This document shows positions 1-43,374 of a stretch of DNA of 43,374 nucleotides, piece after piece. How positions within the stretch are numbered: position 1 is the stretch's first letter; each line of letters begins with the position of its first letter. The translations under genes were made by a program, and so were the position numbers. This stretch comes from a virus: IMG/VR virus record IMGVR_UViG_3300048024_000772, positions 1-43,374 of that record; one strand, written 5' to 3'. Under the pieces are notes generated by a model. The model saw only the letters and a list, made by a program, of their open reading frames with translations. It was not told the origin of the DNA and did not search any database.

Positions 1-1188
1 CTGAAATTAAATTTAAAATTTAATAATAGAAGCGACGAAGAGGCTTATGCTATACTTCATTTTTTAGAAAGTCATTTAGGTTATATTCCATTTTTATTTT
101 CTCCCCCAGCTCCATATGAAGCTCCGCAAAATTTTGTATGCCAATCCTGGGATCATACTTATAAATATAAAAATAATCATGATATAACCGCAGTTTTCGA
201 GCAATATCCATTTAATTTTGAAGCGCAAACATTAACTAATTTTTCAACACAGCCAATTGTTGGGCCGGGTGAATTACACTTTACTAACCCTTTGATTTTT
301 GCATCTAAATTAGGCGACGATAATATAAACCCAAATAAAGTTTTAAGGAAAAAAATGTTTTTAGAGAATGTTGGAGGAGAAACCGTAAATATAAGTTCAA
401 TATCGCTAGATACAAATTCAAATGATGTTAATTTTTCTATTTTAGGAAATGCGCCAAATAATCCGGCTATTATAGTTGAAGAAGAATTATCTAAAGAAGA
501 TTACACATATCCAATTCCTTCATACGACGCTTCCTTTCCACATAACCTACCTTTTGGCCTTAACGGTAAAACAATAAGGTTAGAGGGTTATGATAATGGG
601 ATTGAGGGTGGCGAATATTTTACAGAAGTTGATGCAAATGGAGTTGAATTGAATGAATATTTTCAAAGAAATAATGGAGATATAAAGAGAATTACTGCTG
701 GGCAATCCACAAACTATTCTGAATCTAGTTACTTTATATCTTCTATATTTACTTCTATTAGAAAAACAAATAAGTTAAAGCCTGGTCAAAGAGGTTATCT
801 TTATGTAGTTTACCTTCCTTCAAGTTTAGATATAGAAGATTTCCTTGTGGATCAAAATAATGATGAAATTTTAGTAAGAACTTTGAAATCAAGCGCAACT
901 TCCATGGCTTCATGGGGAGAAAATCATTGGCAAAACAATGGAAATGGCGAAGGTAGATTTATGCCTACAGTAAATGGATCAAATGATTACGAAGCTTATG
1001 TGAAATACCACGCTGACTTATTTAATTATTATTATCATCAAGTTCATTCGGCTAGTGATTATGAAACGGATAAGGTTGTTTTATCTAAACAAAATAGATA
1101 TTTTTCTCAAAATGTTATAATAAACAGTGATACATTTCTAAGTCCACAAGAAGGTCAAATTCAAATATATATAGAAGTAAATGAGTAA
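1..1188 (+). CDS. Phage minor tail protein M-like, with C-terminal extension (5' end cut by window)
   Basis: The frame is open from base 1, so the true start lies upstream; the first in-window ATG (292) is not the real start. The first ~75 visible residues resemble the lambda gpM family of tail-tip proteins: FLESHLGYIPFLFSPP, then a Cys-Gln-Ser-Trp motif and TAVFEQYPFNFE. gpM helps join the tail tip to the tube. Downstream come about 300 residues not found in lambda gpM, including a segment (VGGETVNISSISL) that looks like an immunoglobulin-like or ASH-type beta-sandwich, then a Ser/Asn/Tyr-rich tail. It overlaps the L-like gene by 8 bases, as expected for a tail-tip operon. The M-L-K-I-J order of the next genes supports the call. 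The role of the extension is unknown; a surface-exposed decoration is plausible. Confidence 0.72.
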   Translation: MKLNLKFNNRSDEEAYAILHFLESHLGYIPFLFSPPAPYEAPQNFVCQSWDHTYKYKNNHDITAVFEQYPFNFEAQTLTNFSTQPIVGPGELHFTNPLIFASKLGDDNINPNKVLRKKMFLENVGGETVNISSISLDTNSNDVNFSILGNAPNNPAIIVEEELSKEDYTYPIPSYDASFPHNLPFGLNGKTIRLEGYDNGIEGGEYFTEVDANGVELNEYFQRNNGDIKRITAGQSTNYSESSYFISSIFTSIRKTNKLKPGQRGYLYVVYLPSSLDIEDFLVDQNNDEILVRTLKSSATSMASWGENHWQNNGNGEGRFMPTVNGSNDYEAYVKYHADLFNYYYHQVHSASDYETDKVVLSKQNRYFSQNVIINSDTFLSPQEGQIQIYIEVNE

Positions 1189-2257
1189 ATCAACATCAAA
1201 TCTATCAAAGCAAATGCTTTCTATAGCTCCTGATGCTCTTATAGAGCTATATGAGATAGATTTTAGTATTATGCAAGAAAATGTTGCTTATTTTAATGAT
1301 ATTGCTGATATTAATTTTGGGGACAGTTCCATATATAGATTTTGCGGTATGATTAATGGCGCTAATCCAATTTATTGGCAAGGTAAAGCGTATCAACCTT
1401 TACCTATAGAAACAGATGGTTTTGAAAAAACCGGAGACGGGAAGCTTCCTAGACCTCGACTTAAAATCGCTAATCCAGATGGCATTTTCTCTTTGATACT
1501 AAAAACTAATAAGGATTTTGCTAATTGTAAAATTTCAAGAAAAAGAACTTATGCTAGATTTTTGGATGCAGAAAATTATCTCAACAGAAACACCAATGAT
1601 GCCGGAGATAATCATTTTGGCTCTCCTGATGCTGACGCTCATTTTCCTGATGATATATTTTTTGTGAATAAAAAAATATTAGATGCTAAAAACTTAATTG
1701 AACTTGAATTAGTTTCTGCTTTAGAACTCGAAAACGCATTTGTTCCTGCAAGAACTGTTTTGTCTGCTTATTGTACTTGGAAATATAGGTGCAGTATAGG
1801 TTGTGGGTACAAAGGACTTCCTATAGAGGCTTCGGACGAAACTAGCTTAATAGCTGGTTTTGCTAAAAACAAAAATAAAGCAGGAGCGGGAGGAAGTATT
1901 GATAGTAGTTTGAGTTTTAATGATATTCCCGAGTGGAATCGATATGGCAAAAATGGTAACCCACAAAATATAAATGGCTATTCCTTGGGAGATATAGTAA
2001 AAATTATAGGAAAAGGCTCTAATAACCCTTACAGGACAACCCCTAATGTTTTTGTATGTGTTCAAGCACACGAAATCGCTAAAGAGCATCACCCTTTTAT
2101 TGATAACGATTACTGGATAAAAGACGAATGCCGTAAGACTTTAGATGCTTGTCAACTAAGGTTTGGCAAAGAATTACAAGAATACAATAAATCAAAAAAT
2201 AATTCTCTTCCGTTTGGAGGTTTTCCTGGCACAGAAAGATTTCCAATTGAGGGATGA
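1181..2257 (+). CDS. Phage minor tail protein L-like (tail tip, putative Fe-S protein)
   Basis: This is a 358-residue protein of the lambda gpL family, a component of the tail-tip complex. The N-terminal half has the family pattern (IELYEIDF, then YRFCGMINGANPIYWQGKAY). The C-terminal part has the conserved cysteines C198, C204, C208, C317 and C324 and ends with the hallmark LPFGGFPGTERF. In lambda gpL, four such cysteines hold an iron-sulfur cluster, so the same is inferred here. Between the cysteine pairs is an insert (about residues 265-316: SLGDIV, NVFVCVQAHE, DYWIKDECRK) that resembles small carbohydrate-binding (CBM5/12-like) modules of phage tails. It overlaps the upstream gene by 8 bases and the JAB protein by 4 (ATGA), suggesting coupled translation. 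Confidence 0.85.
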   Translation: MSKSTSNLSKQMLSIAPDALIELYEIDFSIMQENVAYFNDIADINFGDSSIYRFCGMINGANPIYWQGKAYQPLPIETDGFEKTGDGKLPRPRLKIANPDGIFSLILKTNKDFANCKISRKRTYARFLDAENYLNRNTNDAGDNHFGSPDADAHFPDDIFFVNKKILDAKNLIELELVSALELENAFVPARTVLSAYCTWKYRCSIGCGYKGLPIEASDETSLIAGFAKNKNKAGAGGSIDSSLSFNDIPEWNRYGKNGNPQNINGYSLGDIVKIIGKGSNNPYRTTPNVFVCVQAHEIAKEHHPFIDNDYWIKDECRKTLDACQLRFGKELQEYNKSKNNSLPFGGFPGTERFPIEG

Positions 2258-2562
2258 TAATTTCAAAAGAGATTAAGGAAAAAATTAAAGAATACGCTTT
2301 ACAAAATTTGAATGAAGAAGTATGCGGCTTTATTGAGAATGGGGAAGTTTATTATTGTAAAAATTTAAGTAAAAAACCGAAATATCATTTTTTTATAAAT
2401 CCAATATTATTAATTGAAAAAGATGTTTCATGTATTTATCATTCTCATGTGATAGGAACGTGTAAACCATCAAGAACTGATATCATCTTCCAGAAGCAAA
2501 TTGACATCCCTTTTTTAATTTATGGAGTTATTGATGATAGTTTTTATTTTTTAAATAATTAG
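2254..2562 (+). CDS. JAB/MPN-domain tail assembly protein (K N-terminal half only)
   Basis: This is a 102-residue protein with a complete JAMM zinc-protease motif: an upstream Glu (E21/E22), then H63-S64-H65, seven residues, S73, two residues, D76. Lambda gpK and its relatives carry such a JAB domain followed by an NlpC/P60 peptidoglycan-hydrolase domain. Here the protein ends after the JAB domain and no NlpC/P60 gene follows, so the cell-wall hydrolase half is missing or encoded elsewhere. The position between L and I matches K exactly. It starts at an ATGA overlap with the L-like gene. The 23-base gap after its stop is the only real gap in this part of the tail operon and holds a possible promoter. 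The target of the JAB domain in phage tails is not well established; a processing role in tip assembly is inferred. Confidence 0.85.
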   Translation: MIISKEIKEKIKEYALQNLNEEVCGFIENGEVYYCKNLSKKPKYHFFINPILLIEKDVSCIYHSHVIGTCKPSRTDIIFQKQIDIPFLIYGVIDDSFYFLNN

Positions 2563-2570
2563 TGTAATAA
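2562..2570 (+). promoter_or_regulatory. Possible phage promoter (GTGTAATAA), weaker copy
   Basis: GTGTAATAA lies in the gap between the K-like and I-J genes and matches the element seen before four other genes. Here it is 24 bases from the ATG rather than 14-15, which would give a short leader. That leader includes an AAGG ribosome-binding site (TATAAGGATG). It is less convincing than the other copies. Confidence 0.35.
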
Positions 2571-2585
2571 GCTTAAGGTATAAGG

Positions 2586-5500
2586 ATGAAGACGGTTTAT
2601 TTACATGGAGATTTAGGTAAGAAGTTTGTGCATAAATTAGAGGTTGACGCAAAAACTATCCCTGAGCTTATGTGGGCTCTAGAATGTAATCTGGACGGGT
2701 TTTTTGAGCATATGTATAAATTAAAGTCGGAAGGAACTGAGTATATTATGCTCTCAAAGTACGAGCCTAAAAATAAGGAAAGTATATCCCCTGAAGATGT
2801 TGTTTTGCCCAAAGATTTTGAAATGAAATACAAAAATAAAGAGATTCATTTAGTTTGCGCAATTCAAGGAGGATTTGTAGTAAGCGCTATTGTAGGATTT
2901 GCATCAGCCGTTGCTACTGCTGCAGTTGGAATCGGCTCCGCATTAATGACTGGTCTTGGCACTTTAGGTTCTGCGATGGGTCTTGGTGCAGGAGCAGGAG
3001 CAGCAGGAGGTTTTACTGCGGCAGGATTTATAAAAGCTATCGCAGTAAGTGTTGCAATCAGTTTTGTGATGCAAGCTCTATTTAAGCCCCCTGAGCCACC
3101 TAAACCAGGAAAGCAAATTTCAACAAAATCATATTTGCTTTCATCCTCTCAGAATAAAACGGCTCAAGGTATTCCTGTTCCTTTAGGTTATGGGAGGCTA
3201 CAAGTTGGGTCTACTACTATAGATGCAAAAAAAAGTACGCATATTCTTAAATCGAATAGCAAAAGCGATCTGTCTTTGGAGTCTTATACTAATGTAGAAT
3301 ATATAGATTTATTATCCGAAGGCCCTATTGAAGGGTTTGTGAGTCAAGCTGGAGGAGCTATAAGTGGGAATGATATTCGCGAAGGAATTTTTCTTAATGG
3401 AGTGCCTGTAAAAAATCCATCAACTTTTACTACATCTACAAGAAAAAAAAGGAAGGGATTTGGAAGAAAAACAATTGCTACAAGCTCCCTTGAGGAAGGC
3501 AGCTTTAATTTCGTTCTTAATGAAGAGGAAGAAATGCCAGAAATATCTTACGGCAATGATTATGAGTATAAAATAATGACTGATGAGGTGTCATATGTAA
3601 TCGAATATGACACTCTTCTTTATGGTGCAAGTCCATATGATAATGGTGAGAAAAAATCAGAATACACTTTCGCTCAAGACGCTGTAAATAATGGAGCTAA
3701 AAAATTTACTCACGCAATAAGAAATCAATTTATAAATAAATGCATTATCACTATGGCCGTGCAGCTTTCTCAAAGCGACGATCAAGGTAATACTTTAAGA
3801 AATTCTTGCAGATTCTCTGTTTATATATCTAAAAAAGGAAGCCCTGTTAATATATTAGATCTTTCATCGGGAGTTATAAGTCTAAAATTTTATGACAAGG
3901 AGGGAGATATTGTTGAATTAAATTATGCTGAGATGAGAAAACAACAAGAAATTGAACGAATAGAAGAATCGCAAAGGGCTGCGGAATTTGCAGAGGAAAA
4001 AAATACTTATGTGAAAGTCGCTAATTATATAAATTCTTCAGCTAAATCGTCGAAAATTTCTTTAGGAAAAGGTTTCTCTAAATCAAATCGACTCAACACA
4101 CCTGAAGGTCGAATTAGAGCAGGCCTTGCTTATGTAAACGGCAGTCCGATAACTAATGAAGAATTGGACATTTATTTAAAATGGAAAAATACCGAAGAGG
4201 TTGATGGCTTGGTCGATATGAAAAAAGAATCCTCATTAAGTTCGAGAGGCCCGTTTGCTAAGCTTGCGGATGATCTTTCTAGAGATGACCTTCTAAGTCT
4301 TGGTAGCGTTTTTAATCCATGGGTGAAATCATTGCCAGACCAAGGAAATGGCGACTCTTCTAATGTAGGATTAAGTATCTCGAGAGATAATTTCTTTATA
4401 ATAGAGGGTATTGCTTCATCTCCTTATAAATTTGATATTGAAATAGAATTTGATCCAGAAGAAAATTATAATGCGATGCAGGGGTCTACAATTATAACTG
4501 TTGTGAAATTAAGCTCAGAATATGACCCTGCGCTTAAAACAGGTGGGGGGCAATATGATTCTACTGACGATGAAGACAATAAAAGTCGATTGGATTCTGT
4601 AGGAGGAATAGGAAAACAAAGGCTTTTGCAAGTTTCTGATGTACAAGAAAGATCCTCAATTAAATTAAGCTACCCTCATAGCGCTTTATGTAAAATAAAA
4701 TTTGATAGTAAAAATTTTAGTCAACTACCTTCTAGGGCGTATCATTTAAAATTAAAGAAAGTATTAATCCCTTCAAATTACGATCCTATATCTAGGAAAT
4801 ATAAGGGTCCTTGGAATGGATTTTTTAAAGGTCAAACTATTGATGGAAGTTCTGTTAATGATATTTCTGACGAATTTAGATATTGGACAGACAACCCTGC
4901 TTGGATATTTTATGATTTAGTACAAAATCCTAGATATGGATTGGGGAAATATGGTTTAGAGGAATATAATATAGATAAATGGCAATTATATAAAGCCGCA
5001 AAATATTGTGACGAACTGGTTGAAACTAGACACCCTCCCGAAACATTAACTTTTTCCCCTCGGTCGTGTGTTACAAATAACAATATATCTAATCAAGAAG
5101 GAGATGGAGAAGAGGGAAGTTTTGAAATTAGCTTTCATCAAAACGGTTTTTATAACTCTAATGGTAGTGATGTTGAATACACCTCTTATTCTGAAGGCGA
5201 ATTTAGGAAAGATTTTGGTGAAGGTGTTGAATTTCAAGGTCTTAAAGTAGCTATTTTTATGTATCAACATAATTTTTCAGAATCAACTATGCAACAAACT
5301 AATGCCAGGCAGTTAGTAAGAAAGAATTCATGTGTTCGTAGAGGAGAAATAGTTATCGAAGAAAGAGTTTTAAAAGAGTCTAATCCAGCAAAAAAAAGTA
5401 TTACTGTATTTGGCCCATCGCTAGAAGAAATACCTTCGACTTTTTCAATAAATGGAAAAAGAAGAACGTTAGGCGCTGCCTGCCTACAAAAAAACTATCC

Positions 5501-7772
5501 TGTTATAGAACCACGGTTTACATGCAGCACATATCTCCACGAAAGAGGCGAGGCTTTGACGGTTATGAACAATTTAGCTTCTGTATTCAGAGGAATTATT
5601 GGGTATGATTTTGGTAAAATTTTAACTATACAGGACAGCCAAAAAGATCCAATTATTTTATTTAATAATTCAAATATAGATCGAGAGACTGGATTTATGT
5701 ATTCTGGTATGGATAAAAATAAAAAATTTACATCTTGTTTAGTTCGGTTTAATAATAAAAATAAAAACTATAAGCCAGATTTAGTATATGAAGAAGATTC
5801 TGCAGCTATGAGGGTTTATGGATATCAAGAAAATGAGGTTATGGGTTTAGGAATAACCTCTGAAACTCAAGCTAGAAGATTAGCTAGATGGGTTTTGTAC
5901 TCGTCTCAATTAGAAAATGAAAAAATAAGCTTTACTACCTCTGAAGAAGGTTCTTATTTGTATCCTGGCGCAATCTTCGAAGTGTCTGATGAAAATAGAG
6001 CTGGTAAGAATATGAGTGGTAGGGTTTTGGATATATCTTCGTTTGAAGGTGAGTCTCCATATATTTTGATAGATAAATCTGCAAAAGACTTTGTTTCCAT
6101 AAATAAAGTTGAGTTTTCAGTAAATGTAGGACTTCCTTTTCTGACTGATAAAATCATAGACGGAAGAGCTTCTTCACATAAATCTTCCGAAGATCAAGAT
6201 GCTGAAATTGAAAGTTATAATACACCTCAATTTATTAAGTTTCAGGCTAGTATAGGAGTTAATGAAAATATTAATAAATTTGGACCTCAAGGACAAAAAA
6301 CAATTTTATCTAATCTAATGGTTAAAGTTCCTTTTTCTGTTGATTTAAATAAAAATGTTATTAAGGCATACAATCATAATTTAGAAAACGGAGATCGAGT
6401 TAGATTCATTTCCTCTGGATTATTACCCGCTGGTCTAGATAAACTTAGAGTTGGATCTTCTTCTTATTTTGTTGTTAATGCTGGATTACATACATTTCAA
6501 GTAGCTTTGACATTAAATGGTGATCATATAAATATCTCAGACCGTGGACGAGACCAGTTTTCTAATACAGGTGGACTTCATTACTTTGCTGTAGAAAGCC
6601 AAAGTTTTACGCAAAGATATATTGATCAAATAGAAATTGGAGCATCATACTCTTTACAAGGAATTTTTGGATCAGAAATTACAGAGCAAGCGACTCATAA
6701 CCCAAACGATTTAGAAAACTATTTTATCTTCACTTCAGAAATTGAAACTAATTGGTATGAATCTTTAATGTTTGGAACTGTTAATATACCAAGCGATAAT
6801 GGTTTTATATTTTCTGCTTCGTTAGGATGGATTTATGTTGGATCAATGAATTATTCAAGAAATGATGATAATGAATTTTTTTGGTTTTGGTCTGCGGAAT
6901 TTGGGTGGGTGTCTACCACTAATAATTTATATAATCAATACTGGTGGTCTAGTAATGATCAAAAATGGATATATGTAAAGTTTTTACAAACAGGTTCTAA
7001 TTTTTCTCCGTTAATGTTTTTTGTATTTCAAGAGAACCATAACTATTCAAAAAATGATATTTATAGCATTCCTGATGGAGGAGATTTTTCAATTTTGCAC
7101 GCTGCTGCTTCTTCCGGTTTTTGGATTACATCTAAAGCAAATATGGGTAGTTCTCAGATTCAACAATTTTTAGGAGTAACCCCCTCAGAGGTGGAAGCAG
7201 AATTAACTTTGCAAGATGTACAGAGAAATCCCGCTTATCATTCAGCAGTTATAAGTGATTGGGAAAAAGTTTCATCGTTAAATAATGATGTTACTAACAT
7301 GGACGCTTTAAGAATAAAATTTGAATCAGGGCACGGTTTAGATTTTTTTAAAAACAATAAAATTACTATAAGAGATTTTGACTCAAGCTCTTCTAATTTA
7401 GATGATAATGTAATTAATAAAACTTGGAATATTATTTTTATTAGCAATGATGAAATCGAACTAATTGATTCTCATAATGCATATTTAATTTTTGATGTGA
7501 CAATTAACGATAAAGGGAGTGTAGAATATATAGAATCTATTCAAAATAGATTATTTAGATCTTTTGAGTCTCAATTATTTAGAGTTCTTTCTGTGAAAGA
7601 AGTTGAGGATAGAAAATTCGAAGTGAATGGTATGGAGTATAATGACTCAAAATTTGATTCTGTGGATAAAAATTTATCAATTAAAATGCCTGCCCTACCT
7701 ATTCCGCCTCAAGCGGATATGTCTTTACCGGAACCTCCGGAAAATTTAGTGTTAACTGATTTAACTATTTAA
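2586..7772 (+). CDS. Tail tip: fused tail assembly protein I and central fibre / host-specificity protein J
   Basis: This is a 1728-residue fusion. Residues 1-~95 match gpI-type assembly proteins. Residues ~96-168 are a long Gly/Ala-rich hydrophobic stretch with two membrane-like segments, typical of gpI. Residues ~193-208 hold the gpI signature QGIPVPLGYGRLQVGS. From ~233 the J family begins (EYIDLLSEGPIEGF). Further J landmarks are NPAWIFYDLVQNPRYGLG near 767, STYLHERGEAL near 983 and TSETQARRLARWVLYS near 1100. In lambda, I and J are separate genes; I is needed for assembly and J forms the tip that contacts the receptor. Near residue 1260 is an inserted module of the type seen in many phage fibres (NHNLENGDRVRF, then GLLPAGL). 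Near 1415-1470 is a Trp-rich repeat (ASLGWIYVG, FWFWSAEFGWVST). No stop or frameshift separates the halves. Confidence 0.88.
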   Translation: MKTVYLHGDLGKKFVHKLEVDAKTIPELMWALECNLDGFFEHMYKLKSEGTEYIMLSKYEPKNKESISPEDVVLPKDFEMKYKNKEIHLVCAIQGGFVVSAIVGFASAVATAAVGIGSALMTGLGTLGSAMGLGAGAGAAGGFTAAGFIKAIAVSVAISFVMQALFKPPEPPKPGKQISTKSYLLSSSQNKTAQGIPVPLGYGRLQVGSTTIDAKKSTHILKSNSKSDLSLESYTNVEYIDLLSEGPIEGFVSQAGGAISGNDIREGIFLNGVPVKNPSTFTTSTRKKRKGFGRKTIATSSLEEGSFNFVLNEEEEMPEISYGNDYEYKIMTDEVSYVIEYDTLLYGASPYDNGEKKSEYTFAQDAVNNGAKKFTHAIRNQFINKCIITMAVQLSQSDDQGNTLRNSCRFSVYISKKGSPVNILDLSSGVISLKFYDKEGDIVELNYAEMRKQQEIERIEESQRAAEFAEEKNTYVKVANYINSSAKSSKISLGKGFSKSNRLNTPEGRIRAGLAYVNGSPITNEELDIYLKWKNTEEVDGLVDMKKESSLSSRGPFAKLADDLSRDDLLSLGSVFNPWVKSLPDQGNGDSSNVGLSISRDNFFIIEGIASSPYKFDIEIEFDPEENYNAMQGSTIITVVKLSSEYDPALKTGGGQYDSTDDEDNKSRLDSVGGIGKQRLLQVSDVQERSSIKLSYPHSALCKIKFDSKNFSQLPSRAYHLKLKKVLIPSNYDPISRKYKGPWNGFFKGQTIDGSSVNDISDEFRYWTDNPAWIFYDLVQNPRYGLGKYGLEEYNIDKWQLYKAAKYCDELVETRHPPETLTFSPRSCVTNNNISNQEGDGEEGSFEISFHQNGFYNSNGSDVEYTSYSEGEFRKDFGEGVEFQGLKVAIFMYQHNFSESTMQQTNARQLVRKNSCVRRGEIVIEERVLKESNPAKKSITVFGPSLEEIPSTFSINGKRRTLGAACLQKNYPVIEPRFTCSTYLHERGEALTVMNNLASVFRGIIGYDFGKILTIQDSQKDPIILFNNSNIDRETGFMYSGMDKNKKFTSCLVRFNNKNKNYKPDLVYEEDSAAMRVYGYQENEVMGLGITSETQARRLARWVLYSSQLENEKISFTTSEEGSYLYPGAIFEVSDENRAGKNMSGRVLDISSFEGESPYILIDKSAKDFVSINKVEFSVNVGLPFLTDKIIDGRASSHKSSEDQDAEIESYNTPQFIKFQASIGVNENINKFGPQGQKTILSNLMVKVPFSVDLNKNVIKAYNHNLENGDRVRFISSGLLPAGLDKLRVGSSSYFVVNAGLHTFQVALTLNGDHINISDRGRDQFSNTGGLHYFAVESQSFTQRYIDQIEIGASYSLQGIFGSEITEQATHNPNDLENYFIFTSEIETNWYESLMFGTVNIPSDNGFIFSASLGWIYVGSMNYSRNDDNEFFWFWSAEFGWVSTTNNLYNQYWWSSNDQKWIYVKFLQTGSNFSPLMFFVFQENHNYSKNDIYSIPDGGDFSILHAAASSGFWITSKANMGSSQIQQFLGVTPSEVEAELTLQDVQRNPAYHSAVISDWEKVSSLNNDVTNMDALRIKFESGHGLDFFKNNKITIRDFDSSSSNLDDNVINKTWNIIFISNDEIELIDSHNAYLIFDVTINDKGSVEYIESIQNRLFRSFESQLFRVLSVKEVEDRKFEVNGMEYNDSKFDSVDKNLSIKMPALPIPPQADMSLPEPPENLVLTDLTI

Positions 7773-7776
7773 TATA

Positions 7777-10700
7777 ATGGCCACAACAACTCTAGGAATA
7801 AAGTTCGACATTGAAGATTTGGATGCAGCATATGAGGTTGTTGGTACTTCTGATAATTATTCTTTTCAATATAATCTTGGGGTTGGAAGTTCTTTAATAA
7901 ATAATGATCGAGGATCTTCAAATAATACTGTTAGAAAAACTATACCTTTAAAAGGTAATTATGGAGTATTTGATGTTAGGGTTTATGCTATAAGTAATAT
8001 AGGTATTCGTTCTGAATTTATACAAGAAAGGATTACTATTAGTCCGCCAAATTTCGATGGAACATTTACTTTTAATAACTTACGTATCGCAGATCTTCCC
8101 CCTGCTAGTCAGAATAATATTGTTGATCAAATAATCCCACAAGAAGAAGGGGATCTATTAGCAAGTCAATCGGAATTTCTTGGAAAAAAAAGTAAAATTC
8201 AGTGGGAATTAATTCCTCCTGTAGGTCATGCTCAAGAAGGTTCATCTTTAAGTTCAGAATTGCTTAATGATGATTTTTTTGACCATTTTGAAGTTACAAT
8301 TAAAAGGGGAGTGAATGGTTTAGTTGTTAGTAATTCAATATTAAATGATTCTGAGGCTCTTCAGGTAAAACTTAATTCATCTGAGCCTGCGCAAGCTTTA
8401 AGTTTTTACAGAAATTTTGAATTAGATATAGATCCAGCTTCTTTTATCGATTTAGATTTGGAGAGAGTTAATTCGTTTGAAATTGTAGCTTACGATTCTT
8501 TTGGGAGGACTTGCACGGGTATACTTACGGGAATAAATTACGAGCCAACTATAAATTCATTTTCTCATTCAATGAGGGGCTCTAGCACTTCTTTTTCTTG
8601 GTCTTCTGTAGATAACGATTTTTCCTTTGTGAAAATAAGCGGGATTGCTATACCATCAGAAAAAAATCTATTTTCTAGTGATAGTATTCATGATAATTTT
8701 TACTATTATACTAATCTAAGAAATGCGAGCCCATGGAGGAATATTCCTAATAAAGTATATGAAAGGAATCAAACTGTTCTTCATTCTGACGGACTAGTTT
8801 ATGAAGCTAAAGTTACTCATACAGCAAGTTTATCTAAAAGCCCTGCAAACTCTAATTATTGGAATCAATTAGAAGAACCTTTTGACTTTAAATACATAGA
8901 GGAAACTGCTACTGAAAACAATCACGAGCAGATGCAGGTATTTGGTTATTCTTATTATTATGGATTTGAAGCTAATGATAGTTTTGGCCCTGGGAAAAAT
9001 TATAATCTAACAATAACTGGATTACATGAAGAAGGCCCTTTGCGGGATTTTACTTCTTTGATTAGAATAGATAATTTAAGATTTAGAGAAAGAGATAGTG
9101 ATTTAATATTTGATTGGGACTTAGTTGATAATGACGGGAATTCCGTTGATTTATCTGAAAGAAAATTTATATTTACTGAATCAGATGTTCCATCTTTATT
9201 AGGTATTAGCGGCTCTTTATTTGATGCAGATACCGAATTGTTTTTATCTGGAATAACCGTTGGAGATGAAGCTTCATCCGCCGCATTAAATGCTCAAGGC
9301 GAAAAAGAAAAAGTAGAAGGTCTGCATAACGCTAAAGTATTTAACAATTATGAATATACCAGAGAAATAAATAACGCAATTTATAAAGCCGGAGGATTTC
9401 CTTCTGACGCTTATGATTTTAGCTCTTCGACTGTTTACTCTCCTGATTCTGGACCTAAAAATGCAACTACTAACTTAGGTTTATTTGAAATAAAATCGCA
9501 AAATAGTATATCAACTCCTTTTATTAGACCTTCTTACTCTGAGTGGGATTCTGCTAAGAATTATATTTATAGAAGTTCTACTCCTCACTCGGATGCAGTA
9601 AGTTATGGGGGTAATGTTTATAAATCAACTCAAAACTCTGGTCCAGAATATACTAATGGATTTTTTAATGAATATGATTCATATAACTCTGGAGACATAA
9701 TTACTTCACCCAAATCTAATGTCTCAATTTTTGAAGAAAATATAAGATATGAGCAAGATTCTGTTGTTTTGTATAGCGGAGAAGCTTATATAGCTTTAAG
9801 ATCTCAATCTATTGGTAATGCTATAACTCCTAGTATAGAAAGCGATTTCTGGAGAGTCGCCACTGAAGGGGTAGACTATAAGGATTCTGTGTTCAAAGCA
9901 AAAGCAAATATATCTTCACCTATTACTATCGACCCATCTATAGATTCTGCTAATTGGGAAGAGCAGACTCCAGAAGTTTCCGATAAATTTCAATTACAAG
10001 TTTCGTTTTATGATGAGTTTGCGAATTATAATGCTAATGATCTTGTATATAGTGAAGATATTGTTTATAAAGCTTTACAAAATAATCCGACCGGACAACC
10101 TATCTTTGCTACAACTGATGCTGGGGGTGTTGATGATATTAATTATATAAATTCTCACTGGATGCCTATATGGGAAAGAGATACTAAATATGATGATATA
10201 GTATTTAAACATATAGGTATTCCTCAGAGCGGAAAAAGATCGGTTGGTTTAGAGGTCGCGATATTGGATAATTATGGAGAAATAATTCAAAAAGAAAAGA
10301 TTATCGGACAAAATTATGAGCCTAGTATTTTAGCTAACGGTTTTAATGTAGATCCATTTAGCGAAGTAACTAAAGTTAAATTTAATTTTAATTATGCTTT
10401 TGGAGCTCAAGAATCTACCACTAAAGTTCATTTGTATAGATCTACTCAACCTAATTTTAGCATATATGATGATCGTGGATTCGCTATAGATAAAGTCGGT
10501 AAGATAAATGTTGGTGGGCAAGAAATAGATTCTCCCTTGGTTAAAATAAATTTAGGAGCTGGAGACTCTACTTTTGGAGAAAATATAACTACTATTGTTG
10601 ATTCTCCTCCTATAAATGATGAAATTACTGGCTACTATTACAAGATATTACCTTTCGATGCTTTTGGTAGTGGTGATGTATATAATTTAGAAAATAATCA

Positions 10701-13700
10701 AGGAGCCTTAGACCTTATTAAGATATATCCCAAGGGATATAGTAGTCAAGATCCAAGTATTCCTGCTGGTCCTATATCTGAAAATATTCTTAAAAATTTA
10801 GTTCCTGGGCCTGTTATAGATTTCAGTGGAGATACTGCATTTGAAAACTATTTTCTTAACTGGGCAGCGCCAAATTATAGCGTAGGAAGATTAGATATTG
10901 TTCCTGACGATGTTAAATATTATGAAATTTGGGAATCAGAAGATGATTATTTGCATTTTGGTACATTAAATGTTAATTTAACTCAGGCGTCTAATACAGG
11001 ATTTAATAGAATTGGACAAGAATTAAGTAGTGTTGGTCCTATACCTCCAGAACTTCAAGACCCTGGAAGTGGAATTACAAATGCAACTAATATATTAAAT
11101 AGTCCGGCAATTTCTCAATTATCTCAAATCACTCATAAAGGAGGAATAAATGATAAAAGATATTTTTGGGTTAGGCCAGTAGATCAAGTTGGAAATAAAG
11201 GTCCATTTACTGGAGCTGCTAATTTGAGTACAGATGACGTGAAGGGGCTTGAGTTAATCTTGGGTCAAGCAAAAACAACTGACCTCGCCGATTTCGAACA
11301 AAACTTGACAGATTCATTCCCTAATGTTTTAGCTTTAGTCCCTAACGACCCTTTCTTTGATAATTATCCATCAGCAAACCAAATTAGCTGGGATAGACAT
11401 TTTGTTTATTACAATGGAACTGGTTATGTAATAGGAGAAGGATTCGCTGATACTGATGAACCGTATGTATATTGGAGCGCGACAGGTAAACAAGCTACTC
11501 ATGGATATGATGTAACTCCACTCACAAGTGTACAGAGTGGACATTTAGGACTAACTGGTGCTGGGGGAGGCCCTTTAAATAGTAGTATAAATAATCCTCT
11601 TCGAAATATTGTATACAGTGGTAATTATAATACATCGAAATATCATCCTGCAGGAGAGGGAGACACTACAGAATTAAATGGAGACCCTTATAATAATAAC
11701 TTAAAACCCTCTTTATTGGGAGAAGAGCATGATTTTATTATTGCTCGTAATGCTGCAGGTACCGCTACTCCTATGTGGCACGCTTTTGCAAATGCATCAA
11801 TAGGAACCGCTCATATAAGAGAAGCAGCCATAACGAGCGCTAAAATCCATACATTAACTGCAGATAAAATTAGATCTGCAGAAGTACGAAGTCAGGATAT
11901 CCAAATAGGCGGAACTGGGCAAATAAGAAGTGTAGGTTTTTCTGGTTTAGCTCCAACTGTCGGGGATCAACAAAAAGGTTTTGCCATAAGCGGGGATGGA
12001 AGTTTTGTATTCGCAGGAGACGATGGTAGATTATATTTTGATAATGGGGTATTAACTCTTGCCGGAAAATTAAGAACTGAAGACGATAAAGAATATACGT
12101 TTCCAGATATGACCGCTGAACCTAATTCGTTTTTTTATGTTGAGCAATCAGATGGAACCTATATACCTGAAGATGATAATGATATTTGTGATATTATTGC
12201 TAGATTTCAAAATAGCTCTATTGAATCTGATGAGGTTAGATTTAGAGCTGATAAAGTATTTGTTGGTGGAAATATAATTCCAATATTTGGTTACGATGAT
12301 CGCGATTCAAATGGAAAATATGATATTAGTGGATTTACATATGATCCAGCTTCGGATTTTACAAATGGATTTGTTAAGCAGGCAAGAGCAGAATTTAGTG
12401 TCACCGGATTTGATCATATAATTAATTCTACATTACCTAATACATGTAATACAATTTTAATATCTGCTTCTGGAGAAAAAACTTCTACTGAGAGGTCAAT
12501 TTCTGTTAACTTTATTGCAGATGGCGCAGCTTCTATATATGTTGAATTAGATGCTGCTCAACAAGTTTATAAATATAATTACGATAGAGAGTTTGAGGAC
12601 AATAATAAAACACTATCATTAAAAGCTATTCCATATAATACATATGGTTCATTGCATTATATATTTTCTACTGGTAAGGATTTAGATAATTTAGTAGAGA
12701 TAGCTAATCAACAAGATAATACTAGTCATACTATAAATAATTTAGATCTTAAATTTAATGAATATGATGATACTCCATTTCTTGCTCATGTTGAAATTAG
12801 TGGAATATATAATACTAATGTTATTGCTAGTGATTTTGTAACTATATATGGATCGCTTCCAGGAAAAGACTCATATACAGTATTTTTAGATAACGAAAAC
12901 GTTTCATTTCCTTCTGACGAAAATAATAAAGTTCATAGTACTGATTACCAAGGATTTTCTACTAATACTGTATTCATGAAGGGTTATCAATCTTATGAAT
13001 ATCTTTCTGGATCTAATCAAACCGGTACATATTCTTGTAAAAGCATAGAGAAAAGTGATGGCGGTATATCATATAGCGCTACTAAAAATTCATCTGATCA
13101 ATTAAATATAGAAATTACAAGTTTACCAGATGATTTAACTACTGGCTTTTTAAAAATAACTCTTCAAGATAATCATTATAAAGCGGGTTCAACAAGGGCT
13201 GATCTTGGTCCTATTGAGTTTGAGAGATTATATACTTTTAGTAAAATAAAAGAAGGTTCTGCTGGAAGAACTCTTGATCTTACCGCACAACCTCAAGCTA
13301 TTCAATATAATTCTTTAGGTTCAAATCCTCATGCCGGCACGGTAACAGTAAGTGCTGAAGCTGGAGGTTTTTATTATCATACTCCACATTTTATATTTAA
13401 AAGAGATAACACTATAGTGCAAAATATGAGCCGTGATAACACTTATGGTTTTACTGTTCCAAGCTCTTACACTTCCAGCGACTTGCCTACAGTCATAGAG
13501 GTTGAAGCTTACGACTCTTTTAATGTTGGGTCATCGTTTGTGAAAAAATCCACAGATAAAATAACTATTAGTAAATTAAAAGAAGGATCTAATGGCATAA
13601 CGATACTTCAAAGCCAAGAGTTTGTTACTATAACCGTAGGTACAGACGCTAATGGACAAAAAGGTGGATTGAGTCAAATAAATACAGTTGCGAATTTAAA

Positions 13701-15369
13701 TACAACAGAAAATATATTAACAGTATTCGAGGGAACCGACTCTCTTGAATATGGAGGAACAAGTGGGAGTCAAAATGGTGAGTATTATGTAACAACCTCA
13801 ACTAATAATTGTACTATATCCATTATGCCACCAGTTAATCAGAGCTTTCGAACAAAATTAAGTGGATGGAGCTCCGAATCGAATAGTAAAGCTAAAGTTA
13901 CTTACAATGTAACAACACGTGATCATGACGGCGGAGTGCGCACTTTCACAGTTGAACAAAATCTATCTTTAAGTTTTGATGGGCGAAAAGGAAATAAGGG
14001 TGCGGGTATAGTTTTTAGAGGAGAATTTGATTCAAGTAAAACTTATCAGGGAGCAACGGAAGAATCTTTAAGAGGGGATGTAGTATTTTATGGCAATGGA
14101 TATTGGATGGCTTTAGCCGAAACCACTAGCAGCACCCCTTCTTCTTCTAATAACGATTGGCAAGAGTTTGATGCTCAATTTGATATGGTTGCAACTGATA
14201 TATTGTTAGCTCAAGACACTGCAATCACTCATACTCTTACTATGGGAGAGGGGGATGTTAATTCCAATAATCAATATGTTGGACATGGCGGAATTATTAA
14301 AACTGTTGGTAAAGAGTACGGAAACGGCGTTACGGGATTTTTTATAGGTAATGAAAAAGAAAATGGCTTGCCAAATCCTAAGTTTGATATAGGTGGTTCA
14401 GACTCTTACATTAGATTTAATGGGCAAGAAAATAGAATAGAATTAAAAGGGTCTCTTATATTGAACGGTCTGGACTCCGCAGCTGGAGGTTCTAGTATTG
14501 GATTTAATAGTTTAGATGGAGAAAACGCAACATTCATTGGAGGTGGTTATGATAATTTTATTACTGGTTATGGCGGATATCACGGATTAGCTTCTGCGAT
14601 TATTGGTGGAGCATATAATGATATAACCGGAAGATTCTCTACAGTAGCTGGAGGTTTTAATAATAATGTTGGAGATAACTTTTCTTTTGTCGGCGCGGGG
14701 TATAATAATGAAATGCCTCAGTTTGTTAGTGGTAATGCGGGAGGAAATATAATCGGGGCGGGAGTTAGTAATTCAATTGACGGAGGTAGTAGCCAAAGTA
14801 TAATCGCAGGAAAATATAATAGCATAGAGTATGATCCACCAGTTATTAGCTTTGGCTCATATGTTGATAATATATATAATTCAAGCCAGAGAAAAGTTGT
14901 ACTTGATTCTAAAAGATTTCCTTTAAGCTCCTATCTTTTAGGTAGAAACGGTACTGACGCTGTAATAGCAAGTGCAGCTTCTTCGAGTGGTTATCATTAT
15001 ACCATAAATAATTCTAAATTCGGAGCGATAGTTCAAATCCAAGAGCAAATATTAAGAGGCGATGAAATTTCGAAGCAAGGTTTTTTCATTAATGTTGAAT
15101 ATGCATTTTATAATAATGTTCCAGTCACTTTATATGTTATACCTACTTTTAATGAAGGGGCTGAAAGTAATTATTGGGTCACTGGAGTATTAACAAATAG
15201 CATATATAACGGATTTTTTTATGTTAGTAACTCTTACAATAGTCAAGGTCATTGGATTTGGAGCCAAAGTAGATCATGGATGTTTATTTGGAATCAAGCT
15301 ACCTATCCAGACTTTGCTGGAAAATATTATTCAAACGATACTAACACTAACAATAATATATTATTATGA
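7777..15369 (+). CDS. Giant tail fibre / central tail-tip fibre protein
   Basis: This 2530-residue protein starts 4 bases after the J stop and continues the fibre. Fibronectin- or Ig-like beta domains fill the N-terminal half. At least five short modules look like carbohydrate-binding (CBM5/12-like) repeats; examples are SVVLYSGEAYIALRSQS near 660 and GDVVFYGNGYWMALAE near 2105. Residues ~1345-1430 show the J-tail pattern (HIREAAITSAKIHTLTADKI, then FAISGDGSFVFAGDDG), related to DUF1983-type domains. Several more beta domains follow. Residues ~2250-2350 form Gly-rich repeats resembling trimeric-autotransporter (YadA-type) heads. The C-terminus (IWSQSRSWMFIWNQATYP) is Trp-rich. It probably forms a trimer that binds surface glycans. 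Its stop overlaps the start of the S74 protein (ATGA), which carries the next repeat of the same Gly-rich type. Confidence 0.8.
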   Translation: MATTTLGIKFDIEDLDAAYEVVGTSDNYSFQYNLGVGSSLINNDRGSSNNTVRKTIPLKGNYGVFDVRVYAISNIGIRSEFIQERITISPPNFDGTFTFNNLRIADLPPASQNNIVDQIIPQEEGDLLASQSEFLGKKSKIQWELIPPVGHAQEGSSLSSELLNDDFFDHFEVTIKRGVNGLVVSNSILNDSEALQVKLNSSEPAQALSFYRNFELDIDPASFIDLDLERVNSFEIVAYDSFGRTCTGILTGINYEPTINSFSHSMRGSSTSFSWSSVDNDFSFVKISGIAIPSEKNLFSSDSIHDNFYYYTNLRNASPWRNIPNKVYERNQTVLHSDGLVYEAKVTHTASLSKSPANSNYWNQLEEPFDFKYIEETATENNHEQMQVFGYSYYYGFEANDSFGPGKNYNLTITGLHEEGPLRDFTSLIRIDNLRFRERDSDLIFDWDLVDNDGNSVDLSERKFIFTESDVPSLLGISGSLFDADTELFLSGITVGDEASSAALNAQGEKEKVEGLHNAKVFNNYEYTREINNAIYKAGGFPSDAYDFSSSTVYSPDSGPKNATTNLGLFEIKSQNSISTPFIRPSYSEWDSAKNYIYRSSTPHSDAVSYGGNVYKSTQNSGPEYTNGFFNEYDSYNSGDIITSPKSNVSIFEENIRYEQDSVVLYSGEAYIALRSQSIGNAITPSIESDFWRVATEGVDYKDSVFKAKANISSPITIDPSIDSANWEEQTPEVSDKFQLQVSFYDEFANYNANDLVYSEDIVYKALQNNPTGQPIFATTDAGGVDDINYINSHWMPIWERDTKYDDIVFKHIGIPQSGKRSVGLEVAILDNYGEIIQKEKIIGQNYEPSILANGFNVDPFSEVTKVKFNFNYAFGAQESTTKVHLYRSTQPNFSIYDDRGFAIDKVGKINVGGQEIDSPLVKINLGAGDSTFGENITTIVDSPPINDEITGYYYKILPFDAFGSGDVYNLENNQGALDLIKIYPKGYSSQDPSIPAGPISENILKNLVPGPVIDFSGDTAFENYFLNWAAPNYSVGRLDIVPDDVKYYEIWESEDDYLHFGTLNVNLTQASNTGFNRIGQELSSVGPIPPELQDPGSGITNATNILNSPAISQLSQITHKGGINDKRYFWVRPVDQVGNKGPFTGAANLSTDDVKGLELILGQAKTTDLADFEQNLTDSFPNVLALVPNDPFFDNYPSANQISWDRHFVYYNGTGYVIGEGFADTDEPYVYWSATGKQATHGYDVTPLTSVQSGHLGLTGAGGGPLNSSINNPLRNIVYSGNYNTSKYHPAGEGDTTELNGDPYNNNLKPSLLGEEHDFIIARNAAGTATPMWHAFANASIGTAHIREAAITSAKIHTLTADKIRSAEVRSQDIQIGGTGQIRSVGFSGLAPTVGDQQKGFAISGDGSFVFAGDDGRLYFDNGVLTLAGKLRTEDDKEYTFPDMTAEPNSFFYVEQSDGTYIPEDDNDICDIIARFQNSSIESDEVRFRADKVFVGGNIIPIFGYDDRDSNGKYDISGFTYDPASDFTNGFVKQARAEFSVTGFDHIINSTLPNTCNTILISASGEKTSTERSISVNFIADGAASIYVELDAAQQVYKYNYDREFEDNNKTLSLKAIPYNTYGSLHYIFSTGKDLDNLVEIANQQDNTSHTINNLDLKFNEYDDTPFLAHVEISGIYNTNVIASDFVTIYGSLPGKDSYTVFLDNENVSFPSDENNKVHSTDYQGFSTNTVFMKGYQSYEYLSGSNQTGTYSCKSIEKSDGGISYSATKNSSDQLNIEITSLPDDLTTGFLKITLQDNHYKAGSTRADLGPIEFERLYTFSKIKEGSAGRTLDLTAQPQAIQYNSLGSNPHAGTVTVSAEAGGFYYHTPHFIFKRDNTIVQNMSRDNTYGFTVPSSYTSSDLPTVIEVEAYDSFNVGSSFVKKSTDKITISKLKEGSNGITILQSQEFVTITVGTDANGQKGGLSQINTVANLNTTENILTVFEGTDSLEYGGTSGSQNGEYYVTTSTNNCTISIMPPVNQSFRTKLSGWSSESNSKAKVTYNVTTRDHDGGVRTFTVEQNLSLSFDGRKGNKGAGIVFRGEFDSSKTYQGATEESLRGDVVFYGNGYWMALAETTSSTPSSSNNDWQEFDAQFDMVATDILLAQDTAITHTLTMGEGDVNSNNQYVGHGGIIKTVGKEYGNGVTGFFIGNEKENGLPNPKFDIGGSDSYIRFNGQENRIELKGSLILNGLDSAAGGSSIGFNSLDGENATFIGGGYDNFITGYGGYHGLASAIIGGAYNDITGRFSTVAGGFNNNVGDNFSFVGAGYNNEMPQFVSGNAGGNIIGAGVSNSIDGGSSQSIIAGKYNSIEYDPPVISFGSYVDNIYNSSQRKVVLDSKRFPLSSYLLGRNGTDAVIASAASSSGYHYTINNSKFGAIVQIQEQILRGDEISKQGFFINVEYAFYNNVPVTLYVIPTFNEGAESNYWVTGVLTNSIYNGFFYVSNSYNSQGHWIWSQSRSWMFIWNQATYPDFAGKYYSNDTNTNNNILL
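14521..14830 (+). repeat. YadA-head-like glycine-rich protein repeats
   Basis: About five degenerate repeats of 15-25 residues follow the pattern Ile/Val-Gly-Gly-Gly-Tyr-x-Asn. Examples are FIGGGYDNFITG, AIIGGAYNDITG, TVAGGFNNNV and SFVGAGYNNEM. Such repeats build left-handed beta-rolls in trimeric adhesins. One or two more copies (FGGGYDGINAILAGQNN) are in the next gene, so the roll spans both polypeptides. Confidence 0.6.
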
Positions 15370-15983
15370 GTATTCCTGATATAACCACTGACAATCCTGA
15401 TTTAAGAAGTCCTGAGAAAAATTTAAGTAATAACCCTTTGCCTCCGTCAGATTCTAGCTTGTTTGGAGGTGGGTATGACGGAATTAATGCAATATTAGCC
15501 GGACAAAATAATATTATTAAAAATTCAAGAGGGTGTTCTATTATACAAGGATATGGAAATAAAATTGAAGATAAAGTTAATACTCATATTATAGGAAGTT
15601 TTACTACTGCCGATTTAACTGACGCTTTTTATGTTGGTTGTTTTAATGGCTTACATGTAAATGGCGATGTTGTTGCATTTACTTCTTCCGACGAAAGACT
15701 AAAAGATGATATCACATTAATAGAAAATCCTTTAAATAAAGTATTATCTTTGGATGCTGTAGAATTTAATTGGAACGATAATCAAGAAGTTTATTCTGGT
15801 CACGATATAGGACTTATCGCTCAACAGGTTGAAGAGGTAGCTCCTGAAATAGTAACTACTAGAGAAAATGGATTTAAAGCAGTAAAATACGATCGAGTAA
15901 CTTCGTTATTGGTAGGCGCAATAAAAGAACAACAAAAAATAATAGAATCTTTAGAGGAAAGAATATCTAAACTAGAAAATTAA
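15366..15983 (+). CDS. Fibre C-terminal protein with peptidase S74 intramolecular chaperone
   Basis: This is a 205-residue protein. Residues ~33-66 contain YadA-like repeats (FGGGYDGINAILAGQNN). Residues ~105-205 are a peptidase S74 chaperone: TSSDERLKDDI, then GLIAQQVEEVAPE, KAVKYDRVTSLLVGAIKEQ and a terminal coiled coil (IIESLEERISKLEN). In phage endosialidases this domain trimerises the fibre and then cuts itself off between the catalytic Ser and the following Asp, using a Ser/Lys dyad five residues apart. Here S108 and K113 fit exactly, so cleavage between S108 and D109 is predicted. It begins at an ATGA overlap with the giant fibre gene, suggesting coupled translation and joint assembly. 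It is unusual that the domain is a separate short protein rather than the tail of the long fibre. Confidence 0.9.
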   Translation: MSIPDITTDNPDLRSPEKNLSNNPLPPSDSSLFGGGYDGINAILAGQNNIIKNSRGCSIIQGYGNKIEDKVNTHIIGSFTTADLTDAFYVGCFNGLHVNGDVVAFTSSDERLKDDITLIENPLNKVLSLDAVEFNWNDNQEVYSGHDIGLIAQQVEEVAPEIVTTRENGFKAVKYDRVTSLLVGAIKEQQKIIESLEERISKLEN

Positions 15984-16037
15984 ACGCAATGATAGGCTGA
16001 ATTAAGAATAAACTTAATGATACGGTGAACTGCGTTT
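15982..16037. terminator. Convergent structured element, possible bidirectional terminator
   Basis: Between the converging ends of the tail operon (+) and the glycan operon (-) is an outer inverted repeat, AAACGCA (15982-15988) with TGCGTTT (16031-16037). It encloses a small hairpin, ATTAAG-AATAAA-CTTAAT (16001-16018). A T-rich run (GATTTTTAAATTTT) follows on the + side, and TTAATTTT follows on the - side. The stems are AT-rich and modest, so termination is plausible but not certain. Confidence 0.4.
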
Positions 16038-16049
16038 GATTTTTAAATT

Positions 16050-16871
16050 TTATTCATTCATGACTTTCATTAGTATTCTTGCTTGCGTTGCAGGAATATC
16101 TGAATAATCATTCCAGTTTTTGACTTCATCATTTTTATATTTTCCTGAAGCCCACCAATCACGAAGTACTACTTTAAACTCTTCGAAATTTCCGCAATTT
16201 AATTTATCCTTAGCTAAGTTTTCGATCATTGAATAAGGAGTTAATGTGGCTGATATATTAACTTGAGCATTATTATTGTTGGATGATTTATCTATCTCAT
16301 CATCGCCTACAATATGGACATTGAGAAAATTTCTAACACAACGAACAAACGCACGATTACATGCAATGGTCTCTAAAAATTTAGTTGCAAAACTACTTGT
16401 ATTATTTAACGTTGCATTTGCCATGTCTTGAAAAGTGACTGCTTTGCCTCCAGTTTCATAATTAGGTAAAAATGTAACCCTACAAATAACTGCAACGTGG
16501 TCTGCTTGACATTTCACGACTTCATAAGATACATCTGAGAAGCCTCTTAGCTTAGCGAGCTCTTTAATTCCTGAAAGCTTAATGAGTAGCTGATGATCTT
16601 TTAGCCCATCAATTGTTCGCGGTACATCTTTTTTACGTAAATCAAACCATGACTTATTAGGAAATAAATGTTCATCTTTAATCATGGACCTCCAGTTTAC
16701 CGAACCATCTTCATCAAATTCATAATCTACTTCATTTAGTAGTCCGAATTCATTTCTACAAAAACGACCTGGGCCATTTTTATATTTTTCGGGGATAGAT
16801 TTTTTGGAAGATTTTATGGTTGCTTGAGATTCGTATGTAACTGAATTATCTGCGGTTGTTTTTGTTGACAT
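16050..16871 (-). CDS. Putative ssDNA-annealing / recombination protein (Rad52-like family suspected)
   Basis: The central region (LAKLRGFSDVSYEVV, then AVICRVTF, GGKAVTFQDMANATLNN and IACNRAFVRCVRNFLNVHIVG) has the layout seen in phage ssDNA-annealing and Rad52-like proteins: a beta-strand core followed by an Asn-Arg-Ala-Phe-Val-Arg helix. The match is by pattern only. I chose the ATG at 16871 (MSTKTTAD), one base after the preceding gene's stop, giving 273 residues. A start at 16955 (301 residues) is possible and has a GGAAAG upstream, but it would overlap the glycosyltransferase by 83 bases and add a low-complexity leader that is just the out-of-frame reading of that gene. It is the last gene of the - strand run, which also carries an SSB-like protein. 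A DNA replication/recombination role is inferred; other nucleic-acid-binding roles are possible. Confidence 0.45.
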   Translation of the reverse strand: MSTKTTADNSVTYESQATIKSSKKSIPEKYKNGPGRFCRNEFGLLNEVDYEFDEDGSVNWRSMIKDEHLFPNKSWFDLRKKDVPRTIDGLKDHQLLIKLSGIKELAKLRGFSDVSYEVVKCQADHVAVICRVTFLPNYETGGKAVTFQDMANATLNNTSSFATKFLETIACNRAFVRCVRNFLNVHIVGDDEIDKSSNNNNAQVNISATLTPYSMIENLAKDKLNCGNFEEFKVVLRDWWASGKYKNDEVKNWNDYSDIPATQARILMKVMNE

Positions 16872-16872
16872 A

Positions 16873-18027
16873 TTATTTTTCGTTGTAAAGTTTAAATGAT
16901 TTAATTTGTTCCCAGAATTCTGGTGTGTCGATAATTGTGTCGCTGTTTTGTTCATTTTCTTTCCATGCAGCTTTACTATTATATATTTTTGCGTTTGATA
17001 TTACTTTAATTTGACTTTTATAACGAGTATTATCGCAGACTTTATCTATATTGTCAAGATCTTTTTTTGTTGTTTTTTTGTGGGCATGTATTTCCCAATC
17101 GAAAAAATGTAATCTTAGTTCATTTAAATCGTTTTCATTTTCGCATAATAGTTTAAATTTAACTCCACCTCGCTCTAGTGTTTTAAAGTATTTTGGGTCC
17201 GTGTCTTTATTTACGAAATAATTAATTTGATTTATATTATGTCTGATAACATCTAAATATTTTACCGACATTGGTTGATTAAGAAAAATATTACATTTTC
17301 TATTATATGCCCATTCTACTATATTTGATTCGTCAAAAAATTCGTGCCCCCAAATGTTTATTGGTTGACCTTGTGCGAATGTTGCCGGCATGACGTGGTT
17401 TGGGATAACAGATAAAGATGGGAGATGGTATTCTGAGCCTATATGAATTGTTTCTATATTATTTAAATTATGAGGTATATCTAATAAATCCAATACTCCT
17501 CTGGCAATATCTTCTGGTTTTATTAAGTTTACCATTTTAGGTAATTCTTTATTAGAAAAAGAAGGTTTTAAACCTTTTCTGTGAGACTCTAGTAGTATAT
17601 GATTTTTCTTATCTCCCCAATAAGGCCCACAACATTCTTTATATAATATGCTGTATAGCGAAACTATTTTTTTATTAAAACCAGACGCTACGTGAGTAGA
17701 AAATGAATCGTTGCCAAAATGTAATAAGCTTTTTTCTATTATGTAAGCTGTTTGTCTTATTGTTGTCGCTCCATTTAAATGCTCGCAGTGATTCAATTTT
17801 ATGTCGTCTTTTCCGCCTATCTGCACCAAATGTATATCTTCTTTTTTTAAAAAGGGCAATATCATTTCTATCACATCATTATAGTAGTCGTAATTTTTCG
17901 AATCCATTCCGCTACTAGCATGAATTGTAATATATTTATTAAATGGAGAAGGAAAAAAAGAAGTCTCGATAAAGGGTTTATCTATTTTAACCCCACATGA
18001 AAGTGCATATTGTTCTATTAAGTGCAT
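16873..18027 (-). CDS. C-terminal half of a GT9-type (heptosyltransferase-like) glycosyltransferase
   Basis: This is a 384-residue protein. Its first ~190 residues match the nucleotide-sugar-binding half of GT9 glycosyltransferases (ADP-heptose:LPS heptosyltransferase family): ITIHASSGMDSKNY, IHLVQIGGKDD, then SLLHFGNDSFSTHVASGFNKKIVSLYS. The GT9 N-terminal Rossmann half is absent here. It is at the end of the upstream gene (18018-19925), which overlaps this one by 10 bases. Together they look like one GT9 enzyme split over two polypeptides. Residues ~200-384 are a separate domain that I do not recognise (SLSVIPNHVMPATFAQGQPIN, then NIVEWAYNRKCNIFLNQP); a nucleotide-sugar or radical-enzyme-like fold cannot be judged by eye. 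Two Cys (CCGPYWG) sit in the GT9 part. Confidence 0.62.
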   Translation of the reverse strand: MHLIEQYALSCGVKIDKPFIETSFFPSPFNKYITIHASSGMDSKNYDYYNDVIEMILPFLKKEDIHLVQIGGKDDIKLNHCEHLNGATTIRQTAYIIEKSLLHFGNDSFSTHVASGFNKKIVSLYSILYKECCGPYWGDKKNHILLESHRKGLKPSFSNKELPKMVNLIKPEDIARGVLDLLDIPHNLNNIETIHIGSEYHLPSLSVIPNHVMPATFAQGQPINIWGHEFFDESNIVEWAYNRKCNIFLNQPMSVKYLDVIRHNINQINYFVNKDTDPKYFKTLERGGVKFKLLCENENDLNELRLHFFDWEIHAHKKTTKKDLDNIDKVCDNTRYKSQIKVISNAKIYNSKAAWKENEQNSDTIIDTPEFWEQIKSFKLYNEK

Positions 18028-19925
18028 AATTCGAATTGTATTTTATCTTTTCCATTGTGAATGTAATTTAACATTTTTTGAGTTCCGATAAAAGGAAGAA
18101 AAGCTATCTCAAAAAAACCTTTATGGTTGCCTTGTCCTTCCATAGCTGGTAAGCTATCTAAAGATTTACTGTAAGGAATTACTTTATGAATATAAGGGTT
18201 TCCCTCTAATATTTCAAAGTATTCAGGCTTTGTTGCATAATAAATATTATAGTTTGGGTATAGTTCTTTTATATTTTTTAATAAAGATGTAGACATGTAG
18301 ATATCACCTATACTTTGAGGCATTGAAAATAAAATTCTATTCCCTTCGTCTTCTTTATCTAAAATATCAGTAAAATCTATTTTTTCCTGCTTTTTATTTT
18401 CTTTTTTAGCTACTTGTTGAAAATGTTTCAATACTCCATGTCTATCCATATCGGTGGATAGTCTATTCTTCCAGTGTTTAAATCCTTCATCTGATTCGTT
18501 TACGTCTAATTGTAATATATTTTTATATATATCTTTTATAAAATCGTCGTCGTTTTTTATTTCAGGTGGAATATAGTTTGGGTTTTTTTCAATAGGTTTA
18601 AAATCATAATCCCAATTTACTTCAGGCATGTTATCTATGATAGATTCTAATTTTTTACCTATAGCCTCTATACTATAGTTTTTTATTACAAAGTCGCGAG
18701 CTTGTTCACCTAGAAGTTTGAGTTTAGAGTCTTTCATGCTGTAAACTTTTTTTAACTGACTTGCGATACTTTCTGGATTTGTACTAGCCTTGATAAACTG
18801 AGTGCCTGGCTCTCTATATTCTGACCAACTGAGAGGTAGTCCAGCACTATCCTCTGTGCAGCAATCTTCACCGCAACTATAATTAGTTACTAAAGTTACA
18901 AGTTCTACAAGTTTCGCCTCCTGTATGGGTATTTCTTGACCTCCGCTGGTAAAAGGATGGCAATAAACATTCATCAGGTTGTAAATCTCATTGAGCTGTT
19001 CTTCAGTAACTCCTAGCCTAGTGTTTGGGGTTACTTGGGTTTTCTCTGCACCACATAAACCGCAATCTTTCTTTTCTTCTTCGTAAGGTTTGATTTCAAA
19101 ATTTTTACAATGCGCACAAACATATGTTGTTAAAACGTTTTTAGGGTTTATACCCTTTTCGTTTATCAATCTAGGTATATCCCAACCTTCCTTCCAATGA
19201 GTATGTAATAATAATTTAGCCGAACATTCTGGATTTTTTTCGCAAAATATTTTGTAACCCTCTAATAAGTTTGGAACGCTTTTCCTTAACTGATTTCTGA
19301 AAACAAATCCAATAATGAAATCATCTTTATCTATTTTAAGTCTTGATCTTAATTTAATTTTTTCATCGCTTTTAAATTTGAAAAAATTAGTGGTGTCTAT
19401 AGCTCCATGTAATGTGTCTACGTGTTTGTGTCCTAATCTATTTAATTCTTTAGATGCAAAAGATGACCAGGTGTAATAGTTTTTTATTTTGTTAGCATTC
19501 TTGACCGCTTCGGGTAATATGGGTAAACTGTCTAAAGTAGTCCATATCATACAGTTTATATTATTCCACCATTTTTTATCGGTATATCCAGAGAAAGCCC
19601 ATATGTCTTCAATACCTATGTAAGCATCAGGCTTTTCCCTTTCTATGATTTTATCAATAGTTTGACCTCCATAACCAGCATTTCTAGCTAGAGCTTGATC
19701 TTGATTCATTTTCTGTAAAGTGACTGTGTCACTCGGTAGAGAACCTTCGGTTTTCCATGGTAATAGTTTTAAAGAAGGATCTCCCCATCTCATTCCATTA
19801 GAGAATTCAACTAAATCATACTTACCTGTTTTATGTAAATGTAGTAATATATTTTTAGTATTTTTTCCAAAGCCTGTATAAGCTTTACAGTGATTACTGT
19901 GAATTAATACCTTTTTCCTCTTCAT
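18018..19925 (-). CDS. GT4 glycosyltransferase with internal zinc ribbon, DUF4214 and the N-terminal half of a GT9
   Basis: This is a 635-residue multidomain protein. Residues 1-~430 are a GT-B, GT4-like glycosyltransferase (HSNHCKAYTGFGKNTKNILLHL; donor-binding region PFTSGGQEIPIQEAKLVELV near 324-343). Inside it, C270-x2-C273 and C288-x2-C291 form an inserted zinc-ribbon-like knuckle. Residues ~462-508 (FIKDIYKNILQLDVNESDEG, then HWKNRL) fit DUF4214, a small domain often attached to bacterial glycosyltransferases. Residues ~530-635 (RILFSMPQSIGDIYMSTSLL, then PYIHKVIPY) match the N-terminal half of GT9 enzymes and stop at the point where the next gene supplies the other half. It starts by a TAATG overlap with the SSB-like gene. 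The acceptor and sugar are unknown; use of an oligosaccharide chain in two successive steps is inferred. Confidence 0.75.
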   Translation of the reverse strand: MKRKKVLIHSNHCKAYTGFGKNTKNILLHLHKTGKYDLVEFSNGMRWGDPSLKLLPWKTEGSLPSDTVTLQKMNQDQALARNAGYGGQTIDKIIEREKPDAYIGIEDIWAFSGYTDKKWWNNINCMIWTTLDSLPILPEAVKNANKIKNYYTWSSFASKELNRLGHKHVDTLHGAIDTTNFFKFKSDEKIKLRSRLKIDKDDFIIGFVFRNQLRKSVPNLLEGYKIFCEKNPECSAKLLLHTHWKEGWDIPRLINEKGINPKNVLTTYVCAHCKNFEIKPYEEEKKDCGLCGAEKTQVTPNTRLGVTEEQLNEIYNLMNVYCHPFTSGGQEIPIQEAKLVELVTLVTNYSCGEDCCTEDSAGLPLSWSEYREPGTQFIKASTNPESIASQLKKVYSMKDSKLKLLGEQARDFVIKNYSIEAIGKKLESIIDNMPEVNWDYDFKPIEKNPNYIPPEIKNDDDFIKDIYKNILQLDVNESDEGFKHWKNRLSTDMDRHGVLKHFQQVAKKENKKQEKIDFTDILDKEDEGNRILFSMPQSIGDIYMSTSLLKNIKELYPNYNIYYATKPEYFEILEGNPYIHKVIPYSKSLDSLPAMEGQGNHKGFFEIAFLPFIGTQKMLNYIHNGKDKIQFELCT

Positions 19926-20494
19926 TAAAAAGGCGCTTGTTCGCTATCTTCTGATGATTGATTTTGATTACCTCCGCCCTTGGATTCTTTTAGTCTTTTA
20001 ATCTCTTCTCTTCTTCTGTGTTTATATAGTTCAGAAAGGTAAAAAGAGAAAAATTCAAGAAGGTTTTCCACTTCTCCAGGCTCTAATGGTATCCTGAAAG
20101 TCTGATTCCCGTTTCTGGTAACATTAATTCCAAATGCCGGGATTACTATCCACTCCTCTTTATCTCCTTGTTTGACTTTAGTTTTTTTATCCCAGGGAGT
20201 ACATTTAATTGATGTTTTGTTTTCTTCAAACGCGTGAAATGTAGAAAACTCATTTCTATTCTTAAAAGAACTAATTATTCCGCCGATTTCAAATTCTGTA
20301 AATTTAAGGTTAATTCTTTTATCTGGATCACTACCGTTTCCAGAGAAGTTGCCGGTTTTTTTTCTATCGTCCCAGCTATATTGTTGAATTGCGCTAGCGT
20401 AAATTACCGGCTCTTTTACTTTGTTTACGCCAATTTTGAAATTAAAGGCGCATCCTGTGTTTTTACTGTTTGGTTTATAAAGTGAAATGCTCAT
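19925..20494 (-). CDS. Putative phage ssDNA-binding protein (PC4/Whirly-like suspected) with SSB-like acidic tail
   Basis: This is a 189-residue protein. The body (SAIQQYSWDDRKKTGNFSG, then INLKFTEFEIGGIISSFKNR, EFSTFHAFEENKTSIKCTPW and FRIPLEPGEVENLLEFF) has a beta-rich then helical pattern, rich in Lys and aromatic residues. It reminds me of the small PC4/Whirly-type ssDNA-binding proteins of some phages. The C-terminus is a Lys/Arg-rich helix, a Gly/Asn/Gln linker and the acidic end SSEDSEQAPF. The closing Pro-Phe after acidic residues mimics the DIPF protein-docking tail of bacterial SSB, and the phage also encodes a classical SSB at 29282. It is the first gene after a near-consensus promoter whose -10 ends 8 bases before its ATG. 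Function is inferred from pattern and tail only. Confidence 0.45.
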   Translation of the reverse strand: MSISLYKPNSKNTGCAFNFKIGVNKVKEPVIYASAIQQYSWDDRKKTGNFSGNGSDPDKRINLKFTEFEIGGIISSFKNRNEFSTFHAFEENKTSIKCTPWDKKTKVKQGDKEEWIVIPAFGINVTRNGNQTFRIPLEPGEVENLLEFFSFYLSELYKHRRREEIKRLKESKGGGNQNQSSEDSEQAPF

Positions 20495-20516
20495 GATAAA
20501 AGATTATATATCATGA
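20491..20516. promoter_or_regulatory. Inverted repeat over start codon and -10 region (candidate operator)
   Basis: There is a perfect 7-base inverted repeat, TCATGAT (20491-20497) and ATCATGA (20510-20516), with a 12-base spacer. It spans the start codon and the -10 box of the promoter for the SSB-like gene. A dimeric repressor bound here would block transcription; in RNA it could form a hairpin only if transcription starts further upstream. Confidence 0.4.
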
Positions 20517-20530
20517 TTTATTTTTGTCTA
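20503..20530 (-). promoter_or_regulatory. Sigma-70-type promoter for the SSB-like gene, nearly leaderless
   Basis: On the - strand, TAGACA (20530-20525), a 16-base spacer and a perfect TATAAT (20508-20503) are followed by only 8 bases before the ATG at 20494. Transcription would start one or two bases before the start codon, and no Shine-Dalgarno sequence is present. It divides the long - strand gene run into two transcription units. Confidence 0.7.
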
Positions 20531-20539
20531 GTATTTATT

Positions 20540-21421
20540 TCACCTAGTATTTATGTCTATAGAATTTATATCATGACACCAATCTTCTTCGCTGTATAAC
20601 TCATCATATTTCCTATAACTAGAGGTCCATATATGTTTAGGTAAATTTTTTATTCTAACTATATCGAAGTGTTTTTTCATTAACTCTATAGATTCATTAT
20701 CCGTTGCTGATTCTTGTTTTTTTAGATAAGGATCCCAATAACTATTAATAATCGCTTTGCAAATAAGTTGCTCAGGGAATCTAGTTAATTCTTGTTGGCA
20801 ATACGCTGTGGAAAGTTTGAAAGATTCAAGCATCCTGGATTTTGTTCCTCCTATAATATGGTCTGATGGATGAAATTTATTTTGCCAATCATATCTAAAA
20901 TAAATATTAGATGTAACTATTTTGTAGTGATTATATAAGCCTGTTTCGCTATTTTTAGTATCTCTATTATCTCTTAGCTTATTTAAAAATGGATCTAAGA
21001 CTGGATAGCTTTCGTCCGAGCGAACTTTAATACAAAAGTATTTAGACGCAGCTTTTATTCCATTTAATGTAGTATAATTTTGATAAATCCAAGGAGCCTG
21101 ACTACCTGTTTTTCTTTTTTTTATATTTATATTGGAATATTTATTTATTACTAGTTTTATTTTATCTTTGTATTTTTCAAGTTTGGAAAAATCATCCGTT
21201 TCCCAGCAGCTAACTATGACTTCGCCATAGTTTAAATATTCTGGAATAGTATTAATTGATCGTTCATTTAAAGGCCCTTGTATTATAATAGAAAAGGTGT
21301 CTGTAAACTCCTCCATTGACCGAAGGTAGTTTTTTAAAAATTTATAACGTATTCTTTGCTCTAACGATAAATGTTCGTTATGGCTTAAGTAATTTAAAAA
21401 ATGGTCATCAGATAATTTCAC
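20540..21421 (-). CDS. WavE-like glycosyltransferase
   Basis: This is a 293-residue protein resembling the WavE family of lipopolysaccharide-core biosynthesis proteins. It shows FSIIIQGPLNERSINTIPEY near 43, then VIVSCWETDDF, a basic stretch before APWIYQNYTTLNGIKAA and YFCIKVRSDESYPV, where Arg-Ser-Asp plays the part of the metal-binding DxD motif in this GT-A-like family. The second half (TSNIYFRYDWQNKFHPSDH, then FPEQLICKAI) also fits. It overlaps the GDPD-like gene upstream by 4 bases (ATGA) and is the last gene before the internal promoter. It probably transfers a sugar to a growing surface-type glycan; donor and acceptor are unknown. Confidence 0.72.
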   Translation of the reverse strand: MKLSDDHFLNYLSHNEHLSLEQRIRYKFLKNYLRSMEEFTDTFSIIIQGPLNERSINTIPEYLNYGEVIVSCWETDDFSKLEKYKDKIKLVINKYSNINIKKRKTGSQAPWIYQNYTTLNGIKAASKYFCIKVRSDESYPVLDPFLNKLRDNRDTKNSETGLYNHYKIVTSNIYFRYDWQNKFHPSDHIIGGTKSRMLESFKLSTAYCQQELTRFPEQLICKAIINSYWDPYLKKQESATDNESIELMKKHFDIVRIKNLPKHIWTSSYRKYDELYSEEDWCHDINSIDINTR

Positions 21422-21840
21422 TTTAAATAATCAGAACACAAACCAAAACAAATCGGACCTGCATATTCTCTAGCGTCATCTACTACTAAAATACTTTTAT
21501 TACAGACATGTTTTCCGGGGTAAGTCCATATGAAATTTTTAGAAGTTAGTGTGTGGTCGTCGTTTTGATGCCAAAAATAATTCAAAACTTTAAACTCAGA
21601 TAATATATCTATAGCCATTAAGTTTTTACAATGAATCCATAATTTTTGATAATTATTAATAAGGAAACTAACAGAGCATTTATATTGAGGCTTGTCATGA
21701 CCAAGCCATAATTCTTTATCTCCCCATATATCTACCTCTACATCGTAACCTTTAGAAAGAGCTTCTTTTATATAGTCCGGATGATTCTCTCTTTCTGGGA
21801 TTGGCCCAGAAATATTTCCTCTATGAGATACTAATATCAT
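21418..21840 (-). CDS. Small GDPD-like (glycerophosphodiester phosphodiesterase fold) protein
   Basis: This is a 140-residue protein. It opens with VSHRGNISGPIPERENHPDY, then GYDVEVDIWG and LWLGHDKP. The His-Arg-Gly, Glu-Asn and Glu-x-Asp pattern corresponds to the metal and catalytic residues of glycerophosphodiester phosphodiesterases. The protein is only about half the usual ~240-residue length, although it reaches a natural-looking end (ICFGLCSDYLK). Similar short versions occur next to sugar-nucleotide genes, so a role in removing or handling a phospho-sugar or glycerophosphate group is possible. It overlaps the HAD-nucleotidyltransferase gene by 20 bases and the WavE-like gene by 4. Activity is unproven. 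Confidence 0.6.
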   Translation of the reverse strand: MILVSHRGNISGPIPERENHPDYIKEALSKGYDVEVDIWGDKELWLGHDKPQYKCSVSFLINNYQKLWIHCKNLMAIDILSEFKVLNYFWHQNDDHTLTSKNFIWTYPGKHVCNKSILVVDDAREYAGPICFGLCSDYLK

Positions 21841-23197
21841 GTTTTAAAAATGTATCTAAATCTTCTGGAGTGCCTAATCCCCACATTTTATCAATATGAA
21901 ATGTTTTTACTCTAGCACCTTCAAGTAAGGCTTCGTTGTAAACGGGGCATACATAAAATTCATTATTGACTCTAATATTTTTCTTAATCATGCTTTCTGC
22001 GCATCTAATGTAATCTGAACCCTTTTTAAAAAAATAAATTCCTACTGTTGCGTGTTCGCTAATAGGTTTCTTTTCTGCAACCTCTGTGACAAATCCATCT
22101 TCATTTAATTTTGCATAACTCCATTTTGGGTGAGTGGAATGAAATGTTAGTATAGATCCATCTATATCATCAGCCATAGATGAGTACATAAATTGATTGC
22201 TATCCCATTTTACATATTGATCTGAATTTGCAAGAATAAGTGGTTCGTCATTATCTATAAATTCTTTAGCTAGTAGAGTTGTGCATGCAGCGCCTTCTGT
22301 CATACCCTCCACTTGTACTATTTCGCAATTTGGGGATATTAAATTTAAAGTGTGTTGTAATGAATATTTTTCGTAATGAGATTTTTGTACAATGAATATA
22401 TGCCTTGCATCTATATTTAAGTTTTCAACAACTCTTTGAATCATAGGTTTTCCATTAACATCAATAAGAGGTTTGGGAAAAGTGTATCCGGCCTGCTCAA
22501 ATCTTGAGCCAGCTCCCGCCATTGGTATTAGTACGTTCATTTTATCTCCTTGCCATTTTGGTGAAATTTTAGATCGCTGTTCTGCGCTAACTATAGTATG
22601 ATTTAGTTTGGTAAATGTCAAGTCTTTAGAGTTTTTAACAGCGCACAAATAACCTCCGCTCCTTATTGCGCCTTTCCTGCCTATATGAGAATCTTCAATT
22701 ATTACTGTTTCATCTGGATTAACTCCGCACTTCAACATGCATCTCATGTAAATCTCGGCATTAGGTTTTGGGTTATTTACATCTTCATTAGAATATAGAA
22801 AATCTATGTAATCAAAAAAACCTTTTCTTATTAACATTAATTTTGAAGTCTCTCTTATTGAATTTGTTGCGCATGCAATTTTGTAGTTTTGTGATTTTAA
22901 TTTTTTAAGAATATCTATTATTCTGTAGTCGGGTTTATATTGATCTATTTCTTGTAGAGTTTTTTGTTGTTTTAGCTCCCATACCCTGTTGTGGTATTTT
23001 TCTGGAAGATTTTTTTCGGCGGTTAACTTTTTTAATTTTTGAGTTGTTGTTAATGCGTCATACTTACAAAGATGCTCTTCTTTGCTAATTGTATATTGAT
23101 CACCTATTTCAGCGAGAGCTTTGTTAAGAGCAATGTAATGTAATTCGCGCGACTCAACTAATACTCCGTCTAAATCAAATATAATTAATTTAATCAT
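21821..23197 (-). CDS. Bifunctional HAD phosphatase / sugar nucleotidyltransferase
   Basis: This is a 458-residue fusion. Residues 1-~205 are a HAD-superfamily hydrolase of the beta-phosphoglucomutase-like type (nucleophile motif FDLDGVLVES with D8 and D10; ATNS near 110; a Lys-Pro motif NNPKPNAEIY; IIEDSHIG near 166). Residues 220-458 are a nucleotidyltransferase: MNVLIPMAGAGSRFEQAGY, then FPKPLIDVNGKPMI, ILANSDQYVKW (metal-binding Asp) and NNEFYVCPVYNEAL. The pair would make an activated NDP-sugar from a sugar phosphate and dephosphorylate a related intermediate. The internal Met220 has its own strong ribosome-binding site, so the transferase may also be made alone. It overlaps its neighbours by 4 and 20 bases. 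The sugar is unknown. Confidence 0.82.
   Translation of the reverse strand: MIKLIIFDLDGVLVESRELHYIALNKALAEIGDQYTISKEEHLCKYDALTTTQKLKKLTAEKNLPEKYHNRVWELKQQKTLQEIDQYKPDYRIIDILKKLKSQNYKIACATNSIRETSKLMLIRKGFFDYIDFLYSNEDVNNPKPNAEIYMRCMLKCGVNPDETVIIEDSHIGRKGAIRSGGYLCAVKNSKDLTFTKLNHTIVSAEQRSKISPKWQGDKMNVLIPMAGAGSRFEQAGYTFPKPLIDVNGKPMIQRVVENLNIDARHIFIVQKSHYEKYSLQHTLNLISPNCEIVQVEGMTEGAACTTLLAKEFIDNDEPLILANSDQYVKWDSNQFMYSSMADDIDGSILTFHSTHPKWSYAKLNEDGFVTEVAEKKPISEHATVGIYFFKKGSDYIRCAESMIKKNIRVNNEFYVCPVYNEALLEGARVKTFHIDKMWGLGTPEDLDTFLKHDISIS
22546..22551 (-). promoter_or_regulatory. Internal ribosome-binding site before the nucleotidyltransferase domain
   Basis: On the - strand, AAGGAG lies 5 bases (ATAAA) before the in-frame ATG at 22540, exactly where the HAD domain ends and the nucleotidyltransferase domain begins. 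Most genes here lack any Shine-Dalgarno sequence, so a perfect one inside a fusion gene is notable and suggests a second, shorter product. Confidence 0.6.
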
Positions 23198-23952
23198 TCG
23201 TATTTAATTTCTGTATTATCGTTATAATTAAATGTCCAGTGATTAACCTCTTGCGAGTGATAGAAAGACATTTTATCATTGAATATGGGGGGACCTTGAT
23301 AGGTGAACGTATTAAACGGAGGGTTTTCTGTGCAGGACTGTAGATATTTAGATCTATTGATGATTGAGTTTAACTTATTTATATTTTCTTTGCTCGGCCA
23401 TCTAGCTAATTGCTCTCCTAATAAAACTTCGGTTGCTGCATGGAAGTATGTTATTGGTGCTAGAGATAAAATATCTACACAACCATGCCTCCTTCTTTCT
23501 AAATTGAGATCAATAGCTCTTTTATGTATTGGGTTTCCTGGCGAACTTATCATGATATCTTGAGAGAAGTCTATATTTTGATACATAGGTAAGACGCATT
23601 TTACTTCTGGTTTAATAATTTTACATAATGATTGATTACAGAATCTATCTATGTCTGTATAAACTCCTCCTTCGTTATATATTTTTAGTAAACGCCAAAG
23701 ATCTGATTTTTCGACCATTTTCTTATGTTTTATTAGATCAAAATCTTTAGCGCTAATATTTTTTTTTATATAATCATTAACATCAGTGTTATCACTGATC
23801 TCGAACTTGTAATCTAGGTTTAAGTCTCTTAAATTTCTGATTCCATGCCTGATAATCGAAAAATTTAAATCAAGTATATTCTTGTTTCTCCATGTTACGT
23901 GAATTTTCTTGGGTATTTCTGGTAAATCGTGAAATAGTTGATCTTTATTCAT
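23194..23952 (-). CDS. GT32-type glycosyltransferase (DXD sugar-binding family)
   Basis: This is a 252-residue protein of the GT32 / 'Gly_transf_sug' family: IPKKIHVTWRNKNI, then KSDLWRLLKIYNEGGVYTD followed by Ile-Asp-Arg. The DxD metal-binding pair is D100/D102. The later part (DFSQDIMISSPGNPIHKRAI, LSLAPITYFHAATE) is strongly similar to the C-terminal half of the + strand protein at 39956-41461, so the two are paralogues within one phage. It overlaps the HAD-nucleotidyltransferase gene by 4 bases and is 27 bases downstream of the GT25-like gene. Donor and acceptor are unknown; bacterial relatives act in capsule and LPS side-chain synthesis. Confidence 0.83.
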   Translation of the reverse strand: MNKDQLFHDLPEIPKKIHVTWRNKNILDLNFSIIRHGIRNLRDLNLDYKFEISDNTDVNDYIKKNISAKDFDLIKHKKMVEKSDLWRLLKIYNEGGVYTDIDRFCNQSLCKIIKPEVKCVLPMYQNIDFSQDIMISSPGNPIHKRAIDLNLERRRHGCVDILSLAPITYFHAATEVLLGEQLARWPSKENINKLNSIINRSKYLQSCTENPPFNTFTYQGPPIFNDKMSFYHSQEVNHWTFNYNDNTEIKYE

Positions 23953-23979
23953 GCTTTGGTATTATTTTCTGATATTTTA

Positions 23980-24684
23980 TTAAATTTGATTATTTGCGAA
24001 TTTAAGGAATCTATTTATCATATCTTTATTGTAAGATGTCGTTTCTGCTTCAATATCCGAAAAGCTTTCGTACTGACCGAATAATAATTTATCTGTAACG
24101 AAAGATGTTCTTTGTTGTGTCATTTTTTTACCTATAATCGTGTCCATGCAACATCCGTTGTTTAAAAGTAAGAAATTTCTCATATTCTCGAAACTTGACG
24201 GGAATTGGTTGAATTGATTAAAAATACTATTTCTATTATTAAAACATACCGCTTGGGTAGCTAAAATGTTGCCTTTTAAATTAAATAGATTCGCGGAAGC
24301 TTTGTCAAGTGGAGATTGTACTGTGCCGCCTAAAAACATGATTTCATAATTTAATTCGTTCGCATCAGTTAGATACTTATTTATTAAGGATGCGTCTGTA
24401 AAAAAGGGTTCTGCATCGTCTTCGAAAATTAATATCTGATTAAAATTATTTTTTACTGCATGTAAGAATGGTTGCGTATAACTTAGTGAAATTGCTGTTC
24501 TGGCGTTTATGATTGACGTAAAATCAGTATTATTTTTTTGATTTGATGCGTCAAATGCGGTAATTCTTATTGTCCGCTCTACGTCTAGAATATTTTTATT
24601 TAGTTGCCAGAATTTATTTTTTCTATCAACCCGTTTATTTAAATTGATATAATAAACGCAATCAAATAAATCATTTAATTTCAT
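23980..24684 (-). CDS. GT25-type glycosyltransferase
   Basis: This is a 234-residue protein resembling the GT25 family (LPS glycosyltransferases such as LgtB/LpsA). It opens with VYYINLNKRVDRKNKFW and RITAFDAS, followed by ARTAISLSYTQPFLHAV and the metal-site motif ILIFEDDAEPF (E88-D89-D90). The region around LNNGCCMDTIIGKKM fits the acceptor-site half of a GT-A fold. It overlaps the upstream GT4-like gene by 4 bases. Relatives add galactose or glucose to lipooligosaccharide; which sugar is used here cannot be told. Confidence 0.74.
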   Translation of the reverse strand: MKLNDLFDCVYYINLNKRVDRKNKFWQLNKNILDVERTIRITAFDASNQKNNTDFTSIINARTAISLSYTQPFLHAVKNNFNQILIFEDDAEPFFTDASLINKYLTDANELNYEIMFLGGTVQSPLDKASANLFNLKGNILATQAVCFNNRNSIFNQFNQFPSSFENMRNFLLLNNGCCMDTIIGKKMTQQRTSFVTDKLLFGQYESFSDIEAETTSYNKDMINRFLKFANNQI

Positions 24685-25637
24685 ACAAGATTGTCTAGGA
24701 AAAACTTTAATTTTAAATTTTGTTCTTCATTATTTATAATGTCTCTTATTCTTTTAGCGCATTCTGTTTGTACTTGATGCCTGAAGTCATTATTAGATAT
24801 TAAAAAGTTTTGTTGGGATACGTAATCCCCAATATCTCTAAATGTAAAACCAGTGACACCTAGTTCTAACCACTGTAGATAACTTTTTCCTTGAGTTAGC
24901 GGTTCCCAGAAAAATACAGGCCTACCTCTGGCCATACTTTCAATGATTGCGAAACCATAACCTTCTAATCTTTTTATATGTAATGTAGAAATTGTGTCAT
25001 GCATAATATCTGCTGTTTGTTGCTTTGTTTTATCTTCACATAATATATATTCTGCTGAATGTGCATTTAATATTTGTTTGTAACAATCATAATCTTGAGG
25101 AAAGTTTTTCTTGTAGTCACAGATATAGGAACCTATCTTATTTCCGCTTGAGACACCCTTGAAAGAAAACATTTCGTAATCTATCCACGGCCTATAATGA
25201 AAGTAATGTTTTTGGTATTTTTGGCATAAATTTGCAGCTAACTGATCTGCAGGCATATAGTTTTCTATTATGTCCCAGGGATACGCGGTATCCCAGTAAT
25301 CATTCCCGCTATAAAAAGCTAATTTAGCTCCCCATTTTTTTGCCTCTGGCCAAATAACATTTAAAACCTCAAGTTGATTCTCGAATGCGCTAACAAATAT
25401 AACATCAGGTTTTATATCAAAAAGCTCTTCTTTATTTACAAAAATAGAATTAGATGCTAGATCAAATTTTTTAATAGATTCTTTTGTATGAGATGTGTTC
25501 CAAGCCCAATTTTGAGGGGGCATCTCTGTTATTTTATAGTCTTTTGAGGGCAATACAATTTGATGCCCTAATTGCTGCAGGGATTTGCTTAAATTTTTTG
25601 TTAGGGTTATATGGATGTCTGGAAAAAATATTTTCAT
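24681..25637 (-). CDS. GT4-like (GT-B fold) glycosyltransferase
   Basis: This is a 318-residue protein. The N-terminal half is a Rossmann-type domain (MKIFFPDIHITLTKNL; DVIFVSAFENQLEVL). The C-terminal half has the GT4 donor-binding signature RLEGYGFAIIESMARGRPVF with the conserved acidic residues, followed by WLELGVTGFTF. It overlaps the neighbours by 4 bases downstream and 1 base upstream. It is slightly short for the family (usual ~350-400 residues) but contains both halves. The substrate is unknown. Confidence 0.7.
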   Translation of the reverse strand: MKIFFPDIHITLTKNLSKSLQQLGHQIVLPSKDYKITEMPPQNWAWNTSHTKESIKKFDLASNSIFVNKEELFDIKPDVIFVSAFENQLEVLNVIWPEAKKWGAKLAFYSGNDYWDTAYPWDIIENYMPADQLAANLCQKYQKHYFHYRPWIDYEMFSFKGVSSGNKIGSYICDYKKNFPQDYDCYKQILNAHSAEYILCEDKTKQQTADIMHDTISTLHIKRLEGYGFAIIESMARGRPVFFWEPLTQGKSYLQWLELGVTGFTFRDIGDYVSQQNFLISNNDFRHQVQTECAKRIRDIINNEEQNLKLKFFLDNLV

Positions 25638-26407
25638 TAAACTGATACTGAGTTATGGCCTTGATTTCTCCATTTTTTACCATCTTTGCACAGGATTGTG
25701 TTTATGTTTCCAAAAGAATTTGTTCCTGTTAACTGTTTGTATTTGCAGTTCTGCATATTTAAACATATAGTTATTACTGATTCAGGGACCTTGATCATGT
25801 ATTCTGGATACCCTTCATTCCAAAGAATGTTAATTGCATTAACGTAATAATCTAAACAATTCATATATTTTTTAATTTCATCAGGAGATCCTATCGCAAA
25901 TTGGTCATTGATTTGATTTGGTAGTGAGGCTTTGTCGTATATAAAACTAAAACTGAACTCTTTTTTTATTTCTTCTTCATGGTTGTAAATATTATCACTT
26001 TCAAATAAAGGTAATCTTATGAATTTATTTTTAATACAATCTTTTATTTCATGTTTTTTAATTTCCTCTAATATTTGAATATCTGGTCTTAACCTGATTA
26101 CTAGATCGTATTTAGTTTTTTGATTACAAAATAAATTATAAACAGCTTTCATATTAAAGAGCATTGGTAGTAAACCTTTGCTTGGCTTTACTGGGTGTTT
26201 GTGTAAATCAAATAGCTTTAGATCTTCATTTCCTGAAATTGTAAACTTTTTAGGTTTGTAGTAATTATAGAAATCCGGGTAATTCTCTGTGCTCCATGTA
26301 GCAAAAAAGATGTCAGGCTTTAGGGGTTTTATAATATTTTCAGTGATAGACTCAGAACATTCTGTCCAGTCTCCTAATTTTCCACTAAAAAGTAATGCTG
26401 TTTTCAT
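25637..26407 (-). CDS. GT-A-like glycosyltransferase of an uncharacterised phage/bacterial family
   Basis: This is a 256-residue protein. It starts with TALLFSGKLGDWTECSESI and NIIKPLKPDIFFATWS, and the middle holds KYDLVIRLRPDIQI, whose Arg-Pro-Asp resembles the metal-site region of WavE-like and related capsule glycosyltransferases. The end (VPESVITICLNMQNCKYKQL) is less typical. Similar proteins usually lie in polysaccharide clusters. It shares 1 base with the downstream GT4-like gene and 4 with the upstream GT9-like gene. Assignment as a glycosyltransferase rests on these patterns and on its position within an operon of such enzymes. Confidence 0.5.
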   Translation of the reverse strand: MKTALLFSGKLGDWTECSESITENIIKPLKPDIFFATWSTENYPDFYNYYKPKKFTISGNEDLKLFDLHKHPVKPSKGLLPMLFNMKAVYNLFCNQKTKYDLVIRLRPDIQILEEIKKHEIKDCIKNKFIRLPLFESDNIYNHEEEIKKEFSFSFIYDKASLPNQINDQFAIGSPDEIKKYMNCLDYYVNAINILWNEGYPEYMIKVPESVITICLNMQNCKYKQLTGTNSFGNINTILCKDGKKWRNQGHNSVSV

Positions 26408-27357
26408 TCTGTTATATATTCCGTTATGTCTCTCTGAGCAACTAAACTCTCAATGTCATCAAGTAAGAATGGGTAAAGTTTATAAGCTGGGTTTACGAGC
26501 ATATTTTTAATTATCTGACTTGCGCTACTAACGTCATAATGTAAAGGGAAAACATATCTTTCATTAAATAACCATCTGATTAAATAAGAATATTGAACGG
26601 TTCCATATTTTTGACAATATTTTGAGAAAGTAAATGTAGGTTTGCCAAAATGATACGGAATGTATCGTATTCCCGAATCAATACCAAACATAGCTGTGCA
26701 TTTACTTGCTAAATAAAATATTTGCCTTAGATCTGCGTGAATTAAATGTAATTTAGGATTTTTTGATCCAAAGAAATCTTCGTATTTATGCTTTGAATCG
26801 TTATCATAAAGAATTATTAAATTAAAATCTTTTGTTACGTCATTAATTAACCTCTTGATATACCAATCCTCCATATTTGAGTCTGCATCATCTCTTGCAT
26901 AAAGGTGCGCTAAAATAAATTTTTCAAAAGGCAACTCTATGTTTTGAGTTAAGCTGGTGGTAGGTCTTGGGAATACATTAAAATATTTAAACCAATCATA
27001 ATCGTGATTTAACCAATCTAGAGAATCGATATGTAAATCGTAGAACTTATCATAAGCTCCTTTCATTAATTTTATATCATTGGATCGCACATTTTTAATT
27101 GACCCCCTATAATCTTCTTCTGGGAAATTTGATGATTTTATTCGAAAATTTTTATATTTCTTTTTTTCTAAAACAAAAACATCATTAAAATGGTCTGGCC
27201 ATATTTCTCTAAGTATGTCTGACTGTATTGAGTTACCTTCTGTGTCTGACCATAAGTCTATTTTACATCCAGGGTGATATTCTTTAATCGCAGGTATAAA
27301 TCTATTAGCGGCGAAATGATCACCTAGACCCCCTTCCATTCTAACAGATATCTTCAT
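26404..27357 (-). CDS. GT9-like (heptosyltransferase-type) glycosyltransferase
   Basis: This is a 317-residue protein. The start KISVRMEGGLGDHFAANRF, with Gly-Gly-Leu-Gly-Asp, is characteristic of GT9 and related GT-B enzymes, followed by IKEYHPGCKIDLWSD. The second half (NLIILYDNDSKHKYEDFF; LRQIFYLASKCTAMFGIDSG, then RYIPYHFGKP) corresponds to the nucleotide-sugar site, where the family has a conserved Asp-Ser-Gly. Unlike the split enzyme at 16873-19925, both halves are here in one chain. It overlaps the winged-helix gene by 17 bases and the next gene by 4. A heptose or another sugar could be the substrate. Confidence 0.63.
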   Translation of the reverse strand: MKISVRMEGGLGDHFAANRFIPAIKEYHPGCKIDLWSDTEGNSIQSDILREIWPDHFNDVFVLEKKKYKNFRIKSSNFPEEDYRGSIKNVRSNDIKLMKGAYDKFYDLHIDSLDWLNHDYDWFKYFNVFPRPTTSLTQNIELPFEKFILAHLYARDDADSNMEDWYIKRLINDVTKDFNLIILYDNDSKHKYEDFFGSKNPKLHLIHADLRQIFYLASKCTAMFGIDSGIRYIPYHFGKPTFTFSKYCQKYGTVQYSYLIRWLFNERYVFPLHYDVSSASQIIKNMLVNPAYKLYPFLLDDIESLVAQRDITEYITE

Positions 27358-27664
27358 GCTGTCTCCCTTTGATTAAAATGTTTTTAGAATTTATTACAAC
27401 AGTCTTTAGTTGCGTCATTGTGTTCCCTGCTGTTTTTTTTCTTAAAATATGTTTAGCCTTATGAAGCCTATTTAGGCTTGCCGATATTTTACCATAAGAC
27501 ATCCCACCTAATTCACCAGCTATCTTGTTGTTGGAAAAATATATGGGCTTACCATGCCCTGCCTTATCAACAAGGTAGGAATAAACAACTAGATCGTTGC
27601 CAATTAAATTTCCCGAAATAATATCTTCTTGAATAGCTAATGGTATTTGGATGAATTTTTTCAT
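27341..27664 (-). CDS. Small winged-helix DNA-binding protein
   Basis: This is a 107-residue protein with a helix-turn-helix (HTH_36-like) pattern: VVYSYLVDKAGHGKPIYFSN, then KIAGELGGMSYGKISASLNR with LHKAKHILRKK as the recognition helix and wing. This resembles the N-terminal DNA-binding part of phage replication initiators (O-type) and small regulators; no second domain is present. It is the first gene of the - strand run, and its ATG lies 7 bases after a consensus -10 box, so its mRNA is probably leaderless. It could regulate the divergent control region at 27665-27837. Replication or repressor function cannot be separated by sequence alone. Confidence 0.65.
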   Translation of the reverse strand: MKKFIQIPLAIQEDIISGNLIGNDLVVYSYLVDKAGHGKPIYFSNNKIAGELGGMSYGKISASLNRLHKAKHILRKKTAGNTMTQLKTVVINSKNILIKGRQHEDIC

Positions 27665-27671
27665 TCGGTAG

Positions 27672-27700
27672 ATCTTAAACTAATTAACGACTTTTGTCAA
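27672..27700 (-). promoter_or_regulatory. Consensus sigma-70 promoter for the - strand operon, leaderless
   Basis: On the - strand, TTGACA (27700-27695), a 17-base spacer and TAAGAT (27677-27672) are followed by 7 bases and then the ATG at 27664. A normal start 7-8 bases after the -10 box falls on, or within one base of, the A of the ATG. No Shine-Dalgarno sequence can exist. Confidence 0.78.
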
Positions 27701-27738
27701 GCTACATTTAAAAAATTAAACTAGCGACATACGAAAAA

Positions 27739-27767
27739 TTGTATATTGTTATTCAATAGGATATACT
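27739..27767 (+). promoter_or_regulatory. Upstream tandem sigma-70-like promoter
   Basis: TTGTAT (27739-27744), a 17-base spacer and TATACT (27762-27767) predict transcription from about 27774, giving a ~64-base leader to the gene at 27838. Its -10 box is identical to that of the downstream promoter, and it overlaps the GATATA-CTA-TATATC palindrome. Confidence 0.5.
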
Positions 27768-27774
27768 ATATATC
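27760..27774. promoter_or_regulatory. Palindrome, candidate operator
   Basis: GATATA-CTA-TATATC is a perfect 6+3+6 palindrome covering the -10 box and predicted start of the upstream + promoter, in the divergent region beside a winged-helix gene. AT-rich palindromes also occur by chance, so this is only a candidate binding site. Confidence 0.35.
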
Positions 27775-27802
27775 TTAATTTAATAAATATATAAAATAAG
27801 AA

Positions 27803-27831
27803 TTGACTTTTACTGAATTATCATCTATACT
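27803..27831 (+). promoter_or_regulatory. Consensus sigma-70 promoter, leaderless, for the + strand early operon
   Basis: TTGACT (27803-27808), a 17-base spacer and TATACT (27826-27831) are followed by TTGTTC and the ATG at 27838. The expected transcription start (+7) is the A of the ATG itself. This promoter would drive the dNMP kinase, sigma-like, SSB and GT4 genes. Confidence 0.82.
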
Positions 27832-27837
27832 TGTTCT

Positions 27838-28149
27838 ATGGAAAATATTATAGACCTAGCTAAAGAAAAGTGTTTCATAGTTAAATGCTCAGATTGGAAT
27901 ATAGTTCTATCTGCGGAATCAGAAACAGAGGCATGTACTAAAGCATTAATTAATATGCTAGCTGAAAGAGGTAAGAATTTAAAGTTATCATCAGTTATGG
28001 TTTCATCTAAAATAACCAAAGACTTCATACCAAACGAAGTGGATGATGATTTGAATGAAATAACTAGCTATCATTCGGTTTCGAGAATGTTAGCTAATGC
28101 AGGTTTCCATGATTTATCGGTTAAAGTTAAGAATATTTTTGGAGCATGA
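27838..28149 (+). CDS. Small phage protein of unknown function
   Basis: This is a 103-residue protein, mixed alpha/beta with no recognised domain. It has FIVKCSDWNIVLSAESETEA then LINMLAERGKNLKLSSVMVS, a strand-turn-helix layout with an acidic linker (VDDDLNE). It has no membrane segment or signal peptide. It is the first gene of the + strand early run, and its start codon coincides with the predicted transcription start. It overlaps the dNMP kinase gene by 4 bases (ATGA). Being first behind the best promoter, it is probably abundant early in infection. I do not recognise it. Confidence 0.75.
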   Translation: MENIIDLAKEKCFIVKCSDWNIVLSAESETEACTKALINMLAERGKNLKLSSVMVSSKITKDFIPNEVDDDLNEITSYHSVSRMLANAGFHDLSVKVKNIFGA

Positions 28150-28691
28150 ATATTATAGGAATATCAGGATTAGCGAGATCAGGAAAAGATACTTTATATT
28201 CTTTGTTGGCAGAAAAATTGAAAGACAAAGGGTTATTATCAACTAGAATAGCATTCGCAGATGAATTAAAAGAAGAATGTAATGATTTCTTATTAAAGAA
28301 CGTAGGAATATCAGCATTCACGGAAAAAAATTCCGAAAAGGAAATCATTAGGCCTTTTTTGGTTTGTTATGGATCAAAGGTAAGGAGAAGACTTAATGAA
28401 AACTGTTGGATAGAAAAAGTTTCCGACAGACTCAAACAGATAAATAAAGTAAATTACGTATTCATTACTGACGTAAGATACGAAAACGAAATAAATTGGG
28501 TTAAATCAAAACAAGGTAAAACCATTCATATATCAAGAGAAGGAAATATAGCTCCAAACGAAGAGGAGTTGAATAACAATCCCAAACTAATTAAAGCTTC
28601 TCAATATAAATATGAGTGGAAAAATTTCGAAGAAGTAGATAATCTATATATACAAAACAAAGTTAACCAAATATATAATGAACTTTTTTAA
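28146..28691 (+). CDS. Deoxynucleoside monophosphate kinase-like P-loop protein
   Basis: This is a 181-residue protein. The Walker A motif GLARSGKDT (Lys14) lies in the first strand-helix turn, followed by LSTRIAFADELKEE, then NYVFITDVRYENEIN, which gives the Asp-Val-Arg motif found in phage dNMP kinases (T4 gp1-like), and KTIHISREGN. Such enzymes make dNDPs from dNMPs for phage DNA synthesis. The length fits the smaller members of the family. The ATG overlaps the upstream gene by 4 bases and has GGAG just before it. It overlaps the sigma-like gene by 14 bases. General NMP kinase activity is the alternative. Confidence 0.78.
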   Translation: MNIIGISGLARSGKDTLYSLLAEKLKDKGLLSTRIAFADELKEECNDFLLKNVGISAFTEKNSEKEIIRPFLVCYGSKVRRRLNENCWIEKVSDRLKQINKVNYVFITDVRYENEINWVKSKQGKTIHISREGNIAPNEEELNNNPKLIKASQYKYEWKNFEEVDNLYIQNKVNQIYNELF

Positions 28692-29289
28692 TAATCACAC
28701 AGACCTAGAGCTTATTAATAATATCAAAAATAGGACTGATATTGAGGCTAGTTTAAATGAATTAGTAGAAAGACATAGCGGAATATATATTGATATGGTT
28801 AATGCTTACTCAACGAAGGATAATCCATTTATAGACAAAGAAGACTTAATCAACGATAAGGAGTATAAAATTTTCTCCGCAGCACTAAAGTATGATGAAA
28901 GCAAAGGTGCGAAATTTAGTACGTATCTAGGAAACGAAACTAAATGGAATTGCTTAAATACTTACAACAGAAACAAGAGGCGCCCAGTATTTCAATCAGA
29001 GTATATAGAGAACATGTCAGATCAAGAATCTAAGGAATCTAACGATATCGCCAATTCAATTAAAAAAGATATTTTCAATAAAGTTCTTAACCTCATAGGT
29101 TCCCACCCAGATAAAAGAGTCGAAAAAATATTTAACATGAGATACATAGAAGGAAATAAAAACAAAGTAATGCCTTGGAAAAATATAGGAGATTCATTAA
29201 ATCTGAGTATCCAAGGATGCATTAATATACATAACTCAGCAATAAAAGACATACAAAACGAACTGAAAGGAGAATTTAATTTTGAATAG
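28678..29289 (+). CDS. Sigma-70-family RNA polymerase sigma factor, phage-type
   Basis: This is a 203-residue protein. Residues ~55-105 resemble sigma region 2 (DKEYKIFSAALKYDESKGAK then FSTYLGNETKWNCLNTYNR), where KYDESKGAKFSTYL corresponds to the core-binding/-10 recognition helix. Residues ~150-195 (IFNMRYIEGNKNK, then WKNIGDSLNLSIQG, INIHNSAIKDI) look like region 4, a helix-turn-helix. Region 3 and the acidic region 1 are missing, as in ECF and phage sigma factors. It lies in the early operon, before SSB, and is a natural candidate to direct host polymerase to the GTGTAAWWT elements ahead of the fibre and glycosyltransferase genes. It overlaps its neighbours by 14 and 8 bases. Confidence 0.78.
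   Translation: MNFFNNHTDLELINNIKNRTDIEASLNELVERHSGIYIDMVNAYSTKDNPFIDKEDLINDKEYKIFSAALKYDESKGAKFSTYLGNETKWNCLNTYNRNKRRPVFQSEYIENMSDQESKESNDIANSIKKDIFNKVLNLIGSHPDKRVEKIFNMRYIEGNKNKVMPWKNIGDSLNLSIQGCINIHNSAIKDIQNELKGEFNFE
29266..29273 (+). promoter_or_regulatory. Strong ribosome-binding site deciding a TTG start
   Basis: AAAGGAGA lies 8 bases before the TTG at 29282. This makes TTG, rather than a later ATG, the start of the SSB gene. It is one of very few clear Shine-Dalgarno sequences in the window. Confidence 0.8.
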
Positions 29290-29665
29290 ATTTATAGGAT
29301 TAGGTAACTTAACAAAAGATCCAGAGGTAAAAGAAACTAAAACCGGAAAGAAGGTTTGCGTATTCACTATAGCCATAAATAACAGACCATCAGATAATGT
29401 TCTATATATGGACGTAGAGGCATGGAATAAAACTGCGGATAATTGCGCAAAATTTCTTAGTAAAGGCAGGAAAGTAATGGTAGACGGAAGGCTTCACTTA
29501 AATTCATGGAAAAACTCAGAAGGGCAAACTAGAAACAAAATTTTCTGCATTGCAGATATAGTTACTTTTTTAAGTGGAAATAATGAGAGTTCTAACGATA
29601 ATCCTTCAGAAAAAGAAAACGACACACAAGAAGAAGAAGACGAATTCTCAGATATCCCTTTTTAA
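29282..29665 (+). CDS. ssb: Single-stranded DNA-binding protein (SSB)
   Basis: This is a 127-residue SSB. The OB fold covers residues ~1-98 (MNRFIGLGNLTKDPEVKETK, then FTIAINNR, VEAWNKTADNCAKFLSKGRK, VDGRLHLNSW). An acidic disordered linker follows, ending in the canonical DIPF tip that docks repair and replication enzymes. It coats ssDNA during replication and recombination. The start is TTG, set by a strong AAAGGAGA site. It overlaps the sigma-like gene by 8 bases and meets the next gene by a TAATG overlap. The tail (EEEDEFSDIPF) is textbook. A second protein with an SSB-like end is at 19925. Confidence 0.96.
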   Translation: MNRFIGLGNLTKDPEVKETKTGKKVCVFTIAINNRPSDNVLYMDVEAWNKTADNCAKFLSKGRKVMVDGRLHLNSWKNSEGQTRNKIFCIADIVTFLSGNNESSNDNPSEKENDTQEEEDEFSDIPF

Positions 29666-30720
29666 TGAAAAAAATTATATTCAAAGGCCCACTAAATTCA
29701 TTATCTTTCGGTAATGTATCATTTAATCTACTAAAAGAATTGTATAATGAAAATTATGATGTGTCCATCTTCCCCACAGGAAATATAGATGTAAGCTCTT
29801 TTCAGGTTCAAGACCAAAGCTTCAAGAAGTGGATTGAGGATGGAGTTAACTCAAGATATAGTAAACTAGATAAAAATTCAACTACATTACAAATGTGGCA
29901 CCTAAATGGGGCAGAGAATAGAATAACAAAAAGGCAAATACTTTATACTTTTTACGAATTAGATTCACCGACAGAAGCCGAGAGCAGAATAGCAGAACTT
30001 CAAGATAAATTAGTATTTAGCAGTTCTTTTGCTAAATCGCATTTTAATGAAAGTCATTTCGCCCCCTTAGGATTCGATACTTCATTTCATAAAACAGGAA
30101 AAGAATATTTAAATAATAAAATCCATTTTGGTTTGATGGGCAAATTAGAGAAAAGGAAACATACTCAAAAAATAATTAGAGCATGGATAAAGAAATATGG
30201 CAACAACTATAATTACCAGTTAACATGTTGCATCACAAACCCCTTTTTCAAGAAAGATCAAATGGAGGCCTCCATCAGGAATATTCTTGAAGGTAAAAGC
30301 TACGGAAACATTAACTTCCTACCGTTTTTACCTAAAAACTCGCAAGTAAATGATTTTCTTAATTCAATAGATATTGACTTGGGGGGAATGAGTGGTGCTG
30401 AAGGCTGGAATCTACCTTCCTTCAATGCAACATGCTTAGGCAAATGGAGTATAGTGTTAAACTCAACCAGCCATAAAGATTGGGCAAACAAAGACAACTC
30501 TATTTTAATAGAGCCTGACGGCAAAGAAGAAGTATATGATAATATATTTTTCAAAAAAGGTTCTGATTTTAATCAAGGGCACATATATACATTCAATGAA
30601 GAAGAGTTTATAGAAGCAATGAATCTAGCTGAATCAAAATGTAAATCATTAAATACAGAGGGAGAAAAACTAAAAGATAAATTTACATATAAAAATACTT
30701 TAGATAGGATATTAGAATAA
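29665..30720 (+). CDS. GT4-like glycosyltransferase
   Basis: This is a 351-residue GT-B protein. It has MKKIIFKGPLNSLSFGNVSF at the start, FGLMGKLEKRKHTQKIIRAW in the middle, and the donor-site motif DIDLGGMSGAEGWNLPSFNA near 230-250, with the conserved acidic residue followed by a switch to another region (IVLNSTSHKDWANKDNS). Together these fit family GT4. It is joined to SSB and to the FmdB-like gene by one-base TAATG overlaps on both sides, so it is translated with early DNA-metabolism genes rather than with the other glycosyltransferases. A role in modifying host or phage DNA, or in priming the glycan, cannot be excluded. Confidence 0.8.
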   Translation: MKKIIFKGPLNSLSFGNVSFNLLKELYNENYDVSIFPTGNIDVSSFQVQDQSFKKWIEDGVNSRYSKLDKNSTTLQMWHLNGAENRITKRQILYTFYELDSPTEAESRIAELQDKLVFSSSFAKSHFNESHFAPLGFDTSFHKTGKEYLNNKIHFGLMGKLEKRKHTQKIIRAWIKKYGNNYNYQLTCCITNPFFKKDQMEASIRNILEGKSYGNINFLPFLPKNSQVNDFLNSIDIDLGGMSGAEGWNLPSFNATCLGKWSIVLNSTSHKDWANKDNSILIEPDGKEEVYDNIFFKKGSDFNQGHIYTFNEEEFIEAMNLAESKCKSLNTEGEKLKDKFTYKNTLDRILE

Positions 30721-31064
30721 TGCCACTATATACATACGAACACCCAGAAACAGGGGAGACGATAGACTTAATACAAGGAATGAATGAAGATCATGTTTTT
30801 GTAGATGAAAAAAGCGTAAAATGGAAAAGAGTGTGGAATATCCCTCAAGCAAAAATCGATTCCAGTACAGATCCTTTTGATAATAAAGCTTTTATAGAAA
30901 AAACTTCAAACCAAAAAGGTTCCTACGGAGACTTAATAGATCAAAGTAGAGAGCTTAGTCAAAAAAGAAAAGATAAACTCGGATACGACCCTGTTAGGCA
31001 AAAATATTTCAAGGAATATAGTAAAAAAAGAAACGGCATAAAGCATCACTTAGATAGGGATTAA
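30720..31064 (+). CDS. FmdB-like phage protein lacking the zinc ribbon
   Basis: This is a 114-residue protein. The N-terminal MPLYTYEHPETGE and QGMNEDHVFVDEKSVKWKR pattern, with SYGDLIDQSRELSQKRKDKL and a basic C-terminus (KKRNGIKHHLDRD), matches small phage proteins usually annotated as FmdB family or zinc ribbon. The Cys pairs of true FmdB proteins are missing here, so no metal site is predicted. It is the last gene of the early + run (TAATG overlap with the GT4 gene) and is followed by a 21-base gap containing the first GTGTAATAT element. The function is unknown. Confidence 0.6.
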   Translation: MPLYTYEHPETGETIDLIQGMNEDHVFVDEKSVKWKRVWNIPQAKIDSSTDPFDNKAFIEKTSNQKGSYGDLIDQSRELSQKRKDKLGYDPVRQKYFKEYSKKRNGIKHHLDRD

Positions 31065-31070
31065 AAAAAA

Positions 31071-31079
31071 GTGTAATAT
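31071..31079 (+). promoter_or_regulatory. Candidate phage late promoter GTGTAATAT
   Basis: GTGTAATAT ends 6 bases before the ATG at 31086; reading TAATAT as a -10 box places the start on the ATG. It is one of four copies 14-15 bases before an ATG, all at structural or fibre-linked genes (the others are at 34807, 37784 and 43205). No Shine-Dalgarno sequence is present. Confidence 0.65.
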
Positions 31080-31085
31080 CTTCGT

Positions 31086-32780
31086 ATGCCTAACGAAGAT
31101 TATAAAAACAATCCGTTATACACAGATATAACGAACCTTGACTCCCTCTCACCTACCCCTACATTTTCATACAATTGGAATTCCGAGAGTGGAAGATGGG
31201 AGCCAGCAGGTCCAGTCAATATCGATGAAGTTAATATTGATATATCTGGCGACTTAAACATAGATTTAGGCCCAACAAATGATATATTAAATAGTATATC
31301 ATCTAAAACTGAAGGTATTCATAATTTAATTTCTTTAGATACAAATTATATATTATCAGGAATAACTTCAGGACTATCTAACATACATGAAGCTCAAATA
31401 GATAATAGTAAAGATGTAAATAATTTACTAGAATTAATTAATAAAAATTTATCTGGAATCCAAGTTGATGTATCTATAGATAGCGACATAGATACCCACA
31501 GGTTACTCTCTGGCATTTCAGGGGAATTATCTAGTTTAGATACCGAAGATTTAGAAACTCACAGGTTACTCTCTGGTATTTCAGGGGAATTATCTAGTTT
31601 AGATACCGAAGATTTAGAAACTCACAGGTTACTCTCTGGTATTTCAGGGGAATTATCTAGTTTAGATACCGAAGATTTAGAAGCTCACAGGTTACTCTCT
31701 GGTATTTCAGGAGAATTATCTTCGCTAGATATAAATATCGATACTGAAGAAACAAATAGATTGCTTTCTGGTATCTCAGGAGAACTTTCTGATCTAGAGG
31801 TAAGCCTAGATAGTGAAGAAACAAATAGATTACTCTCTGGGATCTCAGGAGAACTTTCTGATCTAGAGGTAAGCCTAGATAGTGAAGAAACAAATAGATT
31901 ACTCTCTGGTATCTCAGGGGAACTTTCTGATCTAGATGTAAACCTGGATAATAAAGAAACAAACAGAATACTTTCAGGAATATCTGGAGAATTTTCAAAC
32001 ATAGATATAGAAGATGAAGAAACCCATAGATTGCTTTCAGGAATATCTGGAGAATTTTCAAACATAGATATAGAAGATGAAGAAACTCATAGATTGCTTT
32101 CAGGAATATCTGGTAAATTATCTAAATTAGATCAAGCTCAGAAAAGAGAATTATACCAACCATGGAAACTAAGAACTAAAACTGTCTCCCAAAAAATAGA
32201 AGAAGATTTTATTCTAATGGAAAACATTCCAGATGATTTAAGATATGGTATAGTTTCAGGAGAGTGCTTCGGTCAAGATAAAAATTTAATGGATGACGTT
32301 TTTGGAAATTATTTTTCAAATGGAAGATTGAACAAGAGTATGCTCGAAACAGGTCATCCTAATTATTTTATTCATTCAGAATATACAGATCCAGATAGAT
32401 GCAGCGAATCCTATGCAACTTTCCATAGTGACACTTTATTTAGTCTTCGTCAAGAAAATAAATCTGCAAGTTTAATTAATTCTTATGAATTAGACGACTT
32501 TAATGATTTATATGAAAGAGGCTTAGTAGACCATGTAGTTATATATAATGAATCCCCTTATCCTATACAGTTCCATACTGCAGAAAGAAGAAAAAATAAC
32601 ACAGAACCAGTCTCACCGAAAACGGATGATCTAATATATCTAGACACAGACATGGCGGTCAAAATTGACAGTGATGAAGCTGGAAGAGTTTTTGTGAAAA
32701 GACCTCATACTATATCAGGTTATACAGTAAAATATTCAATAGTTTATAAAGAAACAGGGTTTTACGATAATTTTAAGTAA
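31086..32780 (+). CDS. Repeat-rich phage structural protein (fibre or appendage)
   Basis: This is a 564-residue protein. Residues ~1-130 are a low-complexity N-terminal region (NPLYTDITNLDSLSPTPTFS). Residues ~135-342 hold ten tandem repeats of 21-23 residues with the core HRLLSGISGELSSLD, which read as a regular hydrophobic strand/turn or helical stalk. The last ~210 residues form a distinct globular domain (ENIPDDLRYGIVSGECFGQ, DVFGNYFSNGRLNKSML, then HVVIYNESPYPIQFHTAERR) that I do not recognise. Its repeats differ in sequence but not in idea from those of the next gene, so the two proteins may pack in one fibre. A GTGTAATAT element precedes it, and the next gene follows after 2 bases. Head fibre and tail appendage are both possible. 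Confidence 0.7.
   Translation: MPNEDYKNNPLYTDITNLDSLSPTPTFSYNWNSESGRWEPAGPVNIDEVNIDISGDLNIDLGPTNDILNSISSKTEGIHNLISLDTNYILSGITSGLSNIHEAQIDNSKDVNNLLELINKNLSGIQVDVSIDSDIDTHRLLSGISGELSSLDTEDLETHRLLSGISGELSSLDTEDLETHRLLSGISGELSSLDTEDLEAHRLLSGISGELSSLDINIDTEETNRLLSGISGELSDLEVSLDSEETNRLLSGISGELSDLEVSLDSEETNRLLSGISGELSDLDVNLDNKETNRILSGISGEFSNIDIEDEETHRLLSGISGEFSNIDIEDEETHRLLSGISGKLSKLDQAQKRELYQPWKLRTKTVSQKIEEDFILMENIPDDLRYGIVSGECFGQDKNLMDDVFGNYFSNGRLNKSMLETGHPNYFIHSEYTDPDRCSESYATFHSDTLFSLRQENKSASLINSYELDDFNDLYERGLVDHVVIYNESPYPIQFHTAERRKNNTEPVSPKTDDLIYLDTDMAVKIDSDEAGRVFVKRPHTISGYTVKYSIVYKETGFYDNFK
31492..32110 (+). repeat. Tandem repeats of 63-69 bp in the fibre gene at 31086
   Basis: There are ten in-frame repeats. 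The first four have a period of 63-66 bp and are nearly identical in DNA (ACTCACAGGTTACTCTCTGG at each start). The next three have a 69-bp period (GAAGAAACAAATAGATT) and the last three are about 63 bp. Near-identity of adjacent copies points to recent expansion by slippage or recombination. Confidence 0.9.
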
Positions 32781-32782
32781 TA

Positions 32783-34798
32783 ATGGATTTTTTTGAAATA
32801 AAAAAGCCGGTAAGGAAAATTGGTTTAGATCAATATGTAATAGGACCAAACACTAATGATCCGCTAGTAGAAATAGATGGACATCGTATTGCTGTAGATG
32901 AAATTACAGTAAAAAAATTAAATGTAAATCTAGGATTATTCTCTGAACTATCTGGAGTAAGCTTAATTGGCGAATCAGGATTGATTCAGAATCTAGAGCT
33001 ATCTACAGGATTATTCTCTGAACTATCTGGATTAAACTTCATTACTGAATCAGGATTAATTCAGAATCTAGAGCTATCTACAGGATTATTCTCTGAACTA
33101 TCTGGAGTAAACTTTATTACTGAATCAGGATTGATTCAGAATCTAGAGCTATCTACAGGATTATTCTCTGAACTATCTGGAGTAAACTTTGTATCCAGTG
33201 CAGGAATATTTGATAATTTAAATTTAAACGGCTTTGATGTAGAAGAAAGGTTAGATGAATTAGAAGGTTCATTATCAAGCATAGACTTTAGTTCTGGTAT
33301 AGTTATATCTGGACACGTTACAGCGTCAAACGAAGCTGCTATATTTTGCAAAGCTTTTGCGTCTGGAGAGCAATATTTAAGTAATGCGAATCAACTTAAT
33401 ATTAATTTTACAGGGCAATTATCTGAAGGATCTTATGACTGGAGATCTTTAAGTGAAGATAACTCCAGAAACACATTTAACGTAGAAGAACAAGGCTATT
33501 ATGATATTGATTTTAGTTGGAAATATAACTCTGGGGAATATGTAGGAGATATTTTAAGCTCTAATAGCCTCGTATACAAAGTTAACAAATTAACAAATTT
33601 TCAAGAAATATTAGGAACCGATGTTAAATTCAAAACAGATGCGGCATTTATCGAAGAGTATAGCGGAGCATATTCTTCAGCATTAAATCCAGTAATTAAC
33701 ATTAAAAATGTATTCCTTACCCCTGAAGAAGAAATATACGCAGTAGCCAGTCATTATTCAGCTAATACAGGAAAATTATACAAAATATCTACAGAGGAAT
33801 TTGACACATACATAAATATAGAAAAAAAGAATTCTCCAGCAAGCGGAGTTTTTACTTTTGAGCAGTTACTTGACACTCCAGAAAGAATAGAAGATGGCGC
33901 AGGAAAATATCTTAGGGTATCCAAAGAAGGCACTTCAATAGAATACTCCGAAGTAGTAGAAGCTTCGGGAAGTATATTTTCAAAAGCATCAATATTAGAC
34001 GGTCAATTCATTAATAATCAATCAGGCACAATATTAAATTTTAATGGACAATTATCTTCGGGCTCAAAAAATTGGCTATACGAAGGACAGTATAATACTC
34101 TAAGAGCTAGCGATTCAGCATTCTATGATATAGATTTTGAATGGACTTATAAAGAAGACCAAAACTTAGGATCAATACTTAAATCTACCGCTAATATATA
34201 TAAGAAAAATATATCTACAAATCAAACAACTTATCTAGGTTCGGATATAAGATTTAAACAAGATAGTGAATTAGTCGAAGAGTATAATTCAGCATATTCA
34301 TCAATACTAAAACCTCAAGTTAATATCAAAAACGTTTTTTTAACTCACGACGATTACATCGTGGCAGAAATAGAACATTTTTCTACAGATACAGGACAAT
34401 TCTCTATATCATCTAATCCAAATGATACATACTTAAATTTAGAAAGGAAAGTTAATACTGCCGGAGCTTCAAACTTTTTAGATTTACTTGACACCCCCAC
34501 TTCATTCATTAGTGGTAGTGGTAAATTTTTAAAAGTTTCCGACGACGAAAAATCTTTAATTTTAACCGACGAAATAAAAGCTAGTGATATATCCGGCTCC
34601 ATAACTGGATCAGTAGATAGATACGACTTAAAAGAAGCTTTTGAAATAGATGAAAATGGAGATATTATACCAAGTAACGAAAAAGAAATATCTGATACGA
34701 TGTGGATATTAAAGAATGAAACTGATATAGAATTAAGAGCTAATATCTGGAGATATAATACCGGACCGGAAGCATTTACAGATGATATATCATTTTAG
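32783..34798 (+). CDS. Phage fibre protein with duplicated C1q-like beta domain
   Basis: This is a 671-residue protein. After a short N-terminal part come four 25-residue repeats (LELSTGLFSELSGVNF, then ITESGLIQN) at residues ~50-136. Two long homologous domains follow, at ~181-385 and ~393-600. Each has a beta jelly-roll pattern (FNGQLSSGSKNW; GYYDIDFSWKY; NIKNVFLTPEE) like C1q/TNF-type phage fibre heads. Each ends in FEQLLDTPERI or FLDLLDTPTSF, with GAGKYLRVSKEG or GSGKFLKVSDDE. The Leu-x-Asp-Thr-Pro then Gly-x-Gly-Lys-x-Leu motif is common in phage fibres. The C-terminus ends ETDIELRANIWRY. It is probably a trimer, and an internal duplication is clear. Two bases separate it from the upstream gene. 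Confidence 0.75.
   Translation: MDFFEIKKPVRKIGLDQYVIGPNTNDPLVEIDGHRIAVDEITVKKLNVNLGLFSELSGVSLIGESGLIQNLELSTGLFSELSGLNFITESGLIQNLELSTGLFSELSGVNFITESGLIQNLELSTGLFSELSGVNFVSSAGIFDNLNLNGFDVEERLDELEGSLSSIDFSSGIVISGHVTASNEAAIFCKAFASGEQYLSNANQLNINFTGQLSEGSYDWRSLSEDNSRNTFNVEEQGYYDIDFSWKYNSGEYVGDILSSNSLVYKVNKLTNFQEILGTDVKFKTDAAFIEEYSGAYSSALNPVINIKNVFLTPEEEIYAVASHYSANTGKLYKISTEEFDTYINIEKKNSPASGVFTFEQLLDTPERIEDGAGKYLRVSKEGTSIEYSEVVEASGSIFSKASILDGQFINNQSGTILNFNGQLSSGSKNWLYEGQYNTLRASDSAFYDIDFEWTYKEDQNLGSILKSTANIYKKNISTNQTTYLGSDIRFKQDSELVEEYNSAYSSILKPQVNIKNVFLTHDDYIVAEIEHFSTDTGQFSISSNPNDTYLNLERKVNTAGASNFLDLLDTPTSFISGSGKFLKVSDDEKSLILTDEIKASDISGSITGSVDRYDLKEAFEIDENGDIIPSNEKEISDTMWILKNETDIELRANIWRYNTGPEAFTDDISF
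32932..33190 (+). repeat. Tandem 75-bp repeats in the fibre gene at 32783
   Basis: AGGATTATTCTCTGAACTAT recurs at 32932, 33007, 33082 and 33157, exactly 75 bp (25 codons) apart. Copies are nearly identical, differing at only a few bases, and encode the Gly-Leu-Phe-Ser-Glu-Leu-Ser-Gly repeat. Confidence 0.92.
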
Positions 34799-34806
34799 TA
34801 TAATTT

Positions 34807-34815
34807 GTGTAATAT
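34807..34815 (+). promoter_or_regulatory. Candidate phage late promoter GTGTAATAT
   Basis: GTGTAATAT is followed by AAGTA and the ATG at 34821, 14 bases from the first G. It lies in the 22-base gap after the fibre gene at 32783 and is identical to the copy at 31071. Confidence 0.65.
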
Positions 34816-34820
34816 AAGTA

Positions 34821-37781
34821 ATGGCTACAAGAAATTTAGTTCCAAGAAATAGCGGAGAAGGTGGAGTAGGTCGATTAGGTAAGCCTTGGGCTACAGGATA
34901 TTTCGACAATCTTTTTATTGGGGATTTAGAGTTCTCAATGGATCAAAATTTAACCACGCAAGATTCAGTAGAATTTTTAAGTGGTAATTTTATCAGCGGT
35001 TTAACCCTAGATGGAGTAGATGTGGCTAGCTTAGGAACATCTGTCTCTCAAGTACAATCTGGAGCAGCGGAATTTGTTTTCTTTTCAGATGTACTTGATA
35101 ATATAGGCGTTACAAATAAAACTTATTATAACACACCAGACCCAAATTTGTATTTATCTTCTGTAGAAGTTACTACTGCAGAAGATTTAAGGGTTGAAAT
35201 GCAATGGGACGGACCCAATGATGACTATATGGGTTCCGCTTACATTGAAGGACAACAAATACCTTTTGGAAACATACAGCAGCTAGGAGATAATACAAGA
35301 AGATTTATTGGATTTATAGATAACTTAAATATAGAAGGCAAGACTGAATTAAGCGGAGAAGCTAATGGTAGAACAATCATAATACCCCTATCCGAAGCAG
35401 GAGGAGGTCCAGAAGCTGTAGATATAAGAATTGACCCAATAACTGCCGCAACGCCTAAACCAGGAGAAAACATAGGGTCAACTCATTTAAAACAAGGAGA
35501 TTCCTTAAATGTATACGTAGACTTTGACACAAATGATGTTAGTTCTATTAAAGTTTTAGGCTCAGGTTTAGCTCAACAAATAAATTTCGCTAATTACAGT
35601 TTAGTAGAATCAAACGGCATATTTACGGCCACAATACCAATAACAGTTTCAAATGTATCCAATGGTTCACACGGAGTAGCAGTACAAGCGGTAAACGCCT
35701 TTGGCTCAACTGGAGATGCAATATCATCTGAAGTTTTTGTTCACGGTAGTGGAACTAGAGATGTAGATCAAATTTATCCATCAATATCTGCAAGTAATCC
35801 AACTTCATATAATGGTAGAACAGATGGTTTAAGAGAAGGAGAATCCACAACTTTTAATAATAGTATATCTAATTGGAATAGTTCATCTGATTTAGTTTCA
35901 TATACAACAAGTAATGATATTTCAATCACCGATCCTGCAGTTTTTCAATCGGTAAAAACAGTAGATTACGTACAAGGAATATACAATAATTCAAACAATA
36001 TAACAATTTCTGCTTCTAAAACTTCAAACGGAGCAACAGACACAGATAGTATAAAAGTTAAAATTGCAAACGGGCCGCAAATAACTGGAGCCTCCTTACA
36101 GTCAATAGCTTCCTCAGCTACTTCTCCGCATTCAATTGGTACTTCTGAAATTAAAGCTGGAGACACTGTGCAATCCGAAATCTTTATAGATGGTAAAGGT
36201 ACATCGATAAACAATATTTCTCTTTCAGTTAGAAGTGAAGGTGTATCTAACGGATCACAAACTTCTTACTCCTCAAGCTACTCGAAGACAACTCTTTCAG
36301 ACGGAAGCTATAAATTTACAGTTCCTATTAATGTATACGGTTCAATAGGATCTTCGACCAGAGACGGAAGTCAACCTGCAGCATTTATTGCAAGAAATAA
36401 TTTTGGAACACTGAGCGATAAGTTCACAACATCAGATACTGCCACATTAAATAACGGATCAGTACCGTATTTAAACTTGTTAGGAATAGATTACCCGATT
36501 AATCAAAGTGCATTAAAAAATTCTGAATCTGCCACTATCAATTTCGAAAAAAATAACGTAGACACTCTTTATATAGATGATAACAATTTAGGTGGATCTG
36601 GTGAATTAAACTTCTCTACCAATAGTCAATTTGATAATGAATTAGAATATTATGGAAATTGGGTAGTTAGGCAGTTATTAAATCAACCTGGAGGATATGT
36701 AAGGGTTACTATGACTGGGCCTTATGCAGGAGCTTATACACATCTTAGGTTGAACATCATAAATTACGGAGGTACTGCATCTATTTCTACCTCTGGTACT
36801 ACACTTATAGTTAATTATCCAAAGCGCCAAAATGGATGGCCTTATAATGGGCCAATTATAAATTTTATTAACAGTCAGCCAAACTTATCTGCAGTGGCTT
36901 CATCTGGCGTAAACTTAAATCATAGCGGGTTACAACCTACTTCGGGTAGTACGCAAACCGTAAGCATTAATACTACACCCCAGCTTAGTTCAAACGGATA
37001 CGCTTTAGTTAAAAAAGAGGTTTTTAGATTAGGCGGTTCATATAATATATCTGTTAATAATTTCATCTTATCAGGAACGAAAACATCAAACGGTATAACT
37101 ATCGAACGTCAAGATATAGTAAATATAGCAAACACACCACTGACTTTATCAATAAATAATTTAGCTTCAAAATTATCAAGCTCACCATCAGGAATATCAG
37201 ATCAATTTTATCTTCAAAGTTCGCAGCTAATGCTGAATAGCCCAACTCTAAGTCTTGATTCATCTCAAAGCAATCAGCCTGTTCTTGTCATCAATAGTTC
37301 GGGAACAGGAGAGACGAGTAATTCTTATACAATTACAGTTTCAGATTCTAATACAAAAGGAACTTTCTCATGGAGTATTACCGCAACTAATTTAGCAGGA
37401 ATTACAACAAATTCAATTTCAACTAACCCAAATTATACGCTTGCAGGATTTTCCTCTAGAACAATTAATGCCTCCCCAAATAGCTTAGGGGCAGGTTTAG
37501 CTGACATAGGAACCACTGTCTCAAATACTAGCAGCGTAACTTTTGAAAATGTCTCTGAAGGAGGTACGGCTCCAAACGGAGGAACAATATATACCTATCA
37601 ATCTTACTCTGATGGCATACAGCTGGACAATTCTTACGATGTAAATAATAAATTTACAATATGTAACTCAAGCGGACTCACAGATTCAGATGGGAGCTTT
37701 GTTTTTAATTTAGACAAACTAAACAGATCAGCAAATACCTCAACATCTAATCCAGCAAGTTTTGTAATTTCGGAAAATTAA
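34821..37781 (+). CDS. Phage fibre protein with Ig-like domains
   Basis: This is a 986-residue protein. The N-terminus (LVPRNSGEGGVGRLGKPWAT, then GDLEFSMDQNLTTQDSVEFL) is an attachment-type module I know from marine phage fibre and appendage proteins. From ~85 onward it is Ser/Thr/Asn-rich, with several immunoglobulin- or fibronectin-like beta domains (IRIDPITAATPKPGENIG; VSNGSHGVAVQAVNAFGSTG; TIPITVSN). Ser, Thr and Asn are very abundant and exposed-looking, which makes this protein a natural glycosylation target. The four glycosyltransferase genes that follow (37799-42243) begin 17 bases later. The C-terminus (NTSTSNPASFVISEN) has no obvious chaperone. Confidence 0.72.
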   Translation: MATRNLVPRNSGEGGVGRLGKPWATGYFDNLFIGDLEFSMDQNLTTQDSVEFLSGNFISGLTLDGVDVASLGTSVSQVQSGAAEFVFFSDVLDNIGVTNKTYYNTPDPNLYLSSVEVTTAEDLRVEMQWDGPNDDYMGSAYIEGQQIPFGNIQQLGDNTRRFIGFIDNLNIEGKTELSGEANGRTIIIPLSEAGGGPEAVDIRIDPITAATPKPGENIGSTHLKQGDSLNVYVDFDTNDVSSIKVLGSGLAQQINFANYSLVESNGIFTATIPITVSNVSNGSHGVAVQAVNAFGSTGDAISSEVFVHGSGTRDVDQIYPSISASNPTSYNGRTDGLREGESTTFNNSISNWNSSSDLVSYTTSNDISITDPAVFQSVKTVDYVQGIYNNSNNITISASKTSNGATDTDSIKVKIANGPQITGASLQSIASSATSPHSIGTSEIKAGDTVQSEIFIDGKGTSINNISLSVRSEGVSNGSQTSYSSSYSKTTLSDGSYKFTVPINVYGSIGSSTRDGSQPAAFIARNNFGTLSDKFTTSDTATLNNGSVPYLNLLGIDYPINQSALKNSESATINFEKNNVDTLYIDDNNLGGSGELNFSTNSQFDNELEYYGNWVVRQLLNQPGGYVRVTMTGPYAGAYTHLRLNIINYGGTASISTSGTTLIVNYPKRQNGWPYNGPIINFINSQPNLSAVASSGVNLNHSGLQPTSGSTQTVSINTTPQLSSNGYALVKKEVFRLGGSYNISVNNFILSGTKTSNGITIERQDIVNIANTPLTLSINNLASKLSSSPSGISDQFYLQSSQLMLNSPTLSLDSSQSNQPVLVINSSGTGETSNSYTITVSDSNTKGTFSWSITATNLAGITTNSISTNPNYTLAGFSSRTINASPNSLGAGLADIGTTVSNTSSVTFENVSEGGTAPNGGTIYTYQSYSDGIQLDNSYDVNNKFTICNSSGLTDSDGSFVFNLDKLNRSANTSTSNPASFVISEN

Positions 37782-37783
37782 TT

Positions 37784-37792
37784 GTGTAAATT
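37784..37792 (+). promoter_or_regulatory. Candidate phage late promoter GTGTAAATT
   Basis: GTGTAAATT, then AAGTCA, then the ATG at 37799 (15 bases from the first G). It differs from the consensus by two bases. It would drive the four-gene glycosyltransferase block. Confidence 0.6.
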
Positions 37793-37798
37793 AAGTCA

Positions 37799-38878
37799 AT
37801 GAAAGTTTTATTGACAGCTAATTTTGAAAACGGGCTTTTTAGTAATGGTTTGCAGCAAAATATTGTATTTTTATCTGAATTATTAATTAATTTAGGATTC
37901 AATCCTATTATTGCAGTAAATCATGACATAGATAAATGTGTTGATCCTCCATGTGATATTATAATTATTGAAAAAAATGAAATCTTAGATTATTGTGATG
38001 ATTTAGCTTTTGTACTAAACACTGCCTGGCTAATAGAATCTTCCACGATTTCATTAATAAGGCAAAAAAATAAAAGTTTTAAAAATATTCATATAGTTTA
38101 TGGCAACGGAATGCTAGCCGATATAGAAAGATGTAGTTGGCAGGATCACTTAGCAATAGATAATGAAACCGCTGACGAAGTTTGGATATCTCCCCATTAT
38201 AAATTTTCCTACAATTACTATAAAACGTATTATCATACGGAAAAAATATTCGAATTACCTTATATCTGGAGCCCTAAATATGTAGATATTCATGAAAAAA
38301 TCTGGAATAAAATAAACAAAACATGCTACTATAAGGCAGGAGAAGAGAAAAATATTGGTATACTCGAACCTAATTTAAACATAACTAAGCACTGCCTCCC
38401 TTCAATTATGATAGCGGAGGAATATTTTTCAAATATAAGTAAAGAAGATTTCAACAAAATATCTGTTTATTGCGCATCAAAGTTTTTAGATAAAAAATAC
38501 TTCAAATCTTTAATGTGGAAACTCAACATTACAAAAGAAAATAAAATTGAATTCAAGCCGAGAATAAAAGTGACCAAAATATTCACAGGCTTATCCAATA
38601 TATTTATCTCCAACCAACTACTAAATGCCCTGAATTATACTTATCTCGAAGCGTTACATTTCAATTTTCCATTAGTTCATAATTCCAATATTATTAAATC
38701 AGCAGGATATTATTACCCTGATTACGACACTAAACTTGGAAGTAGAGCTTTAGAACTAGCCCTAAACTACCACGATCAAAACCTGGAATCTTACAAAGAA
38801 AACTCTAGAAAAACAATTTACAAATATTCACCCAAAAATCCACTTGTTATAGAAAAATATAAAAAATTATTGTCATGA
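37799..38878 (+). CDS. DUF2827-type glycosyltransferase-like protein (first copy)
   Basis: This is a 359-residue protein matching the DUF2827 family, which is related to GT-B glycosyltransferases. It has LLTANFENGLFSNGLQQNIV at the N-terminus, SPHYKFSYNYYKTYYH, VPY-like FELPYIWSP and NIGILEPNLNITKHCLPSIM (hallmark of the family) in the middle, and ALNYTYLEALHFNFPLVHNS with GYYYPDYDTKLG near the C-terminus, where the family has the donor-site Glu. Asn and Gln in NGLQQN are conserved. It overlaps its paralogue by 4 bases. The substrate is unknown; family members lie in polysaccharide clusters. Confidence 0.75.
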   Translation: MKVLLTANFENGLFSNGLQQNIVFLSELLINLGFNPIIAVNHDIDKCVDPPCDIIIIEKNEILDYCDDLAFVLNTAWLIESSTISLIRQKNKSFKNIHIVYGNGMLADIERCSWQDHLAIDNETADEVWISPHYKFSYNYYKTYYHTEKIFELPYIWSPKYVDIHEKIWNKINKTCYYKAGEEKNIGILEPNLNITKHCLPSIMIAEEYFSNISKEDFNKISVYCASKFLDKKYFKSLMWKLNITKENKIEFKPRIKVTKIFTGLSNIFISNQLLNALNYTYLEALHFNFPLVHNSNIIKSAGYYYPDYDTKLGSRALELALNYHDQNLESYKENSRKTIYKYSPKNPLVIEKYKKLLS

Positions 38879-39975
38879 AAATAGGAATAACCCTCGATAT
38901 GTCGGTCGCCTTCTGGGCGAACGGGATGCAACAAAATATAGTCTTCTTGTACGAAATGATACAAAGATGCGGCCACGAATGTTTCTACATTACATATAAA
39001 GAGCCATTACATAAATTAAAAAAAGATCACAAAGGCATGCTATTAGATGACTTATTATCTGATGACAACGAAAGCTTAGATCTAATAATAGTAGCTGGAT
39101 TTGATTTACTGCCAGAGATGTACGATAAATTTAAATCTAGAAATAAAAATTTCAATACAATTTTGATTCATTTTGGCAATAAATTAATGGACGACATACA
39201 TCACTCCTTATTAGATAAAAGCGCAAAGCTTCCATTAGAAAAGCCAAAATATCTAGATCAAATCTGGATATCCCCGCAACATGAATTTTCAAAAAACTAT
39301 ATTAAGACATATTATAATTTTGAAAAAGTTATAGTCATACCATTTATATGGGATTCATTTTTCGTAGAAGATAAGATACAAGAATTAAAATACAAAGGCT
39401 TGGATCCTAATTATACACAAGCCAGAAGCCATAAAATATGTATCTTTGAACCTAATATTTCATATATTAAAAATTGTATAGTGCCAATTAATATATGCGA
39501 AAACCTCTATCACAAGGATTCGGAAATAATGAAATCTGTAAATTTATTCTGTTGTCAACGAATTAAGTTTAATCCATTTTTTGAAAAACTAATGAATAGA
39601 CTAAGTGTAGTTAAAAAGAAAGACTTTTGCTACTTTAATAAAAGATGGGGTTCTCTCAACGCTTTAAGTAAATTTGGAAGCACTATAGTTAGCCATCAAA
39701 TAAAAAATGAACTAAACTACAGTTATCTCGAGGCTTTATTTTTAAACCTGCCCTTAATACATAATTCGCCAACTTTACAAGATGTAGGTTATTATTATCC
39801 AGACTGCGATGTAGATTTTGGCGCAAACCAATTAAAGAACGCTATACTTAATCATTCAAAAACACTAGATCAAAGCAGGGAAGATAATAGAAATTTCCTA
39901 AATAAATATAGTCCATATAATACAAACAACATTAATGTATATAAGAAAATAATAGATGATACTCAAAACAAATAA
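38875..39975 (+). CDS. DUF2827-type glycosyltransferase-like protein (second copy)
   Basis: This 366-residue paralogue of the upstream protein shares the same landmarks: FWANGMQQNIVFLYEMIQ, WISPQHEFSKNYIKTYYN, ICIFEPNISYIKNC, ELNYSYLEALFLNLPLIHNS and GYYYPDCDVDFG. Divergence between the copies is large, so the duplication is not recent; the two may act as a pair on alternating linkages. It overlaps the neighbours by 4 and 20 bases. Confidence 0.75.
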   Translation: MKIGITLDMSVAFWANGMQQNIVFLYEMIQRCGHECFYITYKEPLHKLKKDHKGMLLDDLLSDDNESLDLIIVAGFDLLPEMYDKFKSRNKNFNTILIHFGNKLMDDIHHSLLDKSAKLPLEKPKYLDQIWISPQHEFSKNYIKTYYNFEKVIVIPFIWDSFFVEDKIQELKYKGLDPNYTQARSHKICIFEPNISYIKNCIVPINICENLYHKDSEIMKSVNLFCCQRIKFNPFFEKLMNRLSVVKKKDFCYFNKRWGSLNALSKFGSTIVSHQIKNELNYSYLEALFLNLPLIHNSPTLQDVGYYYPDCDVDFGANQLKNAILNHSKTLDQSREDNRNFLNKYSPYNTNNINVYKKIIDDTQNK

Positions 39976-41461
39976 TATTAAATTTTATTATCTAACAAAA
40001 ACAGAAGATAGTGAAAACTCTAAACATGTAGAATCTATATTAAAATATTATCAATGCAAAAAAGTACTACCTTTTGAAATAGGTATATCAAAAGAAAAAT
40101 CTGGAAGTATAGGTCATGCAAGAATGATTGAGGCAGGGTTAAGGGATCAAGATAATGACAAACCATTTCAACCCTTTGTGATATTAGAGGACGATATTTC
40201 TTTTTTCAGGGAAATGCCAGAAGAGATAGATATTCCGTATGATGCTGATTTGTTTTATCTAGGTTTGTCCCAGCTTGCAATGAATAACGGTAAAGCTGTT
40301 GATGATATCTCTGCAAAAGAGGTAGATGAAAATACTTATCAAATATTTAATATGTTAAGCGGTCACTCAATAATGATTTGCAGCGCTCTCGGCGCAGCGG
40401 CTTATCAGAAAGCTATGATCGATGGTTTTTATCAAGATAAAATTTGGGATGTTTTTGCTGCGGAAATGCAGACAAATTATAATGTATACGCTCTTAAGAA
40501 ACCTATTTTTCTTCAGGATTTAAAGTTCGGAGGTAGGGAAGCTGCAACTAATTTTGAACTAGATAATAGCAAGTATCATAAAAAAGTATATTCTGATCCG
40601 ATTAATTTACCCAAAAAGAAATCTAGTTTTTTTAATAATTCTTCTATTATGAGAATAAGTTCTCAATCAAAAAATCTAGATGATTTACTTGAACCTCTAC
40701 CATCTATACCTAAAAAAATTCATATTTCATGGAAAGATAAATCTATCTTAGAAAGTTCAAATCAATTAGCTATAAATGGAATACAGAATTTAATTAAGTT
40801 AAACCCTAACTGGGAGCTTATCATCTCAGATGATAACGAAGTAGAAACTTATTTAAAGGAGAACTTATCAAGCGTAGACTACAATTTAATTAAAGACGCA
40901 CCGATAGTATCAAAAGTTGACACATGGCGTCTATTAAAAATAGTTAACGAAGGTGGCCTATATACAGATATAGATAGACATACAAATAAAGATCTAGACT
41001 CAATTATACAAAAAAACGCAAAATGCGTTTTACCCCTGCACTCCAATCATGGAAAAATCATAGACTTTTCTCAAGATATTATGATTAGCGCCCCAAATAA
41101 TCCACTACATAAATCAGCATTAGATTTAATGTTAAGGAGAAGAAGGTCAGGTTGGCAAGATATATTAACATTAGCGCCAATTACATATTTTCACGCTTTA
41201 ACTAAAATGATTTATGGACACAGTCTAGAAAGACATCCAAGCGAAGAAGTTTTAGATAAAATAATTGAAAAGATAAATGAATCAAAGTATATTCAAATTT
41301 TCATAGAAACTCCGCCCGAAGAGACTTTTCTATTTAAATACGATAAAAATACATTCAATATAGCTAATGGTTTAGGTAAAGAAGCTATGTACGATGAAAG
41401 TGGAGTTGAACATTGGGGGGTAAGAAACCCTATAGATAAAAATAAAATGAAATTCAAATGA
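39956..41461 (+). CDS. Two-domain glycosyltransferase: GT25-like + GT32
   Basis: This is a 501-residue fusion. Residues ~1-225 resemble a GT25-type GT-A domain with the metal motif VILEDDISFF (E78-D79-D80), YLGLSQLAM and GHSIMICSALGAAAY. Residues ~248-485 are a GT32 domain: IPKKIHISWKDKSI, KVDTWRLLKIVNEGGLYTD followed by Ile-Asp-Arg (D338/D340). The second domain is clearly paralogous to the - strand gene at 23194-23952: DFSQDIMIS(A/S)P, then R-R-x-G, then LAPITYFHA. The start at 39956 overlaps the upstream gene by 20 bases and leaves the GT25 motif intact. Two consecutive transfers by one polypeptide are inferred. Confidence 0.82.
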   Translation: MILKTNNIKFYYLTKTEDSENSKHVESILKYYQCKKVLPFEIGISKEKSGSIGHARMIEAGLRDQDNDKPFQPFVILEDDISFFREMPEEIDIPYDADLFYLGLSQLAMNNGKAVDDISAKEVDENTYQIFNMLSGHSIMICSALGAAAYQKAMIDGFYQDKIWDVFAAEMQTNYNVYALKKPIFLQDLKFGGREAATNFELDNSKYHKKVYSDPINLPKKKSSFFNNSSIMRISSQSKNLDDLLEPLPSIPKKIHISWKDKSILESSNQLAINGIQNLIKLNPNWELIISDDNEVETYLKENLSSVDYNLIKDAPIVSKVDTWRLLKIVNEGGLYTDIDRHTNKDLDSIIQKNAKCVLPLHSNHGKIIDFSQDIMISAPNNPLHKSALDLMLRRRRSGWQDILTLAPITYFHALTKMIYGHSLERHPSEEVLDKIIEKINESKYIQIFIETPPEETFLFKYDKNTFNIANGLGKEAMYDESGVEHWGVRNPIDKNKMKFK

Positions 41462-42243
41462 ATAAAAAACAACAAGAATTAATAGATCTCAAAAATCAAT
41501 GGTTAAGTTTTTTCAATAATGATAGATTTGGAAAACACAGAAAGCTTTTTGATTGGGTTAAATACATAAGCTCGCAAATACCTGTGATTGAAGAACCTAA
41601 AGATAAATTCAATTGTTTTAATCCATTTAAGAAGATTGCAATCGTCAGCCTGTATACGAAAGAGATTTCTGAATTCGCTATTTACTCAGAAAAAAGTATT
41701 AAAGAATACTGCGAAAAGCAGGGTTACAGCTTTTACGTCTACAGAGAAAATTTAGATAAAAACGGAAGTCCGAATTGGTCAAAATCCCAAGCGTTACTTA
41801 ATCATATTGATGATCACGATTATATTGTATGGATGGATTCAGACACGTTAATTTTTAATCCAGAAAAAAAACTTGAATCAATTATAGAAAAAGCTCCGAA
41901 AAAATTCATACTTGCAACAAAAGATATTGGCGATCATTGCATGCTAAATAGCGGGGTATTATTCTTTAAATCTCATCAATATACAAAAAACATAATAAAA
42001 AAATGGCGAGATTTCGATGGAGATAAATCTTCATTGTACGCCAGCGGAGGAGATCAAGAAATATTATGCGAGATATTAAAAAAGAGTGATGGCTTTGGTT
42101 TTAATAGAAAAATATTTAAAATGAAAGAATTTAATACTGACCCAAGGTTAGTAAATAATGACACATTTATATTACATTTTATGGCTTATCCTTATGAATT
42201 AAAGAAGATATTTATGAGTTACTGGAATCACCTTGGATGCTAG
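41458..42243 (+). CDS. GT34-like (GMA12/MNN10-type) glycosyltransferase
   Basis: This is a 261-residue protein. It shows IAIVSLYTKEISEFAIYSE, then EKQGYSFYVYRENLD, PNWSKSQALLNH and the DxD motif YIVWMDSDTLIFNP (D127/D129), followed by MLNSGVLFFKS and SGGDQEILCEIL. This order is that of the galactosyl/mannosyltransferase GMA12/MNN10 family (GT34), known from fungi and plants and with bacterial and phage members. It overlaps the preceding gene by 4 bases and ends the four-gene block. The donor is probably a UDP- or GDP-sugar. Confidence 0.75.
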   Translation: MNKKQQELIDLKNQWLSFFNNDRFGKHRKLFDWVKYISSQIPVIEEPKDKFNCFNPFKKIAIVSLYTKEISEFAIYSEKSIKEYCEKQGYSFYVYRENLDKNGSPNWSKSQALLNHIDDHDYIVWMDSDTLIFNPEKKLESIIEKAPKKFILATKDIGDHCMLNSGVLFFKSHQYTKNIIKKWRDFDGDKSSLYASGGDQEILCEILKKSDGFGFNRKIFKMKEFNTDPRLVNNDTFILHFMAYPYELKKIFMSYWNHLGC

Positions 42244-42277
42244 TATTTATCTGGATTTATTAAAAAATAAACTTCCC

Positions 42278-42303
42278 AAAACTATAGTTTTAAGGTATAT
42301 ATT
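42278..42303 (+). promoter_or_regulatory. Palindrome AAAACTATAGTTTT and -10-like TATATT before the repeat protein gene
   Basis: A perfect 14-base palindrome, AAAACTATAGTTTT (42278-42291), precedes TATATT (42298-42303), which ends 5 bases before the ATG at 42309. There is no -35 box, and the GTGTAA element is absent. TTAAGGTATA (42290-42299) also occurs at 2573-2582 just before the I-J gene, so the two may share a signal. It may be a dedicated site for a strongly expressed gene. Confidence 0.45.
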
Positions 42304-42308
42304 ACTGT

Positions 42309-43148
42309 ATGGCAAAAATATTCCGTACTGAATCATTAAATCTTGGAGGTAATCTCCTCCTTGAAGCGAGCTCCGAAAACGCTTTTGAAATTAAAAGCGC
42401 AAGCGGTAGCACATTAATGTCTCGTCAAACTATTGAAAATGATATCTCTAGTTTACACGCTCAAAGAGTAGCGGACGAAGGAAACACTGATAGCGATATC
42501 TCTAGCCTTGCAGCTATATCTGCAGGAAGCACAGGAGATTTAGAGAGCAGTATTTCCAGCCTTCAAGCTCAACGCGACGCTGACGAAGGAACTACTGATA
42601 GTGACGTTTCTAGCCTTGCTGGTGATATCGCAACAAACAAGGGAGACCTTGAGAGCGACGTTTCCAGCCTTCAAGTTCAGCGCGTAGCTGACGAAGCAGC
42701 TACTGATAGCGACGTTTCCAGTCTTGCTGGTGATATCTCAACTAACAAGGGAGACCTTGAGAGCGACGTTTCCAGTCTTGCAGCTCTTAATAGCGCAGGT
42801 ACAGGAGACCTTGAGAGTGACGTTTCTAGCTTACAAGCTCAACGCGACGCTGATGAAGCAACTACTGATAGTGATATCTCTAGCCTCGCAGCTATTATCG
42901 CAACAAATGATGTAGTCGCAGTTAGCACAAGTGTGGGTAACGGTGTTGACAATTCCGGCTCAATTAGTTTTGGTCGCACATTTGCATCAACCCCAATTGT
43001 TGTAGCTCAATTAAAAAGCTCTGATGCAAACGATCCAATCATCGCATGCATGGTTTCCTCAGTTAGCGCAAGCGCTGCTACTGTAACATTTGCAGATAAC
43101 ACACCTTCTGCAAATTACACAGTAGAGTTAATTGCTTCTATTGGGTAA
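42309..43148 (+). CDS. Repeat-rich phage structural protein with C-terminal beta domain
   Basis: This is a 279-residue protein. The N-terminal part (MAKIFRTESLNLGGNLLLEA) is followed by repeats of about 16-25 residues over ~44-197 with the core DVSSLQAQRDADEATTDSD, rich in Asp, Ser and Ala; these look like a coiled-coil or stalk region. Residues ~200-279 (SGSISFGRTFASTPIVVAQL, then IIACMVSSVSASAATVTFAD) are a compact beta domain like those at tips of phage fibres (H-type-lectin-like). Codon use is more G/C-rich than in its neighbours, suggesting high expression or a separate origin. It is followed by a strong terminator. It may be an abundant fibre, fibritin-like or decoration protein. Confidence 0.65.
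   Translation: MAKIFRTESLNLGGNLLLEASSENAFEIKSASGSTLMSRQTIENDISSLHAQRVADEGNTDSDISSLAAISAGSTGDLESSISSLQAQRDADEGTTDSDVSSLAGDIATNKGDLESDVSSLQVQRVADEAATDSDVSSLAGDISTNKGDLESDVSSLAALNSAGTGDLESDVSSLQAQRDADEATTDSDISSLAAIIATNDVVAVSTSVGNGVDNSGSISFGRTFASTPIVVAQLKSSDANDPIIACMVSSVSASAATVTFADNTPSANYTVELIASIG
42439..42900 (+). repeat. Asp-Ser-Ser-Leu protein repeats in the gene at 42309
   Basis: About nine copies of a Ser-Ser-Leu-centred repeat run in tandem. In DNA, GAGAGCGACGTTTCCAG and GAGACCTTGAGAG recur many times, so copies are close in sequence. Alternate copies read (D/E)-Ser-Asp-(V/I)-Ser-Ser-Leu-Ala and (D/E)-Ser-Asp-Val-Ser-Ser-Leu-Gln-Ala-Gln-Arg. Confidence 0.85.
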
Positions 43149-43178
43149 AACCTAACGAGAAAGATATTCTTTATCTTT

Positions 43179-43204
43179 GGCGACCCCTTGGGGTCGCCTT
43201 TTTT
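43179..43204 (+). terminator. Strong rho-independent terminator
   Basis: GGCGACCC-CTTG-GGGTCGCC (43179-43198) forms an 8-bp GC-rich stem with a 4-base loop, followed by six T. It is the strongest terminator in the window and ends the late run after the repeat protein at 42309. Ten bases downstream of the loop the next GTGTAA element starts, so read-through is cut off before the next promoter. Confidence 0.93.
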
Positions 43205-43213
43205 GTGTAAAAT
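43205..43213 (+). promoter_or_regulatory. Candidate phage late promoter GTGTAAAAT
   Basis: GTGTAAAAT, then AATAT, then the ATG at 43219 (14 bases from the first G). It begins directly at the end of the terminator's T run, as expected for a new transcription unit. This copy is the best evidence that the element is a promoter. Confidence 0.7.
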
Positions 43214-43218
43214 AATAT

Positions 43219-43374
43219 ATGAATAGAAAAGATCTGTTTGATGATTTATTCTCAGAAAGAGAAAAACACCCACTAGGTAAACATGAGCCCGATAATAAAA
43301 AATATATAAAAGAAAATTTACCTGTCAAATATTCTGCCCCAGAAGTTCAAAAAAGATTAAAGAAAGTTTTTAAC
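43219..43374 (+). CDS. Start of an unidentified gene (3' end cut by window)
   Basis: The open frame runs from the ATG to the window edge, 52 codons: MNRKDLFDDLFSEREKHPLG, then KHEPDNKKYIKENLPVKY. It is highly charged and helical in look, with no recognised domain in the visible part. The ATG sits 14 bases after a GTGTAAAAT element and 15 bases after the terminator's T run, so it is the first gene of a new late unit. I do not recognise it; a structural or packaging gene would fit the location. Confidence 0.65.
   Translation, partial: MNRKDLFDDLFSEREKHPLGKHEPDNKKYIKENLPVKYSAPEVQKRLKKVFN

Follow-up and report, generated by a model that had tools for sequence, protein, structure and literature searches.

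A GTGTA element as a probable phage-specific promoter of leaderless virion-gene mRNAs in an essentially uncultured phage group

The window analysed here spans an entire IMG/VR phage record (43,374 bases) and contains a lambda-type tail cluster, sugar-transfer genes, a dNMP kinase gene and an SSB gene, and four of its genes are preceded at nearly the same distance by a GTGTAAWWT pattern, which raises the question of whether this element is a promoter of the virus and, if so, which protein reads it. The four copies, all on the plus strand, are GTGTAATAT at 31071–31079 (15 nt before the ATG at 31086), GTGTAATAT again at 34807–34815 (14 nt before the ATG at 34821), GTGTAAATT at 37784–37792 (15 nt before the ATG at 37799) and GTGTAAAAT at 43205–43213 (14 nt before the ATG at 43219), in agreement with an earlier note on this DNA. 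The genes behind them encode a repetitive protein of 564 aa with no function given (31086–32780), a protein of 986 aa whose C-terminal part matches a phage 'tail sheath' PHROG (34821–37781), a DUF2827 protein that opens a run of sugar-transfer genes (37799–38878) and a product cut by the contig end (43219–43374), which has 226 aa and no assigned function in the 122 kb relative G001. Neither a Shine-Dalgarno sequence at the four sites nor a -35 hexamer at sigma70 spacing from the ATG was found, as that note had also held, and the 43205 copy follows the strongest terminator directly, starting at the T-run end of the best-scoring terminator-like stem, an intrinsic terminator with an 8-pair stem at 43179–43198 (+).

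Some further features of the window were observed around these sites. A sigma70-like TTTACA-N18-TATAAT (11/12) at 34775–34804 ends just upstream of the 34807 element, and its -10 is not conserved, with TATAAT being TACAAT in G001. The gene at 32783–34798 contains tandem repeats of about 75 bp, also present at 12100–12577 of L023 (from the third contig, G002), and blastn of the window against G002 returned many shifted repeat copies, so that the copy number in this gene probably differs. Sugar-transfer and sugar-nucleotide genes occupy two blocks, 16050–27357 on the minus strand and 37799–42243, unusually many for a phage, with heptosyltransferase-like, WavE and HAD/nucleotidyltransferase fusion genes and two DUF2827 genes in tandem.

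The scan against shuffled sequence that the earlier note had proposed gave a divided answer within the window. The number of GTGTAAWWT matches is not significant (five found against 2.68 expected, with 14 of 100 shuffles reaching five), and the raw count was therefore rejected as evidence, but the position of the matches is far from random, with four of the five lying at -14/-15 of 33 starts (P ~2e-12). The fifth match, at 43112, is on the minus strand and runs antisense to the gene that contains it.

The same element was maintained in the relatives. G001, whose version of the 986-aa protein is 80% identical, carries all four 9-mers before the orthologous genes with 36 of 36 bases identical, while elsewhere in the gaps 77 of 93 aligned bases agree, and has further element sites before other genes; the 31071 site is identical in G002 as well. 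At the terminator 43179–43198 the stem letters are changed in G001, with the hairpin and T-run kept. A search of IMG/VR with the G001 terminase found at least 597 related loci, 80 of which were taken for analysis, while a comparison with 50,697 phage records returned distant relatives only, with identity below 60%, indicating that this large group of aquatic bacterial viruses is essentially uncultured. The element was present in every related contig checked.

A homology-blind pentamer scan of 82 contigs (1.22 Mb) placed GTGTA as the top positional pentamer, with 102 occurrences at -14 and 69 at -15 against 4.4 expected at each, among 1262 ATG starts called as simple longest-ATG frames, some of which can be misplaced. 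Counted by protein family, GTGTA occupies -14/-15 in 34 families, as against at most four for unrelated letter permutations; the permutation AGTGT reaches 12 families, which are the GTGTA site displaced by one base. The extended set comprises 666 protein families, and 55 of them have GTGTA at this spacing, compared with 0.62 per offset elsewhere (binomial p ~1e-70). Enrichment beyond the window, on which the earlier note had staked its proposal, was thus borne out in the relatives. The family-level count also refutes the reading that the sites are chance or the shared ancestry of a few sites; the unremarkable 9-mer count in the window speaks for that reading, and 55 unrelated families at one spacing leave it a negligible probability. 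Across 14 whole contigs, GTGTAW-N8/9-ATG occurs 115 times, against 20 for the reversed pattern. A count on the 80 sigma A loci as a held-out test was dropped, since homologous coding letters dominate it.

The base requirements of the element are strict. When sigma70-type starts were excluded, GTGTA was found in 53 families and 14 of its 15 one-base variants in zero to six, with the remaining variant, GTATA, in 12 families against a control of 3.5, an excess that probably comes from shifted GTGTATA. Fourteen bases downstream of GTGTA, GTG is raised (20 against about 5), as is ATG, and TTG is not. The logo of the 55 families has no -35 motif, every column between -45 and -7 (counted from the element) staying at or below 0.15 bit, and Bacteroidetes-type promoters (TAnnTTTG) gave no sign of enrichment. 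Judging from these alignments and counts, the element has GTGTA as its core and an A/T-rich stretch behind it; its base specificity is near-absolute, and it stands in an A/T-rich gap with no -35 box. The proposal of a GTG joined to a TAAWWT -10 box has to be revised in this respect, as the conserved core is GTGTA and then A/T, with the T at the end of the hexamer in only 49%.

These phages also contain a second promoter class, TTGACA-N17-TAnnnT, whose -35 box lies 35–36 bases before the ATG in 85 families, so placed that a normal start would fall at or beside the start codon. The two classes are nearly exclusive, with GTGTA in 65 families, TTGAC in 85 and only one family in both. Genes preceded by the sigma70 class include those for DnaB, the RNR small subunit, a PHP-domain protein and UvdE, together with the operon of dNMP kinase, sigma-like protein B and SSB, and are early-type. 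In the window, TTGACT-N17-TATACT at 27803–27831 (+) heads this last operon, with the ATG at 27838 six nt past the -10, and a divergent TTGACA-N17-TAAGAT at 27672–27700 (-) has its ATG at 27664, both in leaderless placement. A family with an M64-type peptidase match (L057:3863-5365:+; in G001, L016:9131-10489:+) carries a sigma70-type leaderless promoter in six of six members. G001 also encodes a Clp-type ATP-dependent protease ATPase of 820 aa (L017:2513-4975:-; PHROG 4871), whose ATG has GTGTAATAAC immediately in front of it, at less than the usual distance.

The existence of this class bears on whether the host's own sigma reads the GTGTA sites as extended -10 promoters (TG-TAnnnT) of the same geometry, a reading favoured by the resemblance of GTG plus TAWWWT to an extended -10 and by the A/T-rich downstream bases. 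The final T of TAnnnT, which a sigma70 extended -10 should conserve, is present in 87% of the TTGACA class and only 49% of the GTGTA class of the same phages, both G positions of the element (first and third) are near-absolute, and a separate, full sigma70 class exists beside it. In four MAGs the pattern was only weakly above control (77/67, 62/44, 136/89 and 46/19), these being MAGs with related contigs and maybe not hosts. We regard reading by the host sigma as improbable. The tRNAs gave no indication of the host, and host assignment through co-binned MAGs was rejected, as Halobacteriovorax, an unnamed bacterium, Flavobacteriaceae and Verrucomicrobiales were returned with no agreement.

The distribution of GTGTA over operons suggests a role in transcription. 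Families at operon heads carry it in 42 of 63, 28 of 34, 24 of 25 and 27 of 28 members, whereas operon-internal families carry it in none (0/78, 0/66, 0/62, 0/52, 0/49 and 0/43). This argues against a translation signal, such as an unusual ribosome-binding GUGUA, for which one could adduce the constant spacing from the start codon and the missing Shine-Dalgarno, as operon-internal genes need initiation too. The near-exclusion between the element and sigma70 promoters and the copy that begins in a terminator T-run tell against the same reading, and so do the copies at larger distance, which come with Shine-Dalgarno letters. In nine contigs, a Shine-Dalgarno 4-mer was found in none of 96 genes with a near motif, compared with 167 of 1053; by family, Shine-Dalgarno-like letters occur in 104 of 609 without GTGTA, in six of 67 with near GTGTA and in 14 of 35 with distal GTGTA (-22 to -40), the distal excess having p values of 0.002 and 0.0004. 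The element thus appears to set the 5′ end, with the mode of translation following from that, and a translation signal is very improbable. The window provides one distal copy, GTGTAATAA at 2562–2570 (+), 24 nt before the ATG at 2586 of the central tail fibre gene J, whose leader has a Shine-Dalgarno-like AAGG; from its letters it is predicted to be a leadered version of the element, and the G001 ortholog of J also has GTGTAATAT upstream.

At -14/-15 the sites have the arrangement of leaderless promoters, namely a -10-type element directly before ATG or GTG without a Shine-Dalgarno sequence, and we consider it highly likely, from comparative sequence evidence, that GTGTA is a promoter of leaderless mRNAs. 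The class covers operons with terminase and sigma A, a tail-sheath-like gene, a family of 661 aa with a faint portal match (E 0.03) and genes without assigned function, which are the majority, and it is very probable that these viruses use the element as a promoter of their own for virion-type genes. A capsid candidate of 380 aa had no usable PDB or PHROG match, and its structure model, with pLDDT 36, was unusable as well. The earlier proposal of a phage-specific promoter without a -35 box that yields leaderless mRNAs is therefore supported by the comparison of sequences, with the starts placed by prediction; its designation as 'late' fits the gene content, from which the timing would follow.

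Two sigma-like proteins, A and B, are encoded by G001 and were considered as readers. Sigma A, of 262 aa, lies in the terminase operon (L016:12926-13714:+) and is aligned with 16 homologues in alignment A1; it consists of a region 2, a conserved four-cysteine insert and a region-4-like end, the region 4 being judged by eye in the alignment. Most members have a Sigma70_r2 match above the cut-off, and the fold comparison with ECF sigmas gave a best E of 3.8e-3, of modest significance, so that the modelled likeness is suggestive. The four cysteines between regions 2 and 4 probably form a zinc site. IMG/VR contains at least 326 loci related to sigma A, and each of the 12 contigs (of 14) in which the terminase region is present also encodes it. 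Sigma-like protein B, of 203 aa (28678–29289, +), is encoded in the early-type operon of the window, with a PHROG sigma factor match of 1e-6 and a weak Sigma70_r2 match, and was found in only five of the 14 contigs, which makes A the better candidate. Stronger Sigma70_r2 matches, distinct from both A and B, were observed at G007 23256–23441 (E 1.9e-12) and G009 60254–60454 (E 3.3e-11).

That B reads the element, with A in another role, draws on the early-type promoter of its operon, by which B would be present at the right time, and on its neighbourhood to dNMP kinase, as the phiEco32 sigma gp36 is near gp34. The motif, however, is in all contigs, and three contigs of 125.7, 116 and 81 kb without B, which may be incomplete, contain it 16, 9 and 9 times against 3, 3 and 1 in the control. 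We judge this assignment unlikely and take reading by sigma A to be reasonably probable, so that the sigma-like protein in the window, which had been put forward as the reader, gives way to the one beside the terminase, off the window. Two points complicate the case for sigma A: a region-4-like helix-turn-helix is retained though no -35 motif is conserved, and within 2 kb upstream of its gene there is no sigma70-type start, with a GTGTA promoter about 1–1.9 kb upstream, meaning that first expression would need read-through or another promoter.

Among known systems, the nearest in kind are the middle/late promoters of phiEco32 read by the sigma phi32_gp36 (tAATGTAtA, no -35, start 6–8 bp downstream; PMC8948821), which lie upstream of late genes, with host sigma70 serving the early genes (PMC8948821; PMC4331800). 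Both are single elements with a TGTA core and no -35, and the distance from element to ATG here equals the 6–8 bp of phiEco32. The differences are that a G is needed before TGTA here (ATGTA at -14/-15 in 2 families against 3.1 in the control) and that in phiEco32 TGTA precedes genes 13, 26, 40 and 58 by 39–65 nt, ahead of leaders that contain Shine-Dalgarno-like letters, as opposed to the leaderless placement here. No alignable similarity to phiEco32 gp36 was detected for sigma A or B; they may still have a distant common origin in sigma region 2. The T4 late promoters, which the earlier note had named as similar yet different in sequence, consist of a TATA box of 8 bp that gp55 reads (PMC2988020). 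They share the single -10-region element, its place roughly one helical turn ahead of the start, the missing -35 and the A/T-rich downstream bases, and differ in the box (TATAAATA in T4, GTGTAWW here) and in the use of gp33 and the gp45 clamp, with no gp55-like protein among the PDB or PHROG results of general family scans. The comparison with T4 stands, with phiEco32 being the nearer system.

The late promoters of phage 7-11 (GTAAtg-16-aCTA, sigma gp47; PMC8948821) are alike in serving late genes through a phage-encoded sigma with region 4, but are bipartite with a -35 element that is lacking here. In phiKZ and AR9, short phage-specific late elements (TATG; AACA-N6-TA/G) are likewise present, but these are read by phage multisubunit polymerases and AR9 leaders are 26–491 nt long (PMC5312081). 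By analogy, GTGTA would work like the phiEco32 and T4 systems, with neither sequence nor sigma homology making it a member of them.

In the mechanism that we propose, early genes would be read first from host sigma70 promoters that are leaderless too. RNA polymerase with the phage ECF-like sigma A would then open the DNA at GTGTA and start about 7 nt downstream of the element, on the start codon itself or no more than one or two bases from it, so that virion, packaging and related genes would be read into leaderless mRNAs. Taken as a whole, a phage-specific single-element GTGTA promoter with sigma A as reader and leaderless virion-gene mRNAs is, in our assessment, a likely explanation. The broader picture, of a widespread uncultured phage group that uses leaderless mRNAs for much of its programme, with a host sigma70 early class, a strict GTGTA virion class and a previously undescribed four-cysteine, probably zinc-binding, sigma family as the reader, is one towards which we lean on balance.

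If so, the element allows transcription to be mapped from sequence in a phage group that has no close relative among the phage records searched but hundreds of members in public metagenomes, where terminase has at least 597 matches and sigma A at least 326. Two promoter classes of this group alike seem to give leaderless starts as a rule, and the minimal, strongly specific promoter offers a case for asking how recognition of five bases by sigma region 2 can work with no contact at -35. With the GTGTA pattern, one can also call the heads of operons and the start codons of genes in uncultured relatives.
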